Source: Rubrivivax gelatinosus IL144 (GTDB lineage: Bacteria > Pseudomonadota > Gammaproteobacteria > Burkholderiales > Burkholderiaceae_C). Taken from it: a stretch of DNA of 64,000 nt. The position numbers and the translations under genes were made by a program. This document shows positions 1 through 64,000 of this stretch, one piece after another. Positions within the stretch are counted from its first letter, which is position 1; every line of letters starts with the position of its first letter. The stretch is from positions 2,356,001 to 2,420,000 of the forward strand of contig NC_017075.1 of assembly GCF_000284255.1 (NCBI RefSeq), read 5' to 3'. The notes under the pieces are model-generated. The model made no database searches and was not told the DNA's origin. It worked only from the letters and a program-made list of their open reading frames with translations.

Positions 1-161
1 CGCTCGACGTGCAGTTGGAGCCGGTGGCCGGCGGCACGCGGCTGGGGTGGCAGCAGGTCTTCGACGACGCAGGCACCGCGCAGGCGCTGCGCCACGTCGT
101 CGAGCCGGCCAACGAGCAGAACCTGGACCGGCTCGAGGCCGTGCTCGCCGCCGGTGGCTGA
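1..161 (+). CDS. SRPBCC (START/AHSA1-like) domain protein, C-terminal end
   Basis: This is the last 52 codons of a gene that begins before the window. It is read in the frame starting at base 3 and ends with TGA at 159-161. The stretch GTRLGWQQVFDD followed by an amphipathic C-terminal helix (NEQNLDRLEAVL) looks like the end of an SRPBCC ligand-binding fold of the AHSA1/polyketide-cyclase type, where a beta strand and a long helix close the cavity. The substrate cannot be told from this fragment. The family call rests on a short stretch and is moderate. Confidence 0.55.
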   Translation, partial: LDVQLEPVAGGTRLGWQQVFDDAGTAQALRHVVEPANEQNLDRLEAVLAAGG

Positions 162-195
162 GGCCCGCACGCGCGGCCTCGGTCATCATCGCGGC

Positions 196-414
196 ATGGC
201 CCACGATCTTCGACATCACGCGAACAACGCGCTCGGCGCGGCCGTCGTTCTGGCGATGGCGCTGGCCGGCACGCTCGAAGTCGATCCGGCAGCCGAGCAG
301 CCGGTGACGACACCGTTGCGGTGGCTGCTGGGCGTCGGCATGCTGTTCGCCGTCGTGCTGCACCTGCTGCTGCGCCGGCGTGCAGGACGCGAACCAGGGA
401 GATCAGAACCATGA
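196..414 (+). CDS. Small two-helix membrane protein, unknown function
   Basis: A 72-residue protein starting MAHDLRHHANN. It has two hydrophobic segments, about residues 11-27 (ALGAAVVLAMALAGT) and 41-58 (WLLGVGMLFAVVLHLLLRR), with a basic C-terminus, so it should be an inner-membrane hairpin. Its stop overlaps the start of the next gene in an ATGA (411-414), which suggests translational coupling to the isochorismatase-like gene. An in-frame ATG at 154 would add 14 residues but overlaps the end of the preceding gene, so the later start is preferred. I do not recognise a family. Confidence 0.5.
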   Translation: MAHDLRHHANNALGAAVVLAMALAGTLEVDPAAEQPVTTPLRWLLGVGMLFAVVLHLLLRRRAGREPGRSEP

Positions 415-950
415 AGACCGCCGTGCTCGTCGTCGACGTCCAGACCTTGTTGTGCCTCGGCCCCTGGGCGGTGCACGAGGCCGAGGCCGTCATCACGCGC
501 ATCAACGCCGTGACGGCCGCGGCGCGTGCCGCCGGCGCGCCGGTGGTGCTGGTGCAGCACGAAGGCGACGAGCCGATGCGCCGCGGAACGCCCGGCTGGC
601 AGCTCGACGACCGGCTCGAGGTCCAGCCCGCCGACCTGCGCCTGGGCAAGACCGCCTGCGACGCCTTCCACGAGACCGGGCTGCACGACCTGCTGCAGGC
701 CAACGGCGTGCGCGAGCTCGTCGTCTGCGGCTTCCAGACCGAGTTCTGCATCGACTCGACGGTGCGCGGCGCGCTCGCCCACGGCTACCCGGTCACGCTG
801 GTCGCCGACGGCCATTCGACGCTGGACAACGCCGTGCTCGCGGCGCCGCAGATCGTCGCCCACCACAACACGACGCTGGCCGCGATCGACAGCTACGGGC
901 CGCGCGTGCGCTGCGTGCCTGCGCCCGAAGTCGGCTTCGAGGCCGCCTGA
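411..950 (+). CDS. Isochorismatase-family cysteine hydrolase
   Basis: A 179-residue single-domain cytoplasmic hydrolase. The family's catalytic triad is visible: Asp9 in VLVVDVQ, Lys80 in LGKTACDAF and Cys113 in TEFCIDST, followed by the usual small alpha/beta Rossmann-like core. Members hydrolyse isochorismate, nicotinamide or N-carbamoyl amides, and the substrate of this one cannot be read from sequence. Its start codon overlaps the stop of the upstream small membrane protein, so the two are probably co-translated. It converges with the HupE/UreJ-like gene, whose stop follows immediately with no gap. Confidence 0.88.
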   Translation: MKTAVLVVDVQTLLCLGPWAVHEAEAVITRINAVTAAARAAGAPVVLVQHEGDEPMRRGTPGWQLDDRLEVQPADLRLGKTACDAFHETGLHDLLQANGVRELVVCGFQTEFCIDSTVRGALAHGYPVTLVADGHSTLDNAVLAAPQIVAHHNTTLAAIDSYGPRVRCVPAPEVGFEAA

Positions 951-1901
951 TCAGGCGGCGACGATCTTCACGATGCGCGCGCAGGCCCACCAGGCGGCGA
1001 CACTGCCCATCGCGTAGAGCGCCGGCCCCCGCGTGCGCGCGAAGCCGGGCCAGGGCGCCAGCGCGCGGCAGACGGCCCAGGCGGCGGCGATGACCAGCAG
1101 CTGGCCGATCTCGACGCCGACGTTGAAGCCGACCAGCGCCGTCAGCAGATGGTTCTCGGGCAGGCCGAACTGGCGCAGCGCGCCGGCGAAGCCCAGCCCG
1201 TGCACCAGGCCGAAACCGAAGGCCACCAGCGCCGGCCAGCGCCGCGACAGCGTGTCCTCGCGCCGCAGCGCCTCGGCGGCGACGAGCACGATCGACAGCG
1301 CGATCGTCGCCTCCACCGGCGGCGGCCGCAGCGACAGCCAGCCCAGAGCGCTTAAGGCCAGCGTCAGGCTGTGCGCGACGGTGAAGGCGGTGACGGTCCA
1401 GACCAGCCGGCGGTTGAAGCCGACCAGGAACAGCAGCCCGGCGACGAACATCAGGTGGTCGGTGCCGGTCAGGATGTGCTGCACGCCCAGGCCGACGTAG
1501 GCGCGGGCGATCTCGGCGAAACCGCGCCGGTCCTCGGCGCTGCCGAAGAGCTGCACCTCGGGCTGGGCCGCGGTCAGCGTCGCGACGCGCGAGCCGCCGT
1601 CGCGCCAGAACATCTTGACGATGACCGCCGAGTAGCGTTTGCCGACGCCGTCGACGGCGAGCCGGCCCTTGAGCCCGGCGTCGCCGCAGCGCAGCAGGTT
1701 GCCGTCTGCCGTGCACGGCGCCGGCCAGCGCGGCACGAGGTCGGTGCCGACCGGGCGCGCGGTGGCCGTCCACTGCCAGAGGAACTCGCCCGGCGCGGTC
1801 TCGCGCAGTTCCATCTCGGCGATGCTCATCTCGTGCGCCGCGGCGGCGCCGGCGACCAGCGCCAGCCAGGCGAGCAGCAGCCCGCGCAGCACGCGCCTCA
1901 T
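951..1901 (-). CDS. HupE/UreJ-like membrane protein with periplasmic N-terminal domain
   Basis: A 316-residue protein. Residues 1-22 form a signal peptide ending in AAA before HEM. A periplasmic beta-rich domain follows (about 23-135), then six or seven membrane helices. The motif HILTGTDHLMF (His142, Asp148, His149), His177 in VAHSLTLA and GFGLVHGLGFAG are the polar intramembrane signature of the HupE/UreJ_2 group, whose relatives are thought to move nickel or cobalt. Its start overlaps the stop of the PpiC-like gene as ATGA, so both are co-translated. The metal is unknown. Confidence 0.82.
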   Translation of the reverse strand: MRRVLRGLLLAWLALVAGAAAAHEMSIAEMELRETAPGEFLWQWTATARPVGTDLVPRWPAPCTADGNLLRCGDAGLKGRLAVDGVGKRYSAVIVKMFWRDGGSRVATLTAAQPEVQLFGSAEDRRGFAEIARAYVGLGVQHILTGTDHLMFVAGLLFLVGFNRRLVWTVTAFTVAHSLTLALSALGWLSLRPPPVEATIALSIVLVAAEALRREDTLSRRWPALVAFGFGLVHGLGFAGALRQFGLPENHLLTALVGFNVGVEIGQLLVIAAAWAVCRALAPWPGFARTRGPALYAMGSVAAWWACARIVKIVAA

Positions 1902-2770
1902 CGCGCCGCCTCCTCGACGCGCACGCGGTACTTCCTGGCCAGCTCGCGCACGGCGGCGGTGCGGCGTTCGGCCATCACCGTGTCGGTCCAGTCCTGCAGC
2001 AGCACGCCCTGCAGGGCCTCGAACTGCGCCAGGCGGCCCGGCGTCGAGCCGTCGACGCGGATCGCGCGCCAGCCGTCCTTGGCGTGCAGCGCGTGCCATT
2101 CGCCGGGCGTGGCCTCGGCCAGCGCGGCGGCGAAGTCCTCGCCGTAGCTCGGCGCCAGGCTGGCTTGCGGCCGGCCCTTGAAGACTCGCAGCCCGGCGTC
2201 GAGCTCGCCCGGCGCGCCGTGGTTCAGGCGTTCGACCAGCGCGCGTACCGCGCTCTCGCTGGCCTCGCCGGCGAGCACGGCTTCCTGGAAGTCGAAACGC
2301 GGCGGCTCGTCGTACTTGGCGCGGTGGGCCTCGAACCAGGCGCGCAGCGTCTTCTCGTCGGCGGCGGGCGGCTTCAGATTCGCGTCGACGACCGACAGCG
2401 CCTTGAAGATCACACGCTCGCGGATCGCGTCGTCGCCGCGGTCGACCTGCAGCGCCAGGCCTTCGCGGTACAGCACCTCGTTGTCGACCCAGACCTGGCG
2501 CAGCGCGGCCAGCTCCTTGGCGTCGGGGTCGCGGCCGCGCGAGCCGCGGAACAACTCGCGCGCCTTGTCGTCGACCTCGGCGCCGACGACGATGGTGCGC
2601 GGGTCCTCGCTCGCGCCGACGATCCAGTGGTCGACGGCGAACAGCGCGACGCCGGCGATCGCGAAGTGCAGCAGCGGCTCGCGCAGCCAGCGCGGCAGCG
2701 GCCGGCGCGGCGCCGGGGTGGAGGAGGGCGCGGCGGCGGCGCCCGGCGGGGATGTCAGCTCGTTGGACAT
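1898..2770 (-). CDS. Membrane-anchored PpiC-type peptidyl-prolyl isomerase-like protein
   Basis: A 290-residue protein with a Pro/Ala-rich cytoplasmic N-terminus, one membrane helix near residues 33-51 (LLHFAIAGVALFAVDHWIV), and a periplasmic SurA/PpiC-like chaperone and parvulin region (VWVDNEVLYREGLAL, then FDFQEAVLAG and GWRAIRVDG). It probably assists folding of an exported partner. It is coupled by an ATGA overlap to the HupE/UreJ-like gene and lies downstream of the DUF3604 gene, separated from it by an intrinsic terminator at 2817-2846. The parvulin domain is divergent, so isomerase activity is uncertain. Confidence 0.75.
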   Translation of the reverse strand: MSNELTSPPGAAAAPSSTPAPRRPLPRWLREPLLHFAIAGVALFAVDHWIVGASEDPRTIVVGAEVDDKARELFRGSRGRDPDAKELAALRQVWVDNEVLYREGLALQVDRGDDAIRERVIFKALSVVDANLKPPAADEKTLRAWFEAHRAKYDEPPRFDFQEAVLAGEASESAVRALVERLNHGAPGELDAGLRVFKGRPQASLAPSYGEDFAAALAEATPGEWHALHAKDGWRAIRVDGSTPGRLAQFEALQGVLLQDWTDTVMAERRTAAVRELARKYRVRVEEAAR

Positions 2771-2816
2771 GCACGGTGCGGCGCGCGGGCGCCGCCGGAA
2801 GATGACTCGGGAACGC

Positions 2817-2846
2817 GAAAAGGCGCCGCGCGCGATGCGCGGCGCC
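2817..2846 (-). terminator. Rho-independent terminator of the DUF3604 gene
   Basis: A perfect 10-bp stem (GGCGCCGCGC at 2822-2831 with its complement at 2837-2846) and a 5-base loop. On the minus strand it is followed by TTTT. It lies 25 bases past the DUF3604 stop and before the PpiC-like gene, so it should separate the two transcripts at least in part. Confidence 0.75.
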
Positions 2847-2870
2847 CTCGGGGGGCCGGGGCCGGGGCGA

Positions 2871-5108
2871 TTACTTGACGCCCGCGACGCGCGTGCCGCC
2901 GCTGACCTCGATGAAGATCGGGTTGCTGTAGAACCACAGGTCGGACCAGGCGGCGACGTCGTAGGCGACGTACTTGACGCCGTTCACCGTCGGCAGGTGG
3001 TTCGGGCAGCCGTCGATCGCCGCGCCGCTGTAGGTCGTGCCGTTCTCCGGCACGTTGCTGCCGGTGACGGTGCAAGGGATCTTCAGGTTCGCGGTGTTGC
3101 TGGCGTTGGTGTAGAGGTCGGCCAGCGGGTTGCCGTTGGCGTCGGTCTCCCAGGGCACGCCGGCCGGCAGGTTGCTGCCGCGCAGGCGCAGATACTGCGA
3201 GCCCGAGACCGCCGGGATGCGGAAGGTCATGCGCTTGTATTGCGTGTCGGTGCGCAGCGTCTTCCAGGTCGCCGAGCTGAAGGTCTTGATGACCGAGGCC
3301 GTGGTGTTCTTCGCCGCCGCCGGCACCGTCTCCATCGACGGGTTGGCCAGCCAGGTGTTGGGCCAGGCACCGGCGTAGTCGGCGGCGCCGACCTGGCGGT
3401 AGCCGCCGACCATGCCGCGGATGACGTCGACATGGTCCAGCACCGGCTTGTTCAGCGGCTGGTGGATGTTGACCTGGGCCAGCGACGGGTTGGCGAAGGT
3501 GTAGGGCGAGTAGTTCGTGCCCGAGGGGTCGCGCACGACCACCGAAACGACGATGTCCGCGCCCGGGCGCACGACGAGCTTCTCGCCCATCGTCGCGCAG
3601 CCCGGCATGTCCAGGTCGGTGTTGCCGCGGGCGGCCGACAGCGCCAGCGCCTCGACGATGTCCTCGCGGCGGTCCTCGTTGCCGCGGTACTGCACGCAGG
3701 CGACGAAGGCCAGGCGGTCGATCAGCTGGCCGGTGGCGGTGAAGCTGTTGCCGCTGCGCAGGCCGTCGACGATGGTCTGCGGACGCAGCTTCTGGTCGCT
3801 GCCCGGACGCACCATCACGTGGTCACGCTGGTACTCGCCGGGGAAGAAGTCCTGCGTCGAGCGGCGGTCGTCGGGGCCGAAGCTGCCGCGGTTGTGCCAG
3901 TCGGAGCTGGCGAAGAACCACCAGTTGCGGCCTTCGCCGAGCAGCGAATCCCAGACGCCGCCGACGATCGCGCCGTAGACGCCGGTGCCGCCCCAGGTGG
4001 TGCCGCCGACCGAGTCGACCTTGACGCCGTTGATCGTGTTGCGGTTCGGCGAGTACTCGCCGCGGTTGTCCGAGGCGTGGTGGCCCGGCTGGGTCTCGAA
4101 GCCGAAGGCGATCGTCGGGCCGGCGTTGTTGAAGTCGCGCAGGTGCTCGACGTTGTAGCCGTTGTTGCCGTCCGGGTTGAACGGGCCGGCGCGCTCCAGG
4201 TGGGCCGGCACGTAGTAGGCGCCCGAGACGTGCTTCTGCGCCAGCCACTTGATCGCCTCGACCGTCTTGGCGTGGCCGCGCTCGCCCGAGCCGGTGCCGC
4301 TGGCCGGCATCAGCTTGGCGGCGGTGACGTTCCAGCTCGGGTCGGCCGAGTTCAGGCTGCCGGCCACCGAGCAGTCCCAGTTGTTGCCGGTCGTGCCGCC
4401 TACCGTCGCATTGCCGCGGCTGGTGTCGGTGTCGGCGCGGTCGAAGCAGTACTCCCACTGCGACAGCGCGCTGGCGTTGCCCAGCGCGGTGTAGCCGGCC
4501 GAGGTCGGCAGCTTGGCCGTGTCCATGGCCTTCGGCATCTGGCCGGTGATCACCGACATCGACGAGTGCTCGTGGCCGGCGACGACCGACTCCAGGCCCA
4601 GGAACATCGGCTTGTTCTTGTACGCCGACAGGTACTCCAGCAGCGGGTACTGGAACTCCTGCAGCGACTGCCAGCGCCACATGTTCTGGCTGGGCGCGGT
4701 GCCCGAGGCCAGGCCCTTGGGCTGGACCGCCGGGTTGGTGTTCTGCCAGGTCGTCGTCGGGCCCTGCACGCTGCTGCCGTCGGCGGAGTAGACCAGCGGG
4801 TAGGCCGGCGTCGCCAGCGTCGAGTCCTCGGCCAGCGTGCAGTTGCGGTTGCCGTTGCCGCCGTGGCCGGCTTGCACGAACCAGTCCAGGCCCCAGGGCG
4901 TGTCGGTCTTGTCGGTGGCCTTCTTCACCAGCTTCTGCATCGAGATCGAACCGTCCGAGCAGGTGGTGTGGTTGTGGAAGTCGCCGGTCACGTACTGGCC
5001 GGCGCCCTTGGCGGCGCGGGCCAGATCCGGCGCGCTGACCAGCACCGTCGACCCGAGTGCCGCCAGGGCGGCAAGGGCGAGCGGGCTGCGAACGAAATGA
5101 AGCTTCAT
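2871..5108 (-). CDS. Secreted DUF3604 protein with PHP-like metal motif
   Basis: A 745-residue exported protein. A signal peptide (about 1-32, ending near ARA) precedes the mature sequence, which opens with GDFHNHTTCSDGS. His45, His47 and Asp52 match metal-binding motif I of the PHP phosphoesterase superfamily. Further His/Asp clusters occur at GHEHSSM, ASDWHNRGSFG and PAHLER. DUF3604 proteins have no settled activity, so hydrolysis of a phosphoester is an inference from this motif and from the PhoB-like promoter upstream. The ATG at 5108 is chosen because AGGAG precedes it and the signal peptide follows at once. Confidence 0.85.
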   Translation of the reverse strand: MKLHFVRSPLALAALAALGSTVLVSAPDLARAAKGAGQYVTGDFHNHTTCSDGSISMQKLVKKATDKTDTPWGLDWFVQAGHGGNGNRNCTLAEDSTLATPAYPLVYSADGSSVQGPTTTWQNTNPAVQPKGLASGTAPSQNMWRWQSLQEFQYPLLEYLSAYKNKPMFLGLESVVAGHEHSSMSVITGQMPKAMDTAKLPTSAGYTALGNASALSQWEYCFDRADTDTSRGNATVGGTTGNNWDCSVAGSLNSADPSWNVTAAKLMPASGTGSGERGHAKTVEAIKWLAQKHVSGAYYVPAHLERAGPFNPDGNNGYNVEHLRDFNNAGPTIAFGFETQPGHHASDNRGEYSPNRNTINGVKVDSVGGTTWGGTGVYGAIVGGVWDSLLGEGRNWWFFASSDWHNRGSFGPDDRRSTQDFFPGEYQRDHVMVRPGSDQKLRPQTIVDGLRSGNSFTATGQLIDRLAFVACVQYRGNEDRREDIVEALALSAARGNTDLDMPGCATMGEKLVVRPGADIVVSVVVRDPSGTNYSPYTFANPSLAQVNIHQPLNKPVLDHVDVIRGMVGGYRQVGAADYAGAWPNTWLANPSMETVPAAAKNTTASVIKTFSSATWKTLRTDTQYKRMTFRIPAVSGSQYLRLRGSNLPAGVPWETDANGNPLADLYTNASNTANLKIPCTVTGSNVPENGTTYSGAAIDGCPNHLPTVNGVKYVAYDVAAWSDLWFYSNPIFIEVSGGTRVAGVK

Positions 5109-5189
5109 CGCGGACTCCTGACGTCTTTCTCGGTGGGACGCTGCGTGGCCGGGCGCGACGAGCACCCTCCCTCCCGCAGTCGCCGGGCG

Positions 5190-5223
5190 ATCCTAGGAAT
5201 CGGTCATGAAGCGTCCGTGACGC
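5190..5223 (-). promoter_or_regulatory. PhoB-type box and -10 for the DUF3604 gene
   Basis: On the minus strand GCGTCAC-GGAC-GCTTCAT (5223-5206) forms two 7-base half-sites with a 4-base spacer. TAGGAT follows 10 bases later (5195-5190) as a -10-like hexamer. A third weaker repeat, CCGCCAC, lies one 11-base period upstream (5234-5228). This spacing matches the known PhoB box layout in which the box replaces the -35. The predicted leader is about 75 bases. Confidence 0.62.
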
Positions 5224-5281
5224 TTGCGTGGCGGCGCCGGCGCCGCGGCAACCGGCTTCAGGGGGCCGGCGACGTGCTCTG

Positions 5282-5719
5282 CTAGAGGAAGCGGCCGTAG
5301 TCGACGTTGAGCGTCGCGGCCACCGTGCCGCCGCGTTCGAACACCAGTTCGAGGGGGTAGCTGCGCGCGATCTCCAGCGGGTGGCGCAGGCCGACCAAGC
5401 GCAACGTCGGGCCGCCGTCGCCGAACACCGTCTCGCGGCCGGCAGGGATCGGGACGTCGACGCCGTCGTGGCCGTCCACCCGGGCCCCCGTCGCCACCGG
5501 CGAGCGCAGCGCGACGAGGCGGTCGTCGCTCGCGACCTCGTCGATCTTCAGGCTGACGATGCAGCTGTCGGCGTAGGGCGCGGTGGCGCGTGTCCACGGG
5601 TGCGTGACGCGCAGCGTCGTCGCGAAGAACTCGCAGGCGCGGGCGCGCGGCAGTACGGCGGCAGTGCACAGCAGCAGGCCGGCCTGGAGCAGGGCGCGGC
5701 GCGACGGGGCAGGGGACAT
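5282..5719 (-). CDS. PCu(A)C/DUF461-like exported protein with degenerate copper site
   Basis: A 145-residue protein with a Tat-like signal (SRRALLQAGLLL) and mature sequence from about residue 29. VTHPWTRATAPYA and PLELVFERGGTVAATLNV match the start and end of the PCu(A)C periplasmic copper-chaperone fold. The usual His/Met ligands are mostly missing: the conserved HLML segment reads PTLRL, and the first ligand loop keeps only His84. It may bind another metal or none. The start at 5719 is supported by GGAG and the signal peptide. It diverges from the spermidine-synthase-like gene, with PhoB-like boxes for both between them. Confidence 0.7.
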   Translation of the reverse strand: MSPAPSRRALLQAGLLLCTAAVLPRARACEFFATTLRVTHPWTRATAPYADSCIVSLKIDEVASDDRLVALRSPVATGARVDGHDGVDVPIPAGRETVFGDGGPTLRLVGLRHPLEIARSYPLELVFERGGTVAATLNVDYGRFL

Positions 5720-5750
5720 CTCGTGACTCCGGCAAGGCGTGGCGCGCACG

Positions 5751-5784
5751 ATGCTGGCGACGCTCGATGAAGCCGGCGTGACAG
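5751..5784 (-). promoter_or_regulatory. PhoB-type box and -10 for the PCu(A)C-like gene
   Basis: On the minus strand CTGTCAC-GCCG-GCTTCAT (5784-5767) is followed after 10 bases by CAGCAT (5756-5751). The second half-site is identical to that of the DUF3604 promoter. It also forms the left arm of an 8-bp inverted repeat (5777-5784 with 5793-5800) shared with the divergent promoter. Confidence 0.58.
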
Positions 5785-5792
5785 TCCCCACG

Positions 5793-5826
5793 CTGTCACG
5801 AAAGCGTCGCCGCTGCGGCCTATCGT
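5793..5826 (+). promoter_or_regulatory. PhoB-type box and -10 for the spermidine-synthase-like gene
   Basis: CTGTCAC-GAAA-GCGTCGC (5793-5810), preceded one period upstream by CAGTCCC (5782-5788), is followed after 10 bases by TATCGT (5821-5826). The predicted transcription start falls about 3 bases before the ATG at 5836, and no Shine-Dalgarno sequence is present, so the message may be leaderless. Confidence 0.58.
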
Positions 5827-5835
5827 CACCCGCCC

Positions 5836-8382
5836 ATGGCAGCGCTGACCCTCGACGAGCGCAGCGCGCGGCGGCCGGGCCTCGGCGCGCCGGCCGCGCT
5901 CGGGCTGATGCTGGCCTCGGGCTTCTCGGGCCTGGGGCTGCAGATCGTCTGGACGCGCCAGGGCGCGCTCTGGCTGGGCCACGAGACGGCGGCGGTGCTG
6001 GCCGTCGTCGCCGCCTTCTTCGCCGGGCTGGCGCTGGGCGCGTCGACGCTGGGCGCCTGGCTGGAACGCAGCGCCCGGCCGGTGCGCGGCTACGCCTTCT
6101 GCGAAGCGCTGATCGGCTCGTGGAGCCTGGTGCTGGCCGCCTTCGGTGCCCGGGCCGGCGGCTGGCTGGCGGCGCTGGCCGGCCCGGCGCCCGCGCCGGC
6201 CTGGCAGTGGACCGTCGCGTTCGCCGCGACCTTCGTGCTGCTGCTGCCGGCGACCGCGGCGATGGGCGCGACGCTGCCGGCGCTGCAGCGGGCGCTGGCC
6301 GGTCGGCCCGGGGCTTCGGTGGCGGCGCTGTACGCCGCCAACACCGCCGGCGCGGTGCTCGGCGTGCTGCTGCTGGCCTTCTGGCTGCTGCCTTCGATCG
6401 GGCTGGTGCGCAGCGCCGCGGTCTGCGCGGCGCTGAACCTGGGCTGCGCGCTGCTGGCGCCGGCGGTGCTCGGCGGCCCGCTGGCCCCGGCGCCGCGGCG
6501 CGACGCGGCGGCCGCGGCGTCGCTGCTGCCGCGCCTGGCGGCGACCGGGCTGCTGGGCATCGGCTACGAGGTGATCGTCGTGCGTGTGCTCGGCCAGGTG
6601 GCCGAAGACACGGTCTACACCTTCGCGCTGCTGCTGGCGGTCTACCTGGTCGGCAGCGCGGCCGGCGCCGCCTGGCAGGCGCGGCGGCCGGCGGCCAGCG
6701 TCGACGGCCTGCTGCGCGCCTTGGCCGCGGCCTGCCTGGCCGGCGGTGCCAGCCTGTGGTTCGCGCCGGCGATCAAGGCCGCGGTGCTGGCGGCGGGCGG
6801 CGCGAGCTACGGCGCGGCGCTGGCCGCCGAGGCGGTGCTGGCGCTGGCCGCGTTCGCGCTGCCGACGCTGCTGATGGGTGCCCTCTTCGCCCGTCTGGCC
6901 GAGCAGGGCGTCGCCGCCGGCCTGGGCCTGGGCCGGCTGCTCGGGCTCAACACGCTGGGGGCGGCGGTGGCGCCGCTGGTCTTCGGCGTCGGGCTGCTGC
7001 CGGCGGCGGGCGCCAAGGTGGCGCTGGCCGTCGTCGCCGCGGGCTACCTGGCGCTGGCCTCGGCGGCGGCGCTGCGTTCGCGCGCCACCTGGGCCGTCGG
7101 TGCCGCGGCCGGCGCGATGGTGATCGCGGCGCCGGCGCTGGTCTTCGTCGACCTGCCGCCCGGCGGCCGGCTGCTGGCGCTGCACGAAGGCGCGACGGCG
7201 ACGGTCAGCGTCGTCGAGGACGCCGGCGGCAGCGCCTGGCTGAAGATCGACAACCGCGCCCCCGAAGGCAGCAGCGCCACGCGCTGGGCCGACGCGCGCC
7301 AGGCCTGGCTGCCGCTGCTGCTGCACCCGGACCCGCGGCACGCGCTGTTCCTGGGGCTGGGCACCGGCATCACCGCGGCCTCGGCCGCCGAAGATCCGCG
7401 GCTCACCGTCGACGCCGTCGAACTGCTGCCCGAGGTCGCGGCGCTGTCGCCGCGTTTCACCGCCGGTTTCGCCACCGGCGACCGGCTGCGGATCGTCGTC
7501 GCCGACGCGCGCCGCCACGTGCGCGCCAGCCGGGAACGTTACGACCTCGTCGTCGCCGACAACGTGCATCCGGCGCGCAGCGGCAGCGGCAACCTGCTGA
7601 CCGCCGAACATTTCGCCGCGGTGCACGAACGCCTGGCCGCGGGCGGCCTGTTCTGCCAATGGCTGCCGCTGCACCAGATGGATCTGGAGAGCCTGCGCAG
7701 CGTCGTGCGCGCCTTCCGCGAGGTCTGGCCCGACGCGGTGGCGGTGCTGGCGACGAACAGCCTGGACACGCCGGTGCTGGGCCTGATCGGCCGCGCCGGC
7801 GGCACGCGGCTGTCGCCCGAGGCGCTGCACCAGCGTTTGCGCAGCGCGCCGCAGGCGTCACGCTGGGGTTTCGACGACGAGTTCGCGCTGCTGGGCAGCG
7901 TGATCGCCGGCCCGCGTGCGCTGGCGCGTCTGTCGGCCGACGCGGCCGTCAACAGCGACGACCGCCCCTTCGTCGCCTACCGCGCGCCGCGCCTGAGCTA
8001 CGCGCCGGACTCGCGCCCGCGCGATCGCCTGCTGGCGCTGCTGGCCGCGCTGGACGTCGCGGCCGACGAGCTGCCGGCCGACCCCGGCGCGTTGGCGCCG
8101 CGGCTGGCGGCGTACCGTCAGGCGCGCGACCGATTCCTCGCCGCCGGGCGCGAGGTCGTGCCCAGCGCCGACGTGCGACGCATGCTGGCCCAGGTGCAGG
8201 CGCCGCTGCTGGACGCCCTGCGCCTGAGCCCCGACTTCCGCCCGGCCTACGAGCCGCTGGTGGCGATGGCGGTGGCGCTGGCGCCGCAGGACCCGGCCGC
8301 CGCACGCGACCTGCTGGCCGAACTGGTGCGCCTGCAGCCGGCCTGGCCCGAAGCCCGGCAGATGCTCGACGGGCCGCGCTGA
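5836..8382 (+). CDS. Fused membrane / spermidine-synthase-like protein
   Basis: An 848-residue protein. About residues 20-450 hold some twelve hydrophobic helices. A class I methyltransferase-like domain of the spermidine synthase type follows, with LGLGTGITAAS near 505 as nucleotide-binding loop, VDAVELLPEV, then RYDLVVADNVHP and LFCQWLPLHQMD, and a helical C-terminus from about 730. Such fusions are widespread but their product is mostly unknown; aminopropyl transfer to a membrane or exported substrate is possible. No Shine-Dalgarno precedes the ATG, and an in-frame ATG 24 codons later is an alternative start. Confidence 0.82.
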   Translation: MAALTLDERSARRPGLGAPAALGLMLASGFSGLGLQIVWTRQGALWLGHETAAVLAVVAAFFAGLALGASTLGAWLERSARPVRGYAFCEALIGSWSLVLAAFGARAGGWLAALAGPAPAPAWQWTVAFAATFVLLLPATAAMGATLPALQRALAGRPGASVAALYAANTAGAVLGVLLLAFWLLPSIGLVRSAAVCAALNLGCALLAPAVLGGPLAPAPRRDAAAAASLLPRLAATGLLGIGYEVIVVRVLGQVAEDTVYTFALLLAVYLVGSAAGAAWQARRPAASVDGLLRALAAACLAGGASLWFAPAIKAAVLAAGGASYGAALAAEAVLALAAFALPTLLMGALFARLAEQGVAAGLGLGRLLGLNTLGAAVAPLVFGVGLLPAAGAKVALAVVAAGYLALASAAALRSRATWAVGAAAGAMVIAAPALVFVDLPPGGRLLALHEGATATVSVVEDAGGSAWLKIDNRAPEGSSATRWADARQAWLPLLLHPDPRHALFLGLGTGITAASAAEDPRLTVDAVELLPEVAALSPRFTAGFATGDRLRIVVADARRHVRASRERYDLVVADNVHPARSGSGNLLTAEHFAAVHERLAAGGLFCQWLPLHQMDLESLRSVVRAFREVWPDAVAVLATNSLDTPVLGLIGRAGGTRLSPEALHQRLRSAPQASRWGFDDEFALLGSVIAGPRALARLSADAAVNSDDRPFVAYRAPRLSYAPDSRPRDRLLALLAALDVAADELPADPGALAPRLAAYRQARDRFLAAGREVVPSADVRRMLAQVQAPLLDALRLSPDFRPAYEPLVAMAVALAPQDPAAARDLLAELVRLQPAWPEARQMLDGPR

Positions 8383-8386
8383 ACGC

Positions 8387-10450
8387 TCAGGCGCAGGCCT
8401 CGGGTTCGGGCTCGCGCGCCGTCCCGCGCGCCAGCAGGCGCTCGAACGCCGCCGCCGGCACCGGGCGCGAGAACAGGTAACCCTGCTGCAGCACGCAGCC
8501 GCGGCCGAGCAGGAAGGCCGACTGTTCCTCGGTCTCCACGCCCTCGGCGACCACCTGCAGGCCGAGTTCGCTGCCCAGCGTGATGATCGCCGCGGCCAGC
8601 GCGCCGTCGCGGCCGCCGCGCGCGACGTCGGTGACGAAGGCGCGGTCGATCTTCACCTCGGTCATCGGCAGGCGGTTCAGGTAGCTCAGCGACGAGTAGC
8701 CGGTGCCGAAGTCGTCCAGCGACAGGCCGTAGCCGCGTGCGCGCAGCCGCTCCAGCACCTCGACGGCCGTGTTCACGTCCCGCATCAGCATCGTTTCGGT
8801 CAGCTCCAGCACCAGGCACGACGGCTCCAGGCCGTGCACCATCATCAGCTCGTCGAGCTGGTCGGCCAGACGGCTGTCGACCAGGCTCACCGCCGGCAGG
8901 TTGACCGACAGCGGCAGCGGCCGCAGCCCGGCCTCGGCCCAGCGCCGCTGGCTGGCGCAGGCGGCGTGCAGCACCCAGTCGGTCAGCGGCACGATCAGCC
9001 CGCTCTCCTCGGCCAGCGCGATGAAGCGGCCCGGCGGGATCAGCCCGCGTTCGGGATGCTGCCAGCGCACCAGCGCCTCGGCGCCGACGATGCGCCCGTT
9101 GCGCGCGTCGACCTTGGGCTGGTAGTGCAGGCAGAGCTGGCCGGCCTCGATCGCGTGGCGCAGCTCGGTCTCGAGCAGCGCGCGCTCGCGCGAGCGTGCG
9201 TTCAGCGCTTCGTCGAAGAACTGGTGCCGCGCGCCGCCGGCGGCCTTGGCCGCGCGTGCGGCCAGTTCGGCGCAGCGCATCAGGCCGGCGACGTCCTGTG
9301 CGTCGCCGGGGCACAGCGCGATGCCGAAGCTGGCCGTCAGCAGCAGCGGCCGCGCCCGGCCTGCGAGCTCGACCGGCTGGCGGATCGCCGCCTGCAGCCG
9401 CTGCGCCACGAGTGCCGCGCGTTCCTGGCTGTCCAGGTCGGTGACCAGCACCGAGAAGGCGTTGTCGCCGAGGCGGGCGACGACGCCGTCCTCGTCGGCC
9501 ACCGGCGCCAGCGCCGCCAGGTCGCCGCCGCGGATCATCGAGCGCACGCGCTGGGCGACGATGGCCAGCACCGCGTCGCCCTGGCCGTGGCCGTAGACGT
9601 CGTCGATGCTGCCGAAGCGGTCGATCTCGGCGTGCAGCACCGCGCAGCCGCGCGCGCCGCGGCGCGCACGCTCCAGCGCGGTGGCGGCGAGTTCGCCGAA
9701 CAGGCGGCGGTTGGGCAGGCCGGTGATCTCGTCGTAATGCGCCAGCAGCTGGGCGCGCAGCTCGGCCGCGGCGCGCGAGTCGTCGAGTTCGGCGCGTGCC
9801 ATGAACTCCTTGCGCAGCACGAACTCGCGCCACCAGCCGATGCCCGAGGCGAGGATGAACAGCGTGCCGACGTGGTAGCTCCAGTAGGCGGCCTCGCGCA
9901 GCGTCAGCGCCTCGTGGCCCCACAGCGCGACCTCGAAGGCCGCGAGGATCGCCAGCCCCGAGACCAGCGCGTAGCGGAACTGCACGCCCAGCACGACGAA
10001 GCAATAGAACTGCAGGAAGGTGAAGTTCAGCACCCCGACCCAGCTCGTCAGCCCGGCGCCGCCCTCGGCGTCCAGGCGCTGCAGGATCACGAACAGGCAC
10101 AGCGCGGCCGTGACGATGAACCCCGCCATCACCGGCTGCCAGTGGCGCCGCCAGCGCGGCTGCAGCGAATAGGCCAGCCCGGCCAGCAGCACCGGCACGG
10201 CCAGCGTCAGGCGCAGCAGGTTGGCGCCGTCGCCGCGGTGGGCGAGGCAGTCGACGAGGTAGTCGCCGGCGATCAGCACGATGCCCAGCACCAGGCTGGC
10301 CTGGGCGAAGCGGAAGTAGTAGGCGACGTAGTGGCGCAGGAAACGCTGCTCGAACGCCGCGTCGGCGAATCGCAGCAGCAGCCGCAGCGGCAGCGCGGTG
10401 GCGGGCGGACGGGCGTGGCCGCCGGGTGTTGGGGTTTCGGGAGCGTGCAT
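8387..10450 (-). CDS. Membrane EAL phosphodiesterase with degenerate GGDEF domain
   Basis: A 687-residue protein with about six N-terminal membrane helices (about 35-215), a GGDEF-type domain and a C-terminal EAL domain. The GGDEF active loop reads RLGDNAF, so cyclase activity should be lost. The EAL domain keeps its catalytic motifs (GAEALVRW, LSVNLPA, LELTET, LDDFGTGYSS, VKIDRAF, VAEGVET), which predicts c-di-GMP hydrolysis. The ATG at 10450 has a weak ribosome site; an in-frame ATG at 10519 with GACGAG upstream would add 23 residues. It converges with the spermidine-synthase-like gene. Confidence 0.88.
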   Translation of the reverse strand: MHAPETPTPGGHARPPATALPLRLLLRFADAAFEQRFLRHYVAYYFRFAQASLVLGIVLIAGDYLVDCLAHRGDGANLLRLTLAVPVLLAGLAYSLQPRWRRHWQPVMAGFIVTAALCLFVILQRLDAEGGAGLTSWVGVLNFTFLQFYCFVVLGVQFRYALVSGLAILAAFEVALWGHEALTLREAAYWSYHVGTLFILASGIGWWREFVLRKEFMARAELDDSRAAAELRAQLLAHYDEITGLPNRRLFGELAATALERARRGARGCAVLHAEIDRFGSIDDVYGHGQGDAVLAIVAQRVRSMIRGGDLAALAPVADEDGVVARLGDNAFSVLVTDLDSQERAALVAQRLQAAIRQPVELAGRARPLLLTASFGIALCPGDAQDVAGLMRCAELAARAAKAAGGARHQFFDEALNARSRERALLETELRHAIEAGQLCLHYQPKVDARNGRIVGAEALVRWQHPERGLIPPGRFIALAEESGLIVPLTDWVLHAACASQRRWAEAGLRPLPLSVNLPAVSLVDSRLADQLDELMMVHGLEPSCLVLELTETMLMRDVNTAVEVLERLRARGYGLSLDDFGTGYSSLSYLNRLPMTEVKIDRAFVTDVARGGRDGALAAAIITLGSELGLQVVAEGVETEEQSAFLLGRGCVLQQGYLFSRPVPAAAFERLLARGTAREPEPEACA

Positions 10451-10675
10451 CGGGGTGCAGACAAGCCGGTTCGAGAGCGCCGGGCGCGGCTCCCGCGCCG
10501 CCCGGCTTGCGACCATCATCTCGTCACGAATGACGCTTGGCTGAGGCCCGCCCGACGCGAAGCGCAGGCTCGAGTGACATCTGCACGGGGCGCGGGGTGG
10601 GTAAACCAGGAAGGCGGTCGCCGGTCCGTCGCGGCTTGATCGACGTCATGCCCGGTGATATCGTTGTTGCAACTC

Positions 10676-10691
10676 ATTCGCAATAGCGAAT
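10676..10691 (+). promoter_or_regulatory. Candidate Fur-type operator upstream of the TonB receptor
   Basis: An inverted repeat ATTCGC-AATA-GCGAAT lies 48 bases before the TonB receptor start in an AT-richer patch. With the preceding GCAACTC it resembles the imperfect palindromes seen at iron-regulated genes. The match to a Fur box is partial, so the assignment leans on the gene it precedes. Confidence 0.35.
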
Positions 10692-10738
10692 CTTCTCATC
10701 ACCGACTCCGGCACGGCTTCCGGCCTGCCGTCTTCCCC

Positions 10739-12898
10739 ATGAGCCGATCCCTCCGCGCGCGGCGCCCGCGCCGCGCGATGCCCGTCTGTTGCCTCAACGC
10801 GGTGCTCGCCGCGCTGCCGCTGTCGGCCGCGGCCGCCGACGGCGCCGCCGACACGACGGCACAGGCCCCGACGTCCGAAGTCGTCGTCGTCACCGCCACG
10901 CGCGGCAGCAAGGCGCTGGACAAGATCCCCGGCGCCGTCAGCGTCATCTCGCGCAGCGACATCGACACCCAGGGCCTGGTCAGCGAGGACCCGAGCGCGC
11001 TCTTGTCGCTGCAGGTGCCGGGTTACGCGCCGGCGCGGCAGAAGCTGACGAACTTCGGCGAAGGCCTGCGTGGGCGCAACGCGCTGCTGCTGCTGGACGG
11101 CATCCCGCAGACCAACCCGCTGCGTTTCGGCGGCCGCGAGGGCTATTTCGCCGACCCGATGATCGTCGAGCGCATCGAGGTCGTCAGCGGCGCCTCGGCG
11201 GTGCAGGGCATGGGCGCCACCGGCGGCATCGTCAACACGATCACGCGCCGGCCCACCGAGGTCGGCACGCGCCAGACCGTCGAACTCAAGTACGGCACCC
11301 AGGCGCACGCCGACACGCAGTCCTGGAAGACCGGCTACATGGTCGAGCACAAGAGTGCCGAGGCCGACGGCTGGGACCTGCTGGCCTACGTCGGCCTGCG
11401 CAGCCAGGACGTCGGCATCGACGGCGCCGGCCGATACCTCGCCACCGAGTCGCTGCACCGCGCCGGCGACGCCTTCGTCAAGATCGGCCGCGACTTCGGC
11501 GACCAGCGCCTGCAGCTGATGCTCAACCGCTTCGACGCCGACGGCTTCGACGACTGGGTCGACGTGCCCGGCGACCGCGACGCCGGGCGGCCGACCACCT
11601 CGCGCCCCGGCACGCCGGCCTGGGACGCGCCGCGCAACCGCGTGCGTTCGGCCAGCCTGGAGTGGAGCCACGCCGACCTGGGCGGCGGCTACGCCAGCGC
11701 CCAGCTCTTCAAGCAGGACTTCGAGGCGCGCTACAGCGGCGGCGTCATCTCGACCTTCCAGGACGCGGCCATCGCCCCGGTGGGCACGCTGGTCGACCAG
11801 AGCGAGATCGAGGCCGACAAATGGGGCCTGCGCACGAGCTGGGTGCGGCCCGACGCCGGCATCGCCGGCCTGGAGTTCACCGCCGGCGTGGACCTGCTGC
11901 ACGACACCTCGTCCCAGCGCCTGACGCAGACCGGCCGCACCTGGGTGCCGCCGCTGCGCTACGAGAGCCTGGCGCCGTTCACCCAGCTCGAATACACACG
12001 CGGCAACCTGACGCTGCGCGGCGGCCTGCGCGACGAGCGCAACTCGCTGGACGTCGCCGACTACCGCACGCTCGCGTTCTACGGCAACCGCGCCGTCGAA
12101 GGCGGCAAACGCGACGCGCACGAGCTGGTCAAGAGCCTGGGCGGCGTCTGGCGCTTCGACGCCAGCGGCTGGTCGGCCTTCGCCTCGTACAACGAAGGTT
12201 TCGGCCCGCCCGACGCCGGCCTGATCCTGCGCGCGGTGAAGACCGCCGGCCAGTCGGTCGACAAGCTCGTCGACCTGCAGCCCGTCGTCACGCGCAACCG
12301 CGAGCTCGGCGTCAGCTGGCGCGGCGCGACGGCCAACTTCAGCGCCTCGGTCTACCGCTCGCGTTCGGACCTGGGCAGCCAGATCATCGTCGTCAACGGC
12401 ATCGGCAGCGTGCAGCGTGTGCCGATCGAGGTGAAGGGCTTCGAGTTCGCCGGCCAGTGGCGGCCGCTGCCGGCGCTGCGCCTGGACGCGACCTACGCCC
12501 GCACGCGCGGCCGCACCGCCGCGGCGGCCGGTGAGCCGCTGGACCTGGACCTCGGCGCACGCTCGCAGGGCCCGGACAAGCTGGTGCTCGGCGGCCAGTG
12601 GGCCTTCGCGCCGGCCTGGCGCGCGCAGCTCAACGTCGCGCGCTGGTTCTCGCGCGACGCCAACGAAGGCAAGTTCAGCGGCAGCACCTCGCTGGAGGAG
12701 CACTTCGAGGGTTACACCGTCGCCGACCTCGCGCTGCGCTGGGCCTCGCCCTGGGGCGAACTCGGCGCCGGCATCGAGAACCTGTTCGACCGCCGCTACA
12801 TCACCTACTACAGCCAGTCGCACTACGCCGGCACCGACGACGACTACTACGCCGGCCGCGGCCGCACGCTGACGATGAGCTGGCGGCGCAGCTTCTGA
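10739..12898 (+). CDS. TonB-dependent outer-membrane receptor, probably ferric-siderophore
   Basis: A 719-residue receptor with an N-terminal signal sequence, a TonB box-like EVVVVTATRG near residue 48, a plug domain (IPGAVSVISRSDI, GLRGRNALLLLDGIP, IERIEVVSGASAVQGMGATGGIVN-type sequence) and a long beta-barrel ending in aromatic-rich strands (YAGRGRTLTMSWRRSF). The terminal Phe fits barrel assembly. It imports a metal chelate using TonB energy; iron is the likely cargo given the PepSY protein 8 bases downstream and the candidate Fur site upstream. The ATG at 10739 is chosen over one 28 codons earlier because it best fits the signal peptide. Confidence 0.9.
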   Translation: MSRSLRARRPRRAMPVCCLNAVLAALPLSAAAADGAADTTAQAPTSEVVVVTATRGSKALDKIPGAVSVISRSDIDTQGLVSEDPSALLSLQVPGYAPARQKLTNFGEGLRGRNALLLLDGIPQTNPLRFGGREGYFADPMIVERIEVVSGASAVQGMGATGGIVNTITRRPTEVGTRQTVELKYGTQAHADTQSWKTGYMVEHKSAEADGWDLLAYVGLRSQDVGIDGAGRYLATESLHRAGDAFVKIGRDFGDQRLQLMLNRFDADGFDDWVDVPGDRDAGRPTTSRPGTPAWDAPRNRVRSASLEWSHADLGGGYASAQLFKQDFEARYSGGVISTFQDAAIAPVGTLVDQSEIEADKWGLRTSWVRPDAGIAGLEFTAGVDLLHDTSSQRLTQTGRTWVPPLRYESLAPFTQLEYTRGNLTLRGGLRDERNSLDVADYRTLAFYGNRAVEGGKRDAHELVKSLGGVWRFDASGWSAFASYNEGFGPPDAGLILRAVKTAGQSVDKLVDLQPVVTRNRELGVSWRGATANFSASVYRSRSDLGSQIIVVNGIGSVQRVPIEVKGFEFAGQWRPLPALRLDATYARTRGRTAAAAGEPLDLDLGARSQGPDKLVLGGQWAFAPAWRAQLNVARWFSRDANEGKFSGSTSLEEHFEGYTVADLALRWASPWGELGAGIENLFDRRYITYYSQSHYAGTDDDYYAGRGRTLTMSWRRSF

Positions 12899-12906
12899 GC
12901 GCCACG

Positions 12907-14010
12907 ATGCGCAAGGCGCTCGCCGCGCTGCACCGCTGGGCCGCGCTGGCGGCCGGCGCGCTGCTGCTGGTCCTGGGGCTCAGCGGCAGCCTGATGGTCT
13001 GGCAGGCCGAAGTCGACGCGGCGCTGAACCCGGCCTGGTTCGCGCCGCCGGCGCTGCGCTGCACGCCGGCCGAACGCCCGGTCGCGACGACGCTGGCGCT
13101 GCTGGCCCAGGCCGCGCCGGGCGCGAAGCCGGCGATCGTCGTCGCGCCGGCCGTGCCGGGCGCCGCCTACCAGGTCTGGGAGCGGCGCGACGGCCGCGGC
13201 CTGCGGCGCGAGCATTTCGTCGACGCCGACTGCGGCCGCTACCTCGGCACGCGGCTGCGTGGTGACGCGCGCCTGGACCGCGCCCACGCCGTGCCGCTGC
13301 TCTACGAACTGCACAGCCGGCTGCTGGCCGGCGAGACGGGGCACACCGTCGTCGGCGTCGGCGCGCTGGTCTTGCTGGCGCTGGCGCTCAGCGGCCTCTG
13401 GCTGGCGCTGCCGCGGCGCCACGGCCTCGAGGCCTGGCGGCGCGTGCTGAGCGTCAGACGCGGCAGTGCCGGGCCGCGCTTCTGGTACGAGCTGCACCGC
13501 GCCGCCGGCCTGTGGCTGCTGCCGCTGGCGTTGCTGCTGCCGCTGACCGGCGCGGCGCTGGTCTTCGCCGACGCGAGCAAGGCGCTGGTCGGCACGGTGC
13601 TGCCACTGCAGCCCTGGCCGCGCCTGGCGCGCGGCGATGCGGCGCCGGCGCGTCTGGCGCCCGACGACTATGTGGCGCGCGGCGCGGCGCTGTTCCCGCA
13701 GGCGCGCTGGTCGCGCCTGACGCTGCCCGATGCCGGCGGCACGGCCGAACTGCGCCTGCTGCAGCCCGGCGAAGCGCGCGCCGACACCGGCATGACGCGG
13801 GTACGGCTCGATGCCGAGGGCCGCGTCGTCGCGGTGCACGACCCGCTGCGCGCACCCGCCGGCAACCGCGTCGTCGACTGGATGTTCCCGCTGCACAGCG
13901 CCGAGACGCTGGGCCTCGTGGCCCGGCTGCTGTGGACGGTGTTCGGCCTGCTGCCGGCCTTGCTGCTGGGCAGCGGGCTGTGGTTGTGGTGGCGGCGCCG
14001 GCGGCGGTGA
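12907..14010 (+). CDS. PepSY-associated transmembrane protein, putative ferric reductase partner
   Basis: A 367-residue inner-membrane protein with four main membrane spans: near 16-34 (LAAGALLLVLGLSGSLMVW), about 143-165, about 197-220 and about 340-362. A periplasmic PepSY-like region lies between them (RLDAEGRVVAVHDP). Paired histidines in the helices (LHRWAAL, ELHSRLLAG, ELHRAAGLW, PLHSAET) are typical of this family and may bind heme. It starts 8 bases after the TonB receptor, so the two form an iron-uptake operon where this protein may reduce the imported iron. The reductase role is inferred from relatives. Confidence 0.82.
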   Translation: MRKALAALHRWAALAAGALLLVLGLSGSLMVWQAEVDAALNPAWFAPPALRCTPAERPVATTLALLAQAAPGAKPAIVVAPAVPGAAYQVWERRDGRGLRREHFVDADCGRYLGTRLRGDARLDRAHAVPLLYELHSRLLAGETGHTVVGVGALVLLALALSGLWLALPRRHGLEAWRRVLSVRRGSAGPRFWYELHRAAGLWLLPLALLLPLTGAALVFADASKALVGTVLPLQPWPRLARGDAAPARLAPDDYVARGAALFPQARWSRLTLPDAGGTAELRLLQPGEARADTGMTRVRLDAEGRVVAVHDPLRAPAGNRVVDWMFPLHSAETLGLVARLLWTVFGLLPALLLGSGLWLWWRRRRR

Positions 14011-14037
14011 CGGCGAAGCCGGCCGCGCCCGGCGTGT

Positions 14038-17043
<3,006 letters not shown>

Positions 17044-17265
17044 CGCTCCCCTCGGCCACCATCGGACCACGTGCACGCAGGGTGCAACGCCGGGCACGCC
17101 TCGCGGCGCGCCCGTGGGGCGGCGGTGACCCCCCGTCACGCCGGCCCTGGCTCCGGACCCTCGACCCTGCTTCTACACCGGGCCGCGAGCGGCCGCCCTA
17201 GGATGAACCAAGGTCGAGTCCGTCAGCTTGGCAATCGACGCCGGAGGCGGCGGCCGGCGCCCGCA

Positions 17266-19563
<2,298 letters not shown>

Positions 19564-19638
19564 TGCCCCATCGTAGCCAAGCGCGCCGGCCGTGCCGCGC
19601 CGGCCCCTCGGTCAGGGTGACGAGGCGCGCCGGGCGCT

Positions 19639-21498
19639 TCAGGCCCAGGCTTTCAGCGCGCGCAGCAGCGGCCGCTTCTTCTCCTGGTGCGCCTGCATGC
19701 GGCGCAGGATGTCGTCGAGCGTGCGGATGGCCTCGACGACGTACGGCCCCTTGTTGAGCATCACGCACTCGGCACGCCCGGCCATCGCCGCGTCGGTGAT
19801 CTCGGCGCGGCTGGGCTGGCCGGTCTTGGCCAGGCCTTCGAGCACCTGGGTGGCCCAGACCACCGGCAGGTGCGCGGCCTCGCAGGCCCAGAGGATCTCC
19901 TCCTGCACCTCGGCCAGGCGCTCGAAGCCGCACTCCACCGCCAGGTCGCCGCGCGCGATCATCACGCCGGCCGCCGGGCCGGCCATCGCCGCCAGCAGGA
20001 TCTCCGGCAGGGCCTCGAAGCCGCGCCGGGTCTCGACCTTCAGCATCAGCGCCGGCGACGGGCCGGGCAGGGCGGCGAGCGCCGTGCGCAGCGCCTGCAC
20101 GTCGGCCGCGCACTGGGTGAACGACAGCCCGACCAGGTCGGCATGCGCGGCCACGGCCGGCAGGTCGGCCAGGTCCTGGGCGGTCAGCGCCGGCAGGTCC
20201 AGCAGCGTGTCGGGCAGGTTGATGCCCTTGTCGGCGCCGAGCTTCTGGCCGCCGTCGCGGGCATGGGTGATCTCGACCTCGACCTTGCGCGTGCCGCTGC
20301 GGCGCACGACGCCGCCCAGGTGGCCGTCGTCGAACCAGACGCGGTCGCCCTTGCGCACCTGGGCCAGGGCCTGCGGCAGCGTGCAGCCGATGGCCGGCAG
20401 CGCGGCCTCGGGGTCGGCCGGGTGGGCTTCGCGCTCGGGCTGCAGCGTCAGCCGCATGCCGCGGTGCAGCAGCAGCGCGCCGGGCTCGCGCGGCAGCGCC
20501 TGCAGGCGTGCGCCCCTGGTGTCGCCGGTACGCAGGACTTCGGTCGTCTCGCCCAGCCAGAGGCTGCGCCGGCACTCCAGCAGCACGCCGGCGCTGCGCC
20601 GCTCCGCGACGCGCAGGCGGCGGCGCCGGCCGCGCGTGTCGACGAGCTCGACGCGGTCGCCGGCGTCCAGCGCCTCCAGCCAGTCGCGCTCGACGGCCAA
20701 TGTCAGCGCTGCGCCCGGCACCTCGCCGGCGTCGCCTGCGGCGCGCAGCCCCAGCCGCGCCGGCTGCAGGCAGCGGCCCAGCGCGTCGCGCTCCGGGCGC
20801 AGGTGGGCCACCGCCGGCCCGGGGCGCAGCGCGCCGGTGCGCAGCTTGGGCCCGCCCAGGTCCATCAGCACGCGCACCGGGCGGCCGCAGCGGCGCGCGT
20901 GGTGGCGCACGCGCCGGGCCATCGCTTCCCAGGCCGCGGCGTCGTCGTGGGCGCAGTTGATGCGCGCGATGTCCATGCCGGCGGCCACCAGCGCGGCCAC
21001 CAGCGTGTCGTCCTGCGCCGCCTCGCTGGGCAGGGTGACCATGATGCGGGCGCTGCGCTCGGCCGGCGCTGCGCCCAGCAGGGCCTCGGTGTGGCGGGCC
21101 AGCAGCCGCCCGCCCTGGCCCAGGCCGGCCGGCTCCTCCTGCCGGCGCGAGGCCCAGTCGCGGCCGACGATGCGGTGCAGGATGCCCAGCACCTGGTCGA
21201 GGTTGGCGAGCACGTGGGTCTCGGCGCGGCCCAGCGAGGACAGGCCGATGCCGGCCAGCCGCTCCTGCACGCGGCGCAGGTCGTAGCGGCGCAGCGCCAG
21301 GTAGTGCGCGAGGTTGGCGGCACTGGCGCGGTAGGCCGGGTCGACGCCGGCGAGCTGGGGCGCCAGCCGCGCCTCGTGCTCGAGCATCGATTCGCGCAGC
21401 ACCTGCAGCTCGGCGATCAGCGCCTCGCAGCCGGTGCGGTCCCAGGGTTCGGCGCTGGCGCCGGCGGCGGCTTCGGCGCCGTGGGTGGACAGGTTCAT
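19639..21498 (-). CDS. Atypical pyruvate-kinase-like protein with N-terminal extension
   Basis: A 619-residue protein. Residues 1-145 are a helical extension absent from housekeeping pyruvate kinase. A pyruvate-kinase barrel follows: ARIMVTLPSE, AGMDIARINCAH, MDLGGPKLRTG near 211-221, catalytic-type Lys487 and Glu489 (LKVETRRGFE), MIARGDLAVE and VWATQVLEGL. The usual NFSH is NCAH, and the C-terminal regulatory domain is missing after the barrel. It may be a kinase for another enolphosphate or an altered regulatory form. The ATG has GGGAGAAG upstream. It diverges from the glycosyltransferase behind PhoB-like sites. Confidence 0.72.
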   Translation of the reverse strand: MNLSTHGAEAAAGASAEPWDRTGCEALIAELQVLRESMLEHEARLAPQLAGVDPAYRASAANLAHYLALRRYDLRRVQERLAGIGLSSLGRAETHVLANLDQVLGILHRIVGRDWASRRQEEPAGLGQGGRLLARHTEALLGAAPAERSARIMVTLPSEAAQDDTLVAALVAAGMDIARINCAHDDAAAWEAMARRVRHHARRCGRPVRVLMDLGGPKLRTGALRPGPAVAHLRPERDALGRCLQPARLGLRAAGDAGEVPGAALTLAVERDWLEALDAGDRVELVDTRGRRRRLRVAERRSAGVLLECRRSLWLGETTEVLRTGDTRGARLQALPREPGALLLHRGMRLTLQPEREAHPADPEAALPAIGCTLPQALAQVRKGDRVWFDDGHLGGVVRRSGTRKVEVEITHARDGGQKLGADKGINLPDTLLDLPALTAQDLADLPAVAAHADLVGLSFTQCAADVQALRTALAALPGPSPALMLKVETRRGFEALPEILLAAMAGPAAGVMIARGDLAVECGFERLAEVQEEILWACEAAHLPVVWATQVLEGLAKTGQPSRAEITDAAMAGRAECVMLNKGPYVVEAIRTLDDILRRMQAHQEKKRPLLRALKAWA

Positions 21499-21521
21499 CG
21501 GTCGGTCTTCTCCCGGCAGCC

Positions 21522-21555
21522 ACTCTGCGCCCGCCGCATGGCGTTTTCGTGACCG
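21522..21555 (-). promoter_or_regulatory. Candidate PhoB-type box for the pyruvate-kinase-like gene
   Basis: On the minus strand CGGTCAC-GAAA-ACGCCAT (21555-21538) with CAGAGT 10 bases later (21527-21522). It is the weakest of the six sites, but it has the same spacing and overlaps the divergent site of the glycosyltransferase. Confidence 0.42.
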
Positions 21556-21586
21556 TCACCGGCGCGTCACGGCCGGGCCCCAGGAT
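21553..21586 (+). promoter_or_regulatory. PhoB-type box and -10 for the glycosyltransferase gene
   Basis: CCGTCAC-CGGC-GCGTCAC (21553-21570), two near-identical half-sites at the PhoB spacing, then 10 bases, then CAGGAT (21581-21586). The predicted transcript begins at or within a base or two of the ATG at 21593. AGGA inside the -10 could alternatively act as a ribosome site if transcription begins further upstream. Confidence 0.62.
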
Positions 21587-21592
21587 GCGGCC

Positions 21593-22753
21593 ATGACGAC
21601 GATCGACCTCGTCTACTTCAACGCCGGCGGCGGCCATCGGGCCGCGGTGCAGGCGCTGCAGGAGACGGCGAAGGAACAGGGCCGGGCGTGGAACCTGCGC
21701 CCGGTGAACCTGGTGCGCGTGCTGGACCCCGGCGCGAGCTTCCAGCGCCTCACCGGCTTCGAGCCCGAGGACTACTACAACCTGCGGCTGCGCCGCGGCT
21801 GGACCGCCGGCCTGGGCCACGAGCTCAAGCTGCTGCAGGGCCTGATCCGCCTGGCGCACCGGCCGATGCTCTCGGCGCTGCGGCGCCACTGGCTGCAGAG
21901 CCGTCCCGACCTCGTGGTCTCGGTCGTGCCCAACTTCAACCGCGTGCTCGGCGAGTCGGTGCAGGCCGCCTGGCAGGACCTGCCCTTCGCCACGGTGATG
22001 ACCGACCTGGCCGACCACCCGCCGCGCTTCTGGATCGAGCCGCGGGTCGAGCAGCACCTGGTCTGCGGCACGCCGCGTGCGGCCGAGCAGGCGCTGGCCG
22101 CCGGCGTGCCGGCCTCGCGCCTGCACCGCGTCTCGGGCATGGTGCTGCGGCCGGCCTTCTACCGCCCCGCCTCCGGCGACCGGCGCGTCGACCGTGCTGC
22201 GCTCGGCCTGGACCCCGACCGCCCGGTGGCCGCGGTGATGTTCGGCGGCCACGGCTCGCGCCAGATGCTGAAGATCGCGCGCGCGCTGGGCGACGTGCAG
22301 CTGGTGCTGCTGTGCGGCCACAACGCGGCGCTGCAGACCGAGCTGGCGGCGATGCGCCGCGCCGCGCCGCACGTCGCGCTGGGCTTCACGCAGAACGTGC
22401 CTCGGGTGCTGCAGCTGGCCGATGTCTTCGTCGGCAAGCCGGGGCCGGGCTCGATCAGCGAGGCGGTGCAGCTCGGCCTGCCGGTGCTGACCATCGAGAA
22501 CGCCTCGACGCTGCCGCAGGAGCGCTACAACGTGCAGTGGCTGCGCGAGCTGGGGCTGGGGCTGGCCGTGGGCTCGCTGCGCGAGCTGCCGCAGGCCATG
22601 GCCGAGCTGCTGCAGCGCCTGCCGCAGTACCAGGCGCGTGTGCGCTGGGTCGACAACCGCGCCGCGGCCGAGGTGCTGGATGTCTTCGACGAGCTGCTGC
22701 GCCCGCGCCGGGCGCAGTTCCCCGACGACGAGCCCGAGGCGCTGGCCGCCTGA
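21593..22753 (+). CDS. MGDG-synthase-type glycosyltransferase, probable glycolipid synthase
   Basis: A 386-residue GT-B enzyme of the MurG/MGDG synthase group. Residues 10-15 (NAGGGH) are the acceptor-side glycine loop, FATVMTDLADHPPRFW follows, and the C-terminal donor site shows MFGGHGSRQM and GKPGPGSISEAVQLGLP. Relatives transfer a sugar from a UDP-sugar to diacylglycerol at the inner membrane. It lies end to end with plcP, whose product releases diacylglycerol, and it has a PhoB-like promoter, so it probably makes glycolipid to replace phospholipid when phosphate is short. Sugar and linkage are unknown. Confidence 0.8.
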   Translation: MTTIDLVYFNAGGGHRAAVQALQETAKEQGRAWNLRPVNLVRVLDPGASFQRLTGFEPEDYYNLRLRRGWTAGLGHELKLLQGLIRLAHRPMLSALRRHWLQSRPDLVVSVVPNFNRVLGESVQAAWQDLPFATVMTDLADHPPRFWIEPRVEQHLVCGTPRAAEQALAAGVPASRLHRVSGMVLRPAFYRPASGDRRVDRAALGLDPDRPVAAVMFGGHGSRQMLKIARALGDVQLVLLCGHNAALQTELAAMRRAAPHVALGFTQNVPRVLQLADVFVGKPGPGSISEAVQLGLPVLTIENASTLPQERYNVQWLRELGLGLAVGSLRELPQAMAELLQRLPQYQARVRWVDNRAAAEVLDVFDELLRPRRAQFPDDEPEALAA

Positions 22754-22759
22754 GCCGGT

Positions 22760-23611
22760 TCAGGCGACCGGCTCGGCTTCGGCGCGGGCTTCGGCCGGCG
22801 CGGGCAGGGCGGCGGCCGGTGCTCGGCGCCCGCCGCGCACGATCTCCAGCCGGCCGTCGGCGTGTTCGACGAGCGCCGTCAGGCTCTCGACCCAGTCGCC
22901 GTCGTTGCAATAGAGCACGCCGTCGATGGTACGGATCTCGGCGTGGTGGATGTGGCCGCAGACGACGCCGTGCGCGCCGCGCCGGCGCGCCTCGTGCGCG
23001 AGCACGGTCTCGAAGTCGTCGATGTAGCTCACCGCGCGCTTGACCTTGTGCTTCAGGTAGCCCGACAGGCTCCAGTACGGCAGGCCGAAATGCGCGCGGG
23101 CGCGGTTGAACCAGCGGTTGAGCTCCAGGGCCAGCGTGTAGGCGGCGTCGCCGACGTGCGCCAGCCAGCGCGCGTGCTGCACGATGCCGTCGAACAGGTC
23201 GCCGTGGGTCACCCAGAGCACGCGGCCGTCGGCGGTCTCGTGCAGGCAGTCCTCGACGACCTCGACGCCGCCGAAGCTCAGCTCGACGTAGCGTCGCGCG
23301 AAGCCGTCGTGGTTGCCGGGCACGAAGACCACGCGTGTGCCCTTGCGCGCCTTGCGCAGGATCTTCTGCACGACGTCGTTGTGCGCCTGCGGCCAGTACC
23401 AGCTGCGTTTGAGCTGCCAGCCGTCGACGATGTCGCCGACCAGGTACAGCGTCTCGCATTCCAGGTCGCGCAGGAAGGCGAGCAGCGGCTGCGCCTGGCA
23501 GCCGGGCGTGCCGAGGTGGATGTCGGAGATCCAGGCCGTGCGCACCCGCAGCGGCACGCCGTCCGCGGCGCCGTCTCGGGCGTCGGGCGGGGAGGAGGGC
23601 GCCGTCTGCAT
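22760..23611 (-). CDS. plcP: PlcP-type phospholipase C (metallophosphoesterase)
   Basis: A 283-residue calcineurin-like phosphoesterase. The metal ligands are in place: Asp30 and His32 (SDIHLG), Asp60 (LVGDIVDGW), Asn100 and His101 (PGNHD), the HGD of VTHGDLFDG and GHIHHAE. LKRSWYWPQAHNDVVQ and HARWLAHVGD are highly characteristic of PlcP, the phosphate-starvation phospholipase C first described in Sinorhizobium, rather than of the lipid A enzyme LpxH that such genes are often named after. It would cut phosphatidylcholine or phosphatidylethanolamine to diacylglycerol. The gene converges with the glycosyltransferase and has its own PhoB-like promoter. Confidence 0.84.
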   Translation of the reverse strand: MQTAPSSPPDARDGAADGVPLRVRTAWISDIHLGTPGCQAQPLLAFLRDLECETLYLVGDIVDGWQLKRSWYWPQAHNDVVQKILRKARKGTRVVFVPGNHDGFARRYVELSFGGVEVVEDCLHETADGRVLWVTHGDLFDGIVQHARWLAHVGDAAYTLALELNRWFNRARAHFGLPYWSLSGYLKHKVKRAVSYIDDFETVLAHEARRRGAHGVVCGHIHHAEIRTIDGVLYCNDGDWVESLTALVEHADGRLEIVRGGRRAPAAALPAPAEARAEAEPVA

Positions 23612-23619
23612 GGACCGGC

Positions 23620-23653
23620 ATCGTCGCCGGCCGGCGTGACGGCGTGGTGACGC
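23620..23653 (-). promoter_or_regulatory. PhoB-type box and -10 for plcP
   Basis: On the minus strand GCGTCAC-CACG-CCGTCAC (23653-23636), then 10 bases, then GACGAT (23625-23620). The same two half-site types as in the glycosyltransferase promoter appear in swapped order. The predicted start of transcription is 2-3 bases before the ATG at 23611, and no Shine-Dalgarno is visible. Confidence 0.62.
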
Positions 23654-23655
23654 CC

Positions 23656-24171
23656 TCAGTGCACCGCGCCGGGGCCGTCGTCCACCGTCCACGGCCGCAG
23701 CGCGGCCGGGGTGCGGAAGTCCTGCGGCGACTCGAAGTCGGCGCGCGCGGCGCCGCGCATCGCCTCGGGCGGCTGCGGGAAGCCGCTGCGGCCGCGGTAG
23801 TCGGCCGGCGGCTGCGCCGCGGCGCGCTGCAGGCTGGCGGCGACCGCGACGTCGAGCAGCGCGACGCCGGCCACGGCCGCGATGGCCGCCTGGCGCCCGG
23901 GCCGGTCGCGGCCGGTGGCCAGCGTCGCCATGTCCAGCGCGTCGCCGCCGACGCGGGCCCACATCCACGGCGCCGGGCGGCGCGTGGACAGCAGCGCCAG
24001 CCCGGTGGCGACTTCACGCAGCCCGTAGGCCCGCACCAGGCCGGCCTGGCCGGGCAGGCCGACGCGGCGCGCCAGGCCGCGTGCGGCGACCAGCTCGACG
24101 ACACCCAGCCCGAGGCTGAACCAGCCGAGCGCGCGCGCCAGCGAGCGCGCCTGTCGATGCGAAGGGACCAT
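23656..24171 (-). CDS. Small membrane protein of the 'cyclase/dehydrase'-associated type
   Basis: A 171-residue protein with about four short membrane segments between residues 12 and 108 (ALGWFSLGLGVVELVAARGLAR, REVATGLALL, AAIAAVAGVALLDVAVAASL) and a hydrophilic Pro-rich tail. The pattern of a Gly/Leu-rich first helix, then LVRAYGLREVATG, resembles the membrane half often fused to or encoded beside SRPBCC 'cyclase/dehydrase' proteins in stress-gene clusters. GAGGAG precedes the ATG. It starts 17 bases after the alcohol dehydrogenase stop and is probably co-transcribed with it. Function is unknown. Confidence 0.6.
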   Translation of the reverse strand: MVPSHRQARSLARALGWFSLGLGVVELVAARGLARRVGLPGQAGLVRAYGLREVATGLALLSTRRPAPWMWARVGGDALDMATLATGRDRPGRQAAIAAVAGVALLDVAVAASLQRAAAQPPADYRGRSGFPQPPEAMRGAARADFESPQDFRTPAALRPWTVDDGPGAVH

Positions 24172-24188
24172 CTCGTGCTCCTCGGGGT

Positions 24189-25358
24189 TCAGGGCTTGAG
24201 GACGACCTTGATGCAGCCGTCCTCCTTGTCGCGGAAGGTCTTGTAGAGCCCGGGCCCGTCCTCGAGCCCGGCGCTGTGGGTGATGACGAAGGACGGGTCG
24301 ATCTGGCCGTCGCGGATGCGGCGCAGCAGGTCCTCGGTCCAGCGCGGCACGTGGGTCTGGCCGGTGCGCAGCGTCAGCCCCTTGTTCATCAGCGCGCCCA
24401 TCGGGATCTTGTCGACGAAGCCGCCGTAGACGCCCGGCACCGACAGGATGCCCGCCGGGCGGCAGGCCATGATCATCTCGCGCAGCACGTGCGGGCGGTC
24501 GGTCTCCAGCATCACGGCCTGCTTGGCACGGTCGACGATCGAGTCGAGCGAGCGCGTCGCGTGGGCTTCCATGCCGACGGCGTCGATGCATTTCTGCGGC
24601 CCCTTGCCGCCGGTGAGCTCGGCCAGGCGTTCGAGCACCGGCTCCTCGTCGAAGTCGATGGTGATCGCGCCGCCGGCGGCGGCCATCGCCAGGCGCTCGG
24701 GCACGCGGTCGATGGCGATCACCTGGCGCGCGCCCAGCAGCAGCGCGCTGCGGATCGCGAACTGGCCCACCGGGCCGGCGCCCCAGACGCAGACCGTGTC
24801 CTCGGGCTCGATGTCGCAGGCCACCGCGGCCTGCCAGCCGGTGGGGAAGATGTCGCCGAGGAACAGCACCTGCTCGTCGGACAGGCCCTCGGGGATCTTC
24901 AGCGGGCCGCAGTCGGCGTAAGGCACGCGCACGTACTCGGCCTGGCCGCCGGGGTAGCCGCCGGTCAGGTGGGTGTAGCCGTAGAGGCCGGCGGTGCTGT
25001 GGCCGAAGGCCTTGTCGGCCAGCTTCTTGTTGCGGTTGCTGCGCTCGCAGACCGAGAAGTTGCCGCGCCGGCACTGCTCGCATTCGCCGCAGCTGATCGT
25101 GAACGGCACGACGACGCGGTCGCCGACCTTCAGCGCCTTGTTGTCGCGGCCGACCTCGACGACCTCGCCCATGAACTCGTGGCCCATGACGTCGCCGTGT
25201 TCCATGCCCGGCATGACGCCGTCGAACAGGTGCAGGTCCGAGCCGCAGATCGCGCAGCTCGTCACCTTGAGGATCGCGTCGCGGCCGTCCTCGATGCCCG
25301 GATCGGGCACCGTGTCGCAGCGGATGTCGTGCTTGCCGTGCCAGCAAAGGGCGCGCAT
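24189..25358 (-). CDS. Zinc-dependent alcohol dehydrogenase, formaldehyde-dehydrogenase-like branch
   Basis: A 389-residue medium-chain dehydrogenase. Catalytic zinc ligands are visible at Cys38 (CAICGSDLH) and His60-Glu61 (GHE), structural zinc at Cys90, Cys93, Cys96 and Cys104, and the NAD(P) loop at [11 protein letters not shown]. The length and [20 protein letters not shown] place it with the glutathione-independent formaldehyde dehydrogenase-like group. The substrate is an alcohol or aldehyde adduct that cannot be fixed from sequence. The small membrane protein gene follows closely. Relatives sit in stress clusters, which suggests aldehyde detoxification. Confidence 0.87.
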
Positions 25359-25419
25359 CGTGGATCTCCTGCCCGAGGGCCTCAGGCTGTGCCGAGGCCG
25401 CGGCAAGCGATGTGCCGTG

Positions 25420-25977
25420 TCAGCGCCGCGGGCGCGTGCGCCAGCAGCGCCGGAACTCGGCGGCGAACGGCCCCAGCACCAGCAGCAGCGAGGCACCGAA
25501 GAACGCCGCCAGGTACCAGCCGGGCAGCGGCTCGGCCTTCCAGCGCAGCGACCAGTCGGCGGCCTCGCGGCCCAGCCCCAGCGCGGCCAGGGCCTGGCCG
25601 GCGTCGAGCACGACGATGCCCGCGAATGCCGTCCACGGCAGCACCTGCTGCAGCCCGTGCACCAGCTGTTCGTACCAGGGGATGTCGCGCCGCGTGTCGG
25701 CGTAGGCCAGGTCGGCCCAGGTCGTCGCCTCGTGGGCCACGCAGGCGGCGAACATCAGCGCCAGCGCGGCGGCGCTGGCTTCGAGCAGCAGCGCCACCAG
25801 CACCGCGACGCCGAGCTCGGCCAGCATCGCCAGGTGCAGCGCCGACTCGCGCAGCCCGGCGCTGGCCTCGATGCGCTGCAGGCGGTGGCAGAGCCAGTCG
25901 GCGCTGCCTGCGAGCATCCAGACCGGCGCCAGCACGCCGAGCAGGGCGATCTGCAGCAGCGTGCGGGTGTCGTCCAC
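25420..25977 (-). CDS. Multi-pass membrane protein, unknown function
   Basis: A 185-residue protein with four likely membrane helices: about 7-24 ([18 protein letters not shown]), 48-80 ([28 protein letters not shown] region), 113-130 and 152-172. A conserved-looking polar stretch lies between helices two and three ([27 protein letters not shown]) with two His and several Asp/Glu that could bind a metal. The first residues directly follow the next membrane protein gene, with 1 base between this start and that stop. I do not recognise the family. Confidence 0.6.
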
Positions 25978-25978
25978 C

Positions 25979-26455
25979 TCAGCGCCGCAGCGCGACCAGG
26001 CCGCCCAGCGCCAGCCCGACGGCGAAGCTGCCGTAGACCAGCGACAGGCTGGGCCGCGACAGCCGGTGTTCGAAGCCCGGCGTCAGCCGCCGCGGCACGA
26101 GCTGCAGGTCGACCAGCGCGGCCACCGCGGTGACGGCGGCGGCGTCAGCCATCGCGTTCAGCGGCGTCGGCCGCCGCCGGCGCGCGCGGATCAGGTCGTA
26201 GACCCCGGCCCACAGCATCGACGAAGCGATGTGGATCGCGGTGCCGGTGGCGGTGTGGCGCAGCGAGGGTTCGTCCTGGCGCAGCGCGCGGCGCGGCCAG
26301 ATCCAGTGGCTGATCGCGTTGAGCGGCGCCGACGGCGTGCTCTCCTCGCGGCCGCGCCAGACCAGCGCCACGGTGGACAGGCCGGCGGCCAGCAGGCCGT
26401 CGGTGAGGGTGTCGCGCACGACGCTGCGCGGCGCCAGTGAGATCGTCGTCGTCAT
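25979..26455 (-). CDS. Small membrane protein, unknown function
   Basis: A 158-residue protein with hydrophobic segments near 17-32 (LTDGLLAAGLSTVALVW), 70-86 (AIHIASSMLWAGVYDLI), 103-116 and 138-154. It is read from ATG at 26455, back to back with the SDR-like gene at 26534, and its stop is 1 base before the next membrane protein gene on the same strand. The two probably form a pair. Nothing in the sequence indicates an enzyme. The overall pattern vaguely recalls YagU-type inner-membrane proteins, but I would not name it. Confidence 0.55.
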   Translation of the reverse strand: MTTTISLAPRSVVRDTLTDGLLAAGLSTVALVWRGREESTPSAPLNAISHWIWPRRALRQDEPSLRHTATGTAIHIASSMLWAGVYDLIRARRRRPTPLNAMADAAAVTAVAALVDLQLVPRRLTPGFEHRLSRPSLSLVYGSFAVGLALGGLVALRR

Positions 26456-26533
26456 CGGTCGCTCCGTGCCGTCGCCCGGGCGGCGGAATGCCGATTGCCT
26501 GGCCGGCGGCCGCTTTTGGCAAGCGCTGTTCCC

Positions 26534-27784
26534 ATGCGAATCCTCCTCACCGGCAGCAGCGGCTTCATCGGCGGGCGTCTGCGCGAGGCTTTGCAGGCGG
26601 CGGGGCACGAACCGATCTGCGCCGGCCGCCGGCCCGACGGCAGCGGCTGCCGCTTCGTCGCCGCCGACTTCGCCGGCCCGCCACCGCGCTGGAGCGAGCA
26701 CCTGGACGGCGTCGACGCGGTCGTCAACACCGTCGGCATCTTTCGCGAGACCCCGGGCGCACGCTTCGCCGACCTGCACGTCGCCGGGCCGGTGGCCTTG
26801 TTCGAGGCCTGTGCCGCGGCCGGCGTGCGCCGCGTCGTGCAGCTCTCGGCGCTGGGTGCCGACGACGAGGCCGAGAGCGGCTTCCACCGCAGCAAACACG
26901 CCGCCGACCGGCGGCTGCTGGCGCTGCCGCTGGACGCCTGCGTCGTGATGCCGTCGCTGGTCTTCGGCGAAGGCGGCGCCAGCAGCGCGGCCTTTCTCAC
27001 CTGGGCCTCGCTGCCGGTGCTGCCGCTGCCGGCCGGCGGCCGGCAGGCGATCCAGCCGGTGCACGTCGACGAGGTCGTCGCGGCGCTGGTCGTGCTGATC
27101 GAGGCGCCGCCGGGCCGCTGGCGCGGACGGCGCATCGCGCTGGTCGGGCCCGAGCCGACGACGCTGGCGGCCTATCTGCAGGGCTTGCGCGCCGGGCTGG
27201 GGCTGGCGCCGGCCCGCACGGTCACGGTGCCGGCGCCGTTGATGGCGGCCGTCGCGGCGGCCGGCACCGGGCTGCTCGACCGCGACGCCTGGCGCATGCT
27301 GCAGCGGGGCAACACGGCCGACGCCCAGGACCTGACGACGCTGATCGGCGGTCCGCCGCGGCCGGTGGCGGCCTTCGTGCCGCACGAGCTGGCGCCGGCG
27401 CTGCGCACGAAGGCCGAGGCCGGCTGGACCGTGCCGCTGCTGCGGCTGGCGCTGGCGACGCTGTGGCTGGTGACGGCCTGGGTCTCGCTGTTCGTCTTCC
27501 CGCGCGACGAGAGCCTGGCGCTGCTGGCGCGTTCCGGCGTGCCCGAAGCGCTGCGGCTGCCGGCGCTGTTCGGCGCCGCCGGGCTGGACGCGGTGTTCGG
27601 CGTCGCGACGCTGTGGCCCGGCCGGCACCGCCGGCTGTGGGCGCTGCAGGCGGCGTTGGTGCTGGGCTACAGCGCGGTCATCGGCGTCGCGCTGCCCGAG
27701 TTCTGGGCGCACCCGTACGGGCCGCTGACGAAGAACCTGCCGATCCTCGCGCTGCTGGTGCTGCTCTGGGCGCGCGACCGCTGA
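26534..27784 (+). CDS. NDUFA9-like SDR fused to a DoxX-like membrane domain
   Basis: A 416-residue protein. Residues 1-280 form an atypical short-chain dehydrogenase: MRILLTGSSGFIGGRL is the dinucleotide-binding start, VNTVGIFRETPG and RVVQLSALGAD follow, and HRSKHAADRRLL replaces the usual YxxxK, so classical catalysis is unlikely. The last 130 residues hold four membrane helices of DoxX type (LWLVTAWVSLFVFP, LFGAAGLDAVFGVATLW). Such fusions are widespread and of unproven function, perhaps binding NAD(P)H near the respiratory chain. It overlaps the DUF2269 gene by one base (TGATG). Confidence 0.78.
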   Translation: MRILLTGSSGFIGGRLREALQAAGHEPICAGRRPDGSGCRFVAADFAGPPPRWSEHLDGVDAVVNTVGIFRETPGARFADLHVAGPVALFEACAAAGVRRVVQLSALGADDEAESGFHRSKHAADRRLLALPLDACVVMPSLVFGEGGASSAAFLTWASLPVLPLPAGGRQAIQPVHVDEVVAALVVLIEAPPGRWRGRRIALVGPEPTTLAAYLQGLRAGLGLAPARTVTVPAPLMAAVAAAGTGLLDRDAWRMLQRGNTADAQDLTTLIGGPPRPVAAFVPHELAPALRTKAEAGWTVPLLRLALATLWLVTAWVSLFVFPRDESLALLARSGVPEALRLPALFGAAGLDAVFGVATLWPGRHRRLWALQAALVLGYSAVIGVALPEFWAHPYGPLTKNLPILALLVLLWARDR

Positions 27785-28248
27785 TGGACTACCTCGTCGC
27801 CAAGTGTCTGCACGTGCTGTCTTCGGCGCTGCTGTTCGGCGCCGGCGCCGGCTCGGCTTTCCACCTGCTGCTGGCCAGCCTGTCGGGGCGCACGATGGCG
27901 GTGGCGGTCGTCGCGCGCCAGGTCGTCTGGGCAGACTGGCTGTTCACCGCGACGACGGTGGTCTTCCAGCCGGCCAGCGGCTGGTATCTGCTGCAGGTGC
28001 TGCAACTGCCGGCGTCCACGCCCTGGGTGCGCGACGCGATCGTGCTCTACGTTCTGGCCGTGGCCTGCTGGCTGCCGGTCGTCGTGCTGCAGATGCGCAT
28101 GCGCCGCCTGGCCGAGGCGGCGGCGGCGGCCGGGGCGCCGCTGCCGCCGGCCTACCGGCGCTGCCTGCTCGCCTGGGTGGCGCTGGGCGTGCCGGCCTTC
28201 GTCGCCTTCGTCGCGGTGTTCTGGCTGATGGTCGCCAAGCCGGGCTGA
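27784..28248 (+). CDS. DUF2269-family integral membrane protein
   Basis: A 154-residue protein with four membrane helices (about 5-28, 47-70, 80-104, 130-150). KCLHVLSSALLFGAGAGSAFH at the start and WADWLFTATTVVFQPASG match the DUF2269 pattern, in which conserved His and Trp residues line the membrane. Its ATG shares one base with the SDR-DoxX stop, so the two are coupled. This pairing suggests a joint membrane function. The activity of DUF2269 proteins is not known. Confidence 0.75.
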   Translation: MDYLVAKCLHVLSSALLFGAGAGSAFHLLLASLSGRTMAVAVVARQVVWADWLFTATTVVFQPASGWYLLQVLQLPASTPWVRDAIVLYVLAVACWLPVVVLQMRMRRLAEAAAAAGAPLPPAYRRCLLAWVALGVPAFVAFVAVFWLMVAKPG

Positions 28249-28252
28249 AGGG

Positions 28253-28792
28253 TCAGAGCGGGCGGCCGAGGCGCTTCTCGATCTCGCGGCGCTCCCATTC
28301 GGGGCCCAGGAAACGCGACTCGCCCCAGACCTTGATGCCCTGCATGACGACAGCGATGCCCCAGCCCAACGCCGGCCAGACCACCCACAGGTGCTGCGGC
28401 CGCGTCAGCAGGTTGATGGCCAGCAGCATCAGCATCACGGCGACGTAGGTCGCGAGGTGGCCGTAGAAGGCGCGCAGGCGGCGCACCTGGCGCATCGCCA
28501 GCCGTTCCTCGGCGTTGACGCGGGTGCTGGCCGGCGTCGGCGCGGCGGTGGGGGCAGGGGGCGGATCGAAGCGGTCAGCGGCCATCGTAGGCTCCGGGGC
28601 GGTGGGCGGCGCTTCGGCCGGCATCAGGACGGAGAAGTCGATCTCGAAGACCGACGCCAGCGATTTCAGGGTTTCGGCGCTGGCCGGCTGGCCGCGCTCG
28701 ATGCGCTGGATGGTGCGTACGCTGAGCCCGCTCAGTTCGGCCAGTTGCTCCTGCGACCAGCCGCGTTGGATCCTCAGTTTCTGCACCAGCAT
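28253..28792 (-). CDS. XRE-family regulator with C-terminal 2TM domain
   Basis: A 179-residue protein. Residues 3-58 are a helix-turn-helix of the XRE/Cro type (LRIQRGWSQEQLAELSGLSVRTIQRIERG). A Pro/Ala linker of about 35 residues follows, then two membrane helices (YGHLATYVAVMLMLLAINLL and WPALGWGIAVVMQGIKVWG) ending WERREIEKRLGRPL, the 2TM-domain signature. It should be a membrane-tethered DNA-binding protein. Targets are unknown; it converges with the DUF2269 gene and is monocistronic. Confidence 0.82.
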   Translation of the reverse strand: MLVQKLRIQRGWSQEQLAELSGLSVRTIQRIERGQPASAETLKSLASVFEIDFSVLMPAEAPPTAPEPTMAADRFDPPPAPTAAPTPASTRVNAEERLAMRQVRRLRAFYGHLATYVAVMLMLLAINLLTRPQHLWVVWPALGWGIAVVMQGIKVWGESRFLGPEWERREIEKRLGRPL

Positions 28793-29065
28793 CGTGACTC
28801 CCTGCAATCGACGGCCTCCAGCGTGCCCGGCCCGGCGGTTGCGGACCACGTCAACGGCCCGACAGCGACCCGACAGCCGCCCGACAGCGGCGCGACAAGG
28901 GCCCACCCGACCTGTGTGATGATGCCGCAGCTGGCCGCCGCGCATGACGGCTGTCATCCTTCCGTCCGGCTTGGGCTGCATCAAAACCCCAGCGCCCGGC
29001 GGGCGCCTAATCGGCTGGTCGGCCGCCATCGCGGCGGACCGGCGAACTCACGTCAGGAGATCCGC

Positions 29066-29293
29066 ATGGCCTCAATGTCGAACCTTTCGATCGTCAGGGC
29101 CGTCGTCCGGGAGATCCTTCCCCGCACGGGGTTGGCCTATCTGGACGGCGAAGACCAGCGCGAATGGACCGTCACCAAGAGCACGCCGGGTGCCGACTTC
29201 GCCCATCTCAGCCCGGGTGACCGGGTGGAACTCAGCGTCGAACGCCACGACGCGTGGCTGATCGTCTCGGGCTATTCCGAGCTCGACCACTAG
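29066..29293 (+). CDS. Small conserved-looking beta-rich protein, unknown function
   Basis: A 75-residue soluble protein with a good ribosome site (AGGAG, 7 bases before the ATG). Alternating hydrophobic strands (SIVRAVVREILPRTGLAYLDG, REWTVTKST, RVELSVERHDAWLIVSGYSEL) suggest a small all-beta barrel such as an OB or cold-shock-like fold. The RNA-binding aromatic motifs of cold-shock proteins are absent, and I do not recognise a family. It converges with the P450 gene, 3 bases separating the ends. Confidence 0.6.
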   Translation: MASMSNLSIVRAVVREILPRTGLAYLDGEDQREWTVTKSTPGADFAHLSPGDRVELSVERHDAWLIVSGYSELDH

Positions 29294-29296
29294 GCT

Positions 29297-30586
29297 TCAG
29301 CCCGGGTCCAGCACCCTCAGCCGGATGCCGTCCACCGGCACGGCCGGCAGGCGCGACATCTTCAGCGCCATCACCTGCGGCGGCACGATGACCCGCATGT
29401 GCAGCAGCCGCCCCAGCGCCAGCCGCATCAGCTGCGCCGCCAGGTCTTCGCCGGGGCAGCGGTGCCCGCCGGCGACGTCGCCGCCACCCTGCGCCAGGAA
29501 CTCGTAAGGGCCGGGCTGCCGGCGCAACCACCGTTCGGGCAGAAAGGACTGCGGCGTGCGCCAGATGCGCGCGTCGTGGTGGGTGCCGAACACGTCCAGC
29601 AGCACGCGGCGCCCGGCCGGGAAGTGCAGCCCGCACCAGTCGAAATCGGTGCGCACGCGCGCGACGATCGCCGGGAAGAACGGGTAGTGGCGCCGGATCT
29701 CGTCGATGAAGGCCGGCGCCAGGTTCTCGCCGTCGGGCGACGCGAGCGTCGCGCGCCAGGCCGGAAAGCGCTGCAGCGCATGGGCGACGAAACTGATCCA
29801 CACCGACACCGCGACCACCGGCCGCAGCAGGTTCAGCAGCTCGACCGCCGCGGTGTGGGCCGGCAGCGGCCGGCCGTCGAGGTCGCGATAGGCGACGATG
29901 GCCTGTGCCGCGCAGCCCGGCGGCAGCGCCGTGCGCCCGGCGCGTGCGTGCTCGACCAGCGCCGTCAGCCAGGCCTCGGCGCGTGAACGCGCCCAGCGCG
30001 CCTGCAGGTGCGCGATCGGGCCGGCCGCGGCCTCGTCGAACAGCGCGACCAGCTGCCGCGTGCGCCGGGCGACGTCGGCCTCGGGCAGCGGCACGCCGGC
30101 CCAGCGGCAGGCGGCACGCGCGAGCAGCGGCTGCACCTCGCGGTACAGCGTCACCGGTTGCGGCGTCGCGGCCCAGCCGGCGGCGGCGCGGTCCCATTCC
30201 TCGCCGACGATCGAGACCAGTGTCTGGACGCTGTCGGCGCCGGTCAGGCCGACGAGCAGCGCCTTGCGCACGCGGTGCGCGTCGCCGTCCAGCGTCTGCA
30301 CGCCGCCGTGGCCGAAGAGCGTGGCTTGCATCGGCTCCGGCGCCGCGCCGGCACGCACGAAGCGGCTCTCGTCGTAGAACAGCTCGGCGGCCAGCGGGCC
30401 GGACATGCAGATCGTCGGCCGCATCAGCAGCCGGATCTGGAAGACGTCGGCACCGAGCGTTGCGCAGCCGCGCGCGATGAAGCGGTACGGGTCGGCCAGC
30501 CAGGCCAGCGTGTGGTCGAAGCCGGGCAGCCGTGGCAGCGGGGCGGGGGTGGCGCGGGTGGCCAGCGGGGGCAGGACGTGCGGCAT
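29297..30586 (-). CDS. CYP152-type cytochrome P450 (fatty-acid peroxygenase)
   Basis: A 429-residue P450. Cys377 in GGHRCPGE is the heme ligand, and EIRRHYPFFP carries the ExxR. In helix I the usual acid-alcohol pair is replaced by Arg255-Pro256 (LLNLLRPVVAVS), the hallmark of CYP152 enzymes, which use hydrogen peroxide directly and anchor the fatty-acid carboxylate on this Arg. Gln97 sits where the decarboxylase OleT has His, which favours alpha/beta hydroxylation over alkene formation. No redox partner genes are nearby, as expected. The alignment is from memory. Confidence 0.88.
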   Translation of the reverse strand: MPHVLPPLATRATPAPLPRLPGFDHTLAWLADPYRFIARGCATLGADVFQIRLLMRPTICMSGPLAAELFYDESRFVRAGAAPEPMQATLFGHGGVQTLDGDAHRVRKALLVGLTGADSVQTLVSIVGEEWDRAAAGWAATPQPVTLYREVQPLLARAACRWAGVPLPEADVARRTRQLVALFDEAAAGPIAHLQARWARSRAEAWLTALVEHARAGRTALPPGCAAQAIVAYRDLDGRPLPAHTAAVELLNLLRPVVAVSVWISFVAHALQRFPAWRATLASPDGENLAPAFIDEIRRHYPFFPAIVARVRTDFDWCGLHFPAGRRVLLDVFGTHHDARIWRTPQSFLPERWLRRQPGPYEFLAQGGGDVAGGHRCPGEDLAAQLMRLALGRLLHMRVIVPPQVMALKMSRLPAVPVDGIRLRVLDPG

Positions 30587-30643
30587 CGGGCGGTTCGTGG
30601 GGGACCTGGCCCCCTGCGGGCAAGCGCCGTGCGCGCCGGCCGC

Positions 30644-30811
30644 TCAGCCCCCGCGATCGGGGCGGGGCGGCGGTTCGCCCCGGACCTCGGCCTGCACCGA
30701 GCGGCGGCCTTCGCGCCGGGCGCGTGTGACCTTTCGGTACTGGTACAGGCCGAAAACCAGCGCGATCAGCAGCGTGATCGCGAACAGCGCGGGAACAAGG
30801 CCGACGTCCAT
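30644..30811 (-). CDS. Small single-pass membrane protein
   Basis: A 55-residue protein. Residues 4-25 form one membrane helix (GLVPALFAITLLIALVFGLYQY), followed by a strongly basic then Pro-rich cytoplasmic tail (KVTRARREGRRS). AGGAG stands 7 bases before the ATG, which supports expression despite the small size. It lies 50 bases downstream of the hybrid kinase, with a hairpin between, and may be its co-transcribed partner. No family recognised. Confidence 0.55.
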   Translation of the reverse strand: MDVGLVPALFAITLLIALVFGLYQYRKVTRARREGRRSVQAEVRGEPPPRPDRGG

Positions 30812-30826
30812 GGGGCACTCCTGAAG

Positions 30827-30844
30827 TTGCCGCCGAGGCGGCAA
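30827..30844 (-). other. Stem-loop between hybrid kinase and small membrane protein
   Basis: Perfect 8-bp inverted repeat (TTGCCGCC at 30827-30834 with GGCGGCAA at 30837-30844) and a 2-base loop, without a following T-run. It could attenuate read-through into the small gene or stabilise the upstream message end. Confidence 0.3.
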
Positions 30845-30861
30845 GCCCGGTGCCCGCGTCT

Positions 30862-32898
<2,037 letters not shown>

Positions 32899-32899
32899 C

Positions 32900-33340
32900 T
32901 CAACCCCGTGTCAGCGGTTCGTTGGTCGCCAGCCAGTACACGCCCAGGCTGGCCACGCGTTCGGCGAACTCGCCGAAGTCCACCGGCTTGCGCACGAAGC
33001 TGTTGGCGCCGCCTTCGTAGCAGGCCAGGCGGTCGGCGTCCTCGTCGCTGGAGGTCAGCACGACGATCGGCAGGGTGCGCGTGCGGGCGTCGGCGCGCAG
33101 GCGCTGCAGCACCTCGACGCCGGTCAGCTTGGGCAGGCCGATGTCCAGCAGCACGACGGTGGGCAGCCCGGGCCCGGCGCGGCCGGCGAACTCGCCTTCG
33201 CGGAACAGGTAGTCCAGCGCCTGCTGGCCGTCGCGCACGACGTCGACGCGGTTGGCGACCCGGGCCCGGTTGAGCGCGCGCAGCGTCAGCAGTTCGTCCT
33301 GCGGGTTGTCTTCCACGAGCAGGATCACGCGTTCGCTCAT
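32900..33340 (-). CDS. Single-domain response regulator, Rcp1-like
   Basis: A 146-residue receiver with no output domain. The acidic pair is at Glu10-Asp11 (LVEDNPQD), the phosphoacceptor is Asp66 ([12 protein letters not shown]), and the conserved Thr/Lys are in VLTSSD and VRKPVDF. The insert [12 protein letters not shown] before the central strand marks the Rcp1/CheY-like class that pairs with phytochrome-type or other HWE/HisKA sensor kinases. Its start overlaps the stop of the upstream kinase (ATGA), and the hybrid kinase follows 1 base later, so it probably shuttles phosphate between the two. Confidence 0.9.
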
Positions 33341-35601
33341 GCCGTCGCTCCTTCGTTGACACCGGCCCGCGGCCGCTCCGGCAGGGTGAAGCGGAAGCGG
33401 GCGCCCCGGCCGGGGCTGCCTTCGGCCTCGATGCGCCCGCCGTGCCGGTGGACGATGCGCTGCACCGTCGCCAGCCCGATCCCGAGGCCGGGAAACTCGT
33501 CCTGGCGGTGCAGCCGGGCGAAGGCCTTGAAGAGCCGCCCGGCATGCGCCATGTCGAAGCCGGCGCCATTGTCCTCCACGCAGATCCAGCGCGAGCCGTC
33601 ATCGATGATCGAGAACACGCGGATGCGGGCCCCGGCGCAGCCGGCGGTGTACTTCCAGGCGTTGCCGACCAGGTTGTTGACCAGCGCGGCCAGCATGCGC
33701 CGGTCGCCGGTGGCGACCAGGCCGGGTTCGATCTCGACGGCCACCTCGCGCCCGGGCTCGGCGCGGCGCAGGTCGGCCAGCGTCTGCTCGGCCAGCGCCG
33801 AGAGGTCCACCGGCGCCACCGACAGCGCGCCGCGCAGCGTGCGCGACAGCGTCAGCAGGCCCTCGACGAGGTCGCCCATGCGCTGGCCGGCGAGCACGAT
33901 CTGGTCGAGGTAGCCGCGGGCCGGCGGCGGCAGCTCGGCGCCGTGGTCCTCGATCAGCGCCTGCGAGAAGCCGGTCATCGCGCGCAGCGGCGCCCGCAGG
34001 TCGTGCGAGACGGCGTAGGCGAAGGCGTCGAGCTCGGCGTTGGCACCCTGCAGCTCGGCGGTGCGGGCGGCCACGCGCGCTTCCAGCTGGGCGTTGAGTT
34101 CGCGCAGCGCGGCCTGCGCCTGGCGCTGCTCGGTGATGTCGTGCAGCACGACCTGCACGCCGCGGCCTTCGGCCAGCGCCAGGCCGATGGCCGTCGACTC
34201 GACCTCGGCGATGCCGCCGTCCAGGCGCCGGATGCGGTGCTCCAGCGTCGGCGTCGGCGCGCCGCCGGGTTCGAGCGCGGCCTGCTGGCGCAGCCGCAGC
34301 TCGGCCAGCCCGGCGTCGTCGGTGTGGAAGAGGCCGGCCGTGTCCAGCCCGACCAGCGCGTCGGCGCCGGGTGCACCGAACAGCCGCACGCAGGCCTGGT
34401 TGGCGATCAGCAGGTGGTCCTCGATCGCGAGGTAGATCGCCACCGGTGCGTCGCGGAACAGGGTTTCGTAGCGCGCCGTGGCGAGCTGCTGCTCGGCCAG
34501 CCGGCGCGCGAGCGTGTCGTGCAGCCGGCGCAGCGCGTGCGCGACCTCGGCGACCTCGTCCTCGCGCTCGGGCGGGATGGCCGCGAACTGCGGCGGCTGG
34601 TCGTGCACGACGCGCAGCGCGGCGGCCGACAGCTCGCCGATCGGCCGCGCCACGCGCGCCGCCAGCCACAGGCTCAGCAGCATGAAAGCCGCGGTGCCGA
34701 GCGCGCCCAGGAGCAGCAGCCGGCGCGACATCTCGATGGCCGGCTGGAAGGCGAGCGCGGCCGGCTGGCGCAGCAGCACCACCAGGCCCGAGGCGCCTTC
34801 GCCGCCGGGGCTGCGTTCCCAGTCGCTCAGGAACTCGCCTTCGCCGGGCCAGGTCACGAGCCCTGGGTCGGCCTCGGGGTCCGGCGGCACCGCCGGCGGC
34901 CGGTCCAGCCAGGCCGGCGGGCCCAGCAGCACGCGGCCGTCGCGGTCCAGCACCGCGCTCTCGATGCCGTTGTCGACGTTCAGGTCGTTCTTCAGCGAAC
35001 GGTGCAGCTCGCGCAGCCAGTCCCAGCGCAGCCGCGCGACGAGCACGCCGGTCGTGCGGCCGGCGGTGTCGGTCATCGGCAGCCCCATGTCGATCAGCTG
35101 CGGCGGCTGGCCGTCGACCAGCCCCAGGCTGGCGGTCAGCGCGCCGGCCGGGCGCCGGCTGCCGATCCACGGCGCGTGGGCGGCGGGCGCGAACCAGGGT
35201 TCGGCCTGCAGATCGGCGCCTTCGAGCAGCGCGTTCGTCGCCACCCGCACCTGGCCGTCGGGCGCGACGATGGCGATCCAGGCGAAGGCCGGCTGCTGCG
35301 CGCGCAGGCCCTCGAGCAGCAGCCGGGCGTCGCCGGGATCGAACAGGCCGCTGGCCAGCAAGGGCTGGTCGGCGGTGGCCTGCAGCTGTTCCAGGCGCTG
35401 GCGCAGCGCGCCGTCGAGCACGCGCGCCAGCAGCAGCGCCTCGCGGCGCATCGAGTAGCCCTGCTGCTCGACGAGCTGGCCGCGCTGCACGATGCCGACG
35501 ACGGCCGCCGTCACCAGCGCCAGCGCCAGGCCGCTGCCGCCCAGCAGCAGCGCGAAGCGCGCGCGCAGGCTGCGCCTGGGGTCCGTCCAGCGCGGCAGCA
35601 T
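33337..35601 (-). CDS. Membrane histidine kinase: CACHE-HAMP-PAS-HisKA-HATPase
   Basis: A 754-residue sensor. Two membrane helices (about 18-38 and 295-318) flank a periplasmic double-CACHE-like domain. HAMP (ARPIGELSAAALRVV), PAS and a bacteriophytochrome-type kinase core follow, with His533 in YAVSHDLRAPLRAM, then NLVGNAWKY, EDNGAGFD and GLGIGLATV. The SHDLRAP H-box is the type that usually partners with Rcp1-like single receivers, and one is encoded next to it with an ATGA overlap. Upstream, 5 bases away, is a solute-binding protein that may deliver the ligand. Confidence 0.9.
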   Translation of the reverse strand: MLPRWTDPRRSLRARFALLLGGSGLALALVTAAVVGIVQRGQLVEQQGYSMRREALLLARVLDGALRQRLEQLQATADQPLLASGLFDPGDARLLLEGLRAQQPAFAWIAIVAPDGQVRVATNALLEGADLQAEPWFAPAAHAPWIGSRRPAGALTASLGLVDGQPPQLIDMGLPMTDTAGRTTGVLVARLRWDWLRELHRSLKNDLNVDNGIESAVLDRDGRVLLGPPAWLDRPPAVPPDPEADPGLVTWPGEGEFLSDWERSPGGEGASGLVVLLRQPAALAFQPAIEMSRRLLLLGALGTAAFMLLSLWLAARVARPIGELSAAALRVVHDQPPQFAAIPPEREDEVAEVAHALRRLHDTLARRLAEQQLATARYETLFRDAPVAIYLAIEDHLLIANQACVRLFGAPGADALVGLDTAGLFHTDDAGLAELRLRQQAALEPGGAPTPTLEHRIRRLDGGIAEVESTAIGLALAEGRGVQVVLHDITEQRQAQAALRELNAQLEARVAARTAELQGANAELDAFAYAVSHDLRAPLRAMTGFSQALIEDHGAELPPPARGYLDQIVLAGQRMGDLVEGLLTLSRTLRGALSVAPVDLSALAEQTLADLRRAEPGREVAVEIEPGLVATGDRRMLAALVNNLVGNAWKYTAGCAGARIRVFSIIDDGSRWICVEDNGAGFDMAHAGRLFKAFARLHRQDEFPGLGIGLATVQRIVHRHGGRIEAEGSPGRGARFRFTLPERPRAGVNEGATA

Positions 35602-35606
35602 CGTGA

Positions 35607-36920
35607 TCAGCGGCCTCCGTAGCCGGCGGCGCGCAGCTCGCGCTCGGCGGTCGTCTGCGCGGCGTGCAAGGCCTGGTCGACGCTGGCGCGCCCGCTCAGC
35701 GCGGCGGCGAGCTGCTGGCCGATGGCCACGCCGATGGTCTGGAACTCGGGAATCGCCGCGTACTGGATGCCGCGGTAGGGGCTGCGCGGCAAGGTCGGGT
35801 CGTCGGGGTCGGCGCTGTCGATCGCCTTGCGTTCGGCGGCGGCGAAGGCGCCGGCCACACGCTGGAACTGCGGGTGCTCGTAGGTCGAGCGGCGCGTGCC
35901 GGTGGGCACCGCGGCCCAGCCGCGTTCGCGTGCGACGAGTTCGGTGTAGGCCCTGGACGTGGCCCAGGCGGCGAAGCGGCGTGCCTCCTGCGGGTGCTCG
36001 CTGGTCGTCGGCACCGCCAGCGACCAGGTCCACAGCCAGTTCGCGCCCTTGGCGGTGACCGCACGCGGCGCCTGGGCGAAGCCGACACGGCCGGCGACGC
36101 GGCTCGCCGCCGGGTCGCTGAGGAATCCGGCGGCGATCGTCGCGTCGACCCACAGCGCGCAGCGGCCGGCGCGGAACAGGCCGAGCAGCTCGTTGTAGCC
36201 GTTGGCCGCCGATCCCGGCGGGCCGTAGCGCTGCAGCAGCTCGACGTAAAGCGACACCGCCTCGCGCCAGGGCTTGCTCTCGAGCTGCGGACGCCAGTTC
36301 AGGTCGGCCCACTGGCCGCCGAAGGCGTTGGCCATGGTCATCACCAGCGCCAGGTTCTCGCCCCAGCCGGGCTTGCCGCGCAGGCAGATGCCGTAGACCC
36401 CGTTGGCCGGGTCGTGCAGGCGTTCGGCGGCCTCGCGCACCTGGCGCCAGCTCGGGCGGTCGGGGAAGACGATGCCGGCGCGTTCGGCCAGGTCGCGGCG
36501 GTAGTAGAGCATCGAGCTCTCGCCGTAGAACGGTGCCGCGTAGAGCCGGCCGTCCAGCGTCAGCCCGGCGCGGATCGCCGGCAGCAGGTCGGCGAGGTCG
36601 TAGTCGGGCGGGGGGTCGATCGGCCGCAGCCAGCCGCGGCGGGCCCAGATCTGGGTCTCGTACATGCCGATCGTCAGCACGTCGTAGCGCGAGCTGCCGC
36701 GGGCCATGTCGGTGGACACCCGCTGGCGCAGCGTCGCCTCCTCCAGCGTCACCCAGCGCACGCGCACGTCGGGGTTGGCGCGCTCGAAATGCGGCGTCAG
36801 GCGCTGCATCTCGATCATGTGCTCGTTGTTGACGGTGGCGACGACGATCTCGGTGGCGCCGAGCGCCGGCAGCGCCAACGCCGCCAGCCAGCATCCGAGT
36901 GCCGCGATCCGCCTCCTCAT
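35607..36920 (-). CDS. Extracellular solute-binding protein, family 1 (sugar type)
   Basis: A 437-residue periplasmic binding protein. A signal peptide (1-19, ALALPALGA) precedes TEIVVATVNNEHMIEMQRLTP and the family-1 core (YDVLTIGMYETQIWARRGWL, YAAPFYGESSMLYYRRDLAE, FRAGRCALWVDATIAAGF, WAVPTG-like WAAVPTGTRR). Relatives bind sugars or polyols for ABC import. No permease or ATPase gene is near; instead the gene is 5 bases ahead of a sensor kinase. I infer a role in ligand sensing, perhaps besides transport. The start at 36920 is chosen because the signal peptide begins there. Confidence 0.86.
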   Translation of the reverse strand: MRRRIAALGCWLAALALPALGATEIVVATVNNEHMIEMQRLTPHFERANPDVRVRWVTLEEATLRQRVSTDMARGSSRYDVLTIGMYETQIWARRGWLRPIDPPPDYDLADLLPAIRAGLTLDGRLYAAPFYGESSMLYYRRDLAERAGIVFPDRPSWRQVREAAERLHDPANGVYGICLRGKPGWGENLALVMTMANAFGGQWADLNWRPQLESKPWREAVSLYVELLQRYGPPGSAANGYNELLGLFRAGRCALWVDATIAAGFLSDPAASRVAGRVGFAQAPRAVTAKGANWLWTWSLAVPTTSEHPQEARRFAAWATSRAYTELVARERGWAAVPTGTRRSTYEHPQFQRVAGAFAAAERKAIDSADPDDPTLPRSPYRGIQYAAIPEFQTIGVAIGQQLAAALSGRASVDQALHAAQTTAERELRAAGYGGR

Positions 36921-37112
36921 CGAGTCCCCCGCCGGCGGCTGCAGCCGCCTGTGGCCGCGATTGTTGGCCTGTCGCGCGCTGCAGGGCAACGCCGCAGAGC
37001 CCGCGCAGGCGGCCGGCGCGGGTAAATCCGCAACAAATCCCGCGCGCGGGCATCCGCCTTGCCGGGTGTAACGGCTCGCATCCGGCGGGCGAAGACTCAG
37101 CGCGAGGCAGCC

Positions 37113-37358
37113 ATGACGACCAAGGGCCGCGTCCCGAACGACGCGATGGTGGATCTGATGTCCGGTGGCGAAGAGGCCGAGGCGCTGTTCGAGGCCTGGC
37201 TGGCCGAAGGCCCGCCGCGCCAGCCGCTGCCGCCGGTGCAGGTGGTGGTGGGCCCGCCGCGGCCCGAGGCCATGCCGCCGCCGGGCGACGACGAGGGCAA
37301 GCCGGGCACCGCGTCCTGGCGCGACCCGGCGGCCCAGCCGCCGCGGCGCCCCGGCTGA
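37113..37358 (+). CDS. Small hypothetical protein, Pro-rich
   Basis: An 81-residue hydrophilic protein. The first 32 residues could form a helix (NDAMVDLMSGGEEAEALFEAWLAEG). The rest is Pro/Gly-rich and probably disordered. It sits alone between the solute-binding protein (divergent) and the epimerase (convergent), 7 bases from the latter's end. GC-biased third positions fit coding, but no family is recognised and the ribosome site (GAGGCAG) is modest. Confidence 0.4.
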   Translation: MTTKGRVPNDAMVDLMSGGEEAEALFEAWLAEGPPRQPLPPVQVVVGPPRPEAMPPPGDDEGKPGTASWRDPAAQPPRRPG

Positions 37359-37365
37359 GGCCGGG

Positions 37366-38619
37366 TCACGTGCCGAGCGCGCCCAGCGCGCGCAGCACGT
37401 CCCAGCAGGCGCCCATGTCGTGGTAGTCGGTCTTGCCGGCCGGGCTCTTCTCGTCGGTCAGCTTGCGGTTGTCGTGGCCGAGGATGCGGTACCAGGCGCC
37501 GTGCTCGTGGTCGACGAAGTGGCGCCAGACGTAGGCCCAGAGGCGTTCGTACCAGCCCCAGTAGCGCGCGTCGTCCAGGCGCAGCGCCAGCCAGGCGGCG
37601 GCGGCCAGGCTCTCGGCCTGGACCCAGTGGTACTTGTCGCCGTCGCAGACGCTGCGGTCGGGGCCGAAACCGTAGACCAGGCCGCCGTGCGCGGCGTCCC
37701 AGCCGTGGGCCAGCGCGGTGTCGAACCAGCGCGGCGCGGTCTCGCGCAGCCAGGCCGGCGCGGCCTCGCCCAGGCGGGCGTCGAGCTGCAGCAGCAGCTT
37801 GGCCCATTCGGTGAGGTGGCCGACCTGGAAGCCCCAGGGGCGGAAGATGTTGCTGCGGTCGTGGCGGTTGTAGTCCCAGTCGATGGTCCACGGGCCGTCG
37901 CCGTCGCGCCGCCAGTGCTCCCAGATCAGCCCGCCGCCGCAGGTGGCCAGGCGCTGGGTCACGCCGTGCGCCAGGTCCAGCGCCCGCTGCAGGTGGCGCG
38001 CCTCGCCGGTGGCCTCGTGCGCGGCCAGCATCGCCTCGCAGGCGTGCATGTTGGCGTTCTGGCCGCGGTAGGGCGACAGCCGCCAGTCGGCGTCGGCCTC
38101 GTCGGCGTAGAGCCCGGCCGACGGCTCCCAGAAGCGGCGCTCCATCAGCGCCACGGTGTCGTCCAGCCCGGCACGTGCCTCGTCGATGCCGGCCATCAGC
38201 GCGTGGGCGTGGGCCAGCAGCACGAAAGCCAGGCCGTAGCAGTGGTTGGTGGCGTCGGTGACGGTGGCGCGGCCTTCGTGCCAGTCCAGCGTCCAGGCGT
38301 AGCCGCCGTTCGGCTGGCGGTGCGCGTCGTGCAGGAAACGCAGGCCGTGGCGCACGAGTTCGCGGTCGGGCTCGCTGCCGAAATGGCGGGCCGCCAGCGC
38401 GTGCACGACGACGAAACGTGTGCTGCTGACGAGGTGGCGCGTGCGCCGGTCGTAGACCGGGCCGTCGTCGATGAAGAAGTGGAAGAAGCCGCCGCTCGGG
38501 TCGACTGCGCGGCCGGCGTAGAAGGCGAGCGTGTCGCGGATGTGGCCGCGCAGGAACTCGGGCGAACGGAAGTCGGGCGACGCGCGGCCGTCGGGCGCGG
38601 CGGAGGCGGTATCGGACAT
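37366..38619 (-). CDS. AGE-family epimerase/isomerase
   Basis: A 417-residue (alpha/alpha)6-barrel protein of the N-acylglucosamine 2-epimerase / mannose isomerase family. Barrel motifs are seen at GGFFHFFIDDG, STRFVVVHALAARHF, DATNHCYGLAFVLLAHA, NANMHACEAMLAAHEATG, PWGFQVGHLTEWAKLLL and DKYHWVQAESLAAAAWLAL. The two catalytic-type His (near 246 in QVGHLTEW and the later His of the barrel) are kept. Substrates in the family include mannose, glucose, cellobiose and sulfoquinovose, and this one is undetermined. It may work with the sugar-type binding protein nearby, though they are not in one operon. Confidence 0.85.
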   Translation of the reverse strand: MSDTASAAPDGRASPDFRSPEFLRGHIRDTLAFYAGRAVDPSGGFFHFFIDDGPVYDRRTRHLVSSTRFVVVHALAARHFGSEPDRELVRHGLRFLHDAHRQPNGGYAWTLDWHEGRATVTDATNHCYGLAFVLLAHAHALMAGIDEARAGLDDTVALMERRFWEPSAGLYADEADADWRLSPYRGQNANMHACEAMLAAHEATGEARHLQRALDLAHGVTQRLATCGGGLIWEHWRRDGDGPWTIDWDYNRHDRSNIFRPWGFQVGHLTEWAKLLLQLDARLGEAAPAWLRETAPRWFDTALAHGWDAAHGGLVYGFGPDRSVCDGDKYHWVQAESLAAAAWLALRLDDARYWGWYERLWAYVWRHFVDHEHGAWYRILGHDNRKLTDEKSPAGKTDYHDMGACWDVLRALGALGT

Positions 38620-38691
38620 CGGCAGAAGAGATGCTGACGGCAAAGACGCGCAACGATACGACGCGCCCGCGGCGCAGCGAAATCCGGGGTT

Positions 38692-39165
38692 TCAGGCGCC
38701 GGCGACTCGCGGCAAGGCGTCGTCCAGCCGTGCGTGCAGCGCCTGCAGGACGCCCAGCGCGTCGGCGAGTTCGTTCGCCGGCAGGCCGGCGGCCAGCCGC
38801 GCCGCCCAGGTGGCGTGCAGCGCCGCGGCGCGTGCGTGCTCGCGCTGGCCCGCGGCGCTCAAGGCGTACAGCGGCGAGCGCCGGTGGCGCGGGTTGGGCT
38901 GGGCGGCGAGCAGGCCGCAGGCGGCCAGCAGGTCGAGCTGCTTCTGCGCACCCTGGCGCGTGACACCCAGCGCCGCGGCGAGCTGCGGCGCCGATTGCGG
39001 CTGGCCGGCGCGCACGATCGTGTCGAGCAGCTGCCAGCGGGCGCCGGTCAGCCCCAGCGGTTCGAGCAGCGCGTCGGTGCGGGCCAGGCGGCGGGCTTCG
39101 AAGCGCAACGTCGCGAGCATCAGTTCTGAGACAAAGGCGGCGGGCGCGGGGCGGTTCTGCTTCAT
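38692..39165 (-). CDS. MarR-family transcriptional regulator
   Basis: A 157-residue winged-helix regulator. The recognition region is APQLAAALGVTRQGAQKQLDLLAACGLL, followed by the wing (PNPRHRRSPLYALSAAG), with dimerisation helices at both ends. The ligand is unknown. A long inverted repeat at 39182-39219, 17 bases before the start codon, is a good candidate for its own operator. It is divergent from a chemoreceptor gene and lies 72 bases from the epimerase gene on the same strand, which it could also control by read-through. Confidence 0.86.
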   Translation of the reverse strand: MKQNRPAPAAFVSELMLATLRFEARRLARTDALLEPLGLTGARWQLLDTIVRAGQPQSAPQLAAALGVTRQGAQKQLDLLAACGLLAAQPNPRHRRSPLYALSAAGQREHARAAALHATWAARLAAGLPANELADALGVLQALHARLDDALPRVAGA

Positions 39166-39181
39166 CGTGGTGCCTTTTAGC

Positions 39182-39219
39182 TTGCCAACCAGTTTCCGCT
39201 AACGACAACCGGTTTGCAA
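39182..39219. promoter_or_regulatory. Candidate MarR operator: two inverted 13-base sites
   Basis: TTGCCAACCAGTT on the plus strand (39182-39194) faces TTGCAAACCGGTT on the minus strand (39219-39207), an 11-of-13 match with a 12-base spacer. The repeat lies just upstream of the marR start in an AT-richer stretch. Size and position suit a MarR dimer pair and autorepression. Confidence 0.55.
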
Positions 39220-39297
39220 ATCCGCCCCGCGCTTGGGCGCGTGCCGTGCCCGACTTTGCGCCGGCTCAGTTTCCTCGCGTGGCAGCGCGGAATCGAT

Positions 39298-39324
39298 TCA
39301 ACTTTTGCCGCCGGCGGACGATAC
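39298..39324 (+). promoter_or_regulatory. Sigma-28 (FliA)-like promoter for the chemoreceptor at 39383
   Basis: TCAACTTT-N11-GACGATAC matches 12 of 16 bases of the flagellar sigma-28 consensus TAAAGTTT-N11-GCCGATAA with the exact spacing. It lies 58 bases before the start codon. Confidence 0.55.
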
Positions 39325-39382
39325 GCGAGCATGACCGCCGCCGTCCGCGGCAGCGCCCATTCGCATCGACTCGTCAGAACTC

Positions 39383-40939
39383 ATGCTCCGTCTGCTCCGC
39401 CGTTACACGCTTCGAACCCGATTGCTCGCTTCGATGGCGGTGCTCGCCGCTGCCTTGCTCGGCCTCGGCGCCTGGGGGGTGGTCGAGAACCGCATCGTCA
39501 CGCAGCGCACCGCGGCGCTGTTCGACAGCGCCCAGGAGGGCTCGGACGCCGTCGCCCGGCTGCGCGAGTCGCTGGCCAACCTGCGCCGGCTGCAGGCCGA
39601 CGCCATCGCCTCGGGCTCCAACCCGGTCGAGGTCGAGCGCCTGGTCGGGCTGTGGAAGAGCGAAGCCGAACGCGTGAAGAAGCTCGACGCCGATCTGATG
39701 AAGATCGACTCGGACAACACGACCATCGAGGCGCTGGTCAAGCAGCAGCTCGCCCAGCTGGAGCAGTACACCGGCATCGTCGGCCCGCTGCTGGACAAGC
39801 TGCAGTCGGCGGTGCTGGACAGCGCCGGCGCGCTGGCCTACGCCGAGAGCGCCGAGGAGCACGTCGTCGCGCTGCGCACGACGGCCGACGCGATGCTCAA
39901 GGCCAGCCAGTCGCGCCAGGCGCAGATCCGCGGCGAACTCGCCGACGCGTCGGCGCTGGCCGCGAACCTGCGGCTGGGTCTGACCGTGCTCGCCGTCGCC
40001 GTGCTGCTGCCGGCGCTGTGGCTGACGCTGCGTTCGGTCTGCGAACCGCTGCAGGACGCCGTCGCCGCCGCCGACCGCATCGCCCGCGGCGACCTCGGCC
40101 AGGACCTTGCCACCGAAGGCCAGGACGAGACCGCCGCGCTGCTGCGCTCGCTGCAGCAGATGCAGCTGGCGCTGCGCCGCCTGGTCGGCCAGGTGCGCGA
40201 GTCGGCCGAGTCGATCCAGACCGCCAGCGGCGAGGTCGCCGCCGGCAACGCCGACCTCAGCCAGCGCACCGAGGAGCAGGCCAGCAACCTGCAGCAGACC
40301 GCCTCGTCGATGGAGATGCTGACCGACTCGGTGCGCCACAACGCCGACTCGGCGCAGCGCGCCAACGAGCTCGCCAGCGACGCCGCCGGCGCCGCCGCGC
40401 AGGGCGGCAAGGTGGTCGGCCAGGCGGTGACGACGATGCACGACATCGCCGCGTCGTCGCAGAAGATCGCCGAGATCATCTCGGTCATCGACGGCATCGC
40501 CTTCCAGACCAACATCCTGGCGCTGAACGCCGCCGTCGAGGCGGCACGCGCCGGTGAACAAGGCCGCGGTTTCGCGGTCGTCGCCGGCGAGGTGCGTTCG
40601 CTGGCCCAGCGCTCGGCCGAGGCGGCGCGCGAGATCAAGACCCTGATCACAGCCAGCGTCGAGCGTGTCGAGTCCGGCACCCGCCAGGTCAGCGACGCCG
40701 GCCAGGCGATGCAGGAGATCGTCGGCAAGGTCGAGCGTGTCAGCCAGCTGATCCACGACATCTCCGGCGCGACGACGGCGCAGTCGCGCGACATCGGCCA
40801 GGTCGGCGACGCCGTCGGCCAGCTCGACCGCGTGACGCAGCAGAACGCCGCGCTCGTCGAGCAGAGCGCCGCGGCCGCGGCGAGCCTGCGCGCGCAGGCC
40901 TCGCGCCTGGCCGAGGTGGTCGGCGTGTTCCGCGTCTGA
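39383..40939 (+). CDS. Methyl-accepting chemotaxis protein with four-helix-type sensor
   Basis: A 518-residue chemoreceptor. Membrane helices at about 14-34 and 191-212 flank a helical periplasmic domain of about 155 residues. HAMP and a full signalling hairpin follow, with the tip [21 protein letters not shown]. The methylation helices contain Gln/Glu pairs ([20 protein letters not shown]). The C-terminus ends VVGVFRV and lacks the pentapeptide tether for CheR/CheB. The ligand is unknown. A sigma-28-like promoter precedes it. Confidence 0.92.
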
Positions 40940-40947
40940 TCGGCCGG

Positions 40948-40970
40948 CGGGCTTGACGCCGGTCAGCCCG
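40948..40970 (+). terminator. Possible terminator hairpin after the chemoreceptor
   Basis: A 9-bp stem with one bulged T (arms CGGGCTTGAC and GTCAGCCCG) and loop GCCG, 8 bases after the stop codon. There is no T-run, so it is a weak terminator or a message-end stabiliser. It also lies in the leader region of cooA. Confidence 0.35.
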
Positions 40971-41028
40971 GCGTCGGTTCGCCCGCTGCGCGGGCCCGGG
41001 CCGGTCCCGGGCTTGCTTGGCAGCCGGC

Positions 41029-41784
41029 ATGCATCCGCACGCCGCCGCCTTTGTCGGACTCCCGACACCCGCTCCCGCCCCGGCCGCGCCGCCGGCGGGC
41101 TTCGTGCCGCGCCGGCTCGCGCGCGGCCAGGTGCTGTGCGCGCCGGGCGACGGCCGCAACCTCGTCTTCTTCGTCGCCAGCGGCCGGCTGCGCGTGCACC
41201 TCGCCGGCACCAACCGCGAGCTGACGCTGGCCTTCCTGGAGCCGGGCGACGTCTATTCGACACACTCGCCGGCCTGGGTGACGGCGGCCGCGGCGTCCAC
41301 CGTCTGGACCATCGACACCCGCGCCTTCCTGCAGCGCCTGTCGGACGACCCGGCGCTCTTGCCGCCGGTGATGGCGGTGCTGGGCCGCCTGCTGACCGGT
41401 GCCGTCGGCCTGGTCGAGGACCTCGCCTTCCGCGAGGTGCCGTCGCGGCTCGCGCGCTTCGTGCTCGGGCTGGCGCAGCGCCGCGGCGAACGTTCGGGCG
41501 AGGCGCTGCTGCTGCCGCTGGACCTGAGCTTCGAGGACATCGCCAGCCTGCTGGGCAGCACGCGGCAGACGGTGTCGGCGCTGGTCAGCCAGTGGCAGCG
41601 CGAAGGCCTGCTCGAACGCCGCGGCCGGCGTTGCCTGCGCATCCCGTCGGCGCAGGCGCTGCAGGCGCTGGAGGCCATCGCTGGCCGGCGCGAACCGGGC
41701 GAAGCGTCGCCTGGACGACGGACGGCGGCCGCGCCCCGCGCGCACAGTGCATCGTGTCCGTCCACCCGGAGCCGACTTCCGTGA
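41029..41784 (+). CDS. cooA: CooA-like CO-sensing CRP/FNR-family activator
   Basis: A 251-residue CRP-fold regulator. The effector domain closely matches CooA: LVFFVASGRLRVHLAG, RELTLAFLEPGDVYSTHS, then a long dimer helix and a helix-turn-helix with DIASLLGSTRQTVSAL. His79 matches the heme-binding His77 of the Rhodospirillum protein, while Ser77 replaces its Cys75 and the N-terminus is MHPH rather than Met-Pro. A heme sensor of CO is still likely, with altered ligation in the oxidised form. The stop overlaps the GTG of cowN, which strongly supports a role in CO response. Confidence 0.82.
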   Translation: MHPHAAAFVGLPTPAPAPAAPPAGFVPRRLARGQVLCAPGDGRNLVFFVASGRLRVHLAGTNRELTLAFLEPGDVYSTHSPAWVTAAAASTVWTIDTRAFLQRLSDDPALLPPVMAVLGRLLTGAVGLVEDLAFREVPSRLARFVLGLAQRRGERSGEALLLPLDLSFEDIASLLGSTRQTVSALVSQWQREGLLERRGRRCLRIPSAQALQALEAIAGRREPGEASPGRRTAAAPRAHSASCPSTRSRLP

Positions 41785-42083
41785 GCCACTCCCCCTGCGG
41801 CGATTGCCGCAAGACCGACCGCTACGTCAGCTTCGCCGGCATCGACTGCGCCGGCAACGCCCGCCGCATCATCGAGATCATCGACACCCATCTCGCGGTG
41901 CCGGGCCGGCGCGACCGTTTCTGGGACTACTTCGACCGCAAGCGCCAAGGAGGTTCGGGGCCGCGGCCCGACGACCTGTTCCTCGTGCACTCGCACCTCA
42001 ACCAGATCCGCGAGTACTTCGAAGCCTGGGCCGACGAAGCGGCGATCGTGCTGCTCGACCGCGTCGAGGAGGAGTGCTGCTGA
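41781..42083 (+). CDS. cowN: CowN, N2-fixation-sustaining protein under CO
   Basis: A 100-residue protein matching CowN along its length: RYVSFAGIDCAGNARRIIEIID, FWDYFDRKRQGGSGPRPDD, LFLVHSHLNQIREYFEAW and the terminal EEECC. CowN lets nitrogenase keep working when CO is present, by binding it or shielding it; the effect was described in Rhodospirillum rubrum. Translation starts at GTG 41781, overlapping the cooA stop by GTGA, with GGAG 10 bases upstream. It implies that the genome encodes nitrogenase, which is not in this window. Confidence 0.9.
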   Translation: MSHSPCGDCRKTDRYVSFAGIDCAGNARRIIEIIDTHLAVPGRRDRFWDYFDRKRQGGSGPRPDDLFLVHSHLNQIREYFEAWADEAAIVLLDRVEEECC

Positions 42084-42093
42084 AGATGTATGC

Positions 42094-42115
42094 GCCGTGC
42101 AGATCTGCACGGCGA
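42094..42115. repeat. Perfect 22-bp palindrome downstream of cowN
   Basis: The arm CGCCGTGCAGA is followed directly by its exact complement, 10 bases after the cowN stop and inside an AT-richer intergenic stretch. No T-run follows. It could end the cooA-cowN transcript or bind a dimeric regulator of the chemoreceptor gene downstream. Confidence 0.6.
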
Positions 42116-42140
42116 AAGCTGCGTTCATCTTGAAACAGTA

Positions 42141-42168
42141 TAAATGCGAGAAACAAATAATCCGATTC
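42141..42168 (+). promoter_or_regulatory. Sigma-28-like promoter for the chemoreceptor at 42218
   Basis: TAAA, 16 bases, then TCCGATTC (42161-42168), one base longer than the standard sigma-28 spacing. It lies in an AT-rich patch 49 bases before the GTG start. Confidence 0.38.
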
Positions 42169-42217
42169 CAAGAACTGCACAGTTTGAACGGTTGCCGTTC
42201 GTGGGAAGGACTTCTCC

Positions 42218-44149
42218 GTGCTCGCATTGCTCGACCGATGGTCGTTGTCGCGAAAGCTGACGCTGATCGGCGTGCTGGCCTTCGCGCTGCTCGTCGTGCC
42301 CGGCACGCTGGCGGTCACCGCCGCCGTCGAGCAGGTCCGCCAGGCGAAGCACGAGCTGCAGGGGCTGGCCCCGGCGACGGCGCTGATGCAGCTCGCCCGG
42401 CTGACGGCCCAGCACCGCGGGCTGTCCAACGCGGCGCTCGGCGGCAATGCCGACGCCGAGGCGCAGCGGGCTGCGGTGCGCCAGAAGATCGATGCCGCTT
42501 CGACCCAGGCGCGCGACGCGCTGGCGACCCTGGGTGACGCCGGGCTGGGTCGGCGGTTCCAGGAGCTGGTCGCCGCCGAGCGCGATCTGACCGAGGCCGT
42601 CGCGGCGCGGCGCATCGACCCGCCGAAGAGCTTCCAGCGCCACACCGAACTCGTCGACCGTCAGCTCGACCTGCTGTACGACCTGACGGCCGTCGCCGAG
42701 ATCGTGCTGCACCCGGTGGCCTCGGGCTACTTTCTGCAGGACGCGACGCTCAACCACCTGCCGCAGCTGTCCGAGCTGCTGGGCCAGCTGCGCGGCACCG
42801 GCATGGGTTTGCTGGTGCGCGGCGAAGCCACGCCGACGCAGCGCGCCCGGGTCGCCGGCCTGGTGGAACGGGTTCGCGGCGCGAACGCCGAGCTTGCACG
42901 GGCGCTGGAGCACGCGGTCGACGCCGACGCCTCGCTCGCCGGCACGCTGGGCGCCCGGGCGCACGAAGCGCACGAGGCGGTCGACCGTGGCCTGGAGTTC
43001 GTTTCGCACGAGGTCGTCGACGCCGCGGTGCTCGACCACCCCAGCGCCGATTGGTGGAAGCGCACCACCGAGGTCATCGACCTGCAGTACGCGCTGGCCG
43101 AAGTGGCCGTCGCCGCGCTGCAGGCCGAGCTCGAGCATTACGCCAGCGCGCGTGTCAGCCGCCTGGGCTGGGCGCTGGCACTGCTGGTGCTGCTGGGGGC
43201 GGCCACCGCCTGGCTGATGTGGCAGATCGCGCGCCGCAGCGCGCACTCGCTGGAGACGGCGATCGACGCCGCCAACGCCGTCGCCGCAGGCGACCTCGGC
43301 CGGCGCCTGCCGCTGCCGCCCGAACACGCCCGCGACGAGGGCCAGCGCATGCTGCGGGCGATGCACGCGATGTGCGCCCAGCTCGTCGGGCTGGTCGGCA
43401 CGGTGCGCGACAACGCCTCGCAGATCGCCACCGCCAGCAGCGAGATCGCCAACGGCAATGCCGACCTCAGCGCCCGCACCGAGCAGCAGGCCGCCAGCCT
43501 GCAGCAGACCGCGGCGAGCATGGACGAGATGACGGCCACCGTCGCCCAGACCTCCGAACACGCCCACCAGGCCAGCCGCATGGCCGCGGCGGCCGCCGAG
43601 GCCGCCGGCCGCGGCGGCGAGGTCGTGCAGCGCGTCGCCTCGACGATGGCCGAGATCGAGGCCGGCTCGCGGCGCATCGGCGACATCGTCGGCACGATCG
43701 ACTCGATCGCCTTCCAGACCAACATCCTGGCGCTCAACGCCGCCGTCGAGGCGGCGCGCGCCGGCGAGCACGGCCGCGGTTTCGCCGTCGTCGCCTCCGA
43801 GGTACGGGCGCTGTCGCAGCGCAGCGCCGAGGCGGCGCGCCAGGTGCGCACGCTGATCGCCGCCAGCGGCAGCTCGGTCGAGGCCGGCGGCACGCTGGCG
43901 CGCGCCGCGGGCGAGGACATGCACGCCATCGTCGAGCAGGTGCGCCGCGTCGCCGCGCTGATCGCCGAGATCACCGCCGCCAGCGGCGAGCAGACGGTGG
44001 GCATCGGCCAGGTCAACAGTGCCGTCGGCGACCTGGACCGCACGACGCAGCAGAACGCCGCGCTGGTCGAGCAGAGTGCCGCCGCCGCCGACAGCCTGCG
44101 CCAGCAGGCGGCCCGGCTGGCCGAGGCGGTGGGCGCGTTCCGTCTCTGA
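42218..44149 (+). CDS. Methyl-accepting chemotaxis protein with large NIT-like sensor
   Basis: A 643-residue chemoreceptor starting at GTG with GGGAAGGA upstream. The periplasmic region is about 280 residues between helices at 13-37 and 318-337. It begins [19 protein letters not shown], resembling the NIT (nitrate/nitrite-sensing) helical domain, though this match is partial. HAMP and a complete signalling domain follow ([21 protein letters not shown]). The end, GAFRL, has no CheR-binding pentapeptide. Its place beside cooA-cowN suggests sensing of nitrogen or redox compounds. Confidence 0.9.
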
Positions 44150-44282
44150 GCCGCGATCGCGGCCGGCCGCAGGCATACCGTTTGCCCCTTGGGCCGGTCA
44201 TGCCGAGCCGGCCCCTGCCGTCATCCCGGAATCCTCTTCGTTGCCGGACGCCCGAACCGTTGCCGGCCTGGGCGGGGCGATC

Positions 44283-48434
<4,152 letters not shown>

Positions 48435-48535
48435 GCCCCGGTCGCCCGCCGCCGGGCACGGGCACTCGGGGCGGCGTTCGACGCGTCGGCGGCGAGCGGC
48501 TAGGCTCCAGGCATCACCTTCGTGCCTGCCCCCCG

Positions 48536-49177
48536 ATGCCGTTGCCGCTTTCGTCCTCGTCCCGTCTTTGCCTGCTCTCTGCGGCCGCCGCATGCGTGCT
48601 CGCCGGCTGCGCCTCGGCGCCCGCCGGCATCGACGCCCAGTGGCGCGCGCCCGACGCCGGCCGGCCCCTGGGCGGCGGCGTGCGCGTGCTCGTCGCCTGC
48701 GAGGCCGCCGAGACGGCGCTGGTGCGCCTGTGCGTCGAACGGTTCAGCGCCGAGCTGACGGCCCGCGGCGCCACCGCCGTGGCCGCGCCCGACGCGCCTC
48801 CGCCGGCGGCTGCCGGCCCGCGCGACGATGCACGCTACGTCGCGCTGGCGCGCCAGGCCGGCGCCCAGGCGGTCTGGGTCGGCAGCGTCTCGGCGGCGCC
48901 GGCCGAGCCGCGGTCCAGCGGCATGTCGATCGGGCTCGGCGGCTTTCACATCGGCGGCGGGGGCAGCGGGGTCGGGGTCGGCGTGACGCTGCCGGTCGGT
49001 TCGGCCGGCACTGCCGCGGTCGAGTACGCCGCCGAGGCGCGCATCACCGAGGTCGCCGGCGGCCGGCTGCAATGGACGGCGCGTGCCGCTTCGGGCGGCG
49101 GCGGCGACGCCGGCGCGCAGCTCGACGGCCTGTCGCGCCGTCTCGTCGACGCGGCGGCCGCCGCCGGCCTGTTCTGA
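48536..49177 (+). CDS. Exported lipoprotein, unknown function
   Basis: A 213-residue protein with a lipoprotein signal (CVLAGCAS, lipid-modified Cys at 25). The mature part has an alpha/beta start (VRVLVACEAAETALVRLCVERFSAEL), ARQAGAQAVWVGSV, and a Gly-rich strand region (GLGGFHIGGGGSGVGVGVTLPVG) before a helical end. This resembles DUF4136-type outer-membrane lipoproteins in layout, but I am not sure of the family. It may be co-transcribed with the phosphodiesterase 14 bases downstream. Confidence 0.65.
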   Translation: MPLPLSSSSRLCLLSAAAACVLAGCASAPAGIDAQWRAPDAGRPLGGGVRVLVACEAAETALVRLCVERFSAELTARGATAVAAPDAPPPAAAGPRDDARYVALARQAGAQAVWVGSVSAAPAEPRSSGMSIGLGGFHIGGGGSGVGVGVTLPVGSAGTAAVEYAAEARITEVAGGRLQWTARAASGGGGDAGAQLDGLSRRLVDAAAAAGLF

Positions 49178-49191
49178 GTCCCGCGGTCCCG

Positions 49192-50301
<1,110 letters not shown>

Positions 50302-50340
50302 CGCGGCAGAATCCGGGCACCGCTCAATGCCGGAGCCTCG

Positions 50341-51315
50341 ATGACCTCAGCCAGCCGCCGCCGTGCCCTGCAGACCCTGGCCGCCGCCGCGGCCATGCCC
50401 TGGCTGGCGGCGGCGCGCGCCGAGGGCCGCACGATCCGGCTGCTGGTCGGTTTCCCGCCCGGCGGCGGCACCGATGCGATCGCACGCGTGCTCGCCGAGC
50501 GGCTGAAGGACGAGCTGGGCGCCACGGTCATCGTCGACAACCGCCCCGGTGCCGGCGGCCAGCTCGCCGCGCAGGCGCTGAAGGCCGCCGCGCCGGATGG
50601 CACGACCTTCTTCCTGTCGCACGACCACACGATCTCGATCCTGCCGCTGGTCGTGCGCCAGCCGGGTTTCGACCCGGCGCACGACTTCGTGCCGGTGGCC
50701 GGTTTCGCCAGCTTTCCGAACGCCTTCGCGGTGTCCTCGGGCACGCCGGCGCGCACGCTGGGCGAGTACGTCGCCTGGGTGCGCAAGCAGGGCGGCAAGA
50801 GTGCGGTCGGCGTTCCGGCGGCGGCCTCGGTGCCGGAGTTCCTGGTCAAGGTCGTCGGCCAGCGCCACGGGCTGGACCTGGTCGCCGTGCCCTACCGCGG
50901 CAGCGCGCCGATGATGTCCGACATGCTGGGGCAGCAGATCGCCGCCGGCGTCGGTTCGGTGCCCGACTTCATCGAGAACCACCGCCACGGCCGGCTGCGC
51001 ATCGTCGCCGTGATGGGCTCCCAGCGCCTGGCGCAGATGCCCGAGGTGCCGACGCTGGCCGAGTCCGGCGTGCCGGGTTTCGACGAGCTGCCGTACTACG
51101 GCGTCTTCGCACCGGCGGGCACGGCGAAGGCGACGATCGACGGCTTCGCTGCGGCCTTGTCGCGCGTGCTCGCGCAGCCGTCGGTGCACGAGCGGCTGAC
51201 GGCGATGGGGCTGTCGGTCGGCTACGTCGGCCCGGCGCAGCTCGGCGCGCGCGAGCGCGCCTACACCGCGGCCTGTGCGCGCATCATCAAGGCCAGCGGC
51301 TTCCAGCCGCAGTGA
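50341..51315 (+). CDS. Bug/TctC-type tripartite tricarboxylate transporter binding protein
   Basis: A 324-residue periplasmic protein with a Tat-like signal (SRRRALQTLAAAAAMPWLAAARA). The family signature is clear: RLLVGFPPGGGTDAIARVLAE, VIVDNRPGAGG, PYRGSAPMMSDMLGQQI, MPEVPTLAESGVPGF and FAPAGTAKATI. Burkholderiales carry many such orphan binding proteins, each for an organic acid or aromatic compound. There are no TctA/TctB membrane genes here. The small gene at 51287 overlaps its 3' end on the other strand. Confidence 0.9.
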   Translation: MTSASRRRALQTLAAAAAMPWLAAARAEGRTIRLLVGFPPGGGTDAIARVLAERLKDELGATVIVDNRPGAGGQLAAQALKAAAPDGTTFFLSHDHTISILPLVVRQPGFDPAHDFVPVAGFASFPNAFAVSSGTPARTLGEYVAWVRKQGGKSAVGVPAAASVPEFLVKVVGQRHGLDLVAVPYRGSAPMMSDMLGQQIAAGVGSVPDFIENHRHGRLRIVAVMGSQRLAQMPEVPTLAESGVPGFDELPYYGVFAPAGTAKATIDGFAAALSRVLAQPSVHERLTAMGLSVGYVGPAQLGARERAYTAACARIIKASGFQPQ

Positions 51316-51511
51316 AGGCCGCCGGCCGGCGCCGCGCCAGCGCCCGCTGGCGCAGCTCGCAGGCCAGCGCGCTGGAGCCGGTGATGGCGACCGAGGTCCC
51401 CAGCGCCAGCGGCCACCACGAGCCGCTGGCCGCGGAGATCGCGGCGCCGCCGACGACGCCGGCCAGGCCGGCCACGTAATGGTGCAGGGCAGGGCAGAGC
51501 AGCAGGTTCAT
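51287..51511 (-). CDS. Small two-helix membrane protein
   Basis: A 74-residue protein with hydrophobic segments at about 10-30 (HHYVAGLAGVVGGAAISAASG) and 34-52. A strong ribosome site (GAGGAGAAGG) stands just before the ATG, which supports a real gene although its last 29 bases overlap the binding-protein gene in antisense. It is downstream of the DUF2249 gene on the same strand, with 35 bases between, and may share its transcript. Function unknown. Confidence 0.55.
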   Translation of the reverse strand: MNLLLCPALHHYVAGLAGVVGGAAISAASGSWWPLALGTSVAITGSSALACELRQRALARRRPAAFTAAGSRWP

Positions 51512-51546
51512 CGTCCTTCTCCTCGTCGGTCGCCGTCGCGGCGGGT

Positions 51547-51804
51547 TCAGCTCACCAGGAAGTCGATCACCACCGCACCGGGGACGCGCTGGCGGTAGGT
51601 GGCGCGCACGCGGCCACCGAAGTGCTGCTCGATCTGCATCAGCAGCGGCAGCGGGTCATGGTCGTTGGCGAAACGCATCGTCTCGCCGGGGTCCAGCGCG
51701 TCGAGCGCGCCGAAGATCGCCGCGTGGCGGAAACGCTTGGCGATGCCGCGCGCGTCGAAAACATGGATGCCGTCCTCGGACGGCTGGGAGCAGGAACAGG
51801 ACAT
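51547..51804 (-). CDS. DUF2249 domain protein
   Basis: An 85-residue protein. A Cys-containing start (MSCSCSQP) leads into the DUF2249 fold: HVFDARGIAKRFRHAAIFGALDAL, DPGETMRFANDHDPLPLL, QIEQHFGGRVRATYRQR. These SirA-like small domains are common beside denitrification and nitric-oxide genes. Here it is divergent from norE-like and norF-like genes. An in-frame ATG at 51873 would add 23 residues but lies in the AT-rich promoter stretch, so 51804 is preferred. Biochemical function is unproven. Confidence 0.78.
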   Translation of the reverse strand: MSCSCSQPSEDGIHVFDARGIAKRFRHAAIFGALDALDPGETMRFANDHDPLPLLMQIEQHFGGRVRATYRQRVPGAVVIDFLVS

Positions 51805-51841
51805 CAGCTTGGCCTCGTTGAAGATGCATTCAGCGTATTGC

Positions 51842-51855
51842 TTCTGAATGATCAA
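51842..51855. promoter_or_regulatory. Weak FNR/DNR-like site between DUF2249 and norE-like genes
   Basis: TTCTG-AATG-ATCAA shows one full half-site (ATCAA) and one poor one (2 of 5 bases) at the FNR spacing, in a strikingly AT-rich 40-base stretch between divergent genes. Such genes are usually under FNR-type control. The match alone is weak. Confidence 0.28.
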
Positions 51856-51875
51856 ATCCTTAAGATGCTTCAACT

Positions 51876-52496
51876 ATGCAGCTTCAAGCAGTCCTGCCAC
51901 CGGCGGCCGAGACCGCCTCCGACGAGCCCGATGCACCGGACGGGCCGCGTCTGCTCGGCGACCTCGCGGTCTGGCTGGTCATCGCCGCCGAACTGCTGAC
52001 CTTCGGGCTGCTGTTCGTCTCCTATGCCTTCGCGCGGCTGCAGGATCCGGCGGCGTTCGACGCCTTGCAGGCCACGCTGGACTTGGAACGCGGGGCGCTG
52101 AACACGGTGCTGCTGGTCAGCGGCAGCGCCGCGGTGGCGCATGCGGTGGCGTCGTTCGAGCGTGGCCGCACGCCGGCAGCGCGGCGCTGGCTGCTGGCCG
52201 CGCTGGGCTGCGGCCTCGGCTTCACGGTGCTGAAGTCGGCGGAGATCGCCGCCAAGGTGGCCGCCGGCGCCGACCTGTCGGCCGAGACCTTCTGGATGTT
52301 CTATCTGCTGCTGTCGGGCTTTCACCTGCTGCACGTCGTCGCCGCGGCGGTGTTCCTGGCCATCGTCTGGTGGCTGGCCGGGCGCGGCGCCTACGGACCG
52401 GGCCGCACCCACGTGCCGGAGACCGCGGCCGCCTTCTGGCACATGGTCGATCTGCTGTGGATCGTGCTGTTCCCGCTGCTCTACGTGATGAGGTGA
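51876..52496 (+). CDS. norE: NorE-like cytochrome c oxidase subunit III family protein
   Basis: A 206-residue membrane protein with five helices: about 28-51 (LAVWLVIAAELLTFGLLFVSYAF), 75-95, 103-128, 143-167 and 185-204. The subunit III pattern is seen in FWMFYLLLSGFHLLHVVAA and ETAAAFWHMVDLLWIVLFPLLYV. NorE proteins support nitric oxide reductase without being part of its core. No norCB lies in the window, so it may serve a distant reductase. The norF-like gene follows 2 bases after its stop. Confidence 0.82.
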   Translation: MQLQAVLPPAAETASDEPDAPDGPRLLGDLAVWLVIAAELLTFGLLFVSYAFARLQDPAAFDALQATLDLERGALNTVLLVSGSAAVAHAVASFERGRTPAARRWLLAALGCGLGFTVLKSAEIAAKVAAGADLSAETFWMFYLLLSGFHLLHVVAAAVFLAIVWWLAGRGAYGPGRTHVPETAAAFWHMVDLLWIVLFPLLYVMR

Positions 52497-52498
52497 AC

Positions 52499-52765
52499 AT
52501 GTCGCGCATCGATCTCGTCTGGGCCGGCCTGGTCGCGGCCACGCTGGTGACCTTCGCCGTCGGCGAGTCGGGCGGCGCCGACGGCGCCGCGACCTGGCCG
52601 GTGCTGCTGGTCTTCGCGCTGGCGCTGGCCAAGGGCGCGGCCGTGGCGCTGGACTTCATGGGGCTGGCCTCGGCCCCGGCGCTGTGGCGCCGCATCGTGC
52701 TGGGCTGGCTGGGCGGCGTGGTCGCCTTGGTGCTGCTGGCCTGGTGGCTGGCGCGCATGACCTGA
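52499..52765 (+). CDS. norF: NorF-like / cytochrome c oxidase subunit IV-like small membrane protein
   Basis: An 88-residue protein with three membrane helices (about 6-21, 33-52, 63-84). The central FALALAKGAAVALDFMGL resembles the subunit IV/NorF pattern in which a Lys and an Asp lie within the helix. It starts 2 bases after norE and is surely co-transcribed with it. Its role in nitric oxide reduction is inferred from relatives and from this pairing; the sequence alone would fit any CoxD-like protein. Confidence 0.7.
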   Translation: MSRIDLVWAGLVAATLVTFAVGESGGADGAATWPVLLVFALALAKGAAVALDFMGLASAPALWRRIVLGWLGGVVALVLLAWWLARMT

Positions 52766-52827
52766 ATGCGGGGGTGACCCCGGCCCGCGGGGTTCAGAGC
52801 GCGAAGGCGCCGGCGGAACATGCCGCC

Positions 52828-52983
52828 ATGGACACGCCCAAGCCCGAATCCACCGCGTCCCAGGTTCCCGCCTCGGCCCGTGCCGCGCTGGCGGCGCTCG
52901 TCGAACTGCGCGACGAGCTGCAGAAGATGCACGCCGAACTCGAGTACCTGCGCCTGATGCTGCGCCTGAACGCGCGCGACTGA
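52828..52983 (+). CDS. Small putative coiled-coil protein
   Basis: A 51-residue protein. After a Ser/Pro-rich start it has one amphipathic helix with heptad-like Leu spacing (AALVELRDELQKMHAELEYLRLMLRL). It follows norF by 62 bases. The ribosome site is weak (GCGGAA). It could be a small regulator or an artefact; codon bias and the regular helix favour a real gene. Confidence 0.4.
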   Translation: MDTPKPESTASQVPASARAALAALVELRDELQKMHAELEYLRLMLRLNARD

Positions 52984-53031
52984 TCGTCGCCGCCGGCCGC
53001 CGGCGCCTTCGCGGCCGCCGCGGCAATGATG

Positions 53032-53135
53032 ACCGGGTGTCACCGGGACATGACGAAATGCGACCGGGAATCACCGCCAGGTGATATTTGGACATACCCC
53101 GTGGAATATCGTGACGCTGCCGTCATGAATATCGT
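53032..53135 (+). promoter_or_regulatory. Repeat-rich upstream region of the 53228-55032 gene group
   Basis: Three ACCGGG repeats start at 53032, 53042 and 53063, spaced 10 and 21 bases, about one and two helix turns. An inverted repeat TCACC-GCCA-GGTGA lies at 53071-53084. Two copies of GAATATCGT (53104-53112, 53127-53135) flank TGACG-CTGC-CGTCA (53112-53125). The stretch is AT-richer than its surroundings. Together these suggest a densely controlled promoter; the regulators are unknown. Confidence 0.45.
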
Positions 53136-53227
53136 TCGAGGGGAATGATGGGGGGATTTGTGGGCGCTATTTGAGGATTCTCCCGGGGGCTACCTTCCTA
53201 AGCTGACAGCACTTGGAAGGAGCGCCC

Positions 53228-53770
53228 ATGAGCACCATCGGAACCCTCGCTTCGGCGTACATCAATCCCCGCACCGACGTCGGTGCCTACGAACGCAACA
53301 CCAAGGCCTTCGGCCCCGTCGTCGCCACCGCGATCGGTGCTGCCGATGCCGCCAGCGGCGTCTGCGAATCGACCTGCTCGTTCAGCAGCGACGCGCTGAA
53401 CGCGCTCGACGACTGGGTCGACCAGGGCGTCGCCGCGGTCAACTCGGTCGGCGACACCGTGGTCGGCCTGGCGAACGCCGTGCAGGACGGCGTCGTCGGC
53501 ACGGTCGACGGCGTCAAGAGCGCGTTCGACAGCGTCGTCGACACCGTGTCCGGCGCCGCGCAGAGCGTGGCTAGCACCGTCGGCAGCGCCGTCGACGAGG
53601 TCGAGAGCCTGGCCTCCGGGACCGCCGACGCCGTGTCCGACGCCGCGGGTGCGGTCGCCGACGGGGCCGGCAAGGTGTTGGACGGCGTCGTCGACGCCTT
53701 CGACACCGTCGCCGGCTATGCCGCGATGGGAGCGCTGTCCGTCGGGCAGGCGATCCATGAAGCCGTCTGA
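53228..53770 (+). CDS. Helical repeat protein (LEA/apolipoprotein-like), unknown function
   Basis: A 180-residue protein with AAGGAG before the ATG. After residue 50 it is built of repeating amphipathic units with Val/Ala on one face and Asp/Ser on the other (VKSAFDSVVDTVSGAAQSV, STVGSAVDEVESLASGTA, DAVSDAAGAVADGAGKVLD), like 11-residue repeats of LEA or apolipoprotein helices. Only two Cys occur (CESTCSF). No signal peptide is seen. It overlaps the next gene by 14 bases, so the products are probably made together. It may coat a membrane or granule surface; this is a guess from the helix pattern. Confidence 0.62.
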   Translation: MSTIGTLASAYINPRTDVGAYERNTKAFGPVVATAIGAADAASGVCESTCSFSSDALNALDDWVDQGVAAVNSVGDTVVGLANAVQDGVVGTVDGVKSAFDSVVDTVSGAAQSVASTVGSAVDEVESLASGTADAVSDAAGAVADGAGKVLDGVVDAFDTVAGYAAMGALSVGQAIHEAV

Positions 53771-54302
53771 CAGGCGCCGTGCGGCGGTGCTGGCTGTCAG
53801 CGCGGCGGCCTTGCTGCCGGGCTGCTCGATCGTCTCGCCGGTGCCCGCGCTGGAACTGATGAAAGCCGCCAGCGGCGCCGTGCACCACGCCATCCTGTAC
53901 GGCCCGAGCCAAGCCACGAACACCGTCTTCCACGATTCGGGGGACGTTTCAGCGGTTTGCATCGAATATCGCCCGGACGGCCACATCGTGGATTTAGTGC
54001 CGGCACTGCAGGCCGAACTGAAAAAACGCAATGTCGACAGCCGGGTCTATGAAACGGGGACCCCGCTGGAAACCTGCAAAGCCTGGGTGAAATACAGCGC
54101 GACGATCGACTGGGATACCGCGCTGTTCGGTGACGAATACCACCCGTATCTGCGTCAGGCATCGCTCACGCTGCAGACCGGGAACGGCCGCACGCTGGCC
54201 ACCAGCCAGTACCGGCTCGAAGGCCTGCTCGAAGCGGGCAAATGGTCGAGCACACGCGAAAAGCTCTCGCCGGTGGTCTCCGCACTGCTCACCGGCGACT
54301 GA
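53757..54302 (+). CDS. Exported lipoprotein, possibly Sbal_3080-like
   Basis: A 181-residue protein with a lipoprotein signal (ALLPGCSIV, Cys at 23). The mature part shows VCIEYRPDGHIVDLVPALQ, a helix with ELKKRNVDSRVYETG, CKAWVKYSATIDWDTAL and TSQYRLEGLLEAGKW. The two Cys around a helix and the closing KLSPVVSALL recall, from memory, the Sbal_3080 lipoprotein family, whose function is unknown. Codon use is less GC-biased than in neighbouring genes. It overlaps the helical repeat gene and precedes the flgH-like gene by 31 bases. Confidence 0.62.
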   Translation: MKPSDRRRAAVLAVSAAALLPGCSIVSPVPALELMKAASGAVHHAILYGPSQATNTVFHDSGDVSAVCIEYRPDGHIVDLVPALQAELKKRNVDSRVYETGTPLETCKAWVKYSATIDWDTALFGDEYHPYLRQASLTLQTGNGRTLATSQYRLEGLLEAGKWSSTREKLSPVVSALLTGD

Positions 54303-54333
54303 TTCCTGCAAACCCAACTCCGAGAACGCCGTC

Positions 54334-55032
54334 ATGAAGAACCCTTCGATCCTCGGGCCGCTGGTGGGCCTGGCTGCCGTGCTGGCCGGTTGCGCCGACA
54401 CGCCGACCACCTCGCTGCGCGTGCCGACCGCCGTCACCGCCGTCGCGCCGCCGGCCTACGTCGAGCGCGCGCCGACCGGCTCGCTGTTCCAGCCGAACGC
54501 GCCGATCGCGACGATGTTCTCGGGCGAGAAGCGGCCGCGTGCCATCGGCGACACGCTGAAGGTCGAGATCAACGAGAAGCTGACGGCCAACCAGAAGGTG
54601 GCCACCGACACCAGCCGCGAGAACAAGATCGCGACCAAGGGGCCGGGCACCGACTCGGAGAACGTGCGTGGCGCGCTGAAAAGCCTGCTGAACCTGGACG
54701 CCACGGCCAGCGGCAGCGATTCCTTCGTCGGCAAGGGCTCGACCGAGAACTCCAACAAGTTCACCGGGCGCATCGCCGCCTCGGTCATCAACGTGCTGCC
54801 CAACGGCTACCTGGTGGTCGCCGGCGAGCGCAGCATCGCCTACAACGAAGGCGTGACGACGCTGCGTTTCTCGGGCGTCGTGAACCCCGACGACATCAAG
54901 GCCGGCAACGTCGTCGCCTCCGGCGACATCGTCGATGCGCGCCTGGAGGCGGTGGGCCGCGGCGGCGTGGCCGACACCGCGTCGCGCAGCTGGATGCAGC
55001 GCTTCCTCAGCAAGGGGCTGGCGATCTGGTGA
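54334..55032 (+). CDS. flgH: FlgH-like flagellar L-ring protein, outside any flagellar operon
   Basis: A 232-residue lipoprotein (lipobox LAGCAD, Cys20). The FlgH core is plain: GSLFQPNAPIATMFSGEKRPRAIGD-type start, LKVEINEKLTANQK, NKFTGRIAASVINVLPNGYLVVAGE, FSGVVNPDDIKAGN and DARLEAVGRGGVADT. FlgH forms the outer-membrane L-ring of the flagellar basal body. No other flagellar gene is present here; flgG and flgI normally flank it. It may be a second copy with a new role, or a relocated gene. Its 3' end overlaps the hydrolase gene by 26 bases. Confidence 0.85.
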   Translation: MKNPSILGPLVGLAAVLAGCADTPTTSLRVPTAVTAVAPPAYVERAPTGSLFQPNAPIATMFSGEKRPRAIGDTLKVEINEKLTANQKVATDTSRENKIATKGPGTDSENVRGALKSLLNLDATASGSDSFVGKGSTENSNKFTGRIAASVINVLPNGYLVVAGERSIAYNEGVTTLRFSGVVNPDDIKAGNVVASGDIVDARLEAVGRGGVADTASRSWMQRFLSKGLAIW

Positions 55033-55849
55033 GTTGGGTGTCGAGCCAGGCCTCGATCGCGGCTCCGAGTTCGTTCTCGTGGCGGCGCATCAGCCAGTGG
55101 CCGGCGTCGAGTTCGAGCACACGGTTGGCCGGCTCGCGGGCGATGCGCTCGAGCCAGCGCCGCGACTGGAAGGCGAAGGGCTTGCGCCGGCCCCAGGCGT
55201 AGAACATCGGGCACTCGGGCACGAAGACCCGGGGCCGGCCGAAACCGCCGGCAGCGCCGAACCACTGCACCGCATACGGCCAGCCCATCGCGGCGGTGGC
55301 GTGTTCGGGGTCCGGCGCGTGGAAGAGGCGGGCGGCCGAGCGTGCGACGGCGTCGCCGGGCGCGCCGCCCACGCGCCAGGCGGTGGCCAGCGTCAGCTGG
55401 TAGGCGAGTGCGCCCAGCTGGCCTCGCCAGCCCATCTCGGCGCGGTTGGCCTTCGATCCGGCGTCGCCGCCGATGTCCAGCGCGACGATGGCGCGCACAC
55501 GATCGGGGTGGCGTTCGGCGAAGCGATAGCCGAAGAAGCAGCCCCAGTCGTGCAGCACGAGCACGACCGGCCGCCCGGGGCTCGCGGCGTCGCAGACTGC
55601 CTGCAGCGTGGCCACGACCTCGTCGAGCGAACGCGCGCGTGGGTCGTCACCGGGGGCGAAACCCGGCAGCGTGAAACGTGCGCAGCGCCGGCGCGGGGCC
55701 AGCGCTGCGACCAGACCGTCCCATACGCTGTGGCGGTCGGGCCAGCCGTGAACGAAGACGAGGGTGTCCTCGCCACGGCCTTCGAGATGGACGGTGACAC
55801 CGCCGGCCTGCAGCGTCGAGACGTCGACGGCCGGCGGTGCGCTCGTCAC
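55007..55849 (-). CDS. Alpha/beta hydrolase with Asp nucleophile (epoxide hydrolase/dehalogenase-like)
   Basis: A 280-residue cytoplasmic alpha/beta hydrolase. The oxyanion motif is VHGWPDRHSVW, the nucleophile elbow is VLHDWGCFFG, where Asp replaces the usual Ser as in epoxide hydrolases and haloalkane dehalogenases, and the catalytic His is in DAGHWLMRRH. A helical cap lies between. The substrate is unknown. It starts at GTG, overlapping the CsbD-like stop as GTGA, so the two genes are coupled. The gene runs into the 3' end of the flgH-like gene. Confidence 0.82.
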   Translation of the reverse strand: MTSAPPAVDVSTLQAGGVTVHLEGRGEDTLVFVHGWPDRHSVWDGLVAALAPRRRCARFTLPGFAPGDDPRARSLDEVVATLQAVCDAASPGRPVVLVLHDWGCFFGYRFAERHPDRVRAIVALDIGGDAGSKANRAEMGWRGQLGALAYQLTLATAWRVGGAPGDAVARSAARLFHAPDPEHATAAMGWPYAVQWFGAAGGFGRPRVFVPECPMFYAWGRRKPFAFQSRRWLERIAREPANRVLELDAGHWLMRRHENELGAAIEAWLDTQLTRSPAPC

Positions 55850-56031
55850 GGCTTGCGGCCGAGCGCGTGCGCCGCATCGCGCACGTCGCCCACCTTCTTC
55901 TGCGTCTTGCCTTCGGCCTGACGGGCCAGGCCCTTGGCCTGCATCTCGTGGTCGCCGACAGCTTCGCCGGTCTTGCGCTGGATCTTGCCGGCCATGTCCT
56001 TGGCGGCGCCCTTCACGTGATCGCTGTTCAT
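55846..56031 (-). CDS. CsbD-family stress protein
   Basis: A 61-residue protein made of two short helical repeats typical of CsbD: VKGAAKDMAGKIQRKTGEAVGD and AKGLARQAEGKTQKKVGDVRDAA. CsbD proteins accumulate under general stress in many bacteria, with no proven activity. AGGAG precedes the ATG. Its stop overlaps the hydrolase GTG start, so hydrolase expression probably follows that of the stress protein. Confidence 0.85.
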   Translation of the reverse strand: MNSDHVKGAAKDMAGKIQRKTGEAVGDHEMQAKGLARQAEGKTQKKVGDVRDAAHALGRKP

Positions 56032-56470
56032 GCAGTGCTCCTGGTGTCGCGGCACGGTGGCCGCATGAGCACAGGATGCGTGGTGCCGCGGGCGCCGCCT
56101 GCCGGCCGGCAGCGCGCTCGCGGGTGGGAACCATCCTACGGCCTCCGGGGACTGCCTGTTTCTTGAGCATTCCAGGGAAAACCCTCGGCTCACAGTCACT
56201 TACGAGTCGCGCCCCCGGGTTGTCCACAGGGATACCCAGTGCCGCCGGGGACAGACCGCCGCCTGCCGCGGCCTTGTCTTGTGATCTGTGAAGCAGGTCA
56301 CGCTGCGGGCCACGCCATGGTGAAACCATCGTTTCAGCGAGGGAATGACGTGCTCCAGGTCGCATTCAGCGACTCAACTCCGACCTGTGCGGCGCCGATG
56401 CAGCGGGGTATCTGCGTTCCCGGTCGCCTGACCTGTCGCGCACTCTCGTTCGCGTCAACCGGAGTTCTTG
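56032..56470. other. 439-bp intergenic region between divergent csbD-like and chemoreceptor genes
   Basis: No gene is evident. The left part should hold the csbD promoter and the right part holds a sigma-28-like promoter at 56374-56401. A DnaA-box-like TTGTCCACA at 56220-56228 occurs once only. Inverted stretches such as TGGTGAAACCA (56318-56328) are short. Base composition is more mixed than in genes. Confidence 0.6.
56374..56401 (+). promoter_or_regulatory. Sigma-28-like promoter for the chemoreceptor at 56471
   Basis: TCAA, 16 bases, then GCCGATGC (56394-56401). The -10 part matches 6 of 8 bases of GCCGATAA, and the spacing is one base longer than standard. It lies about 70 bases before the start codon. 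Confidence 0.42.
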
Positions 56471-58027
56471 ATGAAGACATGGAACGATCTGCGCATCGGC
56501 CTGAAGCTCGGCGTCGGCTTTGCAGTCGTGATGCTGGCGACGGCCGTCGTCGCGGTGTTCGGCCGCTATGCCCTCGAAGGCGTCGGCGGTCAGGTCCACG
56601 AGCTGGTCGAGCATCGCCAGGCCAGCGTCGGCAAGGCGCGTGACGTCAAGGACGAGCTCAACATCGTCGCGCGCGGCGTGCGCAACGTCGCGCTGCTGCA
56701 GGATGCCAAGCAGATCGACGCCGAGATCGAGCGCATCCGCGGCTGCGAAGCCCGCATCGCCAAGCTGCTCGACGGCCTGAAGGCCGGCGACCTGGATGGC
56801 GAGGGCTCGAAGCGCCTGGACGCCGTCTTCGGCGCCCGCGAGACCTACACCCCGCTGCTGACCCGGGCGCTGGAGCTGGCCACCGCCAACCAGGATGCCG
56901 AAGCCCGCGACATGCTGCTCAAGCAGGTGCGGCCGGCCCAGGCGGCCTATCTGAAGTCGCTGGACACCTACGTCGAACACGAGGTCGCGCGCATGCGCGC
57001 CAGTGCCGAAGCGACCGAGGCCGCGATCGCGCGCGCCGAGACGGTGATGCTGCTCGTCGCGCTGTTCGCGCTCGGCTGCGGCGGCGCGCTGGGCTGGCTG
57101 ATCACGCGCAGCGTGACGCGGCCGCTGCGCTCGGCGCTGCAGGTGACCGAACGCGTGTCGGCCGGCGATCTGTCCGGCCCGGTGCCGGCCGGTGGCCGCG
57201 ACGAACTGGGCGTGCTGCTGCGTTCGCTGGACGGCATGCAGGACAGCCTGCGCCAGCTGGTCGGCGGCGTGCGCGGCAACGCCGAGAGCGTGGCCACGGC
57301 CAGCGCCGAGATCGCGCGTGGCAACCAGGACCTGAGCCAGCGCACCGAGGAACAGGCCGGCGCGCTGCAGCAGACCGCGGCGACGATGGAGCAGCTGGGC
57401 GCCACGGTGCGCCAGAACGCGACCAGCGCGCGTGAGGCCAACACGCTGGCGCACGGCGCTTCGCAGGTCGCGGCCCAGGGCGGGGCGGCGGTCGACGAGA
57501 TGCTGGGTTCGATGAAGAGCATCACCGCCTCGTCGCGCCAGGTCGCCGACATCGTCGGCGTCATCGACGCGATCGCCTTCCAGACCAACATCCTGGCGCT
57601 GAACGCCGCGGTCGAGTCGGCGCGTGCCGGCGAAGCCGGACGCGGCTTCGCCGTCGTCGCCGGCGAGGTGCGCACGCTGGCCCAGCGCAGCGCCGAGTCG
57701 GCGCGCCAGATCCGCACCCTGATCGGCCAGAGCGTCGAGCGCATCGAGCAGGGCGCCGCCCAGGCCGAACGCGTGGGCCGCACGATGCACGAGGTGGTGC
57801 AGGCCATCGGCCGCGTCAACACGGTGATCGAGACGATCAGCACCGCCAGCGCCGAGCAGAGCGACGGCATCGACCAGGTCGGCCACGCGGTCGGCCAGAT
57901 GGACACCGTGACGCAGCAGAACGCCGCGCTGGTCGAAGAGAGCGCTGCCGCCGCCGAGAGCCTGCGCATGCAGGCGCAGCAGCTGGTCGGCGCGGTGTCG
58001 CGCTTCCAGCTGCCGCAGGCGGCCTGA
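56471..58027 (+). CDS. Methyl-accepting chemotaxis protein with 4HB sensor
   Basis: A 518-residue chemoreceptor. [20 protein letters not shown] opens the first helix. A periplasmic four-helix bundle (about 35-185, [19 protein letters not shown]) matches the 4HB_MCP domain. The second membrane helix is at about 190-213, then HAMP ([23 protein letters not shown]) and the signalling domain with [21 protein letters not shown]. It ends QLPQAA with no CheR tether. It is followed by a strong terminator. Confidence 0.93.
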
Positions 58028-58031
58028 AACG

Positions 58032-58059
58032 ACAAAGCCCGCCGGGAGGCGGGCTTTGT
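58032..58059. terminator. Bidirectional rho-independent terminator
   Basis: A perfect 12-bp stem (ACAAAGCCCGCC at 58032-58043 with its complement at 58048-58059), loop GGGA, flanked by A- and T-rich stem ends. It lies between the convergent chemoreceptor and nrdJ genes and should serve both. Confidence 0.88.
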
Positions 58060-58079
58060 TCAGCGGGGCCGGGTGGCGA

Positions 58080-60560
58080 TCAGCCGCAGGCGCCGATGTG
58101 GCCGCAGTTGGTGCACTTGGTGCAGCCGTCGATGTGGTGCATGTCGTGGGCACCGCATTCCGGGCACTTCGAGCCGGTACCGGCCGCGAACTGCATGCCG
58201 TTGGCCGGCTTGGGCTCGGCGGCTTCTTCGACCGCCGGTGCCGGCACCGGGGCGCTGAGGCGCGCAGCGTAGGCGCGCGCCAGTTCACGCACCGGCAGTT
58301 GTGCGCCGGTGGCGGTGAGGAAACCGCGCGCGAACAGCAGCTGCTGCACCGCGTAGGCCAGGGCCGCGACCTCGGAGTCGTGGAAACGCGGGATCTGCGT
58401 GCCGTCGCCGCGCAGCAGCATGCCGCTGCGCACCGCGCCGTTGGTCCAGGCGATCTCGCGCAGGTTCTCCAGCGCCTTCTCGATCGAGGCGCCCGAACGC
58501 GCGGCCAGCGACAGGAGGCGCATCGCGCCGTCGAGCCACTGGTCCTGCTCGCCTTGCAGCAGGAACTCGACCGGGCGTTCGATCGTCACCTTCTGGCCGT
58601 CGACGACGCCGTCCACCGGCAGGAAGCCGACGGTGACGTACATCGAGCGCTTGCCGGCCTGGGTCCACATCTCGACCTTCTCGGTGATGCTCGAGATGCG
58701 GCCGACCGGGCGGCCGACGTGCTTGGTCAGCGGGTCTTCGTCGCGCGGCACGGCCGGCGCGGCCGGCGCCGCGGCCGGGGTGCCGACGGACAGCACCGAG
58801 CCCAGCACCGAGTTCGGACGGTAGGTCGCCAGGCCCTTCAGGCCGGCCTTCCAGGCGTCGAGGTAGAGGTTCTGGAAGTCTTCGTACGGGTAGTCGGCCG
58901 GCACGTTGACCGTCTTGCTGATCGAGGTGTCCAGGTAGGGCTGGACGGCCTCGAGCATGCGCATGTGGTCGTTGGCCGACATCTCCAGCGCGGTGACGAA
59001 CTGCGGCGGCAGCTTCGTCACGTCGCCGCCGAGGTGGCGGAACAGGCGCCAGGCGCGGTCGGCGACCTCGAAGACGCGGTGCGAACCGTCGGCTTCGCGC
59101 TTCTTGCGGTTGTAGGTCCAGGAGAACGGCGGCTCGATGCCGTTGCTGGCGTTGTCGGCGAAGGCCAGCGAGATCGTGCCGGTCGGCGCGATGGCCAGCA
59201 GGTGGCTGTTGCGGATGCCGTTCTTGCGGATCGACTTGCGGATCGATTCCGGCAGGCGCTTGGCGAAGCCGCTGGCCAGGTACTTGGTCTTGTTCAGCAG
59301 CGGGAAGGCGCCGCGTTCGCCGGCGAGGTCGACCGAGGCCAGGTAGGCGGCGTCGCGCATCGTCTCGGCAATCTTGGCGGCCAGCGCCCGGCCTTCGTCG
59401 CTGTCGTAACGGATGCCCAGCATCACCAGCGAGCTGCCCAGGCCCAGGAAGCCGAGGCCGACGCGGCGCTTGGCGGCGGCTTCCTCGCGCTGCTGCGGCA
59501 GCGGCCAGTAGGTCACGTCGAGCACGTTGTCGAGCATGCGCACGCCCACGCGCACGACGGCCGCGAAGCCCTCGAAGTCGAAGCGCGCCTCGTCGGAGAA
59601 GGCGCCGACGACGTGGCGCGTCAGGTCCACCGAGCCCAGGCAGCAGCAGCCGTAGTCGGGCAGCGGCTCCTCGGCGCAGGGGTTGGTGGCCTCGATCGTC
59701 TCGCAGTAGTGCAGATTGTTCTCGCGGTTCATCTGGTCGATGAACAGCACGCCCGGCTCGGCGTGGTCGTAGGTCGACCGCATGATCTGGTCCCACAGAT
59801 CACGCGCCTTGACGCTGCGGTAGATCCACTTGCCGTCGGCACGCTGCTGGGCGCCGGCCTGGACCAGCTCGTCGTGCGGACGCGCGGCGTGCGCCAGCTC
59901 GAACTCGGCGTCGTCGACGACGGCCTGCACCAGCGCGTCGGTGACGCCGACGCTGATGTTGAAGTTGCGCAGCTCGCCCTTGTCCTTGGCGTGGATGAAG
60001 GCTTCGATGTCCGGGTGGTCGCAGCGCAGCACGCCCATCTGCGCGCCGCGGCGCGCGCCGGCGGATTCGACGGTCTCGCAGGAGGCGTCGAAGACGCGCA
60101 TGAAGGACACCGGGCCCGAAGCGCGCGAATGCGTCTGCGTCACCAGCGCGCCTTGCGGGCGGATGCGGCTGAAGTCGTAGCCGACGCCGCCGCCGCGGCG
60201 CATGGTCTCGGCGGCTTCGGTGACGGCGGTGTAGATGCCGGGCTTGTCGCCTTCGTAGCCGGTGATCGAGTCGCCGACCGGCTGCACGAAGCAGTTGATC
60301 AGCGTCGCCTGGATGTCGGTGCCGGCGGCCGACATGATGCGGCCGGCGGGCACGAAGCCGCGCCGCATCGCCCACAGGAACTCGGCCTCGCGCGCAGAGC
60401 GTGCGTCTTCGGTCTCGATCGAGGCCAGCGCACGGGCGACACGCGCCTGCACCTGAGCGATGTTCTGTTCGTCGCCCTTGGCGTACTTCTCCAGCAGGGC
60501 GACGGTGGCAATTTCCTGGGGTTCCAGGGCATCGAGCAGGTGCTTGTCGGGTGCGTTCAT
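58080..60560 (-). CDS. nrdJ: Adenosylcobalamin-dependent (class II) ribonucleotide reductase
   Basis: An 826-residue class II reductase that makes deoxyribonucleotides with B12 and without oxygen. The active-site region shows [31 protein letters not shown] with Cys295 and Glu297, [14 protein letters not shown] and IAPTGTISL. The C-terminus carries a zinc-ribbon-like Cys cluster ([23 protein letters not shown]) that probably contains the redox cysteines. It lets the cell replicate under anoxia, in keeping with the norEF and cooA-cowN genes. ATG at 60560 opens the NTP-proximal region directly; the leader carries two hairpins. Confidence 0.93.
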
Positions 60561-60984
60561 CGGCAACGGAAATGGCGACGCCGCGCAACGCGCGGCGTTG
60601 GGTTGAGGGACAGCTTCTGGGGTTCGGACAACGGGGCGAGCGTTCTCCGGCGGGGCAAAGAGACGACCCGGCGTTGACCCCGGGGCCCCGGATCCGCAGG
60701 CGCGCTGTGGGCCTGCGGCGACCGCCATCGGCGCCGTGTGGCGCGTCTGGAGCGTGCGGGATTTTAGTCCAAGCGCCCACCGCCGGCAGGCTCTTTCGGC
60801 GAGCCAGAGCGCTGCGCCGGGGCCTTCGGCGCCGTCATCCGGCGTAACTCGTTCCCCCGCCACGACAATCGGCGCGACACCTCGCCGCGACGCTTTCACC
60901 GTCGTGGCGCAGGCCCGACAACGTGGCCGACAGGGACTTGCCGGGCGACGCCGCGGCGGCCCGGCGCGGCCTGCGGAGAAGCCG
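60561..60984. other. 424-bp region: nrdJ leader with two GC-rich hairpins
   Basis: No gene is seen. On the nrdJ side a 9-bp stem (60578-60586 with 60590-60598, loop AAC) ends 18 bases from the start codon, and an 8-bp stem lies at 60694-60701 with 60711-60718. TAAAAT on the minus strand near 60764 is a possible -10. The conserved B12-box sequence of cobalamin riboswitches was looked for and not found. The right part is the upstream region of the 60985 gene. Confidence 0.5.
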
Positions 60985-61515
60985 ATGATCCGTCTCGACA
61001 ATCCCGAGAACCACCGCCGGCGCAGCGCGCCGCGCAACACCGCGCGCTTCGTCCTGGCGGCCTGGCTGCTGGCGCTGGCCGGCGCCGCCGGCGCGGCGAC
61101 GGTCGCACCCGGTGCGCCGCTGCCGGCGCTGGCGTTGCAGGACCAGAACGAGCGCCCGTGGAGCGTCGCCCCCGGCACGCGGCGCCTGGTGTTCGCCGCC
61201 GACCGCGCCGGCAGCGAGCTGGTGCAGTCGGCGCTCGGCGCCGACGGTGCGCAGCGCCTGGCCGCGGCACGCGCGGTCTACGTCGCCGACATCCACGCCA
61301 TGCCGGCGCTGGTGACGCGGCTGTTCGCGCTGCCGGCCCTGCGCTCGCTGCCGTACCCGGTCGGCCTGGTGCGCGACGACCAGGCCGCCGCCGAGCTGCC
61401 GCGCCGCGCCGGTCAGGCGACGGTGCTCGAACTCGACGCCCAGGGCGCTGTCGCGGCCGTGCACTACGCCGCCGACGCCGCGGCGTTGCAGGCGCTGCTG
61501 CCGCCGGCCGACTGA
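60985..61515 (+). CDS. Exported thioredoxin-fold-like protein without CxxC
   Basis: A 176-residue protein. An N-terminal helix (about 20-38, [18 protein letters not shown]) is a signal or anchor. The mature part opens [20 protein letters not shown], as in AhpC/TlpA-type proteins, followed by [43 protein letters not shown] and [12 protein letters not shown]. No Cys pair is present, so it is not a classical thiol oxidoreductase. GGAGAA precedes the ATG. Function is unknown. Confidence 0.6.
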
Positions 61516-61525
61516 GCGCGCGTTC

Positions 61526-62077
61526 TCAGGGCGCCGTGTGCGCCGAGCGCTCGAACTGCCCGACGTCCAGCCCCTGCGCCCGCAGGCGCTGCATCAGCGC
61601 CTCGTAGCGCGCCGGCTCGACCTGCGGCGTGCGCGACAGCACCCAGGCGTAGGCGCGGCGCGGGTCGGTGATCGCCGCCAGCGAGTAGTCGGCGTCGAGA
61701 TCGACGATCCAGTAGTCGCCCCAGACGAAAGGCAGCCAGGACAGCCAGGCCGGCGCGAAACGCACCTTCAGCGTCGGCGACTGCGGCCCGCCGATCTGGC
61801 GTGCCTGGCCCAGGGCCTCGTCCATCGTGCCGTCGGCCAGGCGGCAGCGGTTGCGCACCTGCAGCGTGCCGTCTTCGCGCAGCGTGTAGTTCGCGCTGGT
61901 GTCGGCGACGCACTGGCGCTGGAAGCGGTTGGGGAAACGCGCGATCTCGTACCAGGTGCCCAGGTAGCGTGGCACCTCCAGGCGTTCGATCGTGCGCAGC
62001 GCGCCGTCGGAAGTCTGGGCGTGGGCCGTGGCGCAGGCGGCGGTCAGGATCAGGCTGGCAAGGAACTTCAGGGTCAT
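61526..62077 (-). CDS. blc: Bacterial lipocalin, Blc-like
   Basis: A 183-residue lipocalin. A signal peptide (about 1-20, ending AHA before QTS) precedes RYLGTWYEIARFPNRFQ, the lipocalin GxW motif, then TSANYTLREDGTLQVRNRC and WGDYWIVDLDADYSLAAITDP, the second and third signatures. These proteins bind lysophospholipids or fatty acids in the periplasm, often at the outer membrane. The lipobox is poor (LTAAC), so it may be soluble rather than lipid-anchored. It converges with the thioredoxin-fold gene, 10 bases apart. Confidence 0.87.
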   Translation of the reverse strand: MTLKFLASLILTAACATAHAQTSDGALRTIERLEVPRYLGTWYEIARFPNRFQRQCVADTSANYTLREDGTLQVRNRCRLADGTMDEALGQARQIGGPQSPTLKVRFAPAWLSWLPFVWGDYWIVDLDADYSLAAITDPRRAYAWVLSRTPQVEPARYEALMQRLRAQGLDVGQFERSAHTAP

Positions 62078-62190
62078 GGCCGCGATGATCGCCGCAGCAC
62101 GATGCCCCGTCGTCGCGCGGCGTCAACGGCGGCTTGAGGAAGAATCGCGCCCCCTGCAGCGTGCCGCCGGCGCGCCTGCCGCCTTCGACC

Positions 62191-64000
62191 ATGACGCTAG
62201 CCGAGATCCGCGCCGCGCTGGCCGCCGAACAGGCCGCCACGCCGTCCTATTACGACTTCAAGGTCGAGCGCCTGGAGCGCGACGGCGCGCTGTGGCGCGT
62301 CACGCTCGAAGCCGGCTACGTCTACGCCGAGGGCCAGCGGCCGGGCGCGGCCTCGGCCCAGGCGCTGCTCGACGAGAGCCTGGACGGCGCCTCGGCCTGG
62401 TGGGGCGAGCCGCACAAGGGCGGCGCCGCGGTGCTGGCGGTCGTCGTCGAGGACGACCAGCTGATCCTGCAGAACGCCAGCGGCCCGCCACCGGGGCCGG
62501 GGCGGCTGATCCGCGTCTACCCGCCGCGTTTCCTCGACGCGCTGGTCGCCGCCTGGGACGATGGCGACTGGGCGGCGCGCGCACTGGCCGCCGAGGCGGC
62601 GCTGGCCCGGCCGGCCGAGACCGCCGCGCCGGCGCTGACCGGCGCGCCGTTCCGCTGGCTGCGCAGCGCGCAACGTCAGGCGCTGGCGCTGCCGCGCTGG
62701 ACCAGCAGCTTCCTCTGGGGCCCGCCGGGCACCGGCAAGACGACGACGCTGGGCGTGCTGCTGGCCGAGACGCTGGACGCCGAGCCCGAGGCGCGTGTGC
62801 TGCTGCTGTCGACGACCAACCAGGCCGTCGACCTGGCCACCGTCGCCGTCGACAAGGCGCTGGAGAAGGGCCGGCGCGAACGCTGGCGCGAGGCCGTGCG
62901 CCGCCTCGGCTCGCGCTTCAACCCGGCGCTGTACGCCGGCCGCGAGCACCTGATCCCCAACGCCGATCGCGTGCTGCTCGCGCGCCTGGCACGCGCCGAG
63001 TCCGAGCGCCCGTCGGCGCGCGACCTGGAAGCGCTGGAGGCCTGGAGCCGGCGTGTCGCCGAACTGCGCGCCGAGCTGCGTGCGGCCTCGCTGGCGGTGC
63101 TGCGCGCCAGCCGGCTGGCGGCGATGACGACGGCGCGCGCCGTCGCGACGCTGAATACGCTGCGCGAACTGGCCGACGGCGCCGCGCCGCCTTTCGACCT
63201 GATCGTCTTCGACGAAGCCAGCCAGGTGCCGCTGGCGCAGGCGCTGGCGCTGATGCCGCTGGGACAGCGCTGCCTGTTCGCCGGCGACCCGAGCCAGCTC
63301 TCGCCGGTGCAGCGGGCGCCCGAGCGCGAGGCGCGGCGCTGGCTGGGGCGCTCGGCGTTCGCGGCGATGCCGCGCCGTGCGCCCTCGGTCGTGCTGCTGG
63401 ACGAGCAGTCGCGCATGGCCGCGCCGATCGGCGCGCTGGTCGGCGACCTCTATTACGACGGCGCGCTGCGTGTCGCCGCCGACGCCGAGGCTTCGCCCGG
63501 CTGGCTCGCGGCGCGGCGGCGGGTGCTGGGCCCTGCCGCCGAGGACGTGCACGTGCACGTCGAGCCGGTGGCGCGCGACGGCGCCTGGTCGGCCGCCTGG
63601 CGCGGCCCGGTGCGCCCCGAGTCGGCCGACGCGATCGCGGCGCTGGTCGCCGACGTGCTGGCCGGCGGCAGCTGGCAGGCGCACGAGATCGTCGTGCTGA
63701 CGCCGTTTCGCGCCCAGCGTGCGCTGATCCGGCAACGGCTGGAGGCCGCCGGGGTCGACGGCGTGCGCGTCAGCACCGTGCACCGCGCCCAGGGCAGCGA
63801 AGCCGCGGCGGTGCTCTTCGACCCGGCCGACGGCAGCCAGCCCTTTCTGCAGACCGAGGAGGCGGCGCGCCTGGTCAACGTCGCGCTGAGCCGCGCCCAG
63901 GCCAAGGTGCTGCTGTGGCTGTCGCCGGCCGACCGCGCCAACCCGCTGCTGGCGCCCATCGTGCGCCGGCTGCGCCTGGCCGGCGATACACGTGAGGCGC
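62191..64000 (+). CDS. Superfamily 1 (Upf1/DNA2-like) helicase, 3' end beyond window
   Basis: At least 603 codons of an open frame that runs off the window without a stop. Helicase motifs occur in order: motif I GPPGTGKTT (177-185, Lys183), motif II FDEASQVP, motif III FAGDPSQLSPV, EQSRMA, motif V STVHRAQGSEAAAVLFD and motif VI NVALSRAQAKVLL. The N-terminal 170 residues are an unfamiliar domain (PSYYDFKVERLERDGALWRV). The layout is that of Upf1/Senataxin-type helicases acting on RNA or DNA-RNA hybrids. The substrate is not known. Confidence 0.86.
   Translation, partial: MTLAEIRAALAAEQAATPSYYDFKVERLERDGALWRVTLEAGYVYAEGQRPGAASAQALLDESLDGASAWWGEPHKGGAAVLAVVVEDDQLILQNASGPPPGPGRLIRVYPPRFLDALVAAWDDGDWAARALAAEAALARPAETAAPALTGAPFRWLRSAQRQALALPRWTSSFLWGPPGTGKTTTLGVLLAETLDAEPEARVLLLSTTNQAVDLATVAVDKALEKGRRERWREAVRRLGSRFNPALYAGREHLIPNADRVLLARLARAESERPSARDLEALEAWSRRVAELRAELRAASLAVLRASRLAAMTTARAVATLNTLRELADGAAPPFDLIVFDEASQVPLAQALALMPLGQRCLFAGDPSQLSPVQRAPEREARRWLGRSAFAAMPRRAPSVVLLDEQSRMAAPIGALVGDLYYDGALRVAADAEASPGWLAARRRVLGPAAEDVHVHVEPVARDGAWSAAWRGPVRPESADAIAALVADVLAGGSWQAHEIVVLTPFRAQRALIRQRLEAAGVDGVRVSTVHRAQGSEAAAVLFDPADGSQPFLQTEEAARLVNVALSRAQAKVLLWLSPADRANPLLAPIVRRLRLAGDTREA

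Follow-up and report, generated by a model that had tools for sequence, protein, structure and literature searches.

Within 18 kb of the genome of Rubrivivax gelatinosus IL144, six putative promoters carry similar pairs of short direct repeats, which raises the question of whether they are switched on together by PhoB under phosphate shortage. Rubrivivax is a photosynthetic betaproteobacterium, and the window analyzed here is a stretch of 64,000 nucleotides from it (contig NC_017075.1, positions 2,356,001 to 2,420,000; 73% GC). The original prediction described six sites, each with two 7-base half-sites, a 4-base spacer and a -10-like hexamer 10 bases later, and reading all six coordinates confirmed the sites and the hexamer in every case. 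On the minus strand, one box precedes a DUF3604-like gene (5206..5223, GCGTCAC-GGAC-GCTTCAT-N10-TAGGAT; hexamer at 5190..5195) and another a PCu(A)C gene (5767..5784, CTGTCAC-GCCG-GCTTCAT-N10-CAGCAT; hexamer at 5751..5756), while a plus-strand box precedes an MFS/spermidine-synthase-like gene (5793..5810, CTGTCAC-GAAA-GCGTCGC-N10-TATCGT; hexamer at 5821..5826). The boxes of a pyruvate kinase gene (21538..21555, minus strand, CGGTCAC-GAAA-ACGCCAT-N10-CAGAGT; hexamer at 21522..21527) and of agt (21553..21570, plus strand, CCGTCAC-CGGC-GCGTCAC-N10-CAGGAT; hexamer at 21581..21586) stand head to head with a 3-base overlap, and the last box belongs to plcP (23636..23653, minus strand, GCGTCAC-CACG-CCGTCAC-N10-GACGAT; hexamer at 23620..23625). 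The layout of two direct heptamers with a 4-base spacer held for all six sites; the half-site type held strictly for four, the second half being degenerate in the spermidine-synthase-like (GCGTCGC) and pyruvate kinase (ACGCCAT) boxes. The strict pattern SYKTCAY-N4-SYKTCAY had four matches in the 64 kb, all among the six sites, compared with ~0.07 expected from half-site counts. The 10-base distance from box to -10 is the same as at pstS promoters, and the hexamers are weak matches to TATAAT. Rfam at gathering scores gave no match in the window.

An independent motif was learned de novo from the pstS promoters of relatives, with the window excluded. Thirty pstS loci were handled and 26 were used; the organism's own locus (L111), a near one (L112), an N-filled one (L125) and a mis-called one (L123) were dropped, and several called pstS starts lay too far downstream. 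This motif placed the six sites at ranks 1, 2, 3, 4, 5 and 7 of ~128,000 window positions, with the two degenerate sites at rank 1 (spermidine-synthase-like) and rank 3 (pyruvate kinase) and agt at rank 7. Because the best score in the reversed control was -0.89 and one unrelated window position scored -3.79, plcP (0.54) is marginal and agt (-4.35) is not significant by the pstS matrix alone. A matrix built from six sites outside the window ranked the six window sites 1-6 of 127,934 positions, with scores of 28.9 to 15.4, compared with 9.5 for the next best position and 11.4 for the best in the reversed control; its training sites came from a pattern modelled on the window, and the relatives' pstS motif is therefore the independent test. 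The blended matrix used for counts in relatives (threshold 12) was built with the six window sites and six other sites of the R. gelatinosus genome, so that its scores for these are in-sample. With this matrix, 2 of 3641 reversed 300-nt pieces (loci L027-L273) reached the threshold, at 15.3 and 16.5, and thus single boxes in that range, that of pyk included, can be chance. In part of the loci the reversed control gave 0 of 1617, 200-nt sampling reached 16.5, and none of 50 other R. gelatinosus genes used as controls reached the box threshold.

Across the 5.04-Mb genome, the box plus -10 pattern had ten matches, compared with none in the reversed control. Each of the ten is followed by a correctly oriented gene, compared with ~5.1% of strand positions that fall in the 120 nt before a called gene (sampled from the window and ten stretches). 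They precede pstS, its divergent neighbour, a 5'-nucleotidase, an ExeM-like nuclease, a phytase-like protein, an OlsB-like acyltransferase and four window genes, so most of those outside the window are phosphate scavenging or phosphorus-free lipid synthesis genes. The original prediction had looked to pst and pho genes for support: pstS was found with the same 10-base spacing, and the pst operon encodes PhoB (TIGR02154, 336 bits, cut-off 296) and PhoR (TIGR02966, 379 bits, cut-off 334). The DNA-binding domain of this PhoB aligns with that of Escherichia coli, with the recognition helix largely kept. The expectation for phoA fared less well, as one of the two alkaline phosphatase genes has no box and the other has a weak one (10.2, below the threshold of 12). 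The box-only pattern had 13 matches, three of which (L017, L018 and L020) have no correctly oriented gene after them; box-only matches inside a glgC-like gene, inside phage-like genes and beside a GNAT-like gene with no gene downstream (names assigned by eye) were taken as chance. Three further box-only sites are possibly genuine, though they have no -10 pattern; they precede a penicillin-acylase-family gene, a porin gene and a TctC receptor gene. Collectively, the pstS box, PhoB and PhoR above their cut-offs, the de novo pstS motif and the phosphate-related targets support a phosphate-starvation regulon, and the six sites are very probably on-switches for phosphate shortage.

The product of the DUF3604-like gene (2871..5108, minus strand; leader of 81 nt with GGAG) has homologues named DUF3604 by UniRef and an N-terminus resembling a signal peptide. 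It contains DFHNHTTCSDG, which we take to be a PHP motif and whose residues are invariant in 32 aligned sequences. Its match to the CehA/McbA model was weak and below the cut-off, a Pfam search gave no match, a PDB sequence search gave nothing useful (best E 0.15, an unrelated channel), and its structure model was too poor for a fold search (mean pLDDT 53). An extra half-like heptamer, CCGCCAC, occurs 11 bases upstream of its box. The genes downstream, for a PPIC-type prolyl isomerase domain protein (1898..2770, minus strand; similar order in relatives, by eye) and a HupE/UreJ-like membrane protein (951..1892, minus strand), perhaps belong to the same operon. The PCu(A)C copper-chaperone domain protein (PF04314; 5282..5719, minus strand) has a leader of 31 nt with GGAG. 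In 9 of 10 genomes a box lies upstream of the DUF3604 gene or of the unit that it forms with the PCu(A)C gene, and a search of the open-licence PMC literature found no paper joining DUF3604 and phosphate. The PHP-motif "DUF3604" protein and the PCu(A)C protein would also belong to the Pho regulon, possibly as new members. The fused MFS/spermidine-synthase-like protein (5836..8382, plus strand; NF037959 above cut-off) starts with an ATG 9 nt after the -10, and its box is also present in relative loci L029/L082. The pyruvate kinase (19639..21498, minus strand; leader 23 nt) is a second isozyme of the PRK14725 type (NF011314, 759 bits, cut-off 642) in which no PK_C domain was found. Its box lies in the same register in L027, L028 and L029/L052, and in relatives 6 of 11 promoters of the C-domain-less enzyme carry a Pho box, in differing neighbourhoods (starts could be placed automatically in 11 of 15 loci). 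The open-licence PMC literature on pyruvate kinase with PhoB, the Pho regulon or the Pho box yielded no Pho-boxed pyruvate kinase among the matches listed; the consulted part of a low-phosphate study of Accumulibacter describes transcription differences of glycolytic genes including pyk. This recurrence of the box before a second pyruvate kinase without a C-terminal domain is possibly new.

The two remaining boxes precede genes for an agt-like glycolipid glycosyltransferase with a GT28 C domain (21593..22753, plus strand), which resembles diglucosyl-DAG-synthase below that model's cut-off, and a plcP-like calcineurin-type phosphoesterase (22760..23611, minus strand). Both mRNAs are predicted to be leaderless, with the ATG 6 nt (agt) and 8 nt (plcP) after the -10. 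In relatives, a box was present in 21 of 33 agt, 20 of 26 plcP, 6 of 12 psd and 13 of 23 olsB promoters; these loci, like those of DUF3604 and pyruvate kinase above, had been fetched regardless of boxes. The other 12, 6, 6 and 10 promoters, respectively, and 5 of 11 pyruvate kinase promoters had no box at threshold, and a location inside an operon (as in L073) accounts for only some of these. The plcP count leaves out L155, L170 and L196, which were fetched by box pattern (23 of 29 when pooled); the agt count comes from 44 loci given, 36 with the search motif and 33 distinct promoters examined, 2 being dropped, and the olsB count from 30 loci, 24 with the search motif and 23 examined, 1 being dropped. 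In boxed agt, plcP and psd promoters the ATG mostly lies 6-12 nt after the -10. The first in-frame start was at most 11 nt after the -10 in 38 of 47 boxed agt, plcP and psd promoters versus 6 of 28 pstS promoters (p ~5e-7; relatives not independent); this is the like-for-like form of a comparison, 40 of 50 lipid versus 0 of 26 pstS promoters, that used called pstS starts. Many relatives are classed in the same genus and the L029 and G024 loci look like one species; p-values for lipid genes against pstS or control genes therefore overstate independence. When olsB is counted together with agt, plcP and psd, 43 promoters have their first start at most 11 nt away, and in 42 of them this start is ATG; the remaining one (L074) has GTG at 3 and ATG at 6. 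So short a distance between promoter and ATG would put the mRNA start at the AUG or a few nt from it, for agt, plcP and olsB of R. gelatinosus as well as for the psd genes of relatives. This suggests that boxed agt, plcP and psd mRNAs are leaderless, possibly a new observation.

Several other explanations were weighed. The motif is short and degenerate and the sites were picked by eye, so they could be chance matches in a GC-rich window; four strict pairs where ~0.07 were expected, ten genome matches against none, all of them upstream of genes, the matrix ranks and the controls led us to reject chance and base composition, whose probability is now negligible. Related response regulators bind related repeats, and E. 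coli Pho boxes are less GC-rich than these, so the sites might belong to a different member of the OmpR family whose 11-base direct repeats are similar; this is very improbable, given that the de novo search of 26 pstS promoters yields the same motif at the same -10 distance and that most other genomic targets are phosphate-related. It is somewhat less improbable, though still quite unlikely, that PhoB boxes are confined to the four strict sites, the spermidine-synthase-like and pyruvate kinase ones being by-products of the divergent neighbour's box. Both have a degenerate half and lie back to back with a strict box, and none of eight more distant loci (L083-L090) has a box directly before the spermidine-synthase-like gene. 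Against this, the imperfect sites hold their high ranks under the independent pstS motif, pyruvate kinase is boxed in other genomes where the neighbour is not agt, and in L083 and L088 a box precedes a 2OG-oxygenase gene leading into the synthase gene.

The alternative with the most weight, unlikely but appreciable, accepts the boxes and places the true -10 or start codon elsewhere, so that the mRNAs would not be leaderless. The weak hexamers fit this, as do leaders of 27-31 nt in some agt orthologues (Hydrogenophaga and Azohydromonas loci), an ATG 10-39 nt after the -10 in 44 of 81 genomes versus 4-9 nt in 27 of 81, and the six pstS promoters that are also short by the first-in-frame-start rule, five of which use GTG or TTG at that start. 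However, the spacing from box to hexamer at pstS determines where the -10 must be. In the window agt a later start would not fit, as the conserved YFNAGGGH motif follows the ATG by a few codons. The agt distances also fall into two groups: 15 are at most 11 nt, none is 12-24 nt and six are 25 nt or longer.

We consider it highly likely, as judged from sequence, that the six sites are PhoB-box promoters of a Pho regulon that includes lipid renovation, with agt, plcP and olsB mRNAs predicted to be leaderless. Each box would comprise two 11-base PhoB units that replace the -35, 10 bases before the -10. By analogy with E. coli PhoB, phosphate shortage would lead the PhoR kinase to phosphorylate PhoB, and PhoB~P would bind the tandem repeats and recruit sigma-70 polymerase to the six promoters of the 18-kb stretch, likewise activating the pst-phoUBR operon and scavenging genes elsewhere. 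Judging from homologues, PlcP would strip phospholipid head groups and Agt would convert diacylglycerol to glycolipid; OlsB, encoded elsewhere, would add ornithine lipid. To go by its motif and N-terminus, the PHP-motif protein of the DUF3604 type is probably a hydrolase that acts on organic phosphate outside the cytoplasm. More tentatively, with somewhat less than even confidence, we propose two PhoB promoter classes in Rubrivivax and its relatives, one with ordinary leaders for scavenging genes such as pst, phosphatases and nucleases and a conserved leaderless one for the phospholipid-replacing enzymes, namely agt, plcP, psd and part of olsB, plus the C-domain-less second pyruvate kinase as a recurring member. 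In the leaderless class, judged from the distances, the PhoB promoter would be fused to the AUG, and translation would proceed without Shine-Dalgarno contact and might continue even as ribosome capacity falls in phosphate-starved cells; the second pyruvate kinase possibly keeps glycolytic flux independent of sugar-phosphate activators.

Parts of this design are familiar. The E. coli Pho box, as described in the consulted part of PMC4415409, consists of two PhoB-bound 7-base direct repeats with 4-base spacers, in 11-base units. The Rubrivivax boxes share the repeats and spacer, whereas their consensus is GC-rich (GTCAC/TTCAT, compared with CTGTCAT), the gene set is different and several promoters reach right up to the start codon. 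Pho boxes at plcP-agt are already known in other bacteria. In Pseudomonas aeruginosa, plcP and agt homologues also have Pho boxes, and phospholipid is replaced by glycolipid; plcP-agt1 is apparently one operon there, whereas the Rubrivivax plcP and agt are convergent with a box each and agt is divergent from pyruvate kinase, and a leaderless layout was not met in the consulted part of that paper (PMC8528852). In marine bacteria, plcP beside a glycosyltransferase gene has predicted PhoB sites or putative Pho boxes, according to sections of PMC4796936, which resembles the Rubrivivax plcP near a boxed glycosyltransferase gene; the words "Betaproteobacteria" and "Burkholderia" do not occur in its main text. 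Leaderless transcripts exist in Burkholderiales, namely in Burkholderia cenocepacia (PMC4603805) and in Cupriavidus metallidurans, where they account for 4.67% of primary start sites (PMC7563307); in the consulted parts of both papers they are enriched in transcription functions, whereas the Rubrivivax ones are predicted for PhoB-controlled membrane-lipid enzymes. In the open-licence PMC literature, no paper on leaderless PhoB-driven lipid genes was found among the matches listed; a Streptomyces review containing "leaderless mRNA" and "pho box" concerns, in the part consulted, a different leaderless gene, fkbR.

Six motifs found by eye thus become a testable PhoB regulon for a betaproteobacterium, one that gives a physiological context to little-studied genes (the DUF3604-like, PCu(A)C, MFS/spermidine-synthase-like and C-domain-less pyruvate kinase genes). 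If the leaderless class is true, the module that exchanges phospholipid for glycolipid would be set apart from the rest of the regulon at the start of translation.

Direct reading of the window located each of the six candidate Pho boxes of the original prediction, which lie before the DUF3604-like, PCu(A)C, MFS/spermidine-synthase-like, pyruvate kinase (pyk), glycolipid glycosyltransferase-like (agt) and phosphoesterase-like (plcP) genes, together with its -10-like hexamer. Four of the six match the strict pattern SYKTCAY-N4-SYKTCAY, for which a pattern search returned no further match in 64 kb; approximately 0.07 strict pairs were expected in 64 kb from half-site counts, versus four found. 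One half is imperfect in each of the spermidine-synthase-like and pyruvate kinase sites. Among tandem half-sites up to 60 bases apart, a spacing of 11 occurred in four pairs and every other spacing in at most one. The pyk and agt boxes stand head to head with a 3-base overlap, a register kept in loci L027, L028 and L029/L052.

The R. gelatinosus IL144 genome was then scanned as a single contig of 5,043,253 bases (window, C1:2356001-2420000). The strict box alone gave 13 matches versus 1 in the reversed control; one of the 13 directly precedes pstS, a gene of the pst-phoU operon, and three (L017, L018 and L020) had no correctly oriented gene downstream. Strict boxes without the -10 pattern were also observed upstream of a penicillin-acylase-family gene (L021, 4589-4606), a porin gene (L024, 4289-4306) and a TctC-type receptor gene (L025, 3810-3827). 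With a slightly relaxed heptamer and a -10 at the same distance, 10 matches were obtained (reversed control, 0), all 10 upstream of a correctly oriented gene; in a 155-kb sample, the 120 nt ahead of called genes made up approximately 5.1% of strand positions. The targets were the DUF3604-like, PCu(A)C, agt and plcP genes of the window, pstS, the fasciclin-domain lipoprotein gene that diverges from it, a phytase-like protein, and three genes assigned with scores below the model cut-offs: a nadN-like 5'-nucleotidase, an ExeM/NucH-like nuclease (scored over the piece examined) and an OlsB-like acyltransferase (olsB). The divergent pstS and lipoprotein genes (L022, 8327-10056; C1:3541326-3543055) each carry their own box with a -10 at 10 bases. 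The proposed scan thus reached the pst genes. Of two alkaline phosphatase genes, one has a Pho-box-like site 34 nt before its ATG (L272, 1062-1129) that scores 10.2, below the threshold of 12, and no such site was found upstream of the second (L273).

A matrix built from six sites outside the window placed the window sites at ranks 1-6 of 127,934 positions. Because these training sites came from a pattern modelled on the window, training de novo on 26 pstS promoters from relatives was used to obtain a second, independent motif of 34 bases. This motif, TGTCAC-N4-CTGTCAC-N10-TANAGT, put the window sites at ranks 1, 2, 3, 4, 5 and 7. The plcP (0.54) and agt (-4.35) sites were weak under it; one unrelated window position scored -3.79 and the best of the reversed control -0.89. 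Both regulators are encoded in the pst operon and score above their family cut-offs: PhoB (TIGR02154) with 336 bits (cut-off 296) and PhoR (TIGR02966) with 379 bits (cut-off 334). The PhoB DNA-binding domain can be aligned with structures of E. coli PhoB, 1gxp among them, and retains the stretch RTVDVHxxRLRxAL, which we take to be the recognition helix, with arginine replaced by lysine at one x position. With the same design at pstS and PhoB/PhoR encoded in the genome, the six sites are very probably PhoB boxes, as originally read.

To assess conservation, agt, plcP, psd (phosphatidylserine decarboxylase) and olsB loci of relatives were fetched regardless of boxes. A box reached the threshold in 21 of 33 promoters for agt, 20 of 26 for plcP, 6 of 12 for psd and 13 of 23 for olsB; psd was identified by family search for L073 and by a shared motif for the remaining loci. 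Part of the misses were operon-internal genes (psd-agt-plcP in L073). Of 10 genomes, 9 had a box at the DUF3604-like gene or, in G034, at its apparent PCu(A)C-DUF3604 unit; G077 had none. None of 50 other IL144 genes had a box at threshold, and 2 of 3641 reversed 300-nt pieces did (15.3 and 16.5). The agt of two R. gelatinosus strains and R. benzoatilyticus is 87-95% identical to the window agt, and an R. gelatinosus DUF3604-like protein is 98% identical to the window copy. Boxes were also seen at a gene with an RWDDHRYYH(Q/H)SRINQ motif (L174, L177 and L178; no Pfam match for the L174 copy) and, in L177 and L178, at the divergent GT4-type glycosyltransferase gene beside it.

The distance from -10 to ATG is 6 nt for agt, 8 for plcP and 9 for the spermidine-synthase-like gene in the window, and 8 for olsB elsewhere in the genome. 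Longer leaders were found for pyk (23 nt), PCu(A)C (31) and the DUF3604-like gene (81), and outside the window for the 5'-nucleotidase (31), nuclease (31), phytase-like (33), fasciclin (38) and pstS (51) genes; the distance is short in 3/3 lipid genes versus 1/9 others (Fisher p 0.018). In relatives, the first in-frame start lay ≤11, 12-24 or ≥25 nt from the -10 in 15, 0 and 6 agt promoters, 18, 1 and 1 for plcP, 5, 1 and 0 for psd, 5, 2 and 6 for olsB, and 6, 1 and 21 for pstS. GTG or TTG is the start in five of the six pstS promoters with a short distance; in the sixth (L135), an ATG at 8 is followed by a second at 38. Distances of ≤11 nt thus occur in 38/47 agt, plcP and psd promoters versus 6/28 for pstS (p ~5e-7, relatedness ignored). 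Since polymerase usually starts approximately 7 nt after the -10, mRNAs with an ATG that close should begin at or next to the AUG, and agt, plcP and olsB of IL144 and psd of relatives are predicted to give leaderless mRNAs. In L073 (590-3519), L061, L064, L068 and L075, psd is predicted to be leaderless and shares its neighbourhood with agt and plcP, under Pho boxes.

The pattern with an ATG 4-9 nt after the -10 matched 32 sites, spread over 27 of 81 genomes (reversed, 0). Thirty such loci were fetched: 12 were agt, plcP or psd (four each), nine had other frames of at least 60 aa and nine had no 60-aa frame. An ATG 10-39 nt after the -10 was found in more genomes (44/81; 4 reversed matches), so leaderless promoters are a class rather than the rule. 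Leaderless mRNAs occur as a minority in the Burkholderiales, according to two reports: 4.67% of primary start sites in Cupriavidus metallidurans (PMC7563307), and, in Burkholderia cenocepacia, 72 genes starting exactly at the start codon and a further 42 within 10 nt of it, 24 of these being tRNAs (PMC4603805).

The window pyk (19639-21498) encodes a PRK14725-type pyruvate kinase (759 bits; cut-off 642) in which the domain search found the barrel domain only and no PK_C; the genome has another pyruvate kinase frame of ordinary length. Boxes precede PRK14725-type genes in 6 of 11 promoters (L203, L205 and L207-L210), with moderate scores (12.4 to 16.8), and L204 has an additional box whose -10 is one base nearer. 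The genes nearby vary: agt in L207 and L209, one of GT4-like type in L203 and L208, and GDPD-like and phnC-like genes around L204/L205 (named by eye, after homologues). These differing neighbourhoods suggest that the kinase has a true Pho link and does not merely hitch-hike on agt.

The spermidine-synthase-like gene also has its own box in L029/L082; none was found directly before it in eight of eight more distant loci (L083-L090). In two of these, L083 and L088, a box stands before the preceding 2OG-oxygenase gene. DUF3604-like, PCu(A)C, 2OG-Fe(II) oxygenase and MFS/spermidine-synthase-like genes form a recurrent cluster with several Pho boxes (L083, L085, L088 and L263-L270); in L083 the cluster is followed by a gene of the glycerophosphodiesterase family whose box is strong (30.0). 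The predicted structure of the DUF3604-like protein was too poor for use; its PHP-motif residues are invariant among 32 aligned sequences, and it is a putative phosphoesterase.

The boxes, their spacing, the gene families, PhoB/PhoR and the recurrence are all read from sequence. PhoB would bind the window boxes, phosphate shortage would induce the boxed genes, and PlcP-Agt would carry out lipid replacement, which published reports describe in Pseudomonas aeruginosa (PMC8528852) and marine bacteria (PMC4796936). Among the papers listed in searches of the open-licence PMC literature, we found no description of leaderless PhoB lipid promoters, a Pho-boxed pyruvate kinase or DUF3604 with phosphate. 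The Pho regulon itself is of an already known kind; what is added here are predicted leaderless lipid-gene promoters, a pyruvate kinase without a C-terminal domain that may be Pho-linked, and the probable placing of little-studied genes in the regulon.
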